Source: a virus. Taken from it: a stretch of DNA of 35,644 nt. Where the stretch lies: positions 1 to 35,644 of IMG/VR virus record IMGVR_UViG_3300034073_003424, one strand, 5' to 3'. The notes below the pieces were generated by a model. The model was not told where the DNA came from, ran no database searches, and worked only from the letters and a program-made list of their open reading frames with translations. The stretch's first letter is position 1; each line of letters opens with the position of its first letter. The translations under genes and the position numbers were made by a program. Below are positions 1 through 35,644 of the stretch, piece by piece.

Positions 1-107
1 CCGCCGTGGCGGATGATCGAGTCGACGGCGAGTTCGTCCTCGCGTGGATCGATCCACGCGCCGCGCAAGCCTCGCTCGTACTCGAGGACCGGGTCGAAGT
101 CACTCAT
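1..107 (-). CDS. N-terminus of an unidentified phage protein (cut by window edge)
   Basis: About 35 codons are visible from an ATG that overlaps the stop of the preceding gene by 8 bases, the tight junction used throughout this strand. The peptide starts MSDFDPVLEYERGLRGAW and is acidic. It has no signal peptide or membrane segment in the visible part. The rest lies left of the window, so neither length nor domain can be judged. The translational coupling to the anchored protein upstream supports it being a real gene. No function is assigned. Confidence 0.55.
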   Translation of the reverse strand, partial: MSDFDPVLEYERGLRGAWIDPREDELAVDSIIRHG

Positions 108-591
108 CGCGGCGTATCCCGAACGACCATGAGAGCGCTTGGCACGCCGCAATCAGTTTCGCCCGGGAGTCCGCCGTGACCGGCTTCGACTCCGGCCCGT
201 TCGCGTTGACGAACACGAGGTCGATCGCCTTGTCGAGGCCGGGGTACTTGCCGACGTTCTGCTTGTCGATCGATAGCCGCAGGGAGTTCGCATGGAACGC
301 CGCGAACTGGTCGGTCGTGCCGATGATCGGCCGATCGCGCTGGCCGTCACGCAGGAGCACGTAACTCATCGCGTCGTAGAGTTGCGCGAGGTATAGGCGG
401 TCTGCCGGCATCATCTGCGGCAGGATCGGAACCAGCGGCTCCGCCCACTTGAGCAGAGCGGCCTCCGGCTTCGTCACGGCAGAGTCAGGCACGTCCGCAG
501 GCGGCCACGCGAGGTCGAGGACGGAGCCTTTCCAAGCAAAGAACAGGATCACGACGGCCACGACGAGCCTCATCGGGATGGCGAGTTTCAT
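100..591 (-). CDS. Membrane-anchored hypothetical protein, 163 aa
   Basis: The protein has one N-terminal hydrophobic segment at about residues 7-23, followed by a soluble part of about 140 residues. The segment could be a signal anchor or an uncleaved signal peptide. It contains a tryptophan/proline-rich junction (residues 28-33) and a helical region with several YL and DAM motifs. The start overlaps the stop of the previous gene as ATGA. It belongs to a run of three small coupled genes, two of them membrane-anchored. Such runs in phages often belong to lysis or virion-entry modules, but no holin, spanin or endolysin motif is seen. I do not recognise the family. Confidence 0.6.
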   Translation of the reverse strand: MKLAIPMRLVVAVVILFFAWKGSVLDLAWPPADVPDSAVTKPEAALLKWAEPLVPILPQMMPADRLYLAQLYDAMSYVLLRDGQRDRPIIGTTDQFAAFHANSLRLSIDKQNVGKYPGLDKAIDLVFVNANGPESKPVTADSRAKLIAACQALSWSFGIRRDE

Positions 592-860
592 TTGTCTGAT
601 CCGTCGACAAGGCCGAGGGTGAGGACGTCGATGGCCTTCTTGCGGTCGTCGTCGAGCGTGCCGGTCGCCCGCAGCCGCAGCCGCACGTTCGCAAGGGCGA
701 CGATCGCCTCCTTGTAGGAAGGCCCGACGAGCGCCGGCGGAGCGTGGTCGCCGTCATCCGACCCGATCCACCCGACGACGGTCTCGAAGACCGAGACGAT
801 CTGCGGCCAGAGCGCCACGGCCACCGCAATCGCCACGGCGATGTACTGCATCGTCGTCAT
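588..860 (-). CDS. Small protein with N-terminal transmembrane helix, 90 aa
   Basis: The start chosen is the ATG that overlaps the upstream stop by 4 bases (ATGA). A longer reading frame to the 5' side is arginine-rich shadow sequence. Residues 5-30 form one hydrophobic helix ending in a Val/Trp-rich stretch. A short acidic linker (SDDGDH) and a charged helical tail with LRLRATG and DDRKKAI follow. The layout (one TM plus soluble tail) fits a small phage inner-membrane protein, and a holin-like role is possible but unsupported. It sits between two other small coupled genes. Confidence 0.6.
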   Translation of the reverse strand: MTTMQYIAVAIAVAVALWPQIVSVFETVVGWIGSDDGDHAPPALVGPSYKEAIVALANVRLRLRATGTLDDDRKKAIDVLTLGLVDGSDK

Positions 861-1147
861 TCGACCCCTCCGGCGATCTTCGCGTAGGCCCACTCGAAGG
901 CTTCCTTGCCTTCCTTGGTCCGCAGGACCGCCTCGACGTGCCGGAGCGTCTCGTCGTCGAGCGACGTCGTGCTCTTGCCGGCGGCCCACTGGAGCGTCTT
1001 CACGATCGCCACGGCCTGCTCGTGCGGCGACTTGGCACTGCCGATGACCTGAAGTTGCGCAAGAAGCGGCGCCCACTCCGCAAGCAGTTTCAGCCTGTCA
1101 AGCAGTGGAAACCCGGCACCGTAGATTTCCTCTTCATTTCCCCCCAT
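857..1147 (-). CDS. Hypothetical small soluble protein, 96 aa
   Basis: A GGGAGG Shine-Dalgarno site lies about 6 bases before the ATG, and the stop overlaps the next start as ATGA. The protein looks fully helical, with no membrane segment. It begins with an acidic MGGNEEE head, and the C-terminal half carries a regular charged pattern ending in EWAYAKIAGGVE. It shares its operon position with the two anchored proteins downstream, so a joint role is likely. I recognise no family. Confidence 0.55.
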   Translation of the reverse strand: MGGNEEEIYGAGFPLLDRLKLLAEWAPLLAQLQVIGSAKSPHEQAVAIVKTLQWAAGKSTTSLDDETLRHVEAVLRTKEGKEAFEWAYAKIAGGVE

Positions 1148-1331
1148 CGCGAGCCTCCCTTGCTCCGTACAGAAACCGGATATACGCGGGTGAAAGCGTC
1201 CGCGGCGTGCTGGTTAGCGCGCCCCAATGAACGGGCGGCGGGTCAGAGACCTTCGCCATGAGCGGAGGCGAGTCATCGCCACCCCTTGCAACGAAGTCCC
1301 GCTCGTCAAGTTGTTCATCCGGCTGCGCCAT
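1134..1331 (-). CDS. Possible small hypothetical protein, 65 aa
   Basis: This frame fills the only space between two better supported genes and overlaps both (17 and 14 bases). The start has no clear Shine-Dalgarno site. An internal ATG at 1259 would give a 41-residue product and also lacks one. Composition is proline- and charge-rich with no recognisable domain. It is kept because the strand is otherwise gap-free, but it could be a spacer. Confidence 0.35.
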   Translation of the reverse strand: MAQPDEQLDERDFVARGGDDSPPLMAKVSDPPPVHWGALTSTPRTLSPAYIRFLYGAREARDGGK

Positions 1332-1509
1332 GCGTCGCGTAGTTCATGAGGTCATAGCAGTCATTGAAGACGCATTCCCCGATGTCACGCAGTTCACGCC
1401 GCGGGGCCGGGGTATCGAACTTCCACGTCTCCTGCTCCACGACGTTCGGGCCGATGGTCAGCACGAGCGTCGCGGATTTCTGCGTCAGCAGCAGGCGCAC
1501 CTCGGTCAC
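1315..1509 (-). CDS. Hypothetical small protein, 64 aa, GTG start
   Basis: The GTG start is chosen because AGGAGG lies 8 bases upstream. The frame continues further 5' but becomes arginine-rich shadow sequence of the neighbouring gene. The product begins with a beta-strand-like pattern (VTEVRLLL, then ATLVLTIG) and ends with a helical DIGECVFNDCYD segment holding two cysteines four residues apart. No family is recognised. It is followed by a weakly supported small frame. Confidence 0.55.
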   Translation of the reverse strand: MTEVRLLLTQKSATLVLTIGPNVVEQETWKFDTPAPRRELRDIGECVFNDCYDLMNYATHGAAG

Positions 1510-1528
1510 TGTTGTCGCCTCCTGTGGT

Positions 1529-1846
1529 CTACTCCAGTCTACCACGCGGGGGGCCGACCAGCCGTGACTCCCGCTCATCGGGAGTCCAGCCAGCACGAAT
1601 CTTCGCACACGCCGCACGGATCGTTTTCTCGTCCGGCTCGTACAGGTCGACCTCCGGCCGCTCGCCCAGACCCATCGACACGGCGAGGGCATCGATCTCG
1701 GCAGGCGCCATCACCAACTCATCGGCGATCTCCTCGATCGTCGAGTCGCCCGACCAGAGCATGCGCAGTCGCCTTTTGAGATTGGCCGCTGCCTTCGAGG
1801 CCGCCAACTCCTCCGGCGTCATCCTGCGTCGTGGTGATCCGACCAT
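1529..1846 (-). CDS. HTH-like small protein with C-terminal W-T motif, 105 aa
   Basis: Residues 36-60 have a helix-turn-helix-like pattern (STIEEIADEL, then APAEIDALAVSMGL), suggesting DNA binding. The C-terminal part (about 71-95) carries a motif also found in three other small proteins of this window. It has Pro at position -16, Ile at -11 and Gln or Arg at -3 relative to a Trp, then Thr/Ser, then Arg at +5 and +8; here the Trp is residue 87. The chosen ATG lies 2 bases after the upstream glycosyltransferase stop. A weaker alternative start is Met9. A small regulator or DNA-associated protein is the most that can be said. Confidence 0.6.
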   Translation of the reverse strand: MVGSPRRRMTPEELAASKAAANLKRRLRMLWSGDSTIEEIADELVMAPAEIDALAVSMGLGERPEVDLYEPDEKTIRAACAKIRAGWTPDERESRLVGPPRGRLE

Positions 1847-1848
1847 GC

Positions 1849-2754
1849 TCACAGTGCCACATAGCGGCATCCGGGGTTCAGGTACATCTGGTAGCCCGCC
1901 TCACGCATCGCACGATGGTGGGCGACGTGCTCGCAGTCCCCGCCGACGTACCCGCCTCGCAGGAACGCCTCGGTCCAGTACACAGCGAGGCCGCCAAATG
2001 CCGAGTACAGCGGGATCGGATGCGACCCCACGGGCGGCAGGAGCCAGTGGAACCACTCCATGCCGACCTCCTCGCGGCGGTCGCGCCAATCGTTAAGCCG
2101 GGCCGCCCATGCGTCGTAGCCCAAGACCTTCGCGACGCCGCGGCCGTGCTGGTGCCGCATGACCGAGTAGGACGCCATGCCGCCTGCCTGAAGGGCGTCG
2201 TGCCGGCTCGAGAGCCGCCCCAGCCACCCGATTGAGTTGAACACGCCGTCGACACTGAACCCGCCGGCCGGGTCGCAGTCGAGCACGATCGTCCACGCCG
2301 TCTTCGGCGCCTCGTCGCGGACGTACCGCAGGCACTCGTTGCGGCAGTAGGCAAGGCGGTTCGTGCGATCGTCCCCGAACCCGCGGATGTCCTCGCCACC
2401 CAGCGTCTCGTGGTCGACAACCACGCCGAACGTCTCCCGGGCATATTCGTCGAGCAGTTGGGCCGTGCCGTCGCGAGAGTCGTTCTCGAACACGTAGACG
2501 CTCGAGTCGTTGAACCCCTTCCGCATCTCCTCGACCAAGCACAGCGTGTTCGCAAGCGCCGGCCGGGCGTTCCTCGCGATCATCACGATCGCCGCGTCGA
2601 GTTCCTTCGCCGCCCCGCGGCCGATGGCGACTGCGGTGCGGTAGGACTCCTCATAGACCGGGTCCACCGGCCAGAAGTCCTCCGGCCGGATCAGTTGTTT
2701 TGAAAAGTCCATAGTTCGATCGGTTGGTTGATCATCAGTCGCGGATCGCACCAT
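1849..2754 (-). CDS. GT-A-fold glycosyltransferase, 301 aa
   Basis: This protein probably transfers a sugar from a nucleotide-sugar donor. Residues 53-75 read as the first beta strand and nucleotide-binding loop (AIVMIARNARPAL). Residues 88-97 hold VFENDSRDGT, and a DxD-like metal motif (LDCDPAGG, Asp149 and Asp151) follows. The ARN...ENDS.DGT pattern resembles the CAP59/alpha-1,3-mannosyltransferase (GT69-like) group. A GGGAGGTGA ribosome site 6 bases before ATG 2754 supports this start, although it makes a 64-base overlap with the upstream gene. Met15 at 2712 is the alternative. The upstream genes are a second glycosyltransferase and a sugar aminotransferase, so this is a surface- or virion-glycan locus. 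The acceptor is unknown. Confidence 0.75.
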   Translation of the reverse strand: MVRSATDDQPTDRTMDFSKQLIRPEDFWPVDPVYEESYRTAVAIGRGAAKELDAAIVMIARNARPALANTLCLVEEMRKGFNDSSVYVFENDSRDGTAQLLDEYARETFGVVVDHETLGGEDIRGFGDDRTNRLAYCRNECLRYVRDEAPKTAWTIVLDCDPAGGFSVDGVFNSIGWLGRLSSRHDALQAGGMASYSVMRHQHGRGVAKVLGYDAWAARLNDWRDRREEVGMEWFHWLLPPVGSHPIPLYSAFGGLAVYWTEAFLRGGYVGGDCEHVAHHRAMREAGYQMYLNPGCRYVAL

Positions 2755-3461
2755 ATCTCACCTCCCAGTTGTCGTATTCGGTCGCATAGCCCGACGAATC
2801 CCTCGTTCTCCATCCGGGCGCCGCACCGCAGGTACTCACCCTTGATCAGCGCGACGCTCCCCACCGTGCCGAGCCGGAACGGCTCCGTCGAATAGCACGG
2901 CGAGTACGGAGGCACCGAAGTGAACCGTGTTCCTTCGTGCCGATACCCCCATGTGTCGTAGAAGAACGGCAGCGGCGCCGGGCCTCCGCCCAAGTGCAAC
3001 TGGAGGTGCTCGCCGAGCCGTAGCGCTCCTTCGCACAAGTCGAGCGAGCGATCCATGCCGACGCTCGCGAGACACGGCCACCCGCCGGCGACGGCCCGCT
3101 TCTCGTCGCCATCGAGGACGTCGGCCAGCCGCTGCACCACGTCCGGCGGCGAGATCAGGTCGCTCTCGTGGATGAGCACACGCCCGGCCCCGTGCATGAG
3201 CGCGGCGTTGATCGCGACGTCTCCCACGAGCGAGCAGGCGAGCAGGCGGTCGGCCGGTTTGTCCCACGGCTCGACGATCAGGATCACCGGCACCGGCGAA
3301 TGCTCGATCACGTACCGCAGCATCTTCTCGGTCGCGTCGTTCGTCGGCCGGACGACCCATACCCAACCGGACACGCCGGCCTTGTCCAAGAGGTGGCTTG
3401 TCCGCCGGACGAGATGCTTCCCGACGTCGCCCATCCACGCGGAGATGCCGATGGTCGTCAT
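2691..3461 (-). CDS. Probable glycosyltransferase, 256 aa
   Basis: The start overlaps the aminotransferase stop as ATGA. The protein opens with a strand-and-helix pattern followed by WVWVVRPTNDATEKML, then a hydrophobic strand (VPVILIVEPWDKPADRL). Residues 96-107 read LIHESDLISPPD. The ESD triad is a plausible stand-in for the metal-binding DxD of GT-A enzymes, as it follows a strand and precedes a proline-rich turn. There is no membrane segment. Its position between an aminotransferase and a second glycosyltransferase is the main support for a sugar-transfer role. Sequence similarity to a named family is not obvious to me. Confidence 0.6.
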   Translation of the reverse strand: MTTIGISAWMGDVGKHLVRRTSHLLDKAGVSGWVWVVRPTNDATEKMLRYVIEHSPVPVILIVEPWDKPADRLLACSLVGDVAINAALMHGAGRVLIHESDLISPPDVVQRLADVLDGDEKRAVAGGWPCLASVGMDRSLDLCEGALRLGEHLQLHLGGGPAPLPFFYDTWGYRHEGTRFTSVPPYSPCYSTEPFRLGTVGSVALIKGEYLRCGARMENEGFVGLCDRIRQLGGEIWCDPRLMINQPIELWTFQNN

Positions 3462-4537
3462 GCCGAGCACCTCTCGAGCACCTCGCACACGGTCTTCACG
3501 TCGTCCCTCGTGAGGCCGCAGTGCGTCGGCAGGACGATGCCCTCATCGTGGAGCCGGTGCGCCGCGCACCCGCCCACGGTGCGGAACGAGCGCATGTGGC
3601 GATGCGTGTTCATCGGCGGGAACGCCGGCCGCGTCTCGACGCCGGCCTGCGCCATCCGGCGGATCACGGCGGAAGCAGGCATCCCGCTCTTCCGCACCGC
3701 GTAGGCCCAGTACCCGCTCGTGTCGTTCGGGTGCGTCGCCTGCGGCACGAAGCCTGCCGGCAGGAACTCGCCGTACCAGCGGAAAAGCATCCGGCGGTGC
3801 GTCAGGAACGAGTCCAGTTTCTTGAGTTGCTCAACCAGCACGGCGGCCTGCAACTCCGTCATCCGGTAGTTCGTGCCGGCCGCGTCATGCACGTACCGCT
3901 CGCGCGTCTGGGCCTGCCCGGCCATGTGCCGGACACGCTCCCCGTGCAGCGGATCGCGCCAGCCGACCGCACCGCCCTCGCCGCAGGTGACTGTCTTCGA
4001 GCCATAGAACGAGTACGTCGTCAGGTCGGAGACGGCGGGCACGCCGGAACGGAGCGCCCCCAGACCCTCGGCGTTGTCCTCGATGAGCACGATGCGCCGC
4101 CCCGTCGCAAGGTAATGGTCGTGCCGCCACTGCTCGAGCGACGGCGGCGGCGTGCCGTAGAGGTTGACCGTGATGACCGCCTTCGTCCTCGGCGTCACGG
4201 CGCCTGTCAGAAACCCCGGCTCGATCGTCCACATTCGGTCGTCGATGCCGACGAACACGGGCTTCGCACCGCAGTACAGGACCGCGTTGGCCGTCGCCAC
4301 GAAACTGGTCGCCGGCACGATCACCTCGTCGCCACGGCCCACGCCGGCCGCGAGGAGGGCTAGGTGCAGGGCGGCCGTCCCGCTCGACACGACGTGGCAC
4401 GGCTGGCCGGTGATGGCTTCCATCGCGGCGTCGGCGGCATCGCACACCGGGCCGCGTGTCAGCCGGCCGGACGCCAGCACCAAGGCCACGGCGGCGGCCT
4501 CCTCCTGCCCGACGATGGCGGCGCCGAAGGAGATCAC
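3458..4537 (-). CDS. DegT/DnrJ/EryC1/StrS-family sugar aminotransferase, 359 aa
   Basis: A PLP-dependent enzyme that aminates a keto-sugar on a nucleotide carrier, the family that includes perosamine synthase (PerA) and VioA. Seen directly: the SSGTAALHLAL cofactor loop (51-61), an Asp in LIEDNAEGLGA (Asp154) that should hold the PLP ring nitrogen, and the Schiff-base lysine Lys181 in SFYGSKTVTCGEGG. Length is close to the family norm of about 370. Start and stop are both coupled by ATGA overlaps. The window also encodes GDP-mannose 4,6-dehydratase, whose product GDP-4-keto-6-deoxymannose is the PerA substrate. GDP-perosamine is therefore a reasonable inferred product, but the substrate cannot be fixed from sequence alone. 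Confidence 0.9.
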   Translation of the reverse strand: MISFGAAIVGQEEAAAVALVLASGRLTRGPVCDAADAAMEAITGQPCHVVSSGTAALHLALLAAGVGRGDEVIVPATSFVATANAVLYCGAKPVFVGIDDRMWTIEPGFLTGAVTPRTKAVITVNLYGTPPPSLEQWRHDHYLATGRRIVLIEDNAEGLGALRSGVPAVSDLTTYSFYGSKTVTCGEGGAVGWRDPLHGERVRHMAGQAQTRERYVHDAAGTNYRMTELQAAVLVEQLKKLDSFLTHRRMLFRWYGEFLPAGFVPQATHPNDTSGYWAYAVRKSGMPASAVIRRMAQAGVETRPAFPPMNTHRHMRSFRTVGGCAAHRLHDEGIVLPTHCGLTRDDVKTVCEVLERCSA

Positions 4538-4827
4538 TGGAGGCTCTCCAGAAAGTGCCGGGCGTCAGCCGCGCTCGTGACCGTCGTCACGGCGCACCCG
4601 TAGGAGGCCAGTTCACGCTGGCGGTGCAGTTGCACGCGGGTCGGATCACAACCGGGTCGCTTGACCTCGATCCACGCGGCACGACCGTCCTTGATCGCGA
4701 GAACGTCAGGCAGGCCGACAACGGTTCCATATGAGCCTCCGTGAGTCTTCATGACCCACCAGCCCAGAGACCGCGCCTGCGCCATGACCTTGGCGACGAT
4801 CGTCCTCTCCAGAGGCTCGCGCCGCAT
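4534..4827 (-). CDS. VRR-NUC domain nuclease, 97 aa
   Basis: Stand-alone VRR-NUC proteins are small PD-(D/E)XK-fold nucleases common in phages, often acting on branched or flap DNA. The whole chain is the domain: an N-terminal helix with Glu8, GLPDV with the metal-binding Asp41, IEVK with Glu54 and Lys56, and the following PTRVQ with Gln66. It heads the aminotransferase/glycosyltransferase group and is coupled to the aminotransferase by ATGA. No Shine-Dalgarno site precedes it. Instead TACAAT lies 6 bases before the ATG, so it may be read from a leaderless message. Confidence 0.88.
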   Translation of the reverse strand: MRREPLERTIVAKVMAQARSLGWWVMKTHGGSYGTVVGLPDVLAIKDGRAAWIEVKRPGCDPTRVQLHRQRELASYGCAVTTVTSAADARHFLESLQ

Positions 4828-4839
4828 GGCCTGATTGTA
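4828..4839 (-). promoter_or_regulatory. TACAAT box 6 bases before the VRR-NUC start
   Basis: On the minus strand the sequence reads GATACAAT-CAGGCC-ATG. TACAAT matches the sigma-70 -10 consensus at five of six positions. No -35 match stands at the right distance. Transcription from it would begin at or beside the ATG, which fits the missing ribosome site. The same arrangement precedes the GDP-mannose dehydratase gene and the gene heading the acyl operon. Confidence 0.4.
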
Positions 4840-4860
4840 TCTGTCTGCCGCATTGTGCGC

Positions 4861-5136
4861 CTAGTGGAATCTGTGCGTTTTCACGACGACCGGGCGGATG
4901 CCGCCCCGGGACTGCCGCTTCTTCTTCGACCACCGCTCCTGTGCCGCCTCCGCCCCAGCCGCGATCTCATCCTCCGACGGGTCCGGCTGCCGCGACCAGA
5001 CCGCCATGCGCCGCGGCGGCAGGCCGAGAGCCTTGGCACGCCGTGTCACCGTCGCCGCCGATACGCCCAGTGTTTTCGCCAACTCCATATTCGAGCACGT
5101 CGCCCAGAGCCGCCGCAGAACCAACTCGTCGATCAA
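4861..5136 (-). CDS. HTH protein with C-terminal W-S motif, 91 aa
   Basis: Residues 16-38 form a convincing helix-turn-helix (MELAKTLGVSAATVTRRAKALG) of the kind found in small phage regulators and in resolvase C-termini. After a linker comes the motif shared with three other proteins here: Pro53, Glu55, Ile58, Gln66, Trp69-Ser70, Arg74 and Arg77. The tail is basic. Its start overlaps the stop of the next HTH protein by ATGA, so the two paralogue-like genes are made together. DNA binding is likely; the target is unknown. Confidence 0.7.
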   Translation of the reverse strand: MIDELVLRRLWATCSNMELAKTLGVSAATVTRRAKALGLPPRRMAVWSRQPDPSEDEIAAGAEAAQERWSKKKRQSRGGIRPVVVKTHRFH

Positions 5137-5513
5137 CGCAGTCTCCCGAGGGTGTAGACGGGAAAGTGATACGGCAGCGGCCGGACACGTCCGATCGAAC
5201 GGAGGACGAACATCTCATCCGTCCACGTCGCCTGAACCTTCGCCACGCGGTGCTGCACCTCCTCCGGCTCGAGTTCCGGCTCAGGGTCTCTGTTCCGCTT
5301 CCCCTTGCCGGGGTTGTGCCACGGCTTCCTCGACGACCGCCGCGGAAGCCGAAGATCGTGCTTGATGCGATCGAGCACGTAGGCCGACACGCCGAGCGCG
5401 GTGCAGATGTCCTCGTTGAGCGCGTCTGTCCCCCAGATCGCCAGCAGTTTCTCGTAGTCGACGACCGCCAGCGGGACGCGGCGGATTCGCGGTTGCTTCA
5501 CCGGCCGCCCCAC
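5133..5513 (-). CDS. HTH protein with C-terminal W-T motif, 126 aa
   Basis: Residues 33-57 have an HTH pattern (NEDICTALGVSAYVLDRIKHDLGL-like, ending LRLPRR), followed by a lysine- and arginine-rich linker (residues 58-75). The shared C-terminal motif is present in weaker form: Val86, Gln94, Trp97-Thr98, Arg105. A tyrosine/proline-rich tail follows. It lies upstream of, and is coupled to, a second protein of the same design, which suggests duplication followed by divergence. It is probably DNA-binding with no assigned role. Confidence 0.65.
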   Translation of the reverse strand: MGRPVKQPRIRRVPLAVVDYEKLLAIWGTDALNEDICTALGVSAYVLDRIKHDLRLPRRSSRKPWHNPGKGKRNRDPEPELEPEEVQHRVAKVQATWTDEMFVLRSIGRVRPLPYHFPVYTLGRLR

Positions 5514-5755
5514 AACTCAAGTATCCGCAGGCTCAGGCGGGCGATCTTCTTTTCCGTCTCGTGCGACTCGTGCCGCAACTTCTCGACTTCAGCCGACAAG
5601 AGCGTGTTCGTGTCCTCGAGTCGGTGGCACTTGGCTTGCAGCCGGCGGATGGCCTTGTTCGCGCTCGCGGCCCCCGCCGTGGCCCGGTGCCACTGCAACT
5701 CGTAGTGCCGGCAGAGCGAGAGGAGCCGCTGGATTTCGGCGTGCAAGTCGATCAT
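5498..5755 (-). CDS. Coiled-coil protein, 85 aa
   Basis: The start is the ATG overlapping the upstream stop (ATGA); the longer frame is shadow sequence. From about residue 25 to 75 the chain keeps a heptad-like pattern (KAIRRLQAKCHRLEDTNTLL, then AEVEKLRHES), so a dimeric coiled coil is expected. It ends 16 bases inside the next gene. No catalytic motif is seen. Similar short coiled-coil proteins are common in phage early regions and are usually of unknown function. Confidence 0.6.
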   Translation of the reverse strand: MIDLHAEIQRLLSLCRHYELQWHRATAGAASANKAIRRLQAKCHRLEDTNTLLSAEVEKLRHESHETEKKIARLSLRILELWGGR

Positions 5756-5964
5756 TCGATGTCCACTCCGACCTCGTTGGCGATCGTGAACAACTCCTGC
5801 CTGACCTCGTCGTATACCTCGACGCCGTCGGTGCCGTACTTCGCCTTGTTCCTGAGCCACGACGCCACCCGGCGGAGCACGCTCTGGTACTTGTGGCCGT
5901 TCTGGGCGACCTCGAAGTCCTTCTCATCCTCCGGCAGGCGGAAGTGCAGGCTCGCGGATGGCAT
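5752..5964 (-). CDS. Conserved-type small phage protein, 70 aa
   Basis: The protein begins with a strand (ASLHFRLPEDE), then a helix with GHKYQSVLRRVASWLRNKAKYG, and ends in an acidic EVRQELFTIANEVGVDIE. The order (LPED...D/E, then KY..VL..., then YDEVRQEL) is one I recognise from small phage proteins of unknown function found near replication or accessory genes. It is coupled to both neighbours. No enzymatic residues are apparent. Confidence 0.65.
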   Translation of the reverse strand: MPSASLHFRLPEDEKDFEVAQNGHKYQSVLRRVASWLRNKAKYGTDGVEVYDEVRQELFTIANEVGVDIE

Positions 5965-6179
5965 CAGTCATCCCCCAGATGCTTGCGGGTGTAGGCCACC
6001 ATCTCGAGCGAGTAGACGGCGAGCGCCTCGCGGATCATGTAGATGGAGAACGCCATGCCCTTCTGGTCGTCGACGTTGCATTCGCCGGCGACGCCGTCGA
6101 GGTAGTCCATGAGCGAGCGAATCGTCCTCTGGGCGGCTAGCATCCGCCGCATGAGGTCGAGTCGCTCGTCCTCGGTCAT
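5964..6179 (-). CDS. Hypothetical helical protein, 71 aa
   Basis: The start is set by an ATGA overlap with the GNAT gene stop, and the stop overlaps the next start as TGATG. The product is predicted all-helical (residues 1-30 and 45-67), with many methionines (residues 10, 13, 24, 42, 48 and 60) and one cysteine. No motif is recognised. It is one of a chain of small accessory genes. Confidence 0.6.
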   Translation of the reverse strand: MTEDERLDLMRRMLAAQRTIRSLMDYLDGVAGECNVDDQKGMAFSIYMIREALAVYSLEMVAYTRKHLGDD

Positions 6180-6652
6180 GCCCGCGCCCATTCGTCGCCC
6201 TTCTTCTCGAAAAGGGTCGGATGAAGGCACGCCCGCCGTGCCACGAGCAGCATGTGCGGGTGGAAGACGGCGACGTTCGCACCGTTTTCGTGGAGCACGC
6301 CCGCCGCGAGTCCGGCGGCGCACCACGCGGCGATGCCGCGGCCACGATACTCCGGCGCCACGAACGCCTCGAGCGTGTCGTGAACCGTCGCGTCCCACGC
6401 ATACGCAGGACCGCCTTGGTCGAGGAAGACAGGGTTCGTCCGTTCGGTCCACGACTCCGTCCGGCACCACCCGACGATCTCGCCGTGGTCGCTCGCGATC
6501 GCGATGTGCCCGTCGGCCTCCTCCGGCTTCAGCCCGCGGAGCCACGCGCCCAACTTCCTCTGGAAGTCGCTGCCCGGCTTCGTGAGGCGGTCGCGCAGCC
6601 ACTCCGCGGCGTGTTCGGGGAGTTGTGTCGCTGGGTGGATTAGGCAGTGCAT
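6176..6652 (-). CDS. GNAT-family N-acetyltransferase, 158 aa
   Basis: Acetyl-CoA-dependent acyl transfer to an amine is expected. The acetyl-CoA pyrophosphate loop is clear in residues 98-108 (VAPEYRGRGIA), matching the family pattern R/Q-x-x-G-x-G/A. The preceding strand carries the usual beta-bulge region (IAIASDHGEIVGW). The start at MHCLIHP overlaps the DUF551-like gene by 13 bases; a longer upstream frame does not look coding. The N-terminal third is atypical and may select the substrate. It could act on a protein, an aminosugar or a small molecule; the neighbours do not decide this. Confidence 0.75.
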   Translation of the reverse strand: MHCLIHPATQLPEHAAEWLRDRLTKPGSDFQRKLGAWLRGLKPEEADGHIAIASDHGEIVGWCRTESWTERTNPVFLDQGGPAYAWDATVHDTLEAFVAPEYRGRGIAAWCAAGLAAGVLHENGANVAVFHPHMLLVARRACLHPTLFEKKGDEWARA

Positions 6653-7008
6653 TGGGTCGCTCCCGGCGGACTTGGCATGGCGGTCCACACGATCGGCGGA
6701 TAGATCGAACGCTCCGTGTCGATCTGCACCCACTGCCCAGTGAAGCGGCTGATCTGGCACTCGTATGACCTCTGGCCGCCGCAGTGTGCCAAAACTGGTA
6801 CACCCGGCTCCGGCTTCACGTCGGCTGCCGAATACCACTTCGGGACGTCGTCCACGAAGGCACGGGCCGCCTTGATCAGGGCAGCCGCCTCAGCGGCGTA
6901 GACCACGAATTCCGTTTTGTCCACGCCGAAGCGCTCGTAGGCGTCGGCGAGCACGTCGAGTCCGTAGAGGACGTCTTCGCGGGTGAGGCGGTGGGTGGTG
7001 TGGGGCAT
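6640..7008 (-). CDS. DUF551-like protein, 122 aa
   Basis: The C-terminal half, from Trp58, follows the DUF551 plan: W-x-S at the start, PEPGVPVLAH in the middle, a short SRFTGQW segment, and a closing PPIVWTAMPSPP. DUF551 proteins are small phage and prophage proteins of unknown function. The N-terminal helix (about 10-50) is alanine-rich and carries no DUF551 sequence. A weak AGG site precedes the ATG. It is likely an accessory gene. Confidence 0.65.
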   Translation of the reverse strand: MPHTTHRLTREDVLYGLDVLADAYERFGVDKTEFVVYAAEAAALIKAARAFVDDVPKWYSAADVKPEPGVPVLAHCGGQRSYECQISRFTGQWVQIDTERSIYPPIVWTAMPSPPGATQCTA

Positions 7009-7015
7009 TGGACTT

Positions 7016-7633
7016 TTACCTGCTTCCGAACTTCCTCCCAGACCTCAACGCAGAACGGAGAAACACGCCGAACTGCCCCTCCACGTAAGCGCACTGGCCG
7101 TTTAGGTAGATTCTCAATTTTCCGTCCATTCCAACATGAGCATGCCCAATTCTCTCGCTAGACATCACTGACTGAACGGCTTCTTGAACCCTGTCCAGAG
7201 GAAAGATCACGCAGAACTTCGGCCTCACAGAAAGGCCGCCATCGCATGAATACTGACACCTCATATAGTCAAGAGCCTGTGATATCACTGGCCCCAACTT
7301 TACGCCCGATCGCTTCACCTCGACGCCGATCGGGCCGACTGACCAACCGGCAGAAATTAGCGGCTCCTTCGGCCACAAGATGTAGTCGATGCGAACGGTC
7401 GTTGCGCGGCACTCTTGCTTTGGGTGAACAACTTCACCGACGACCTCCTGCTCGACCGACCAGTGATCGTCGATTATGTGCCGCAGGAGTTCAGACTTGG
7501 CGTGGTCTTCTGTTTCATACCCGCCTGTTGTCTCGTTTGCCCGCCATGCGTCCCACGGCGACAGCGTGCTTCGATCTGGGTCCCGAAGAAGACGATACCC
7601 GCAGTTGTCAAAGTCGTTTGCGCTCGCACTCAC
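7016..7633 (-). CDS. PD-(D/E)XK nuclease-like protein, 205 aa
   Basis: The order of residues fits the restriction-endonuclease fold: Glu48 in an N-terminal helix, Asp83 in RIDYIL, Glu105-x-Lys107 in GVEVKRS, and Gln119 in the following helix. The spacing is right, but I recognise no specific family, so activity is inferred. The gene is visibly less GC-rich than its neighbours, with more AT-rich codons, hinting at separate acquisition. Its start overlaps the next stop by ATGA. It could be a homing-type or anti-host nuclease, or an inactive relative. Confidence 0.5.
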   Translation of the reverse strand: MSASANDFDNCGYRLLRDPDRSTLSPWDAWRANETTGGYETEDHAKSELLRHIIDDHWSVEQEVVGEVVHPKQECRATTVRIDYILWPKEPLISAGWSVGPIGVEVKRSGVKLGPVISQALDYMRCQYSCDGGLSVRPKFCVIFPLDRVQEAVQSVMSSERIGHAHVGMDGKLRIYLNGQCAYVEGQFGVFLRSALRSGRKFGSR

Positions 7634-7902
7634 CCCATCACCCTCACCTTCCTCCGCGACTCCCGAACCCTGTCACTCCACGATGCCTGAAACCGCAGGC
7701 ACTCGCGTGTGATCTGCTCCTCGGTCGGATCGCCCAACTGTCGCTCGCCGTCGCCGTACACCGGGCGGTCGCGGACGACGCCGCAGTTCATGCACGACTT
7801 GCACCACGCGGCAAGGCCGTCGGGCTTCGTCGAGTCCTTGTAGAACTTGCGGGCCTCAAGGTGCTTCCTGCATTCGGGGCAGCGTTTGTAGGTGGGGGTC
7901 AT
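7630..7902 (-). CDS. Zinc-ribbon protein with C-terminal W-S motif, 90 aa
   Basis: Residues 8-37 hold two CxxC pairs (Cys8/Cys11 and Cys34/Cys37), separated by FYKDSTKPDGLAAW. That is the zinc-ribbon pattern common in small phage proteins beside HNH genes. The C-terminal part carries the shared motif: Pro59, Glu61, Ile64, Gln72, Trp75-Ser76, Arg80 and Arg83. So the same C-terminal module is attached to HTH domains in three genes and to a zinc ribbon here. Function is unknown; nucleic-acid binding is likely. Confidence 0.7.
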   Translation of the reverse strand: MTPTYKRCPECRKHLEARKFYKDSTKPDGLAAWCKSCMNCGVVRDRPVYGDGERQLGDPTEEQITRECLRFQASWSDRVRESRRKVRVMG

Positions 7903-8153
7903 TTGGAGAACCTCACATACAGCGGCCCGTTCTCGCCCACATACGCACCGAGCGTGTTGAACGACAGGTACTCGTCGGCTTCCTCCGGCGTCATGCCATC
8001 GCGCTCGACCAGCACGTCAACGCACTTGTCGATGTCGTAGACCGCGACGTGCGGGTGGTGGTGGTTCACCGTGTATCCCACGAGGGCCGCCTCGAGGCCG
8101 TCGGCGAGAAGGGCGTCTGGGTTGAGTTCGGCGAGGTTTTCGAGGGTGCTCAC
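7899..8153 (-). CDS. Conserved small phage protein of unknown function, 84 aa
   Basis: The sequence matches a type I recognise from many phages: it starts with LNPDALLADGLEAALVGY, has a middle strand VAVYDIDKCVDVL, and ends DGMTPEEADEYLSFN then AYVGENGP. It has no catalytic residues. Both ends are coupled through four-base overlaps. The family is widespread in tailed phages and of unknown role. Confidence 0.75.
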   Translation of the reverse strand: MSTLENLAELNPDALLADGLEAALVGYTVNHHHPHVAVYDIDKCVDVLVERDGMTPEEADEYLSFNTLGAYVGENGPLYVRFSK

Positions 8154-8887
8154 TCCACCATCCCCCTCACCTGCTCAATCCACTCGGAGAACAGCGACAC
8201 GTCGGTGTGCGCACTCTCTTCGCCCTCGCGGCTGCGGAGTGGTCCGGTGCCGTCGCGCATCGTGAACGAGTGGATGCCGGCGATCCGGGCGTCCGGGCCG
8301 GAGCCGGTGAAGAGCGGGCCGCCGGAGTCCCCCGGGGCGATCCCGAACTCACGGGAACTCGACCGCCTGTTGATCCCGCAGATCAGGAGCGTCCGCTCCC
8401 GCCTTTTGATCGTGTTGGTTCCAGCACGCAGCAGGCCGTCCGATCGGGAGTAGCCTCCCGAAATCGGCCCGGTCGCGCCGTAGCCGGCCAGCGAGCACAC
8501 GGTGCCCTCGTTGTCCGCTTCTGTCGCGTAGCACGGGTAGTGGTCGAGGCCGAAGTCGCCTTTGCACCGCAGGATCGCAAGGTCGTGCCACCCGATGTTC
8601 GCCTCGTCGAACTTCGGGTGGACGAAGACAGTCGTGACCGGGTTGCCGCCGACCGCCACCGTCATGGCCTCGTTCACGACGTGGGCAGCGGTCATTGCCA
8701 GATGCGGGGCGAACACTACGCAGGTGCCGATCGCCAGACGTCCAGACGGCTCGACCACCTCGCACTTTCTGACGTAGGGGGCAAAGGAGGCGCCGTACTT
8801 CACGTACACGGAGTCAGGCACGGAGTCGTCGATCGTGCCGGCGGCTGCGGCCGATGCGAGAGCGGCGAATGCGAGCGTCGATCTCAC
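8150..8887 (-). CDS. Secreted trypsin-like (S1) serine protease, 245 aa
   Basis: The catalytic triad is complete: His69 in MTAAHVV, Asp102 in HDLAIL, and Ser198 in APGDSGGPL. A short signal peptide (RSTLAFAALASAAAAG, cleavage near residue 17) predicts export. The GTG start is chosen because GGAGGG lies 4 bases upstream and the codon overlaps the previous stop as GTGA. Six cysteines suggest an oxidising destination such as the periplasm. Chymotrypsin-type proteases are rare in phage genomes. It may act on envelope proteins, on the virion, or on competing phages; nothing nearby settles this. Confidence 0.88.
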   Translation of the reverse strand: MRSTLAFAALASAAAAGTIDDSVPDSVYVKYGASFAPYVRKCEVVEPSGRLAIGTCVVFAPHLAMTAAHVVNEAMTVAVGGNPVTTVFVHPKFDEANIGWHDLAILRCKGDFGLDHYPCYATEADNEGTVCSLAGYGATGPISGGYSRSDGLLRAGTNTIKRRERTLLICGINRRSSSREFGIAPGDSGGPLFTGSGPDARIAGIHSFTMRDGTGPLRSREGEESAHTDVSLFSEWIEQVRGMVE

Positions 8888-9531
8888 GCTTCCCTCCGCT
8901 CGAACTGGTAGTACATGAGTTCGTCCTCGCCGGCGGTCCATTTCCAGCCGGCGGCCTCGCAGGAGAACTCCCGCGAGAAGACCTCCCACCGCTCGTGCCC
9001 GGCGAGCGGCCTGCCGATGAACGCACCGCCGTCGTGCCAGACGACGCGGTTGTTCGGCTGGCAGGCCAGCCTGCCGCAGTCGAGGGCGATGACGTGCCCG
9101 CACTTGTGCCCGGCGGCCATCTCCGCGTAGCCGGTCTGGTGATCAGGCCCGTGGCACCAGTCGATCGTGAAGAGATACCGACCGCTCTCGGTCGACTTGT
9201 CCTTCATGACGACCGTGCATTTCGCGTTCTTCAGATAGTCGTGCCTGACGACGCTGAAGTACGGCGAGAAGCAGTCCCACAATTGCAGCCAGTCCAGCGG
9301 GTGATCCCGCCGGATCGACTCCGGCACGTCCATCCGCAGGTAGTGGATCGGCACCCTCGCGTGCTGGCTGCCCATCTCGCTCATCACGGAGAACATCAGG
9401 CACCGCCTCGGAATGCTGGTCACGCCGAAGACCTCGACCAACAGGCCGTCTTCGCCAGTTGGCAACGAGTCGTGCAGGAAGCCCGAGTCGAGCCACGCCC
9501 AGAACGGAGGGGTGTCCGCATTCAGATACAT
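8884..9531 (-). CDS. Conserved hypothetical phage protein, 215 aa
   Basis: The chain begins TPPFWAWLDSGFLHD and continues with a mixed alpha/beta pattern containing LQLWDCFSP, GRYLFTIDW and HKCGHVIALDCG. It resembles proteins found in large marine phages, where the function is unknown. Notable are many aromatic residues and the CxxH element of HKCGH. It precedes the protease by a GTGA overlap, so the two are made together. I make no functional assignment. Confidence 0.6.
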   Translation of the reverse strand: MYLNADTPPFWAWLDSGFLHDSLPTGEDGLLVEVFGVTSIPRRCLMFSVMSEMGSQHARVPIHYLRMDVPESIRRDHPLDWLQLWDCFSPYFSVVRHDYLKNAKCTVVMKDKSTESGRYLFTIDWCHGPDHQTGYAEMAAGHKCGHVIALDCGRLACQPNNRVVWHDGGAFIGRPLAGHERWEVFSREFSCEAAGWKWTAGEDELMYYQFERREA

Positions 9532-9749
9532 CGCTGCTTCTTCTCAAGCCAATCGGCCGCCTTGACGAGCCACGCGGCGGTCTGCCGGAGCAGGTCGACG
9601 CGCTCGCTGAAATCGAGGTCGCCTTCACGCGGCGGGATCGTATCGATCCGCAGGTCGACGTATGGCCTCGTGCATTCATCCTCGATGCACTGGAGGCAGA
9701 ACTGATCCTCGTCGACCACGAGGGCTGCGGGTGCCACTTCCTTTGGCAT
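9522..9749 (-). CDS. Hypothetical small protein, 75 aa
   Basis: The start at ATG 9749 has GGAG 8 bases upstream. Residues 16-25 carry a CxxC...C pattern (FCLQCIEDEC), possibly a small metal site. The C-terminal half is helical and amphipathic (ERVDLLRQTAAWLVKAADWL). It overlaps the next gene by 10 bases. No family is recognised. Confidence 0.55.
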   Translation of the reverse strand: MPKEVAPAALVVDEDQFCLQCIEDECTRPYVDLRIDTIPPREGDLDFSERVDLLRQTAAWLVKAADWLEKKQRCI

Positions 9750-9754
9750 GATCG

Positions 9755-9838
9755 TCACTCCATGTATCGCAGGAGGCTCAGGTACGTCGCGGCTCCTGCC
9801 GCCACGAGGATCACGAAGACGTTCGCCCACACGTCCAT
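9755..9838 (-). CDS. Single-pass membrane microprotein, 27 aa
   Basis: The ATG overlaps the CsrA stop as TGATG, and almost the whole product is one hydrophobic helix (VFVILVAAGAATYLSLL), ending in RYME. Translational coupling and the strong TM signal support a real short gene, but its length makes it uncertain. It might anchor in the host membrane or be incidental. No family can be claimed. Confidence 0.4.
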   Translation of the reverse strand: MDVWANVFVILVAAGAATYLSLLRYME

Positions 9839-10014
9839 CACGGCTTCTCCGCGACGGCGGGCTTTGGCGCGACCAACTCCTCGCGGAGGACAGTCGTGTC
9901 CCGCGGGGCGATGACGCCGATGCGGACGCGGCCTTGCTCTACGCCGCGCACCTCGATGACGACGTCCTTGCCGATCAGTATCCGCTCGCCAATTCGTCTG
10001 GTCAGGCACAGCAC
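9838..10014 (-). CDS. csrA: CsrA/RsmA-family RNA-binding regulator, 58 aa
   Basis: CsrA dimers bind GGA motifs in mRNA leaders and block or alter translation. Residues 1-47 match the family closely: LCLTRRIGERILIG, VVIEVRGVEQGRVRIG, then APRD and LREEL, with RNA-contact Leu4 and Arg44 both kept. The GTG start is set by AAGGAG 6 bases upstream; the frame continues upstream without CsrA similarity. The tail is a short Pro/Lys-rich extension. A phage copy could rewire host carbon or surface regulation, or control phage genes, many of which have GGA-containing ribosome sites. Confidence 0.92.
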   Translation of the reverse strand: MLCLTRRIGERILIGKDVVIEVRGVEQGRVRIGVIAPRDTTVLREELVAPKPAVAEKP

Positions 10015-10049
10015 TGGAGGCTCCTTCCTCGGTTGTGTTGGGCAGAAGA

Positions 10050-10532
10050 CTAGCAGGACGCCGGATTCTGTGCAAGCCATGTTTGGCACGCTTCTCTTGC
10101 CGCAGAGTCCTTGTGGTTTTTGGCCGCGTATTCGCAGTATTCCCGCCATCTTGGTTGACCAGCGGCTTCCGCGATCACCATCCCCTGAAACCGGCCGCTT
10201 GAGAACGCGAATGCTTTGTGCTCGCGTGTCGTCTCCTGCTCAGGCTCCGGCTCTTCGCGGGCGTCGATCCACTGCCCGGTCCCGCAGTAGCAGCACTCGA
10301 TACGCCACTGGTCTCGGCACTTGTCCGTCACGTCGTGGCACGCCCCTTGACAGTTCTGGTCAAGGCACACGACGTCGCCGTCGAGCCGTCCCAGAAACGA
10401 GACCGCCCGCCGAACCGTCGGCATGAACGTCACCTTGGCCTCTTCCGGCGCATCCGCCTTTTTGGCCGCGGCCTTTCTGGTCTTCTTCCTCCGCGGCTCG
10501 TCGGTGGGCGAGATGTCGAAAAGCAGGCTCAT
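10050..10532 (-). CDS. Cys-rich protein with DUF3820-like C-terminus, 160 aa
   Basis: A lysine/arginine-rich N-terminus (residues 12-28) precedes two cysteine clusters, VCLDQNCQGAC and ECCYCGTGQW, that probably bind zinc. The last 50 residues read FSSGRFQGMVIAEAAGQPRW and then an alternating helix, like the small DUF3820 module (G-x-Y/F-x-G...W) seen next to exonuclease domains. It overlaps the helicase gene by 4 bases (ATGA). A DNA-metabolism role fits, but activity is not shown. Confidence 0.55.
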   Translation of the reverse strand: MSLLFDISPTDEPRRKKTRKAAAKKADAPEEAKVTFMPTVRRAVSFLGRLDGDVVCLDQNCQGACHDVTDKCRDQWRIECCYCGTGQWIDAREEPEPEQETTREHKAFAFSSGRFQGMVIAEAAGQPRWREYCEYAAKNHKDSAAREACQTWLAQNPASC

Positions 10533-12166
10533 AGTGGCAACCTCATCTTGTAGTCGGCCGCTTGCTCAGTCCCCACGATCAGCCGCCGGCGTGCCCTCGT
10601 GACGCCTACGTACTCGATCCTTCGCTCCTCGTCGTGCTGGCCCGCGTCGATTCCTTGGGCCTCTGCGATCCGCCGGCTGATAGTCGTCGACAGCACGACT
10701 GTGTCGGCCTCCATGCCTTTTGCCGCGTGAATCGTGCCGATCCGTATCGCCGGCTTGCTGGCGAGTTCCGCTCCGTACTTCTTCGCCGCGGTCCTCCACC
10801 GCTCCGCCCCGGTGAAAAGCCCGCCCCATTCGCCCTTTCGCAGCCTGTCAGCGAACTCCGGCTTCATGCCGGCGTCCTCGAGGTCGCCCGGGAGCACGAC
10901 CTCCCAACGTCTGAGCGTTTCCTCACGCTCCCACGTCTTTTTTGTGCCACGGGCCATGTTTTTGCCGTCGTTGCTCGGCATGAGGTCGACCGCCGCCGCG
11001 AAGTCCTCCGGCGAGCAGTGCTCGCCGTGCTCGATCGACCACAAAGCGCCGACGGCCCGGTAGAACTTCGTCTGCTCCTTGGCCTTGAGTTTCGCGAACG
11101 GCAGGCCCGCCTTCGCCAAGGCTTCCGCCCAGATGTCGAGCGTGTAGTTGCAGCGGGCCACGACCAGCGTCTGGTCGGTCGGCGTCAGCGACCGGACGAT
11201 GCTCTCCGCGTACCCACCGCGGACGACCTCGCCCTCGTGGTCGGCTGGAGCGATCCCGCGATCCCAGTAGCCGTTCCGCATCTTCTTCAGGCACGCCTCG
11301 CCCAGTGCCAGCACCGGGGCCGGGCATCTCCACGTCTTCTGCATGACCCGCTCTTTGTCGGCCTTCCAACCCATGAAAAACCGCGAGTCGCTCCCTCCGA
11401 AGCCGAAGATGGACTGCATTGGGTCTCCGCCGAGGTACACCCACTGCACCAGCGGTCCCGAGGCGAGCCGGCGGCAGCATCGATCGACCAGCGCGGATGC
11501 GTCCTGCTGCTCGTCCATGACCCACGCCTTGACGCTCGGAGGCAGTTCGCCCTCCGGGTCCGTCTCCTCCCAGCCATCCGGCGAGAACCTGATCCCACCG
11601 AACCTCGCGAGGAGGTCGGTGAAGTCGAAGCGGTTCTCCAGCCGCTTCGCCATCTCGTACTTCTCGATGTACTGCTTGCAGGTCGAGAACGACGGCACCT
11701 CCTCGCCCATTCGTGCCGACCGCAGGATTGTGTCCTTCAGTGGTTCAAGACGCGACCGGGCCTGCTCCCACACGTTCAGCGCGGCGGCGGCCGACCGCTC
11801 TCCCGTGAACCGCGTGTAGCCGGAGTCGTCGTCGATGATCGACCGCACGTTGACCCCTAAAGCCCCTGCGATCCACTCAGACGACTTGTTCCCGTCGTCC
11901 AGCATCTCCCCCTTCTTCACGCCCAACTGCCTGTAGGCGATGCTGTGGACGGTCCTGAACCACCCGTCCTGCGACAGTGTCTCCGACGGCACGCCCCACG
12001 CGGCGCTGGCCCTGCCGACCGCCTCGGCCCGGGCGGCCCTCGTGAAACTGGTGAACCCGATGGCGAAAGGGCTACCGCCCAAGGCGTTTTTGGCTCCCTC
12101 CATGACCCTCAAAAGTTCCGTCGTCTTTCCCGTGCCTGCCCCGCCTACCAATCTTGCCACCTGCAT
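10529..12166 (-). CDS. UvrD/Rep-like superfamily 1 helicase, 545 aa
   Basis: ATP-driven DNA unwinding is expected. Motifs in order: Walker A GGAGTGKT (8-15), Walker B WVMDEQQD (about 215-222), motif III GGDPMQSIFGF (about 246-256), a W-R-C-P motif IV, motif V GTIHAAKGMEAD, and motif VI EYVGVTRARRR. The start at MQVARL has GGAG 8 bases upstream. A GTG 87 bases further up would add residues with no helicase similarity. Upstream lie Prim-Pol and a hairpin. No polymerase gene is nearby, so this could serve recombination or replication restart. Confidence 0.88.
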   Translation of the reverse strand: MQVARLVGGAGTGKTTELLRVMEGAKNALGGSPFAIGFTSFTRAARAEAVGRASAAWGVPSETLSQDGWFRTVHSIAYRQLGVKKGEMLDDGNKSSEWIAGALGVNVRSIIDDDSGYTRFTGERSAAAALNVWEQARSRLEPLKDTILRSARMGEEVPSFSTCKQYIEKYEMAKRLENRFDFTDLLARFGGIRFSPDGWEETDPEGELPPSVKAWVMDEQQDASALVDRCCRRLASGPLVQWVYLGGDPMQSIFGFGGSDSRFFMGWKADKERVMQKTWRCPAPVLALGEACLKKMRNGYWDRGIAPADHEGEVVRGGYAESIVRSLTPTDQTLVVARCNYTLDIWAEALAKAGLPFAKLKAKEQTKFYRAVGALWSIEHGEHCSPEDFAAAVDLMPSNDGKNMARGTKKTWEREETLRRWEVVLPGDLEDAGMKPEFADRLRKGEWGGLFTGAERWRTAAKKYGAELASKPAIRIGTIHAAKGMEADTVVLSTTISRRIAEAQGIDAGQHDEERRIEYVGVTRARRRLIVGTEQAADYKMRLPL

Positions 12167-12191
12167 GACCACTTCTCCAAAGGGTGTCAGA

Positions 12192-12257
12192 AAACGTGGA
12201 TCACGCAAGTCCTTGCCGACAAACGACTTGCGAAGCAAAAACCACGTTTCCACGTTT
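12192..12257 (-). repeat. Tandem 8-mers and nested hairpin between Prim-Pol and helicase
   Basis: On the plus strand, AAACGTGG (12192-12199) is followed by CGCAAGTC (12204-12211), its complement GACTTGCG (12225-12232), and two adjacent copies of CCACGTTT (12242-12249 and 12250-12257). Either copy can pair with AAACGTGG, so an inner 8-bp stem can sit inside an outer 8-bp stem with two registers. It lies upstream of the chosen helicase start and would be in its transcript. It could be an RNA switch, a protein-binding site or part of an origin. Confidence 0.6.
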
Positions 12258-12260
12258 CCA

Positions 12261-13982
12261 TCAGTTTTTTTCGATTCTCAAAGGGACTTCCTCGTGAATA
12301 GAAAAGGCCGTCTCGCTCTCGGCCCCGAATTCACCTGCCGCCAGACGCTCTAGGACGCGGATGTGCTGGCTTGTGAACCGGACGAACCGGCGGCTGCTGT
12401 CGCCCTCTCCGGCCGATCTGGAGGCCGGCAGGCTCTTCTGGCCGACACCTGCCAGAACCATCTTCTTGATGGTCAGGATGTCGCCGTCCTCGAGTTTCCT
12501 CCGGCCGCGGTCGACCATCTCCCACGCCTTCATCCAGCCAAACCACAACTCCCAGACTCCGTCGCGGCCACGGACCCACGCCGGCATCCCCGTGACGTCC
12601 GGGCTGCCGCTCTCCTCGGCGTCGTCGTCCGGCTTGGGGGTCATCATTAGGACGTCGAGCAGCCAGCCGGCGACCGTCGCGAATCGGCAGTTCTCCGCTG
12701 TAGCCGGCTCTTGGGTGGACTCGTCCATCAGTTTCGCCTTGAGGCCGCGGACGGCCGGCTTCCCCTTCTTCTTCCCCTGCCCGTTCCAGATCGTGAACCA
12801 CTCCTCCGGCACCTCGTCCACGATGACGGTGTGCGTCGATTCGAGGATCGCTTGGGCGACCTTCGCCGCCGACCGGAACACTTCCACGCTGAGTGGCACG
12901 GAGACCTTCACCGTCTTCTGCTCGTCGCCGACCTCCCTGAACACCGGAACCGTGAGCGAGTACCTGACCGGGTCGCCGTGGATCACCTTCAGATGCCACT
13001 GGCCGGGCCACCACTGCTCGCCGTCGTACCGCAGGCCGGTGAACGTGAACGGCAGGTCTTTCTTGGTGTCCTCCGTCGGCTCCTCGGCCCCCTTCTCGAG
13101 CCGCTCCGCCACAGCCTTAGCCTTCTCGGCCTCATCCGCGACGCCTTGAGCGCGCTTCCGCGTCGCCCACTGCAACTCGTGCCGGAAGATGTTCTCGATC
13201 TCTTCCTCGCCCTTCGGCGGATTGCACTTGGTCGTGTTGATCGCCTTGATCAACTCCAAGACATCCTGCTGCTCGACAGGGTCGTGGACGTTGACCATGT
13301 TGATGCACTGTCGCGCCGCAAACCTAACGAGCGAGTGGTGCCGGTCTCCCTCGCCGGCCGGCTTGTAGAGGATCATGTTCGCCGACGGCTGTCGCTCGCC
13401 GCCGTCTTCGCCGGCGTCGTTGACGATCGCGACGAGCAGTTCCTTCGGCAGTTCGGCGACTTCGCAGTCCTCTGGACTCATCCCGTTGACCCACGAGTAA
13501 GACGCACCGCTGGCGTGGGCGCTCGGCGGCATGATCGACTGCGCTCCGCGGGCGCCTCCGCCGATGCGAATCTCGAGGCCGGAGAGTTTGTGGACGGCCT
13601 TCTGCGGCAGCCGGCGGTCCCACTTGAAGAGCCGGTGCGTCGATCGCTTCGACGTGAACGTCGGCGTGTACGCCTTGTCGATCCCGAACCGCTCGGCCGT
13701 CTTCCGGCCCTGCTCGGTGTCGAACTCGATGTCGATGATGCCGCTCTTCTCGCCCAGTTGGACGCCGACGTTGTAGTTCTTCGAGCCGTCGAACCAGTGG
13801 CCCAACTCGTCCTCGTCGATCGTGGCCTTGTGCTGCCATGCGTTCAGCACCGGGTGCTTACCCGGAGTCGCGCACTCCGGGTTCCGGCAGGTGCATTTGT
13901 CACCGTCTGATCCGTGGCACGGCACGACGTACCATCCCCGCGCCGCGTACTGGGCGGCCCACTTGAACTTGGTGTCGCTCAT
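12261..13982 (-). CDS. Bifunctional primase-polymerase (Prim-Pol), 573 aa
   Basis: Prim-Pol enzymes make primers and extend DNA in phages and plasmids. Residues 1-170 form the domain: zinc-loop cysteines at 22, 30, 32 and 37, the catalytic GIIDIEFD (Asp84 and Glu86), His116 in KRSTHR, and SAHASG.SYSW near 144-154. Residues about 190-260 resemble a primase C-terminal helical module. The remaining ~300 residues show no helicase motif. AAAGGAG 7 bases before the ATG fixes the start. Helicases are encoded separately on both sides. Confidence 0.85.
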   Translation of the reverse strand: MSDTKFKWAAQYAARGWYVVPCHGSDGDKCTCRNPECATPGKHPVLNAWQHKATIDEDELGHWFDGSKNYNVGVQLGEKSGIIDIEFDTEQGRKTAERFGIDKAYTPTFTSKRSTHRLFKWDRRLPQKAVHKLSGLEIRIGGGARGAQSIMPPSAHASGASYSWVNGMSPEDCEVAELPKELLVAIVNDAGEDGGERQPSANMILYKPAGEGDRHHSLVRFAARQCINMVNVHDPVEQQDVLELIKAINTTKCNPPKGEEEIENIFRHELQWATRKRAQGVADEAEKAKAVAERLEKGAEEPTEDTKKDLPFTFTGLRYDGEQWWPGQWHLKVIHGDPVRYSLTVPVFREVGDEQKTVKVSVPLSVEVFRSAAKVAQAILESTHTVIVDEVPEEWFTIWNGQGKKKGKPAVRGLKAKLMDESTQEPATAENCRFATVAGWLLDVLMMTPKPDDDAEESGSPDVTGMPAWVRGRDGVWELWFGWMKAWEMVDRGRRKLEDGDILTIKKMVLAGVGQKSLPASRSAGEGDSSRRFVRFTSQHIRVLERLAAGEFGAESETAFSIHEEVPLRIEKN

Positions 13983-13986
13983 CAAA

Positions 13987-14688
13987 TCACTCCTTTGATT
14001 GATCGCTTCTCCAACTCTTCTGATTTTCTTCCGGCGTAACCAACCGGAGGCGGCAGTGCGATTGGTGGTAAAGAACCCAAGCGTTCTCAAACTCCTCGTC
14101 TGCCAGCACCCAGCCGCCGAGGTCGTCCTGCTTGAGCGGAATGCTCTCTGCCGGCGAGGGCCAGCCGGCCAGAAAGTCGTCCCGAAGTTTCGCGAACGTC
14201 AGCGGGCGGACGTGATCGACTTGGCATGTATCCCAAGTGATCGGCTTTCCGCTGATGTCGCTGGTCAGCGACGACGACGAGGCAAATCGCAGCCTCTTGT
14301 AGGCCCGAATGTCACGGTCGACCGCCACCCGCATCCCGTGCTTCAGCCAACTCGACCGCTTCCTGAATCCGGTGCAGCACTGAACCCAAGAAAACGAGAT
14401 TTCCAGACCGCCACGGTAGACGACGAACGTGTGATTGCACGCCGCCTTTCGCAGGACCGCCTTGGCGGATTCGTGCCTCACCCGAACTCCGATTACCTCG
14501 TCCTCGAGGCCGGGGAGAATCTTCTCGTCCGGCATACTGTGACGCTGGCGGATCAGATTCAGCATGAAGTCGCCGCACTCGATGAGTTCGCCGTCCGCCG
14601 TGGCCGATATGGCATCGCGGCAGTACGCAGCGAGTTCTTTTAGGCTCGCGAACTCGACGCCGGCGACCGTTGTCTTTTTTCGAGCCAC
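13987..14688 (-). CDS. DUF3223 (DCL-like) plus HNH-like protein, 233 aa
   Basis: The first 120 residues follow the DUF3223/DCL pattern: a helix, H-x-x-x-x-EKI near residue 55, V-x-V, a beta-rich CNHTFVVYRGG segment, then FSWVQC. The second half holds CQVDHVRPLTFAKLRDDFL and a QSHCRLRL segment. These look like the VDH and later His of an HNH endonuclease core. The GTG start is backed by AAGGAGG 7 bases upstream. DUF3223 domains in phages often sit with nucleases; enzymatic activity is inferred. Confidence 0.65.
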   Translation of the reverse strand: MARKKTTVAGVEFASLKELAAYCRDAISATADGELIECGDFMLNLIRQRHSMPDEKILPGLEDEVIGVRVRHESAKAVLRKAACNHTFVVYRGGLEISFSWVQCCTGFRKRSSWLKHGMRVAVDRDIRAYKRLRFASSSSLTSDISGKPITWDTCQVDHVRPLTFAKLRDDFLAGWPSPAESIPLKQDDLGGWVLADEEFENAWVLYHQSHCRLRLVTPEENQKSWRSDQSKE

Positions 14689-14721
14689 TGAAAAGCCTCC
14701 TTCTGGTGTGCCTTCAGTGAG

Positions 14722-15015
14722 TCAGTTCCAAGCCGCGAAGTTCGGCCTGTCGACAATGCTGCTCGGTGCATCGTGAACAATCGTCGTGGTACACATGCCG
14801 GTCTTTTCGTCCCACACTCGGCGAAACTCCGCGACCTGATCGCTGTCGGGGTGCATGTCCCATGACACGACAGCGCCGAACGTCTCGTCGGCCAACGAGA
14901 ATGCGTCCACTCTCAGAATCGTGGACGACCCTCGCGCGTTGCCGATGAAAGTCCCGACGGCGGCGAAAACATTGGCAACGCTTGACGGGCAATCCAACTT
15001 GATTCGCATGATCAT
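14722..15015 (-). CDS. Hypothetical protein, 97 aa
   Basis: The protein is mainly beta-like (RIKLDCPSSV, ILRVDAFSL, FGAVVSWDM), with a helical stretch near SDQVAEFRRVWDEK. An AAGGA element stands 8 bases before the first ATG; a second ATG two codons later is also possible. It follows a terminator-like hairpin, so it may be the first gene of its own transcript. No family is recognised. Confidence 0.5.
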   Translation of the reverse strand: MIMRIKLDCPSSVANVFAAVGTFIGNARGSSTILRVDAFSLADETFGAVVSWDMHPDSDQVAEFRRVWDEKTGMCTTTIVHDAPSSIVDRPNFAAWN

Positions 15016-15044
15016 GTTTCGATTCCTTGTTGTTGAAGAACAGA

Positions 15045-15083
15045 TAAAACCCCCCGCCGCCCCGACCTCTCGATCGGGGCGAC
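15045..15083 (-). terminator. Intrinsic terminator-like hairpin
   Basis: On the minus strand, CGCCCCGA (15058-15065) pairs perfectly with TCGGGGCG (15074-15081) across an 8-base loop. Four T residues follow soon after a run of G (plus strand AAAA at 15046-15049). It lies about 150 bases past the stop of the conserved phage protein and just before the next gene start, as expected for a terminator separating two minus-strand units. The T tract is short. The remaining bases up to 15226 hold no credible gene. Confidence 0.5.
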
Positions 15084-15226
15084 GGGTCAGGTTCGCCCGC
15101 CGGCGTGGTGGAATACGACACCAGAGGCTCGGTCAGACTTCCGGTCGGTTACGACGCCACCGCCGGCTGGGCGGCCGGCTCGTCGCGACGATGACGACGA
15201 GTGCGCCGCCGGCCCGGCGGGATGCA

Positions 15227-16009
15227 CTACTCGTCGCTCTCGACAACCTCGGCGGCCACGGCGCCGCCGCTGAACGTCGTGAACATCCGCGTCAGCGACT
15301 CCGTGTAGAGGCGGCGAGCGACCTCGCCCTCCTCCTCGGAGATCGTGCCCACGAGCCGCGGGACGATCTGGGAGTACGGCTGGCCGCCGGCACCCTTCGC
15401 CTTCGCGAGTTTCAGCCCCACGACGCACTCGTAGTGGAAGGCCGGCAGCCGCTTCCTGAACGGCAGCCACGACGGCAGCGACCCCGGCCCGACGGTCACG
15501 AGGACCGGCCAGACGTCGCCCTGCCGCAGGATCGCGAGGATGCGGGACTCCTTCACCCGCTTCGCCCCGCCCTTGCTCGAGCCGAACCCGAACTCCGGGG
15601 AGATCGAGATCGCCGCCCAGTCGTAGAGCCGATCGCCGATGCGATACTTCTCCAGCGCCGCCGGCGAAATCTCACTCCCGAGATCGTCCGAGAGACGTCG
15701 AGCGACGATGAGGTCACGCGACTCGAGGATCGGACGCTGCTCGCTGGGGTCGAGCGACGGCCACAGGTAGCCGCGCTTCCCCTCGCCGACGAGCAGTCCC
15801 TTCAGTTCATCGGTGCTCTCGGTGTTCCCGTCGACATCGATCTGCCACGTCGTCGATCCGCCGAGCGGAGTCTTCACGCGGACCAAATCCATCTCCCGCA
15901 TCTGCTCACCATCCAGATTGCTCTGGATGATGCGTGCCTGCCGACTGTTCGGTTGCAGGCAAGGGTAGGCAACCTCGGTGGTCGCCGTCGCAATCGCTGT
16001 GGTAGCCAT
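15227..16009 (-). CDS. Conserved phage protein, possibly ssDNA-binding, 260 aa
   Basis: The chain keeps a pattern I associate with a phage family beside Prim-Pol genes: an ILESRDLIVARRLS region, then a beta-rich centre ending ILAILRQGDVWPVLVTVGPGS, and a C-terminal GAGGQPYSQIVPRLVG segment with an acidic tail. Acidic tails are common in single-strand DNA-binding proteins, which is only a suggestion here. Of the two nearby ATGs, 16009 has AGGAG 10 bases upstream, while 16018 has it only one base away, so 16009 is preferred. Confidence 0.6.
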   Translation of the reverse strand: MATTAIATATTEVAYPCLQPNSRQARIIQSNLDGEQMREMDLVRVKTPLGGSTTWQIDVDGNTESTDELKGLLVGEGKRGYLWPSLDPSEQRPILESRDLIVARRLSDDLGSEISPAALEKYRIGDRLYDWAAISISPEFGFGSSKGGAKRVKESRILAILRQGDVWPVLVTVGPGSLPSWLPFRKRLPAFHYECVVGLKLAKAKGAGGQPYSQIVPRLVGTISEEEGEVARRLYTESLTRMFTTFSGGAVAAEVVESDE

Positions 16010-16054
16010 GTGTGGCATACTCCTTTCGTGTAGATCAGCCCATCAACCTCTGCG

Positions 16055-16504
16055 TCACCCGACCGTCGTGTGCCGCAGTTTCGGCGATACGAACTCGCCG
16101 ACGACTCCCTCGAACTCCGTCCCAGCCGAGTAGGGCAGGCTGGGGTCCGTCCCAGCCTCTCGTGCCCTCTCGGTCAGCAAAGCCTTGAGCCTTGCCGTGT
16201 TCACCTGCGTGACCGCCTCCAGCAGCCCCGCCGATCGGGCGGCTTCCATCACCGCCTCCTTTCGCGCCTCCGGCGCAGAGAACGAGTGTGTCCACTCGAT
16301 TCTCCAACTCCTCCCTGCGGCTCGAACTCCGTCGAGCCGTTGTCCCTGAAACTCCTCGATCGCGATCGACTCGTAGTGGTCGCGCCTTTTCTTGAGCGCG
16401 TCGATCTGGTCGTTGAGCGCGGCAACCTGCCTGTCGATTGCCGTGATCTCAGCGAGCGCCGTTTGCAGTGCCGGCGCGTCGTTCGTATCCGTCGATGATG
16501 TCAC
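16055..16504 (-). CDS. Coiled-coil phage protein, 149 aa
   Basis: Residues 15-55 form a coiled coil (IDRQVAALNDQIDALKKRRD). The second half has the order GLLEAVTQVNTARLKALLTE, found in small phage recombination-region proteins of unknown function (Gp77-like pattern: G-L, V-x-x-x-N-T, L). Its start lies inside the SNF2 gene, overlapping by 56 bases. It precedes the conserved phage protein by a short gap. A host-nuclease inhibitor or recombination accessory role is possible but unproven. Confidence 0.55.
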   Translation of the reverse strand: MTSSTDTNDAPALQTALAEITAIDRQVAALNDQIDALKKRRDHYESIAIEEFQGQRLDGVRAAGRSWRIEWTHSFSAPEARKEAVMEAARSAGLLEAVTQVNTARLKALLTERAREAGTDPSLPYSAGTEFEGVVGEFVSPKLRHTTVG

Positions 16505-17849
16505 TGAGCACCTCCCTTCGATCCCTCAGAGCCTCGTACACGCGACCGTCCACCGTGGACCGGCCGTCAATCGTCGCCACCAGATGCCAAACACTCACCT
16601 TGCGTTCCTGCCCGGGGCGATGCAGGCGCGCAACCGCCTGAAGGTATTCAGCCAGTGAGTAGCCTAGCGAGAAGAACACCGCGAATCGTGCCCGCGTCAG
16701 ATCGATCCCGATGCCGCCGGACTGAATCTGCACGATGAGCACGTTCGTCTTCCCGGCCTGCCAGTCGGCGAGATCGTCCGCGGAGCCGCTGAGTTCGCCC
16801 CACGATCGCTTGAGCCGGTCGCACGCGGCCCGAGCCGCCACGATGTCGCTCCTGAAGCGACAGAACACGACCCACGGCTCGTCTGCGGGGGAATCCCCCA
16901 GCATATCTTCCAAGACTCCGGCCTTGGCTGGGTCCGCGACAATCTCTTTCGCGACGCTCTCGCCGTCATACGTCACCGCACCACCGCAAACCTGTTGCAG
17001 CCGTAGCAGTTGGACGAGCGCGTTCGCCGGCGTGATCGTGCCTTGCTCGAGCACGGCGCAGAACTCCCGCTCGATCTCGCGGTAGACCTTCGCCTCCTGC
17101 GGCGACAGGTCGCACGGGAGGTCGATGAATTGTATTTGTGGGAGGTCTAGAACATCAGCGGCGACTGCACGATGCGTCGTGGCGGCCACGCGGCGATGAG
17201 CGTCGTCGAGGTTCTTGTAGCCGACGATGAAGTTCTGGCCCGCGGCGACGACTGCGTACCGGGCCTTGTGCAGCGTGTACGTCGTGCCGAACGTCTGGCA
17301 TTCAGGACTCTCGACGGCTCGCCAGATGCCGTAGCAGTCGAGCACCGAGTGCGGAATCATCGTGCCGGAGAGTCCGATCTTCACGGCTGCCGCGTTCTTC
17401 TTGCAGACGCGACTGGCCCAGCGGCTCGCTGCTCCTGACGGACTCTTGAGCCGATGCACCTCGTCCCAGACGATCGCCGACCACGGCGTCTTTTCGAGGA
17501 TCGGCATCCGCCACGCGGTCTCGTAGTTGACGACGAAGACCACGGGTGTCCTGTCGGCGAGCGCGGCCTCGACCTGCTTGACCTTCTGGGCCGAGGTGCC
17601 CTTCGTCAGCGGCACGACGCGAACGTCAGGCCACCAGAGGCCGCACTGCTTTACCCACGCCGCGATCACGGCTTTCGGGCAAGAGACGAGGACGGCGAAA
17701 CCGCCGCGATCGCCGCGAGCCATGCGGCGATTGAGAATCTCGATCGCGGTGCGGGTCTTCCCGCAGCCCATCTCGTGGTGCAATAGAACCGCCGTGCGGT
17801 CCTCGCTCCATTTGATTGCGTCGCGCTGATGCGACCACAGGCCGTCCAT
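16449..17849 (-). CDS. SNF2/DEAD-like superfamily 2 helicase, 466 aa
   Basis: This looks like an ATP-dependent double-stranded DNA translocase. Walker A is EMGCGKTRTA (26-35), Walker B VWDEVHR (127-133; Asp129, Glu130, His132), then a SGT motif III. The C-terminal half has QIQSGGIGIDLT (motif V) and QAVARLHRPGQ (motif VI, arginine finger), typical of SNF2 and related phage helicases. AAGGAGGA lies before the ATG, and a TTGACG/TACCAT promoter stands further upstream. It is one of two helicases flanking Prim-Pol. Confidence 0.88.
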   Translation of the reverse strand: MDGLWSHQRDAIKWSEDRTAVLLHHEMGCGKTRTAIEILNRRMARGDRGGFAVLVSCPKAVIAAWVKQCGLWWPDVRVVPLTKGTSAQKVKQVEAALADRTPVVFVVNYETAWRMPILEKTPWSAIVWDEVHRLKSPSGAASRWASRVCKKNAAAVKIGLSGTMIPHSVLDCYGIWRAVESPECQTFGTTYTLHKARYAVVAAGQNFIVGYKNLDDAHRRVAATTHRAVAADVLDLPQIQFIDLPCDLSPQEAKVYREIEREFCAVLEQGTITPANALVQLLRLQQVCGGAVTYDGESVAKEIVADPAKAGVLEDMLGDSPADEPWVVFCRFRSDIVAARAACDRLKRSWGELSGSADDLADWQAGKTNVLIVQIQSGGIGIDLTRARFAVFFSLGYSLAEYLQAVARLHRPGQERKVSVWHLVATIDGRSTVDGRVYEALRDRREVLSDIIDGYERRAGTANGAR

Positions 17850-17872
17850 GCCGCTCCTCCTTGGCGGGCGGC

Positions 17873-17902
17873 ATGGTACGCGGCTGCTAGGCGTCCCGTC
17901 AA
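17873..17902 (-). promoter_or_regulatory. Sigma-70-like promoter of the helicase operon
   Basis: On the minus strand, TTGACG (17897-17902) and TACCAT (17873-17878) are 18 bases apart, with a ribosome site and the SNF2 start 23 bases after the -10. TTGACG matches -35 at five of six positions, and TACCAT matches -10 at four. The -35 overlaps the end of the upstream regulator gene. The spacer contains CGCCTAG, similar to CGCTAG in the spacer of the acyl-operon promoter. Confidence 0.45.
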
Positions 17903-18471
17903 GAGAAATCCCGAGGTCGCCCCACCTTCCCGCCGGCGTGCTGCTGCTGCCTCACGATCTTCGCGTTTTCGAGGCAGGACTTCCGCGAGCAGATGTAGAC
18001 CGCCCGGTGCCGCGTGATGACTTGATCGCGTGAGTGGAGCCTGCGGCCGACGATGTCGCCGGCCTTGATCATCCGTGGGACGAACGACGGGTGGACTCCG
18101 AGGATGCCGGCGGCCTCGCGGATGCCGATGGCGTCGCCGAACGCGATCGGCTCGTCGATCGCCGCGAGTTTGCGGATCATCGGCTCACGAAGGTGAATCC
18201 ATGCCCGCGGCCGGCGGTCGTTGGTGCCGCCGCGTGCCTGCACCCGCTCGTCGTACTCGCGGTAGTTCGCGTCGCACTCCGTGCCGTTGAAGACGACGAA
18301 CGCACGCTGCCCCGTGCCGGCGCCTTCCATTTCGCTGGCCGACAACCAGCCCTTCGACAGCATCCTCGCCGGCACGGACCAGTGCAGGCCCATGATGGCG
18401 GCGGCCTCGTGCGGGCCGATGGCCTGATTCACGGCCTGCCTGATCTCGCTATCCGTCAGTCGTCTAGCCAT
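17899..18471 (-). CDS. Double helix-turn-helix DNA-binding regulator, 190 aa
   Basis: Two similar HTH-like units are present, about residues 17-50 (IGPHEAAAIMGLHWSVPARML, then SKGWLS) and 121-155 (IGIREAAGILGVHPSFVPRMI, then KAGDIV). They resemble the MerR/excisionase type. The protein lies divergent from the integrase operon, across a short gap with TTGNCAA half-sites, so a repressor or excisionase role is likely. A possible zinc pair (CSRKSC) lies near the C-terminus. The ATG at 18471 has GAGG 9 bases upstream; the ATG at 18480 has it directly adjacent and is less likely. Confidence 0.7.
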   Translation of the reverse strand: MARRLTDSEIRQAVNQAIGPHEAAAIMGLHWSVPARMLSKGWLSASEMEGAGTGQRAFVVFNGTECDANYREYDERVQARGGTNDRRPRAWIHLREPMIRKLAAIDEPIAFGDAIGIREAAGILGVHPSFVPRMIKAGDIVGRRLHSRDQVITRHRAVYICSRKSCLENAKIVRQQQHAGGKVGRPRDFS

Positions 18472-18520
18472 CGATCGCATCCTCTACGTGTCCGGCGGCG
18501 AACTGCTGCCGGTTGGGTGG

Positions 18521-18549
18521 ATTTTGACGGCTGGGAAGGGGGTTGGCAA
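18521..18549 (-). promoter_or_regulatory. Candidate promoter of the double-HTH regulator
   Basis: TTGCCA (18544-18549) and CAAAAT (18521-18526) on the minus strand are separated by 17 bases. The matches to consensus are five and four of six. It points to the regulator start, about 50 bases further on. Its -35 lies seven bases from the -35 of the plus-strand promoter. Confidence 0.45.
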
Positions 18550-18563
18550 ACTCCGGTTGACAA
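18543..18563. promoter_or_regulatory. Paired TTGNCAA operator-like half-sites
   Basis: TTGGCAA (18543-18549) and TTGACAA (18557-18563) are each near-palindromic and lie 14 bases centre to centre, about one and a third helical turns apart. Together they form an imperfect palindrome that covers both -35 regions. A regulator bound here would affect both directions, and the adjacent double-HTH protein is the obvious candidate. Confidence 0.45.
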
Positions 18564-18586
18564 GATGCAATGGAGGCGGCAACACT
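18557..18586 (+). promoter_or_regulatory. Candidate promoter of the integrase operon
   Basis: A perfect TTGACA (18557-18562) is followed after 18 bases by AACACT (18581-18586), which matches the -10 at only three positions. It points at the 70-residue gene and the integrase behind it. Low -10 quality suggests dependence on an activator, or a weak promoter. Confidence 0.4.
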
Positions 18587-18639
18587 CTAACTCCCGAGGC
18601 GGCTGGACACACCCTCAGAAACGCGAAAGGAGTCGAGAA

Positions 18640-18852
18640 ATGCCCATCCAACGTGCCTATATCGCGGTGATTTCGTGGATCGACGGCGACGTCGAGGACG
18701 CCGATGAACTCAGGGTCTTCGCGGAATCGGCCGAGCAGGCCAAAACGCTCGCAAGGGAAATCTGGCTCCGGGCCAAGGCGCCCCGGTGGCCGACGTGCCG
18801 GATCACCTCGGTGGAGGCTTTCCCGCCGACGAGACTTTCGACCCTTGCGTGA
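18640..18852 (+). CDS. Small protein heading the integrase operon, 70 aa
   Basis: AAAGGAG stands 7 bases before the ATG, a clear ribosome site. The chain has an N-terminal strand (RAYIAVISWIDG), then a helix with ESAEQAKTLAREIWL, and a short C-terminal strand. It could be a small DNA-binding or excision factor by position, but no motif proves it. It lies 39 bases before the integrase. Confidence 0.6.
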   Translation: MPIQRAYIAVISWIDGDVEDADELRVFAESAEQAKTLAREIWLRAKAPRWPTCRITSVEAFPPTRLSTLA

Positions 18853-18891
18853 TCGAATGGGTGGTGGCACCCTCCGCCGTGAGGCTGCAAC

Positions 18892-19755
18892 ATGACACAC
18901 ACTCTACGATCTGTACTCCACGATCTGTACGTGCCGCTTAGGTCGCTCTGCCCAAGAAGCGTCGAGAACTACGAATTCACGATTCGTGCGTTCTCGGCGT
19001 TTCTTGGGCGTGAGGCGACCTTGGACGACCTCGACGAACTGACCGTCGCGAGGTACTTGACCCATCGCGTCAAGGAGCGTGCGATCGCCACGGCCGCGAA
19101 GGATCGGGCACAGTTGCGCGCACTCCACGAGTTCAGCGTTCGCCGCAAACTCTGCGACCACTGGCCTCAGTATCCGCCGATCCGCGTGCCAGACCGCGTG
19201 CCGGAGGCGTGGTTCTCCGGCGAGATGCAGAGGCTCCTTGACGCTGCTGGTCAAGAGAAGACGGTGCTCGACGGCATTCCCGGCGGCCTATGGTGGCGGG
19301 CGCTCCTGCTTCTGGCCTACGACACGGCCGAGCGTGCGACCGCTCTGACGAGCCTCCGCTGGCGGAACGTCCGAGGCTCCTCAGTTCTGTTCATGGCCGA
19401 GGACCGCAAGGGACGTCGCCGCGACATCCTCCGCGAGATCGGCGAGGACACTCTGGCTGCTCTTGAAGCGATCCGTGGCGACCGCGGGCCGGACGACCTC
19501 GTGTTCCCGTGGCCGCGGACGCGGACCTACCTCTGGCGGCGGCTCGAGATCATCCTCGAGCGAGCGGGCCTGCCGCACGGCCGGCGGGACAAGTTCCACA
19601 GGATTCGCCGGACGACCGCGTCCTACTACGAGGCCGCAGGCGGCTCGGCCCAGCGGCTCCTCGACCACTCCGACCCGGCGACGACGCGGAGATACATCGA
19701 CCCGCGGATCGTAAGGCCGCAGGCGGCGCCGGAATTGATCCCGAGGGTGTCGTGA
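18892..19755 (+). CDS. int: Tyrosine recombinase / phage integrase, 287 aa
   Basis: It catalyses site-specific recombination between phage and host attachment sites. The N-terminal SAM-like core-binding domain spans about 1-95 (SVENYEFTIRAFSAFLG). The catalytic set is visible: Arg in TAERATALTSLRW (near residue 148), His-x-x-Arg in FHRIRRT (near residue 240), His in LLDHSDP, and the nucleophile Tyr in TTRRYIDP. Length is somewhat short for a phage integrase. The gene overlaps the next start as GTGA. It implies a temperate lifestyle; attP cannot be located here. Confidence 0.92.
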   Translation: MTHTLRSVLHDLYVPLRSLCPRSVENYEFTIRAFSAFLGREATLDDLDELTVARYLTHRVKERAIATAAKDRAQLRALHEFSVRRKLCDHWPQYPPIRVPDRVPEAWFSGEMQRLLDAAGQEKTVLDGIPGGLWWRALLLLAYDTAERATALTSLRWRNVRGSSVLFMAEDRKGRRRDILREIGEDTLAALEAIRGDRGPDDLVFPWPRTRTYLWRRLEIILERAGLPHGRRDKFHRIRRTTASYYEAAGGSAQRLLDHSDPATTRRYIDPRIVRPQAAPELIPRVS

Positions 19756-19967
19756 CCGACATCGTGACACGCCTGCGCCGGTGGACGCACGCCGTGAACG
19801 CTGCGCCGGCGAGCGACCTGATGGACGAGGCTGCACGCGAGATTGAGCGGCTGCGGCTCACCGACGCGGAGCGGGAGGCGCTGTCGTCTGTGCTGGTCAG
19901 GTTGTGCTGTGACATGACGACTGATGACAGGCGCACGCTTGTGGGTGTTCTGGAACGGTTGGCGTGA
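19752..19967 (+). CDS. Small phage protein, 71 aa, GTG start
   Basis: The GTG overlaps the integrase stop as GTGA, so it is translationally coupled. The N-terminal half reads TDIVTRLRRWTHAVN then PASDLMDEAAREIERLR, a pattern recurrent in small phage proteins (Ea22-like). The C-terminal part is helical with two cysteines. Function is unknown. Two hairpins follow at the stop codon. Confidence 0.65.
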   Translation: MTDIVTRLRRWTHAVNAAPASDLMDEAAREIERLRLTDAEREALSSVLVRLCCDMTTDDRRTLVGVLERLA

Positions 19968-20000
19968 GAACGCCAGCGATCAGCGGCCCGCGACCGCTGA
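19960..20000 (+). other. Two consecutive hairpins after the integrase operon
   Basis: TGGCGT (19960-19965) pairs with ACGCCA (19970-19975) over a GAGA tetraloop and overlaps the stop codon. TCAGCGG (19980-19986) then pairs with CCGCTGA (19994-20000). Neither is followed by a T tract, so they are not classic terminators. They may protect or attenuate the integrase message. Confidence 0.4.
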
Positions 20001-20075
20001 CGAAACTACAACCAGACGGCGGCATCGCGGGTCCGCTGCATCGCGTGGTTATGCCATCACACAGAGGAGCGATTC

Positions 20076-20492
20076 ATGTTTGAACGAGACAGCACGCCGA
20101 GCCTTCTTATCGGAAAGACTCTGGAGAGCATCGAAGTCAACGGGCAGCCGGGCGACGAGATGCTTTTCGTCTGCACAGACGGGGAGGCGTTTCGGGCCTA
20201 CCACATGCAGGACTGCTGCGAGTCGGTGTCGATCCATGACACCAAAGGAATGCTCTGTGACCTGATCGGCTCGCCAATCGTAGAGGCCAGCGAAGAATCG
20301 GAGAGCGACGAGTGGCCTGCCGACGTTGAGAAGCCGAAGTACACCGAGTCGTTCACATGGACGACGCATCGGTTCAAGACGCAGGCTGGGGCGGAAGTTG
20401 TGGTGCGATGGCTTGGGGAATCAAACGGCTACTACGGCGAGGGCGTCTACTTCCAGCGGACGCACAAGCCTGTCGATGGATTTGTGGCATAA
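20076..20492 (+). CDS. DUF7448-like phage protein, 138 aa
   Basis: AGAGGAG lies 6 bases before the ATG. The central HMQDCCESVSIHD, followed by DLIGSPIVEASEE, and the later ESFTWTTHRF and RWLGESNGYYGEGV segments match a small conserved phage family now called DUF7448. The gene is visibly less GC-rich than its neighbours. It is convergent with the fucose synthase gene. Function unknown. Confidence 0.7.
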   Translation: MFERDSTPSLLIGKTLESIEVNGQPGDEMLFVCTDGEAFRAYHMQDCCESVSIHDTKGMLCDLIGSPIVEASEESESDEWPADVEKPKYTESFTWTTHRFKTQAGAEVVVRWLGESNGYYGEGVYFQRTHKPVDGFVA

Positions 20493-20499
20493 CTTGTGT

Positions 20500-20516
20500 T
20501 TATACGGTCCGTATAA
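20500..20516. repeat. 17-bp palindrome at a convergent junction
   Basis: The bases read TTATACGG-T-CCGTATAA, with eight-base arms around a single central T. It lies 7 bases past the stop of the DUF7448 gene and about 90 bases before the end of the convergent sugar gene. The absence of a T tract argues against a strong terminator. It may be a protein-binding site. Confidence 0.55.
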
Positions 20517-20605
20517 CCCGCCGCTTCCGTGTATCACGCCGCCCCACTCATACGCAAGACTCAGCGCAAAACGACTGATTGCCAATATGATCGGAACGTC
20601 GGCGA

Positions 20606-21521
20606 TCAGACGACGCACCCGCTCGTCGCCCGCCACCACGCCACGGTCTCCGCGATCCCTTCTCGCAGCGTGACCTGCGGCTCCCACCCGAGCACCTCGC
20701 GTGCCCTCGTGGCATCGACCGCACGGCGTGGCTGGCCGTCCGGCTTTGACGAGTCCCAGCGGATCGTGCCGTGGTACTCGCACTCGCAGGCGATCAGTTC
20801 GGCGAGTTCTCGCATCGTCACCTCGCCGCCGCCTCCGAGATTGACCGGCTCCGGCGTCTCGATGCGTTCTGCGGCACGGAGAATCCCTTCGGCCGCGTCG
20901 GAGACGTGCAGGAACTCCCGGCTGGCCGACCCAGTCCCCCAGAGCGTGACGTCGCCGGCTGCGCAGAAGCGCCGGATCATGGCTGGGATGACGTGGCTGG
21001 ACGCCGGGTCGAAATTGTCGCCCGGGCCGTAGAGGTTCGTCGGGATCACGACGGCCCCTTCCATGCCGTACTGGGCGTGGTACTGCCGTAAGAGTTCGTA
21101 GACGGCTCTCTTCGCCACGCCGTAGCCCGCGTTCGTCGCCTCCGGGTAGCCGTTCCAGAGGTCTTCCTCCTTGAATGGAACCGGAGGCGAGAGCGGATAC
21201 GAGCAGACCGTCCCGACGACGACCATGCGGCGGCACTCGTGCAGCCGTGCGGACTCGACGACGTTCAGGCCCATCGCGAGGTTCGCGTAGGTGAACCGCC
21301 CCGGCGTCCGCATATTGGCGCCGATGCCGCCGACCTCCGCGGCCAGATGCAAGACGACGTCCGGCCGGCAGGCGGAGAACAGTCTTGCCGTGGACCGCGG
21401 GTCGGTCAGGTCGCACACGCGACGCCGCGGCACGGTGACCTGCGTGCAACCGCGCTCCTCGAGCAGCCGGCACACGACGCGGCCGAGGAACCCTGCCCCG
21501 CCGGTGACCAGCACGCGGCAG

Positions 21522-21544
<23 letters not shown>
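20606..21544 (-). CDS. fcl: GDP-L-fucose synthase (4-keto-6-deoxymannose epimerase/reductase), 312 aa
   Basis: It should convert GDP-4-keto-6-deoxymannose to GDP-L-fucose with NADPH. The NAD(P) loop is GGAGFLG (15-21), and the SDR residues are Ser115, Tyr141 and Lys145. The epimerase residues known from E. coli are kept: Cys114 in GTVCSYP and His184 in SHVIPAM. That argues for a working enzyme rather than a remote relative. The start overlaps the dehydratase gene by 23 bases. Length is near the usual 320. Confidence 0.9.
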
Positions 21545-22502
<958 letters not shown>

Positions 22503-22514
22503 GGCGGCATTGTA
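22503..22514 (-). promoter_or_regulatory. TACAAT box 6 bases before gmd
   Basis: The minus strand reads GCTACAAT-GCCGCC-ATG. The -10 match is five of six, and no clear -35 is seen. The spacing would give a leaderless or nearly leaderless message, consistent with the missing ribosome site. It shares the layout of the VRR-NUC and acyl-operon boxes. Confidence 0.4.
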
Positions 22515-22526
22515 GCGTGTTGCCGC

Positions 22527-22757
22527 CTACGGATCGCGTGATCGCCAGAATGCCCACACCCCTGCCACGAGCGGCGGCAGCCAGATGACCCACGCCTGCG
22601 GCACCTGCCAGCCGAGCGATCCACTCGCCACGATCGCGAGGACGCCGACGATGCCCCCTGCAACCCGCCAGCCGCACGCTGACAGGACGGCCGCGACGAG
22701 TCCGAGGAGGAGCACGGTGCCGACGATCGCCGCGACAAGGAACGCGAGGGACTCCAT
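22527..22757 (-). CDS. Small membrane protein, 76 aa
   Basis: Residues 4-24, about 29-45 and about 50-70 are hydrophobic, predicting two or three transmembrane helices. The start is chosen 1 base beyond the previous stop, with a GAG-rich upstream. It lies between tail-fibre genes and gmd. Size and topology fit a holin-like protein, but no lysis partners are nearby. It could also belong to the glycan system. Confidence 0.55.
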   Translation of the reverse strand: MESLAFLVAAIVGTVLLLGLVAAVLSACGWRVAGGIVGVLAIVASGSLGWQVPQAWVIWLPPLVAGVWAFWRSRDP

Positions 22758-22758
22758 C

Positions 22759-23070
22759 TCACTCGCCCGCCGCCACCACGCCCTGCTCGATGCCCACCTT
22801 GCCGACATACGCCATCAGCGCCCCCACCGCCGCCGCGAGGTCGGGATCGGAGTCGGCTCCCGCGAGCAGGTCGCGGACGTGGAGCCGCACCGGCTCGGCT
22901 GGGGCCTCCTCAACGCCCGTCTCGGTGCTGCGGAATCGGACGAGCGTCACGCGGGCCTCTGCTTCGCCGCCTGTCGGGCTGGAGACTACGATCTCGCGGA
23001 CCCACAGGCGGTCGTACGTCGCTGCGTAAGACAACGGCTCGGCGGCGTACAGCGTCGGGATGTCAGCCAT
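22759..23070 (-). CDS. Hypothetical tail-region protein, 103 aa
   Basis: This small protein is coupled to the fibre gene (8-base overlap). It has a beta-rich first half (YDRLWVREIVVSSPTGGEAE) and an alanine-rich second half ending GIEQGVVAAGE. It may be a chaperone or tail accessory by position only. Confidence 0.5.
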   Translation of the reverse strand: MADIPTLYAAEPLSYAATYDRLWVREIVVSSPTGGEAEARVTLVRFRSTETGVEEAPAEPVRLHVRDLLAGADSDPDLAAAVGALMAYVGKVGIEQGVVAAGE

Positions 23071-25027
23071 TGATCCTCTCCTCTAGTGCGGCGATGCGTG
23101 CTTCCAGTTGCTGGATGTACCGCAGCATCGGCGTGATGAGTTTGCTGTACGTGACGCCTCGCAGTTGCGGCTCGCCGTCCACGTCGTCGTAGAAACACAA
23201 CTCCGGCAGCACCGCTTCCACGTCCTCCGCGATCAGACCGTAGTCCGTGACGCCGTCGGCCTCGTCGCTGTACGTGCCGTCGGCGTTGCGCTTGCGGTAG
23301 CGGTACGAGACAGGCGCGAGCGCGGAAAGCCATGACACGTCGTCCAGCGTGACGATGTCGGTCTTGCTCTCACGGATGGAGGAGACGTAGCCAAGTTTGC
23401 CAGCGGAGTCGATGAACAGATCGCGGTTGGTCGCTCCGACAGTGTCTTCGTACACGTCAGGCATCGTCACCACGCCGTCAGTGGCAATACGCATCCGCTC
23501 TGCGTTTGCTGTGCCGAAGACGATTGCATACGAATCGTAGTCGTAGAAATAGTTTGTGCCGTCGGACCACTTTCCCAAGATCAAGCCGTCTGTAGATGTC
23601 GCTCCGGTTTCGGCGTTTGTCAGATGAAATATCGCCGCTCGCGACGCGGTGGAGTTGTGGATGTGCAGGACTGTGCCATTGGTGTTCACATTGGGCGACC
23701 CAGTCCCAATCCCCACATTCCCGCTCGCATCCACCCGCACCCGCTCAACTCCGTTAGTCACCGCCGTCAGAATGTTAGCGCCTCGGCGGCCAATGCCGGT
23801 GTCGGGATCGCCGTCGAAGCCATACGCCACGCTGTTCGCCGTGTCGATGTCGTCCGCGAGTATCTGCCCAGCGAACGTGGCGGTCTGGCTTGTGCCGACG
23901 GTGATAGCGGACGTTCCGCCGTTGCTCTGGATGGTGACCGTCGATCCATTGAGGATCAGCGGCTGATACGAACCGACACCTGTGTTGTCTACGCCTTCGA
24001 TTCGCGTGCCGTCCGTGCTGGTATTGAACCGCACGCCTTTGGTAGCGCCGTTGACAAGAAACGATGTAGCAGAGTCACTGCTGTTGACCCGTGCGTTGCC
24101 GGTAAACGTGGGACTCGCCGTCGGCTGCACCGAGAGCGTGGTGCGCGCCGCAGGGGCATCGGCTGACGAAATCAAGGAACGACCGAGCGACGTGCAGGTG
24201 ATCTCCTCCACGTCGCCAGCACCCGCAGACGAGCGACCGAGCAGGCGGTCGGTGGCGGAGACGTTTTGGATTTTGGCGTAGGTCACCGCGTCGTTCTGGA
24301 GTTTTGCCGTACCGACGGTGTTGTCTGTCGGCGTGCGGGTGTCGCTCAGGCGGGCGTCATTGCCTCGCACTGACTGGTCACCGCCGTTGCCAAAATCAAC
24401 GGTTAGATATCCGTTCGCGTCGATCGCCAGTCCCGTGCTGACGATCACGGCACCGCGAAAAATCGTGCCAGCGAACGGCAGCCTGCTGGGGTCCAGCGTG
24501 CCGCTCGTCACGGCACTGGCCGCGATGGCAATGTTTGAGGAGCCTGCTGCCGTGAGGCGACCCTTCGCATCGACAGTGAACGTCCCGACGGCGGATGCAC
24601 TGCCATACGATCCGGCCGTGACTGCCGTATTCGCCAGCGTCGCTGCGAACGATCCCGTGCCACTGCCGGTCACGTCACCCGTGAGCGTGATCGTCTGATC
24701 GCCTGTGTTCGTGCCGCTCGACGTGCCGCTGAACGTGCCGCTCTGCGTCGCGAGCGTTCCGAGACCGAGCGCGGTGCGTTGAGCACCGGCATCGGCTGCG
24801 GTCAGCAACGCACGCCCAGCGGTTGTCGAATCGCTGATCGCAGACGCCGTGTGCGTGTGGCTCGCAAGCGCGTAGGACTGAAACGTGAACGACTGGATGA
24901 CGTTCGAGGCGTCTCGCCAGAATATGCGAGCGTCTCCGTAGTTCAGGGCTAACTCGCCGTGCAGGAGCGACGAGGGGGCCGATGCTCCCGGCGTGCCGTT
25001 GCGCTTGAGTTGGACCGGCGTTGGCAT
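23063..25027 (-). CDS. Tail fibre/spike with C-terminal S74 chaperone, 654 aa
   Basis: The last 106 residues (from 549) form a peptidase_S74 intramolecular chaperone: a cleavage-site-like SSIRESKTDI, then LSALAPVSYRY, YGLIAEDVEAVLPE and a terminal coiled coil QQLEARIAALEERI. Such domains drive trimer assembly and are then cut off. The N-terminus (NGTPGASAPSSLLHGELALN) resembles a short fibre-attachment module, and the middle is glycine/threonine-rich beta repeat. One HTH (His-Thr-His) metal-site-like motif is present. It probably binds the host surface. Confidence 0.82.
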   Translation of the reverse strand: MPTPVQLKRNGTPGASAPSSLLHGELALNYGDARIFWRDASNVIQSFTFQSYALASHTHTASAISDSTTAGRALLTAADAGAQRTALGLGTLATQSGTFSGTSSGTNTGDQTITLTGDVTGSGTGSFAATLANTAVTAGSYGSASAVGTFTVDAKGRLTAAGSSNIAIAASAVTSGTLDPSRLPFAGTIFRGAVIVSTGLAIDANGYLTVDFGNGGDQSVRGNDARLSDTRTPTDNTVGTAKLQNDAVTYAKIQNVSATDRLLGRSSAGAGDVEEITCTSLGRSLISSADAPAARTTLSVQPTASPTFTGNARVNSSDSATSFLVNGATKGVRFNTSTDGTRIEGVDNTGVGSYQPLILNGSTVTIQSNGGTSAITVGTSQTATFAGQILADDIDTANSVAYGFDGDPDTGIGRRGANILTAVTNGVERVRVDASGNVGIGTGSPNVNTNGTVLHIHNSTASRAAIFHLTNAETGATSTDGLILGKWSDGTNYFYDYDSYAIVFGTANAERMRIATDGVVTMPDVYEDTVGATNRDLFIDSAGKLGYVSSIRESKTDIVTLDDVSWLSALAPVSYRYRKRNADGTYSDEADGVTDYGLIAEDVEAVLPELCFYDDVDGEPQLRGVTYSKLITPMLRYIQQLEARIAALEERING

Positions 25028-25029
25028 CG

Positions 25030-26457
25030 TCAGAAACTCCCACCATCGAGAGTCTCAAGGAACGCCACCGACGTGCCGGACGCGGAGTAGGTCAGGATGC
25101 CGTCGGTCGTGCCGCCCTGCACCGCCGTGACCGTGTCGAGCGTGTTCGACCCGAGGACGCTCCCCTTCGGCACGGTCGTGAGGCCGGTGCCGCCCTTCGT
25201 CGGCCCAATCGCGGTCGCCGACCACACGCCCGTGGTCACCGTGCCGAGCGTCGTGATCGACGTCTGGCCGGCGTAGGCCGTCGAGATGTCGATCGAGTCG
25301 GCGGCCACGCTGATCCGATCCGTCGTGCCGACGACGTTGATCGTGCTGCCATCCTTCGTGAGGCCGTCGCCGGCGGTGATCTGGCCGGCACCGGAGAACT
25401 GAGCGAACTCCAGCGACGTCGTGCCGACCGTGATGGTTCCGTTCGTGGTCAGCACCCAGCCCGTGTCCGCGTTCGTCGTGCCTTCCTCGACGAATGCGAA
25501 CGCGCCCGGCGTCACCTCGGCGTCGGCGTCGAAGTCGGTGGCCCGCACCGCCGCGCCCGACGCCTGCACGACATAGATGCCGTTCTGCGAGGCCGTGTCC
25601 TGATTTTTGACGAGCACCCGGTCGCCGGTGGCGAGCGTCACGCCGTCGATCGTGTCGCCGTTCTCGAGCGCACTCGACAGGTCGATGTTCGCCGTGGTCG
25701 CGGCACGCACCGACTGCTTGACGTCGAGGCCAGCACGGGCAGCGTCGACATACGCCTTCGTTGCAGCGTCGTTGTCGTCTGTGGGGGCCGCGAGGTTCGT
25801 GATCTTCTGCGAGTTCATCGTCAGCGACGCGGTCGGCGCCGCGAACGACGTCAGGTTGTACGCCTTGACTGTGGTCTCGAGGTCGGTCACGTTCGCGGCG
25901 ACGTGCGTGTGGACGGCGGACGCGGCAGACACATCGACTGACGTCAGACTGACCGTGCCGACCTTGCCGTTGACGCTGGAGACCGGCCCATAATTTGCAG
26001 CCTCGGTCGCGAAGTCAGTCACATCGGCGGCTACGTGTGTGTGGACGGCGGACGCCGCGGACACGTCAACCGACGTCAGGCTGACCGTCCCGGTCTTCCC
26101 GTTGACGCTGGAGACCGGCCCGACGAGCGACGCTGCGGTCGTGAAGTCGGTGATCTTCGTGCTGGTCAGCGACGGGATGTCGTCGGCCACGAGGAGCCGG
26201 AACGTCGGCGCCGCGTCCGGCCCTGAAATCGGCCCTGCGAGCACCTTGTTGGCCTCACGGACGGTGACGATCGAGATGAAAGCCCCGCCGCCGCCGATGG
26301 CGACCACGTTCGCGGCGTTCGTGCCGCTCGAGCCGGTGCCGATGTAGAGCGTGCCGGCACCGCCCGTGCCGGCTGCTTCGGCGTAGGCCAACTCCGCATT
26401 CAGCAGTGACTCAGGAGCGCTAGAGCCTGTGCTGCGGCGGATACGAATGCGAGCCAT
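25030..26457 (-). CDS. Repeat-rich tail fibre protein, 475 aa
   Basis: GGAGG 9 bases upstream supports the start. The N-terminus (GSSAPESLLNAELAYAEAAG) matches the attachment-like module of the neighbouring S74 fibre. Two full 44-residue repeats occur at about 113-200, each with GPVSSVNGK, VDVSAAS and an HTH triplet. The rest is beta-rich, with Asp/Thr-rich segments typical of phage fibres. It has no catalytic motif. It is probably a trimeric structural fibre. Confidence 0.75.
   Translation of the reverse strand: MARIRIRRSTGSSAPESLLNAELAYAEAAGTGGAGTLYIGTGSSGTNAANVVAIGGGGAFISIVTVREANKVLAGPISGPDAAPTFRLLVADDIPSLTSTKITDFTTAASLVGPVSSVNGKTGTVSLTSVDVSAASAVHTHVAADVTDFATEAANYGPVSSVNGKVGTVSLTSVDVSAASAVHTHVAANVTDLETTVKAYNLTSFAAPTASLTMNSQKITNLAAPTDDNDAATKAYVDAARAGLDVKQSVRAATTANIDLSSALENGDTIDGVTLATGDRVLVKNQDTASQNGIYVVQASGAAVRATDFDADAEVTPGAFAFVEEGTTNADTGWVLTTNGTITVGTTSLEFAQFSGAGQITAGDGLTKDGSTINVVGTTDRISVAADSIDISTAYAGQTSITTLGTVTTGVWSATAIGPTKGGTGLTTVPKGSVLGSNTLDTVTAVQGGTTDGILTYSASGTSVAFLETLDGGSF
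25858..26121 (-). repeat. Two 132-bp repeats encoding a 44-aa fibre unit
   Basis: Two consecutive units of 44 codons each encode GPVSSVNGK(T/V)GTVSLTSV then DVSAASAVHTHVAA(D/N)VTD. The same repeat family is found in the fibre gene at the right edge of the window. Each unit carries one HTH triplet. Confidence 0.75.
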
Positions 26458-26732
26458 GCGAAGTTACCTCCATCCACTAGGTTCGATTCAGCGAAGTCGC
26501 GAAATTTGCCGTTTGCGTACCGCAGCACGTCGCCATCCGCCGGCGAGTCGATCTGCACGTCCGTCAGTTCCGTCAAAGCCGTAGCGCCGCCGGTCTCCCC
26601 GGACGGACCCTGCGGCCCGATGCCGCCGGTGACCGCCGCCGCGACGGCTCCGCTGCCGACGGTCGCCGAGACGCCGGCGCCGCTGACGGTCGCCGAAATC
26701 CGCGTTCCCGTGACGCTGGCCGTGATGCTCAC
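26400..26732 (-). CDS. Collagen-like tail protein, 110 aa, GTG start
   Basis: GAGGTGG precedes the GTG, which overlaps the previous stop as GTGA. The first part is a valine/alanine/glycine-rich beta repeat, followed by short Gly-x-y triplets (GGIGPQGPSGETGG). The last 20 residues are hydrophobic. It overlaps the next fibre gene by 58 bases. A fibre linker or adhesin accessory is likely. Confidence 0.6.
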   Translation of the reverse strand: MSITASVTGTRISATVSGAGVSATVGSGAVAAAVTGGIGPQGPSGETGGATALTELTDVQIDSPADGDVLRYANGKFRDFAESNLVDGGNFAWLAFVSAAAQALALLSHC

Positions 26733-27052
26733 CGTGCCACCTCGACGAAGCCCGAAAGTGCCGTCCGTTTCACGTCGCCCGGGGCGATCCACTCAAGCCG
26801 CCACGAGTACGTGCCGGGCTGGAGCGCCTCGGTCTGGGCCTCGGTCATCGCGACTGAGACGACGCCCGTGGAGGCGTTCGTGATCGTCGAGGTGATCGTG
26901 CCGACCGAGTTCCCTGTGATCGGCGACACGATCGACGACGACACCGTGTACCCAGACATATCGATATCGAAATCAATGGTCGTGCCGAACTGGTCCCCAC
27001 GCCGGAGCGAGAGGTTCAGCGGCCCCGGCAGTTGGCTGTAGGTATTGCTCAC
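26729..27052 (-). CDS. Tail-associated beta-rich protein, 107 aa
   Basis: The chain opens PGPLNLSLRRGDQFGTTIDFD and keeps an alternating beta pattern through MTEAQTEALQPGTYSWRLEW. This is a pattern I recognise from small proteins that precede tail fibres in several phages, similar to BppU-type N-terminal domains. It is coupled to both neighbours by four-base overlaps. It is probably structural, at the base of a fibre. Confidence 0.6.
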   Translation of the reverse strand: MSNTYSQLPGPLNLSLRRGDQFGTTIDFDIDMSGYTVSSSIVSPITGNSVGTITSTITNASTGVVSVAMTEAQTEALQPGTYSWRLEWIAPGDVKRTALSGFVEVAR

Positions 27053-27321
27053 TTTGCGCCGTCCACTGAGACCTTGTATGACCTCGCCTCTTCGGCGGCC
27101 TTGGGCTGGAGGGCATAGAGGAGCCTCGTTTGCTCCTCGATCGCACTGGCGATGTCCTTCTGCGACTCAGAGATGGTCTTCAGGAACGCAGAGTGCTGCT
27201 CCACGAGCGGGAGCAGGACGTCAGTGCGAAGGAAGTAGCCTCCGGCCACGCAAAGCAGGGTCGGCAGGCCGTACCGTTCGAGGACCGTCTTCACGACGTC
27301 GTTCATGTCTTCGCCGCTCAC
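27049..27321 (-). CDS. Small membrane-linked protein, 90 aa
   Basis: A GTG start with GAGG 6 bases upstream is preferred; the ATG at 27306 is an alternative with no ribosome site. The N-terminal part has one hydrophobic segment (LPTLLCVAGGYFL). The rest is helical and amphipathic (SAFLKTISESQKDIASAIEEQ). It may be a small tail or lysis-type protein. No family is recognised. Confidence 0.5.
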   Translation of the reverse strand: MSGEDMNDVVKTVLERYGLPTLLCVAGGYFLRTDVLLPLVEQHSAFLKTISESQKDIASAIEEQTRLLYALQPKAAEEARSYKVSVDGAK

Positions 27322-27334
27322 GGCACGCCTCGTG

Positions 27335-27360
27335 ACGCCGCAAAAGGCAGAATGCGGCGT
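27335..27360 (-). other. 8-bp perfect hairpin at the dNMP kinase stop
   Basis: ACGCCGCA (27335-27342) and TGCGGCGT (27353-27360) form a perfect stem on either strand, starting at the kinase stop codon. The 10-base loop is followed on the minus strand by TCACGAGG, the ribosome site of the next gene, not a T run. It may slow decay or modulate translation of the downstream gene. Confidence 0.45.
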
Positions 27361-27911
27361 TATTTCATTGTATCGTTTTGAAGCCTTGACCACGCCGCAT
27401 CCACGCGGCCGGCGAGGACCGACAAATCCCCATCGTTGAGCACCTCGTCGTCCACGAGGCTGGCCTCGATGCCGCGCTCGCTCGAGTGCGACCCGGCGGA
27501 GCCAGCCAACCCGGCCCCGGGCCTGACGACCCTCCAGACGTACCCACCGCGGGCATGGATCGCCTCGGCCTCGTTGTCGAACCGGACGTCCGTGATCACG
27601 GCGATTGGCGCCTCGGAGTCTTCGATCCGCTTCATGGTCGCCATCACCCAGATTTCCGGGTGGATGGTCTCGCGCCCCCACTCGGTGCCGATCGTCTGGA
27701 GGAGCCGCCGCGGGCTGGCTGGCAGCCACGGCAGGTCGCGTTCCTTGTGCCGGCGGTCCTGTAACTCCGCAATCGACATCCCGGTGATCGCCGAAATCGC
27801 CGCGTACAACGGGTCGGCGAACCCGAAGATTCCGGCCCCATGCCGTGCCGCGAGCATCTCAGCCACCGTGTTCTTGCCGCACCCAGCGGCGCCGCAGAGG
27901 CCGAGGATCAT
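27360..27911 (-). CDS. Deoxynucleoside monophosphate kinase, 183 aa
   Basis: It phosphorylates dNMPs to support phage DNA synthesis, like T4 gp1. The P-loop GAAGCGKNT spans residues 7-15. The downstream LLQTIGTEWGRETIHPEIWV and VITDVRFDNEAEAI are characteristic of this family. The start overlaps the metallophosphoesterase stop as TGATG. Length matches the usual 180-240. Confidence 0.85.
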   Translation of the reverse strand: MILGLCGAAGCGKNTVAEMLAARHGAGIFGFADPLYAAISAITGMSIAELQDRRHKERDLPWLPASPRRLLQTIGTEWGRETIHPEIWVMATMKRIEDSEAPIAVITDVRFDNEAEAIHARGGYVWRVVRPGAGLAGSAGSHSSERGIEASLVDDEVLNDGDLSVLAGRVDAAWSRLQNDTMK

Positions 27912-29080
27912 CACTTCACCCCTGCGACGTGCATGGCAGTCAGGCCGCCTTCTGGGCGGTAGAGGAAGGTTTCCATCGCACGACGGGAACCGATGAAGCC
28001 GTGCTCGGAACTCCAGTCGTCCGTGCCGCCGACGCTGGGGGCTGTTCTGACGATGACAGACTCGATGGTCTCGATCGGCCGCTGCCACTCTGCGGCCTGC
28101 GAATGGAAGTGTCCGGTGTGGTACTCGCGGTACGGGCACCTCGACCAATCGGCGGCGGCCTCGATCGCCATGATCTGCGGCAACTTCCGCTTCGCCCGGT
28201 GGCCGTGGGCGATGCCCAGCAGGTTCGCCCCGTGTGTGACGTACTGCCGGCCGGTGAACTTCATGCTCACGGCGACACGCTGGTCGTTTCGGAACCGCTC
28301 GAACAGGATGCGCTGAAAGCACCAACTGAGGGTCTCGTCGTGGTTCCCGTTCACGACGTGGACGTCGGTCGGCGTCGTCGCGGCGGACTGCTCGACGATC
28401 GACAAAAGCGCGTCGCTGCCAACCTCGATCATCTTCTGGAGCCGGCCGTCGCGTTCCAACTGCGTTCCGCTGGTGGTGGTCCCATGCGGAGAGTCGTAGT
28501 GAAAGAGGTCGCCGAGGTAGAAGATGCTCCGCCGAGCGGGCTTGTACTCGTTGCCGACGGCGATCAGTTCGTTCGACGTCTGCCGGATGACGCGGTCGGC
28601 AATGTCAAGATCGTAGTCGCCGTGTCCGGTCGTCTTCCCCCACGCATATTTGCCTACGTGAGCGTCCGCCACGACGATGACCTGCCACAGTTCTCCCTTC
28701 GGCTTCTTGTGCCTGCTCACCGGACGCTGCTTGAGGCCGACGGCCCCTGCGATCATCGCCTCCACGACCTCGCGTGTCGTCGGCCCGGCCTTTGGCTTTA
28801 GCCTCACGAAGACGCGATGCAACTCGGTGACGGTCGTCCCGCCTTTGCCGTCGCTCGTCGCGCACTCCCATTTGGTGGCTTCGGATGCCGCTACTTCATA
28901 CCGCTGTAAGTCAGCCTCGATGTGCGCAAGGAGGTCTTCGACCGTCTTGATGCGGCGGCTCGTGCTGCGGGCCTCGAGCACGTCGCCTTCGCGCTTGGTC
29001 GTGACCTGCTCCGCGTCCGGGGCGGGTTCGGGCTGTGGCAGTTTGGCCGCGACTTTCGCGATCAAGTCCTCCTGAGCCAT
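27911..29080 (-). CDS. Calcineurin-like metallophosphoesterase, 389 aa
   Basis: The metal-binding set is complete and in the right order: DxH (Asp139, His141), GDLFH (Asp191), GNHDE (Asn246, His247), GH at 292-294 (AHGHR), and HTGHFH (321-326). The first 125 residues are charged, with a helix-rich N-terminal region. AAGGAG fixes the ATG. The group includes SbcD/Mre11-like nucleases. A nuclease role is plausible here, but no Rad50 partner is seen. Confidence 0.85.
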   Translation of the reverse strand: MAQEDLIAKVAAKLPQPEPAPDAEQVTTKREGDVLEARSTSRRIKTVEDLLAHIEADLQRYEVAASEATKWECATSDGKGGTTVTELHRVFVRLKPKAGPTTREVVEAMIAGAVGLKQRPVSRHKKPKGELWQVIVVADAHVGKYAWGKTTGHGDYDLDIADRVIRQTSNELIAVGNEYKPARRSIFYLGDLFHYDSPHGTTTSGTQLERDGRLQKMIEVGSDALLSIVEQSAATTPTDVHVVNGNHDETLSWCFQRILFERFRNDQRVAVSMKFTGRQYVTHGANLLGIAHGHRAKRKLPQIMAIEAAADWSRCPYREYHTGHFHSQAAEWQRPIETIESVIVRTAPSVGGTDDWSSEHGFIGSRRAMETFLYRPEGGLTAMHVAGVK

Positions 29081-29322
29081 GCCTTCACTCCTTGCGGGCC
29101 GATGGTGATTCCCAGTTCGCCAAGCGTCGCCGAAATCGCCCGGCACGCCGTGATCTCCCGCTTTCCAAACCGGCCTGCAAAGTACGCATCGCGGAGCGGC
29201 AGAACCTGCTCCGCCTGTTCCGGCGTGAGCCGCTGCCACCACGGTTTGACGTGCGGCGTCGTGTCCACGCGGGACGCGACTCGTTCGATCAGGTCATCCG
29301 CTGACAACTGCTTCTCGTCCAT
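29062..29322 (-). CDS. Small hypothetical protein, 86 aa
   Basis: GAGGTG 5 bases before the ATG supports the start. The protein is charged and helical, with WWQRLTPEQAEQVLPLRDAY and a C-terminal GITIGPQGVKAWLRR. It overlaps the phosphoesterase gene by 19 bases, so the two may be linked. No family is recognised. Confidence 0.55.
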   Translation of the reverse strand: MDEKQLSADDLIERVASRVDTTPHVKPWWQRLTPEQAEQVLPLRDAYFAGRFGKREITACRAISATLGELGITIGPQGVKAWLRRT

Positions 29323-29330
29323 GCTGCACC

Positions 29331-30395
29331 TCACGAGAGACCGTCGCACGCCATCAGGAGTGCGCTGATGTGATGCCCGACACGCTCCTCGTCCTCCGAC
29401 AAGATCGCTTCCACGCCCGAACCGGCGGCATCGCAGGCTCCGGCGTGGACGCTCTCGCAGACTGCGGCGTCCTCGGCGAACACGGCCCGGTTGAAGTCCA
29501 CGACCGCCCTGTTGAACACCTCGCGGCGTTCCGCCTGTGCCGGCGAGAGGTCGCCGACCTTCGTCGCGTAGACCAGCGACATGAACTCCGTTTCGCCGAC
29601 GCCGGCCGGAGCGAAGAACTGGACCGATACGCTCATGCCTGCCGCGCTCGCGATCGTGCAGTGCGGGAAGACCAGTTGGTGGACGTATCCGGCAGGCTTG
29701 TACGGCCGCGAGGCGAACACGTCTTCCATCGATTCGAGCCACGCCGTCGTCTTCGCCGACAGGGGCGTCGACCACGACGAGTGCGGGCCGGCGAAGGAGA
29801 ACTCGCCGCCGTTCGCGCCGAGCCGGTGGAATGTCTCCGGGTGGACGTGGCCGACGTGGTACGCCTCGAGCGTGTTCTCTACGGCGATCTTCCAGTTGCA
29901 CCGCATCCAGATGCGGTTCGTGTCAAGTTGCTCGCCGCAGGCGTCGGTCATCGCGGCGATCGTCCCCCACGCATCGCCGAGCCACGCCTCCAGTTCGATC
30001 GCTTTCGTGCGGCAGACGAACACGAGATTCCCGCACCGGGCCGTCTCGTACACGGCGAGGCCGTGCTCCGCGAGGTTCACGCCGTCGAAACTGGGCCGCT
30101 TCGGCACCCGGCACGGCAGGCCGTCCGGCCCGAACTCCCAGCCGTGGTAGCCGCAGACAAGCGGGCCGGTTCCGCAGGGCTTCGTGACCAGCCTGTTGAG
30201 ACGGTGCGGGCAGACGTTCAAGAACGCCTTCAGTTCTCCGCCGACGTTCTGGACGATGACCTTCCCGCGGACGACGTAGTCGCCGTCTCCGGCGATCTCG
30301 TTCGCCATGCAGACCGGCGTCCAGACGGAGTTCGCGAACGCCGTAACCTCTCGTGCGTACTGCTCATCGGAAACGTAGTAGGCGGCCGGGATCAT
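29331..30395 (-). CDS. Rieske non-haem iron oxygenase (catalytic subunit type), 354 aa
   Basis: The Rieske cluster ligands are present: Cys62-x-His64 (CPHR) and Cys81-x-x-His84 (CGYHGW). The mononuclear iron ligands follow the family pattern in VENTLEAYHVGHVHPETF (Glu177, His180, His185), about 100 residues on. Length is shorter than the usual 400-450 of aromatic dioxygenases, in line with mono-oxygenases that modify small metabolites. It needs reductase electrons, and none is encoded nearby. Start overlaps the SDR stop as ATGA. Substrate is unknown; context suggests an acyl or sugar intermediate. Confidence 0.88.
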   Translation of the reverse strand: MIPAAYYVSDEQYAREVTAFANSVWTPVCMANEIAGDGDYVVRGKVIVQNVGGELKAFLNVCPHRLNRLVTKPCGTGPLVCGYHGWEFGPDGLPCRVPKRPSFDGVNLAEHGLAVYETARCGNLVFVCRTKAIELEAWLGDAWGTIAAMTDACGEQLDTNRIWMRCNWKIAVENTLEAYHVGHVHPETFHRLGANGGEFSFAGPHSSWSTPLSAKTTAWLESMEDVFASRPYKPAGYVHQLVFPHCTIASAAGMSVSVQFFAPAGVGETEFMSLVYATKVGDLSPAQAERREVFNRAVVDFNRAVFAEDAAVCESVHAGACDAAGSGVEAILSEDEERVGHHISALLMACDGLS

Positions 30396-31123
30396 CGTGC
30401 GGTCATGCCCCCGTCGATCGTGAGGACAGTCCCTGTCGTCCACTTCTGACGCAGGAGGTACTGAATCGCCTCGGCGACGTCCTCCGGCTCTCCGAGGCCG
30501 AGGAGGTGGTCGTCTACCACGGCCTGCCACTGCGTCGGAGACATCGTGTGCTCGAGCCGCTCCTGCATCGGCGTCCTGACGACGCCCGGGGCGACGGCGT
30601 TGACCCGGATGCTGGATGAGGCCAGTTCGACCGCCAGAGCCTTGGTCAGCCCGAGCACCGCGGCCTTCGACGCCGCGTAGGCGCTCGCGGCGGCCTGCCC
30701 GACGATCCCGGCCACGCTCGCGACGAACACGATCGCGTCGGCCCCACCGGCCCGCACGGCCGGCTGCCGGAACGCTTTCGCGACGTGCCACGCCGTGTGG
30801 TAGTTCGCCGCGATCATCTCGTCCGCCTTGGCGTGCGTCTGGTATCGCAGCGGAGTCAGTGAGTGGATGCCGGCTGCGTGGACGACGCCATCGAACTTCC
30901 CGTGGACCGCGGCGATGTCAGCGAGCACGTCGTCGGTGCGGTCGCCAAGCGACACGAGGTCGATGCTCTTCCAGCCGTGGTTGCCGGCCGGCAGTGCGTC
31001 GTGGGCTTCCCGCAGGCGGCCGTAGTCGCGGCCGAGCAGGTAGACGTCGTGGCCTACGGCTGCCAAGAGCCTCGCCGTGGCGGCCCCGATGCCGCTGGAC
31101 CCTCCGGTCACGAGGTATCTCAC
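30392..31123 (-). CDS. SDR-family 3-oxoacyl-ACP-reductase-like enzyme, 243 aa
   Basis: An NAD(P)H-dependent ketoreductase resembling FabG. The cofactor loop TGGSSGIG lies at 6-13 and the catalytic residues are Ser136, Tyr149 and Lys153. GGAGG in front of the GTG supports the start (GTGA overlap). It sits directly after a KAS III gene and an acyl carrier gene, so reduction of a 3-ketoacyl-ACP is the natural reading. Other SDR substrates, such as a sugar, cannot be excluded. Confidence 0.88.
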   Translation of the reverse strand: MRYLVTGGSSGIGAATARLLAAVGHDVYLLGRDYGRLREAHDALPAGNHGWKSIDLVSLGDRTDDVLADIAAVHGKFDGVVHAAGIHSLTPLRYQTHAKADEMIAANYHTAWHVAKAFRQPAVRAGGADAIVFVASVAGIVGQAAASAYAASKAAVLGLTKALAVELASSSIRVNAVAPGVVRTPMQERLEHTMSPTQWQAVVDDHLLGLGEPEDVAEAIQYLLRQKWTTGTVLTIDGGMTAR

Positions 31124-32055
31124 TCGGCGACCTCCACGAGGTCGTGGAGCCTCGTCGTGGACAGGTCGGCAGCGACGGCGCAGTACGACCAGCCACCGCC
31201 GAATCCGGCCATGACAGTCTTCGCCTTGCTTCCGCAGGTCACTAGCGCCAGCGGGATCGACGCGCTCGACACGTTGCCGAAGTGCCGAACGACGCCGTCG
31301 ACCCACTTCGACTCCGGCACGCCGCACTTCTCGCGTAGGTGGCGGAGCATGAACTGGTTCGGCTGGTGCGGGACGATCTGGTCGACCGTGTCCATCGTCC
31401 AGCCGGCCGCCGCGAGCGACTCGGTGACCATCATCGGCACCGTCCGCATCGCGAACTCGAAGACCTCGGCTCCGTTCATCTTCAGGCACGACGTGTCGCC
31501 GTGACCGAGCGACAGATGCTCCGCTCCGCTCCCGTCGCTGCCGAACGCGACGTGCAGCGGCGGCGCGTCGTCGTCCCGCTCAAGGATCGTGGCGCTCACC
31601 GCGTCGCCGAAGAGCGGCTCGGTCGCCCTGTCGTTCGGCGATACGACGGTCGACAGGCAGTCGCCGGCGACCAAGAGGACGCGGGGCACGCCGGCGGCCA
31701 CGAGGCCAGCCGCCACCGCGAGGCCGTAGGTGTATCCGGAGCACCCTTGGTTCACGTCGAACGCGGCACACGCCGTGCCGAGGTTGAGCCGGCCGTGCAG
31801 GACGTTGGCGACCGGCGGAATCCGTTGGTCCGGCGTCTGCGTGACGACGACGATCGCCTGCACCGCCCGGCCGAGCACCTCGCGGCACGCGGCCTCGGCC
31901 AAGTCGGTGAGCGTCAGGCGGTCGACGACACGACGCTCGCGGACGCCGGTGGCGGCCTCCAGTTTCGACGCCGCGGCGCCCCAGCGAGACTGATCTCGCG
32001 CGGTCGAAGGCACGGCCACGGCGATGTCGCGGATCGCAACGCCTTGGATGCTCAT
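31120..32055 (-). CDS. KAS III-like (FabH family) 3-oxoacyl-ACP synthase, 311 aa
   Basis: It should condense an acyl-CoA with malonyl-ACP. The Cys-His-Asn triad is complete: Cys105 in VNQGCSGYTYG, His240 in VPHQPN, and Asn271 in HFGNVSSASI. Length fits the family (about 315). It overlaps both neighbours by four bases (ATGA, then GTGA). A host FabH should already be present, so a phage copy with its own ACP points to a specialised product. The start at MSIQG lies directly after the ACP gene. Confidence 0.92.
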   Translation of the reverse strand: MSIQGVAIRDIAVAVPSTARDQSRWGAAASKLEAATGVRERRVVDRLTLTDLAEAACREVLGRAVQAIVVVTQTPDQRIPPVANVLHGRLNLGTACAAFDVNQGCSGYTYGLAVAAGLVAAGVPRVLLVAGDCLSTVVSPNDRATEPLFGDAVSATILERDDDAPPLHVAFGSDGSGAEHLSLGHGDTSCLKMNGAEVFEFAMRTVPMMVTESLAAAGWTMDTVDQIVPHQPNQFMLRHLREKCGVPESKWVDGVVRHFGNVSSASIPLALVTCGSKAKTVMAGFGGGWSYCAVAADLSTTRLHDLVEVAE

Positions 32056-32270
32056 TGGATTCCCACGAGCGCGGCCAAGTCGCCGACCGTCCTTGCTTCC
32101 ATGAGCCGTGCGGCGCTCACGATCACGCCGTACTTCTTGTCGGCCATCGCCATGAACCCCATCGCACTCATGGAGTCCCATCCGGCAAGGTGGTTCAGGG
32201 ACATCTCCGGCTGGCTGGTGCCGGCCGGCTGCTCGACCAGTTGGTCGAGCGCCTCGCAAAACTCGCTCAT
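32052..32270 (-). CDS. Acyl carrier protein, 72 aa
   Basis: A carrier for acyl groups via a phosphopantetheine arm on Ser33 in the WDSM motif (30-35, GWDSMS). Length and acidic helices fit the ACP fold. It lies between the NeuD-like acyltransferase and the KAS III gene, each coupled by ATGA. A dedicated carrier protein in a phage is unusual and implies a private acyl pool. A host Sfp or AcpS would be needed to load it. Confidence 0.9.
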   Translation of the reverse strand: MSEFCEALDQLVEQPAGTSQPEMSLNHLAGWDSMSAMGFMAMADKKYGVIVSAARLMEARTVGDLAALVGIQ

Positions 32271-32878
32271 TGTGGTTTCCTGTAGATAACCGCCGCAGGG
32301 ACTCCCATCACGGTGGATCGCTCCGGCACCTCGCGGACGACGACGCTGCCGCTACCCACGATCGACCAGTCGCCGGCATGGGCGTGCGGCAGGATGCTGG
32401 CGTGCGACCCGACGAGGACGCCCTCGCCGAGGCTCGCGTGCCCGCACATGTCGGCGTGGCTCGAGATCGAGCAGTAGTCGCCGGTCACGGTGTCGTGGCC
32501 GACGGTCGCGGCGCAGTTGACCGTCACGAAGCGCCCGATGGACGAGCCGACACTGAGTATTGCGTGGGGGCAGATCACGCAGCCCTCGCCCATCGCGGCC
32601 GGCTCGGTGACGATCGCTGTCGGGTGGACGAGCGTCCAGAATCGCGCCCCGCGGCTGCGGAGTCGCTCGCAGACAATCCGCTTGAGCGCCGGCTCGCCGA
32701 TGCCGCACAGGAAGACGTCGCGAGGTGAGAATACGAGGTCGTCAGGCAGGACCGGCAGGCCGCACGCGACGCCCTCGGCCGTGTCGAGGAAGGCGTCCAC
32801 GTCGATGCCGGCGTCCCGTGCCCAGCGGAGCACCTCGCGGCCGAAGCCGCCGGCGCCCACGATGTACGTGTTGCTCAC
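32267..32878 (-). CDS. NeuD/PglD-family sugar acyltransferase, 203 aa
   Basis: A left-handed beta-helix enzyme that adds an acyl group to an amino sugar on a nucleotide carrier. The N-terminal nucleotide-binding GAGGFGRE loop (8-15) and the hexapeptide-rich C-terminus (IGRFVTV, VTGDYCSISSHADMCGHASLGEGV) match PglD. The likely catalytic base His128 lies in ATVGHD. The GTG start overlaps the previous stop as GTGA, with AGAGGA upstream. It could use acetyl-CoA or, given its neighbour, an acyl-ACP. Confidence 0.85.
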   Translation of the reverse strand: MSNTYIVGAGGFGREVLRWARDAGIDVDAFLDTAEGVACGLPVLPDDLVFSPRDVFLCGIGEPALKRIVCERLRSRGARFWTLVHPTAIVTEPAAMGEGCVICPHAILSVGSSIGRFVTVNCAATVGHDTVTGDYCSISSHADMCGHASLGEGVLVGSHASILPHAHAGDWSIVGSGSVVVREVPERSTVMGVPAAVIYRKPQ

Positions 32879-33180
32879 GGCTGCTTGTCCTCTTGCAGGC
32901 GGTAGCCGAGGAACCAGAGGATTCTGCTCACGTCGCGGGCGCTCGCCGTGATCGTCTCCTCGCTCATCTGCGGGAAGCACACATGGAGCGCCTCGTGGAT
33001 TTCGGTCTCCATGCGAGCACGGCCTTTCAGCCGCGAGTCGATCAAGACCTTCCGCACCGACGGCTCGCCGGGCTTGTTTGGGTCAGGCAGGTACGCCCAC
33101 CCGGCCGCCTGCCCGCGGAGGCGGCTGTACCGCCACACCCAGCGGGCGCCTGCGATCAGGAAGTGGTGCGTCGCCGGCAT
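32875..33180 (-). CDS. Zincin-like HEALH protein, 101 aa
   Basis: Residues 60-66 read EIHEALH, containing an HExxH zinc-protease core, followed by CFPQMSEE and a closing helix with WFLGYRL. It is short for an active protease, so it may be a degenerate or very small zincin, a pattern also found in other phages. No ribosome site is seen before the ATG, but a TTGACC/GATACTAT promoter stands directly upstream. It leads the acyl operon and is coupled to the NeuD-like gene. Confidence 0.6.
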   Translation of the reverse strand: MPATHHFLIAGARWVWRYSRLRGQAAGWAYLPDPNKPGEPSVRKVLIDSRLKGRARMETEIHEALHVCFPQMSEETITASARDVSRILWFLGYRLQEDKQP

Positions 33181-33185
33181 GGCAC

Positions 33186-33217
33186 ATAGTATCTTTGGGA
33201 GACCTAGCGCCGGTCAA
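33186..33217 (-). promoter_or_regulatory. Promoter of the acyl operon
   Basis: On the minus strand, TTGACC (33212-33217) and GATACT (33188-33193) are 18 bases apart; the shifted box TACTAT (33186-33191) also matches. The start codon follows 5-7 bases after the box, so the message would have almost no leader. TTGACC matches the -35 at five of six positions. It is the best promoter of the three TAC(A/T)AT sites. Confidence 0.5.
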
Positions 33218-33247
33218 GGGAGATTTCCGCTCAGACGGCGACAAGAC

Positions 33248-34051
33248 TTAGGGGTCTGGGAAGGCTGCCGTCGGTGGCGTGAACCCTGCCGTGTACCGAG
33301 CCACACCAATTGTCACCCGGAAATCGTCGCAATATCCGTCGACCTCTTGGCTGCCGTCTGCGGCGCCTGCCATGATGCTCATGGCGCCGCTCGTTGAAAT
33401 CGTGCCAGCACTGACAGTGGTCGTCGTGCCTGCTGTTCCGTCCACAAACGTGCGGATCGTGTTGCCGTCACGCACCAACGCAATGTGGTGCCACGTCGAC
33501 GTCGATACGGTCAGGTTGGGGTCAAAGTCCAATACTTGCCAAGAGGTGCCAAACGAGTCGCTGATATAGAGCCGCACGTCTCCGCCGACGTGCGTCAGCA
33601 ACGCGCCGCCAATGCCTGTGTTGCTTGAGCGGTGCGCCCACAGCGTGCGGATGCCGCTCTGCAATGAGTTGAAATAAAACCACCCCTCGATTGTGAAATT
33701 ACCACTGCCGACCGCAAGGCCGGCGCCGGATGCAGTCAGGTAGTCGCCAGTCCCGTCAAACGAGCCGCTTGACCCGCCGAACTTGCTTTGCGTCGTGCTG
33801 ATCTGACCGCCGCCCTGCCTCGTCACCGTTTTAGGCGACCCGCTGCTGTCGGTGAACGTCGTCGATCCGTTGCTGCCGTCCATGTGCAGGAGAAGGGCGA
33901 CGGAGGAAAAGTCTGGGTCCGTCGCGGCCGATGTAGGCCAAGTGCCGATTCTTCGCTGCCGCTCGACCTCGGCCAGCGTCCACATGCCACTGGCCGCCGA
34001 CGCAGTCACGGTGCGGTCGAATCCGATGTATCCGCCACGGGGCCGCGACAT
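33248..34051 (-). CDS. LamG/concanavalin-like tail protein, 267 aa
   Basis: A jelly-roll carbohydrate-binding domain spans about 50-260: FSSVALLLHMDGSNGSTTF, then GSFDGTGDYLT, FTIEGWFYF, WHHIALVRDG and a closing GYCDDFRVTIGVARYT. These match the LamG/pentraxin core repeat order. The N-terminal 45 residues are a linker. The start overlaps the previous stop as TGATG. It is probably a receptor-binding component of the tail. Confidence 0.75.
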   Translation of the reverse strand: MSRPRGGYIGFDRTVTASAASGMWTLAEVERQRRIGTWPTSAATDPDFSSVALLLHMDGSNGSTTFTDSSGSPKTVTRQGGGQISTTQSKFGGSSGSFDGTGDYLTASGAGLAVGSGNFTIEGWFYFNSLQSGIRTLWAHRSSNTGIGGALLTHVGGDVRLYISDSFGTSWQVLDFDPNLTVSTSTWHHIALVRDGNTIRTFVDGTAGTTTTVSAGTISTSGAMSIMAGAADGSQEVDGYCDDFRVTIGVARYTAGFTPPTAAFPDP

Positions 34052-34425
34052 CAGGAAAACTCCTGATATTCCGCGTCGAACGTGAGGTCGCCGGCAGCCG
34101 ACGCGAAGAGGCGTATCTCGTTCCCTTCGGGGACGGCGCACGAGCCGGAGTCGTCGTAGACGCGCAGCGTCGCATCGGCTGGCACGGAAACGGTGCTGAC
34201 GATCGTCGTGGCGTTCGTTCCCTGAAGCCTGAGCACGGTCACGTCCGCGGCGGTCGTCCCGTCCACGTTGCAGACGTCGAGTCGCGTGATCCGCATCACG
34301 GCAGAAGACGCGGTTTCGTTCGCGAGAACGAGCGTGGCGCTCGTGCCCGTCGAGGTTCCGATCGCACCGGAGGCGCTCTTTAGGTACACGCTCGATGCCG
34401 TTGATCCGATATTTGGCGCTGCCAT
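34051..34425 (-). CDS. Beta-rich virion protein, 124 aa
   Basis: The sequence is dominated by Ala, Thr and Ser with short hydrophobic strands (ATLVLANETASSAVMRITRLD; VTVLRLQGTNATT), ending DLTFDAEYQEF. The pattern suggests an Ig-like or decoration-type fold. It is coupled to the LamG gene and lies just after the repeat fibre. A virion structural role is likely; no family is certain. Confidence 0.5.
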   Translation of the reverse strand: MAAPNIGSTASSVYLKSASGAIGTSTGTSATLVLANETASSAVMRITRLDVCNVDGTTAADVTVLRLQGTNATTIVSTVSVPADATLRVYDDSGSCAVPEGNEIRLFASAAGDLTFDAEYQEFS

Positions 34426-34429
34426 TGGC

Positions 34430-35644
34430 TTACCTCAGAAGAAACAGGATCGCCCGCGAGCCTTCCGCCGGGCCGCCGCTGCCGCCGGCGTCGATCGTCA
34501 CTTGGCTGCTGGTGTTCGTCGTGATCGTGACATTGCTTCCGGCTACGAGCGATACAAGCCCGGTTCTGCCATTGACGCTGACGACGTTCGCGACGCTCGT
34601 CAGGTCGGAGATCGCGGAGGCGACGTGTCCGTGGATGGCGGCAGCCGCCGTGATGTCGCCGATTGTCGGCAGCCTGTGAACGTGATCCTCGCGGGAGGCG
34701 TTCCCGCTGGCGCCAGCGGCGGCGACGCCCAAGTCCAGCGGCGTCGCCGCTCCAACGGTGACGCCGGACGTGCCGCCGGCGGCCTCAATGGTGATGCTGC
34801 CGGCGCCAGTGTTCTTGACGAACGACACGCCGGCGCCAGCAGAGAGGACGTCATCGACGACGCTGTACCTCGTCGCCCACGACGCCGCCGTTCCGTCGGT
34901 GGTCAGGATTCTCGTCGCGTTGGTGCCTTGGTCCGGCAGGCCGCTGCCGGATGACACGCCGATCGTGATGTTCGACCCGGAGGTCGACACCGCGATGCCG
35001 CTGCCGGCGACGATGAGTGGCAGCCCGGTGATGCCGTTCACGCTGACCACATTGGCGACGCTGGTCAGATTGACGATATCGGTCGCGTTGTGGGTGTGCG
35101 TGGCGGAAGCGGCAGACACGTCGGTCGCCACGAGCGTGACCGTACCCGTCCGGCCGTTCACGCTGCTGACGGGGCCATGCTTGGCAGACTCCGCCGCGAA
35201 GTCAGACACGTCAACGGCCGTGATCAAGATCGTGCCAGTCCTTCCGGCTACGCTTGATACTGGTCCGTACTTGGCAGCCTCACCGGAGAAGTCAGTGATG
35301 TCGGCCACGACGTGCGCGTGGCTGGCCGAGGCCGCCGAGACATCCGACGCCAAAAGTGTGACGGTCCCGGTGCGACCGTTGACGCTGCTGACGGGGCCGT
35401 ATTTGGCGGCTTCTGTCGCGAAGTCCGTAATGTTTGCGACAACGTGCGTGTGACTGGCCGAGGCGGCGGAGACATCAGATGCCACAAGCGTGACCGTGCC
35501 AGTCCGGCCGTTGACGCTGCTGACGGGGCCATGTTTGGCGGCTTCCGTCGCAAAGTCCGTAATGTTCGCGGCAACGTGTGTATGGCTGGCCGAGGCGGCC
35601 GAGACGTCGGAGGCCACGAGGGTGACTGTGCCCGTCCGGCCGTT
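34430..35644 (-). CDS. Repeat-rich tail fibre protein, C-terminal part (cut by window edge)
   Basis: The reading frame is open to the window edge, so the N-terminus is missing. At least three full 44-residue units and one shortened 30-residue unit occur, each with GPVSSV(N/A)GRTGT and a DVS element; the full units add an HTH or HAH triplet. They are followed by a degenerate copy. The C-terminal 200 residues are beta-rich without repeats. HxH triplets in T4 gp37 bind iron along the fibre, so a similar role is possible. It is probably a long trimeric fibre. Confidence 0.75.
   Translation of the reverse strand, partial: NGRTGTVTLVASDVSAASASHTHVAANITDFATEAAKHGPVSSVNGRTGTVTLVASDVSAASASHTHVVANITDFATEAAKYGPVSSVNGRTGTVTLLASDVSAASASHAHVVADITDFSGEAAKYGPVSSVAGRTGTILITAVDVSDFAAESAKHGPVSSVNGRTGTVTLVATDVSAASATHTHNATDIVNLTSVANVVSVNGITGLPLIVAGSGIAVSTSGSNITIGVSSGSGLPDQGTNATRILTTDGTAASWATRYSVVDDVLSAGAGVSFVKNTGAGSITIEAAGGTSGVTVGAATPLDLGVAAAGASGNASREDHVHRLPTIGDITAAAAIHGHVASAISDLTSVANVVSVNGRTGLVSLVAGSNVTITTNTSSQVTIDAGGSGGPAEGSRAILFLLR
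35012..35644 (-). repeat. 132-bp tandem repeat array in a fibre gene
   Basis: Units of 132 bases (44 codons) run 35486-35617, 35354-35485 and 35222-35353. A 90-base unit lacking 14 codons (35132-35221) and a degenerate copy follow to about 35012, and the array continues past the edge. It shares the unit with the fibre gene at 25030-26457, so gene conversion or unequal exchange is possible. Confidence 0.8.

Follow-up and report, generated by a model that had tools for sequence, protein, structure and literature searches.

The window, that is, the whole stretch of 35,644 nucleotides analysed here (IMG/VR record IMGVR_UViG_3300034073_003424), carries a 3.5-kb module of five minus-strand genes at positions 29331–32878, arranged head to tail in the transcription order NeuD, acyl carrier protein (ACP), beta-ketoacyl-ACP synthase III (KAS III), SDR and Rieske oxygenase. 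The first gene (32267–32878) encodes a putative aminosugar N-acyltransferase of 203 residues belonging to the NeuD/PglD/VioB/PerB-type hexapeptide enzymes, and is followed by genes for a 72-residue ACP (32052–32270), a 311-residue KAS III (31120–32055), a 243-residue FabG-like 3-oxoacyl-ACP reductase of the SDR type with a GTG start (30392–31123) and a 354-residue Rieske non-haem iron oxygenase alpha subunit (29331–30395). Adjacent genes of the operon overlap by four bases (ATGA or GTGA) at every junction, as stated in the preliminary description, whose coordinates are correct. The operon starts with a conserved phage gene named up (32875–33180, minus strand), which encodes 101 residues with an HEALH motif, also overlaps the NeuD gene by four bases and forms the left border of the cassette. 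A promoter-like block, TTGACC-18-GATACT (33188–33217, minus strand), precedes the ATG of up by 8 bases and is the sole sigma-70-like match between 27 and 35.6 kb (one found, 0.5 expected). The right border is a small minus-strand gene of 86 residues (29062–29322), next to the gene for a phage exonuclease-like protein (27911–29080, minus strand, PHROG 704), a backbone marker with relatives in at least 176 viral stretches. Neither a tRNA scan nor an Rfam scan gave any match.

Profile searches with each protein matched the expected families. The NeuD-like protein scores 198 bits against NCBIfam TIGR03570 (NeuD_NnaD; cut-off 160.8) and matches the Hexapep and PglD_N profiles; its closest solved structures are VioB (7txp), a pilin glycosylation protein (4m98) and perosamine N-acetyltransferase (4ea7). 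The ACP matches the PP-binding family PF00550 (E 1.5e-8), with Ser33 in a DSM motif at residues 32–34. KAS III matches ACP_syn_III (PF08545, E 2e-19) and the C-terminal domain (PF08541, E 6e-18), resembles the solved structure 4efi (E 5e-47), and reaches 1.4e-57 with PRK09352, below the cut-off of that model. The SDR matches adh_short (PF00106, E 8e-40), PF13561 and the FabG-like PHROG 3142 (E 6e-42), and the Rieske protein matches Rieske (PF00355, E 3e-11) and Ring_hydroxyl_A (PF00848, E 2e-19). Key catalytic residues are in place in all five proteins, as had been noted from the sequence before. His128 of the NeuD-like protein is invariant in an alignment with group 2 of the viral copies and Burkholderia glumae, the Cys105–His230–Asn261 triad of KAS III is invariant across the viral copies, and the SDR has a TGGSSGIG motif together with Tyr149 and Lys153. 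In the Rieske protein, the CxH–CxxH cluster (Cys62, His64, Cys81 and His84), the 2-His-1-carboxylate iron site (His180, His185 and Asp309) and Glu177 do not vary among 7 viral and bacterial relatives; Glu177, which occupies the bridging position, aligns with a Glu of carnitine monooxygenase and an Asp of naphthalene dioxygenase. The window proteins scanned include no recognisable phosphopantetheinyl transferase, malonyl transferase or Rieske reductase, and we therefore assume that these partners come from the host.

A further 11 IMG/VR contigs, drawn from 11 metagenomes, carry the five-gene set in the same order and with the same flanks. The viral copies fall into two lineages, namely group 1, which is about 96% identical, and group 2, which is 48–73% identical; the ACP is 96–100% identical within group 1 and 73% identical to that of group 2. 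The promoter-like block is mostly retained in group 1 despite divergent sequence further upstream, and is not found in group 2. The dN/dS values of 0.00–0.19 within group 1 show that the module is under purifying selection. The window is a fragment that lacks terminase, portal, protease and capsid genes, but a 70-kb sister contig of it encodes a terminase, a portal, an S78 protease and an HK97-type capsid protein; the carrier is a tailed phage of the HK97 type. In the INPHARED collection, distant matches to KAS III and the Rieske protein occur in unannotated records or in Acinetobacter records with benzoate-type genes, and these single-component records look like host DNA, which speaks for reading the window as a chimeric assembly or as host DNA mislabelled as viral. 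We reject this explanation, of which the preliminary description had raised the chimera, as next to impossible, since the junctions are shared by the 11 further contigs, the virion genes lie on the same contig as the module, and related phages have empty and swapped sites. Neither INPHARED nor the open-access papers searched contained a phage with the full five-gene set, in line with the earlier statement that no such phage is known, and the same literature search gave nothing relevant on phage ACP, KAS III or Rieske proteins or on phage perosamine. The host leans weakly towards Acidobacteriota, of which a few genomes contain capsid relatives with 34–40% identity; the lean is only weak because capsid relatives are also found at 31–35% identity in Pseudomonadota and Planctomycetota.

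The same genome encodes enzymes for a nucleotide sugar, all on the minus strand. A GDP-mannose 4,6-dehydratase (Gmd, 21522–22502) scores 489.7 bits against TIGR01472 (cut-off 415) and is 96–97% identical in the three longest group 1 contigs, 77% in contig G011 and 89% in G1204, a contig of a third lineage. Its neighbour is a GDP-L-fucose synthase-like epimerase/reductase (Fcl, 20606–21544), which matches NF047922 (6.5e-80) below the cut-off of that family and resembles the structures 7ll6 (E 8e-68) and 1bws. A DegT-family aminotransferase (3458–4537; PF01041, 3e-80) has Lys181 in an SFYGSK motif, and its best solved relatives are the perosamine synthetases 3bn1 and 3dr7 (E 4e-54). About 27 kb separate this gene from the operon, so that the two are not adjacent, and each of the three lineages encodes it in its genome. 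The DegT gene overlaps one for a protein of 259 residues with an HESDL motif and no family match (GTb, 2691–3470; 64–97% identical in all lineages), followed by a GT2-like gene conserved in all lineages (1849–2712; 287 residues, DCD motif), whose match to PF00535 (8.5e-5) is just below the cut-off; both are tentatively assigned as glycosyltransferases. These five genes accompany the module in both lineages that bear it. Since Gmd is above its cut-off and the best match of DegT is a perosamine synthetase, the sugar is likely to be a GDP-perosamine-type aminosugar, and viosamine is less likely.

In bacteria, the whole set including the Rieske gene is found in flagellin or surface-glycan loci, where the preliminary description had placed similar ACP and KAS III genes; flagellin is present in loci L035, L036, L047, L048 and L066, and vioA in L035, L044, L048, L064 and L066. 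The nearest bacterial module genes are merely 30–43% identical to the phage proteins, and so the substrates may differ. The Pseudomonas syringae flagellin-glycan island (vioA, vioM, vioT, vioS, vioB, vioR and acp), which contains KAS III, a discrete ACP, an SDR, NeuD/VioB and a 4-aminosugar aminotransferase, includes vioS, vioR, acp and vioB in building N-(3-hydroxybutyryl)-viosamine, and deletion of vioR abolishes the sugar (PMC3927599). The phage operon contains the vioS–vioR–acp–vioB portion, so that the earlier comparison with P. syringae holds for this part, but probably not for the sugar, because the phage has Gmd and a perosamine-synthase-like DegT in place of a dTDP-viosamine route. 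In addition, the phage adds a Rieske oxygenase, without which the P. syringae acyl sugar is made, and its aminotransferase and glycosyltransferases lie elsewhere in the genome. Given its sugar genes, the phage set works like the viosamine island rather than being one. The flagellin locus on pBGF3 of B. glumae BGR1 has the same five enzyme types, including Rieske, side by side, and similar loci occur in Bordetella LUAb4, Massilia HP4, Pseudomonas graminis and Sphingomonas phyllosphaerae; unlike the phage operon, such loci have two KAS III genes, another gene order and, where checked, VioA rather than the Gmd/Per type. The phage also resembles the Caulobacter-type pathway to GDP-perosamine and N-acetylperosamine (Gmd, perosamine synthetase and PerB) in having Gmd, a Per-type DegT with its PLP-binding lysine and a PerB-related NeuD, but its acyl group is apparently built on a dedicated ACP and not taken as acetyl.

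The most direct clue to function comes from the cassette site. The gene up is present with and without the module (59–98% identical in the nearest relatives) and adjoins the 86-residue gene directly in two module-less loci (L150 and L151); in another (L149), the latter follows a GNAT gene (8277–8711 of that locus). In the third lineage (G1204), Gmd, Fcl, DegT, GTb and GT2 are retained, and a single GNAT acyltransferase lies exactly between up and the 86-residue gene. This replacement of five genes by a lone acyltransferase with the sugar genes kept is the strongest clue for an N-acylation role, and points to acylation of the phage aminosugar as the most likely function of the locus. We thus consider it fairly probable, on the basis of sequence comparison, that the operon is a cassette dedicated to supplying an acyl group and N-acylating an aminosugar that the phage itself makes. 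The bacterial loci, the phage's own aminosugar genes and the GNAT swap in place together support the product named in the preliminary description, an aminosugar bearing a short, oxidised acyl chain. Whether the site is a dedicated, swappable aminosugar acylation locus, with GNAT in one lineage and the five-gene kit in two, giving phage-specific types of 4-amino-4,6-dideoxyhexose glycan on the virion or the infected cell, is a tentative proposal, to which we give slightly less than an even chance.

Two other functions can be weighed against the N-acylation role. NeuD may merely acetylate the aminosugar from acetyl-CoA while ACP, KAS III, SDR and Rieske act in a separate reaction, as its solved relatives are mostly described as acetyltransferases; this is unlikely, since the five overlapping genes are kept together as a unit, unrelated bacteria have the same combination, and P. 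syringae VioB is required for the 3-hydroxybutyryl sugar (PMC3927599). KAS III, SDR and Rieske proteins are common in secondary metabolism, and the five enzymes might produce a small molecule or modulate fatty-acid synthesis in the host, unrelated to an aminosugar. Rhodobacteraceae prophages, which carry acpP–fabF–fabG and rfbABCD, are a precedent for phage-borne acyl-ACP or nucleotide-sugar genes (PMC8224337), but they have no described KAS III, NeuD or Rieske, and the two functions are unjoined in them. This explanation is marginally less likely still, because NeuD is above the cut-off of a sugar acyltransferase family, the same set stands beside VioA and flagellin in bacteria, and a phage with a lone acyltransferase in its place has retained the sugar genes. 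A separate GNAT gene (6176–6652), present in all three lineages, could also encode the sugar acyltransferase, which would count against the N-acylation role of the five genes. The distance between DegT and the operon, the low identity to the bacterial genes and the need for host partners also speak against that role.

For the N-acylation cassette, we infer the reactions, their order, the acyl structure and the acceptor as follows. Gmd would convert host GDP-mannose into GDP-4-keto-6-deoxymannose, which DegT would aminate, giving GDP-perosamine or a closely related sugar. Meanwhile, the phage ACP would be loaded by host enzymes, KAS III would join a short acyl-CoA and malonyl-ACP on it, and the SDR would reduce the ketone to yield 3-hydroxyacyl-ACP. 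The Rieske protein, together with a host reductase, may add oxygen to the acyl chain or the acylated sugar, or oxidise it otherwise; this role and the exact acyl group are conjectural. The NeuD-like enzyme would acylate the 4-amino group with the chain carried by ACP, and GTb and/or the GT2-like enzyme would place the sugar on a glycan, thereby altering phage adsorption. The uncultured tailed phage carries a complete kit otherwise found in bacterial flagellin and surface-sugar clusters, and thus probably makes its own decorated sugar. Phages with pieces of sugar or fatty-acid metabolism are already known; here, if the assignment is true, a virus would build a custom glycan from the ground up, with an acyl-ACP-to-aminosugar kit plus oxygenase that occupies a defined, swappable site and is linked to nucleotide-sugar and glycosyltransferase genes of the same virus. 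Gains for phages from such sugars, namely in adsorption, superinfection and hiding, become testable, and the compact 3.5-kb enzyme set may serve the poorly understood Rieske-containing bacterial flagellin-glycan loci. A methyltransferase (vioM) is present in the P. syringae island, and most related phages have a methyltransferase of the PF13578 family in the locus or next to it; no match was found in the window.

The acceptor is somewhat more likely to be the host envelope than the virion. Decoration of the phage's own tail fibre or capsid proteins, hiding the particle or tuning its adsorption, differs from the preferred reading in the acceptor alone and overlaps with the N-acylation role; we regard it as possible though doubtful. 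Mimivirus makes viosamine, a rare bacterial 4-aminosugar, for particle decoration, but it is a eukaryotic giant virus whose sugar is N-acetylated only, with no ACP-borne acyl group (PMC10117803). In favour of a virion acceptor, the module and the Gmd/Fcl genes flank tail-fibre-like genes in the late region, and no prophage copy surfaced when the Rieske protein was compared with 84,980 species, each represented by one genome, the best match having 35% identity. Moreover, the two glycosyltransferases have no recognised membrane partner for O-antigen conversion, as no family match to a flippase, a polyprenol-linked glucosyltransferase or a membrane acyltransferase (gtrABX, oac) was found among the proteins scanned. 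However, the related bacterial sets act in flagellin and surface glycosylation, and the conserved promoter-like block of the operon and the integrase encoded by the phage look more like a lysogenic or early trait. Structures predicted with AlphaFold are too poor for acceptor assignment, both for GTb (pLDDT 44) and for the GT2-like protein (pLDDT 38); the low-confidence GTb model gives a weak GT-A fold match, and a Foldseek search with the glycosyltransferase models gives a match, to be taken as a hint, to the GDP-mannose-using mannosylglycerate synthase.

The five-gene operon occupies positions 32878–29331 on the minus strand, where the preliminary description had placed it, and is preceded in transcription order by the conserved phage gene "up" (33180–32875). 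NeuD (32878–32267), whose family model passes the curated cut-off, is followed by ACP (32270–32052), KAS III (32055–31120), SDR (31123–30392) and the Rieske oxygenase (30395–29331), and all junctions from "up" to the Rieske gene, including up/NeuD, are 4-base overlaps. Family searches fit each of the five names given in that description, and the catalytic residues are in place. KAS III and SDR match many models, none above its equivalog cut-off, which marks them as specialised family members rather than housekeeping FabH and FabG. The bridging residue of the Rieske enzyme is Glu177, which aligns with Asp in naphthalene dioxygenase and Glu in carnitine monooxygenase. The "up" product (32875–33180, minus strand) is a small conserved protein with a zinc-protease-like HEALH (HExxH) motif. 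Lineages that share only 48% identity in the Rieske protein still share 85% in "up".

The window itself, 35,644 bases long, is a viral fragment from IMG/VR. Searches with KAS III and Rieske across 2.9 million viral contigs recovered eight near-identical relatives (KAS III, 93–99%) and three more distant ones (Rieske, 48%; KAS III, 65%; SDR, 67%; NeuD, 68%; ACP, 73%). The gene order described for the window, together with its flanks, is kept in all 11 contigs, which come from 11 different metagenomes. On contig G006 (70 kb), the strand that bears the operon also encodes a terminase, a portal protein, an S78 protease and an HK97-type capsid protein. The operon is phage DNA. As to the host, the closest relatives in the capsid comparison are from Acidobacteriota (34–40%), which leans weakly towards that phylum. 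In trees, the viral Rieske proteins fall into a single supported group next to proteins from bacterial glycan loci, and so do the viral KAS III proteins (SH-aLRT 100 for each). Within the window and its near-identical contigs (group 1), dN/dS of the module genes is 0.00–0.19; their dS is mostly 0.1–0.25, lower than in the flanking exonuclease (0.33–0.43), a hint that the module was exchanged more recently.

The same genome encodes Gmd (21522–22502, above its equivalog cut-off), a GDP-fucose-synthase-like protein, Fcl (20606–21544), and a DegT aminotransferase (3458–4537) that is closest, among solved structures, to perosamine synthetases. The DegT gene overlaps a block encoding GTb (2691–3470) and a GT2-like protein (1849–2712; GT2 below), putative glycosyltransferases from weak profile and fold hits. 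Gmd and a Per-type aminotransferase yield GDP-4-amino-4,6-dideoxymannose (GDP-perosamine), the natural acceptor of NeuD/PerB-type N-acyltransferases. Gmd and DegT are present at 96–97% in all sister contigs long enough, and the second lineage (G011, 51 kb) keeps Gmd (77%), Fcl (62%), DegT (56%), GTb (71%) and GT2 (58%).

The exonuclease adjoining the operon has relatives in at least 176 viral stretches, and among the 80 kept, the module occurs in only the two lineages. In two stretches (L150 and L151), "up" is directly followed by the small gene of the other flank (29062–29322), leaving an empty site. In G1204, a third lineage about equally distant from the other two, a single GNAT acyltransferase (144 aa; PF00583, E 2e-14) lies between the same border genes and overlaps "up" by 4 bases, as NeuD does. 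G1204 keeps Gmd (89%), Fcl (86%), DegT (58%), GTb (64%) and GT2 (63%). In phages sharing the aminosugar genes, this one site holds either a lone acyltransferase or an acyltransferase plus a kit for making the acyl group; we regard this alternation as the strongest evidence for acylation of that sugar by the kit. Compared with G1204 35150–37847, the DegT/GTb/GT2 block (1849–4537) is only 58–64% identical, against 92% for the adjoining gene at 4534–4827 and 89% for Gmd, as would be expected if the block for sugar transfer diversifies or is exchanged. A second GNAT gene (6176–6652, minus strand), found in all three lineages at 51–53%, is a possible alternative sugar acyltransferase.

In bacteria, these enzyme types are found together in flagellin or surface-glycan loci. 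The Burkholderia glumae pBGF3 locus contains flagellin, fliD, fliT, TPR, vioA, KAS III and ACP genes, another KAS III-like stretch, and genes for SDR, acyltransferase and Rieske oxygenase. Comparable sets are found in Bordetella, Massilia, Sphingomonas, Pseudomonas graminis, one Gemmatimonadetes MAG and one Vampirovibrionales MAG, several with flagellin within 10 kb and several with VioA; Azospirillum loci combine KAS III, SDR, Rieske and GNAT genes with flagellin or glycosyltransferases. The Pseudomonas syringae island that includes vioS, vioR, acp and vioB makes N-(3-hydroxy-1-oxobutyl)-2-O-methylviosamine, which is lost in vioB or vioR mutants (PMC3927599); unlike the phage kit, it has no Rieske gene. 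Single components and the combined module are already known in bacteria, as are phages with acyl-carrier or nucleotide-sugar genes (PMC8224337) and a virus making viosamine (PMC10117803). A complete kit in a phage together with a GDP-perosamine-type pathway and the GNAT exchange turned up neither in INPHARED nor in the literature searched.

In the likely route, for which we infer reactions, acyl structure and acceptor alike, KAS III would condense malonyl-ACP with a short acyl-CoA to 3-ketoacyl-ACP, SDR would reduce this to 3-hydroxyacyl-ACP, the Rieske enzyme would then oxidise the product, and NeuD would transfer the acyl group to the 4-amino group before GTb/GT2 place the sugar onto a glycan. 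The host would have to supply ACP loading, malonyl and electrons for the Rieske enzyme. The position of the operon among tail-fibre-like genes favours decoration of the virion. Tail proteins at 34430–35644 and 25030–26457 (minus strand) carry many near-identical Ser/Thr-rich repeats (VNGRTGTVTL...SASHTHV), a possible substrate of glycosylation or phase variation. Delivery to the host surface is slightly favoured by a promoter-like block (33181–33217, minus strand) and a tyrosine integrase (18892–19755, plus strand, opposite to the operon). The other lineages conserve the integrase at 74–78%, and no copy of this phage lineage as a prophage was found. The promoter-like block is mostly conserved in group 1 despite differing sequence further upstream, suggesting that the operon can be transcribed independently from this putative promoter. 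Since the -10 element lies 8 bases from the ATG of "up" and no ribosome-binding site is evident, the transcript may be leaderless. G006 has a similar TTGAC/CTAG/TACTAT block ahead of an SNF2-like gene.

Five sister contigs carry a methyltransferase and a LamG-like gene between ACP and KAS III (G001 27249–28483, or 7249–8483 of its stretch L024). Methyltransferase relatives lie just upstream of "up" in L009, L032–L034 and L149 (the G1204 site), and one at 30% lies in the Vampirovibrionales locus. Elsewhere, the window encodes a 58-aa CsrA homologue (9838–10014, minus strand; PF02599, E 6e-18), with a distant copy in G1204, and a trypsin-like serine protease whose N-terminus resembles a signal peptide (8150–8887, minus strand), conserved in all three lineages at 57–63%.
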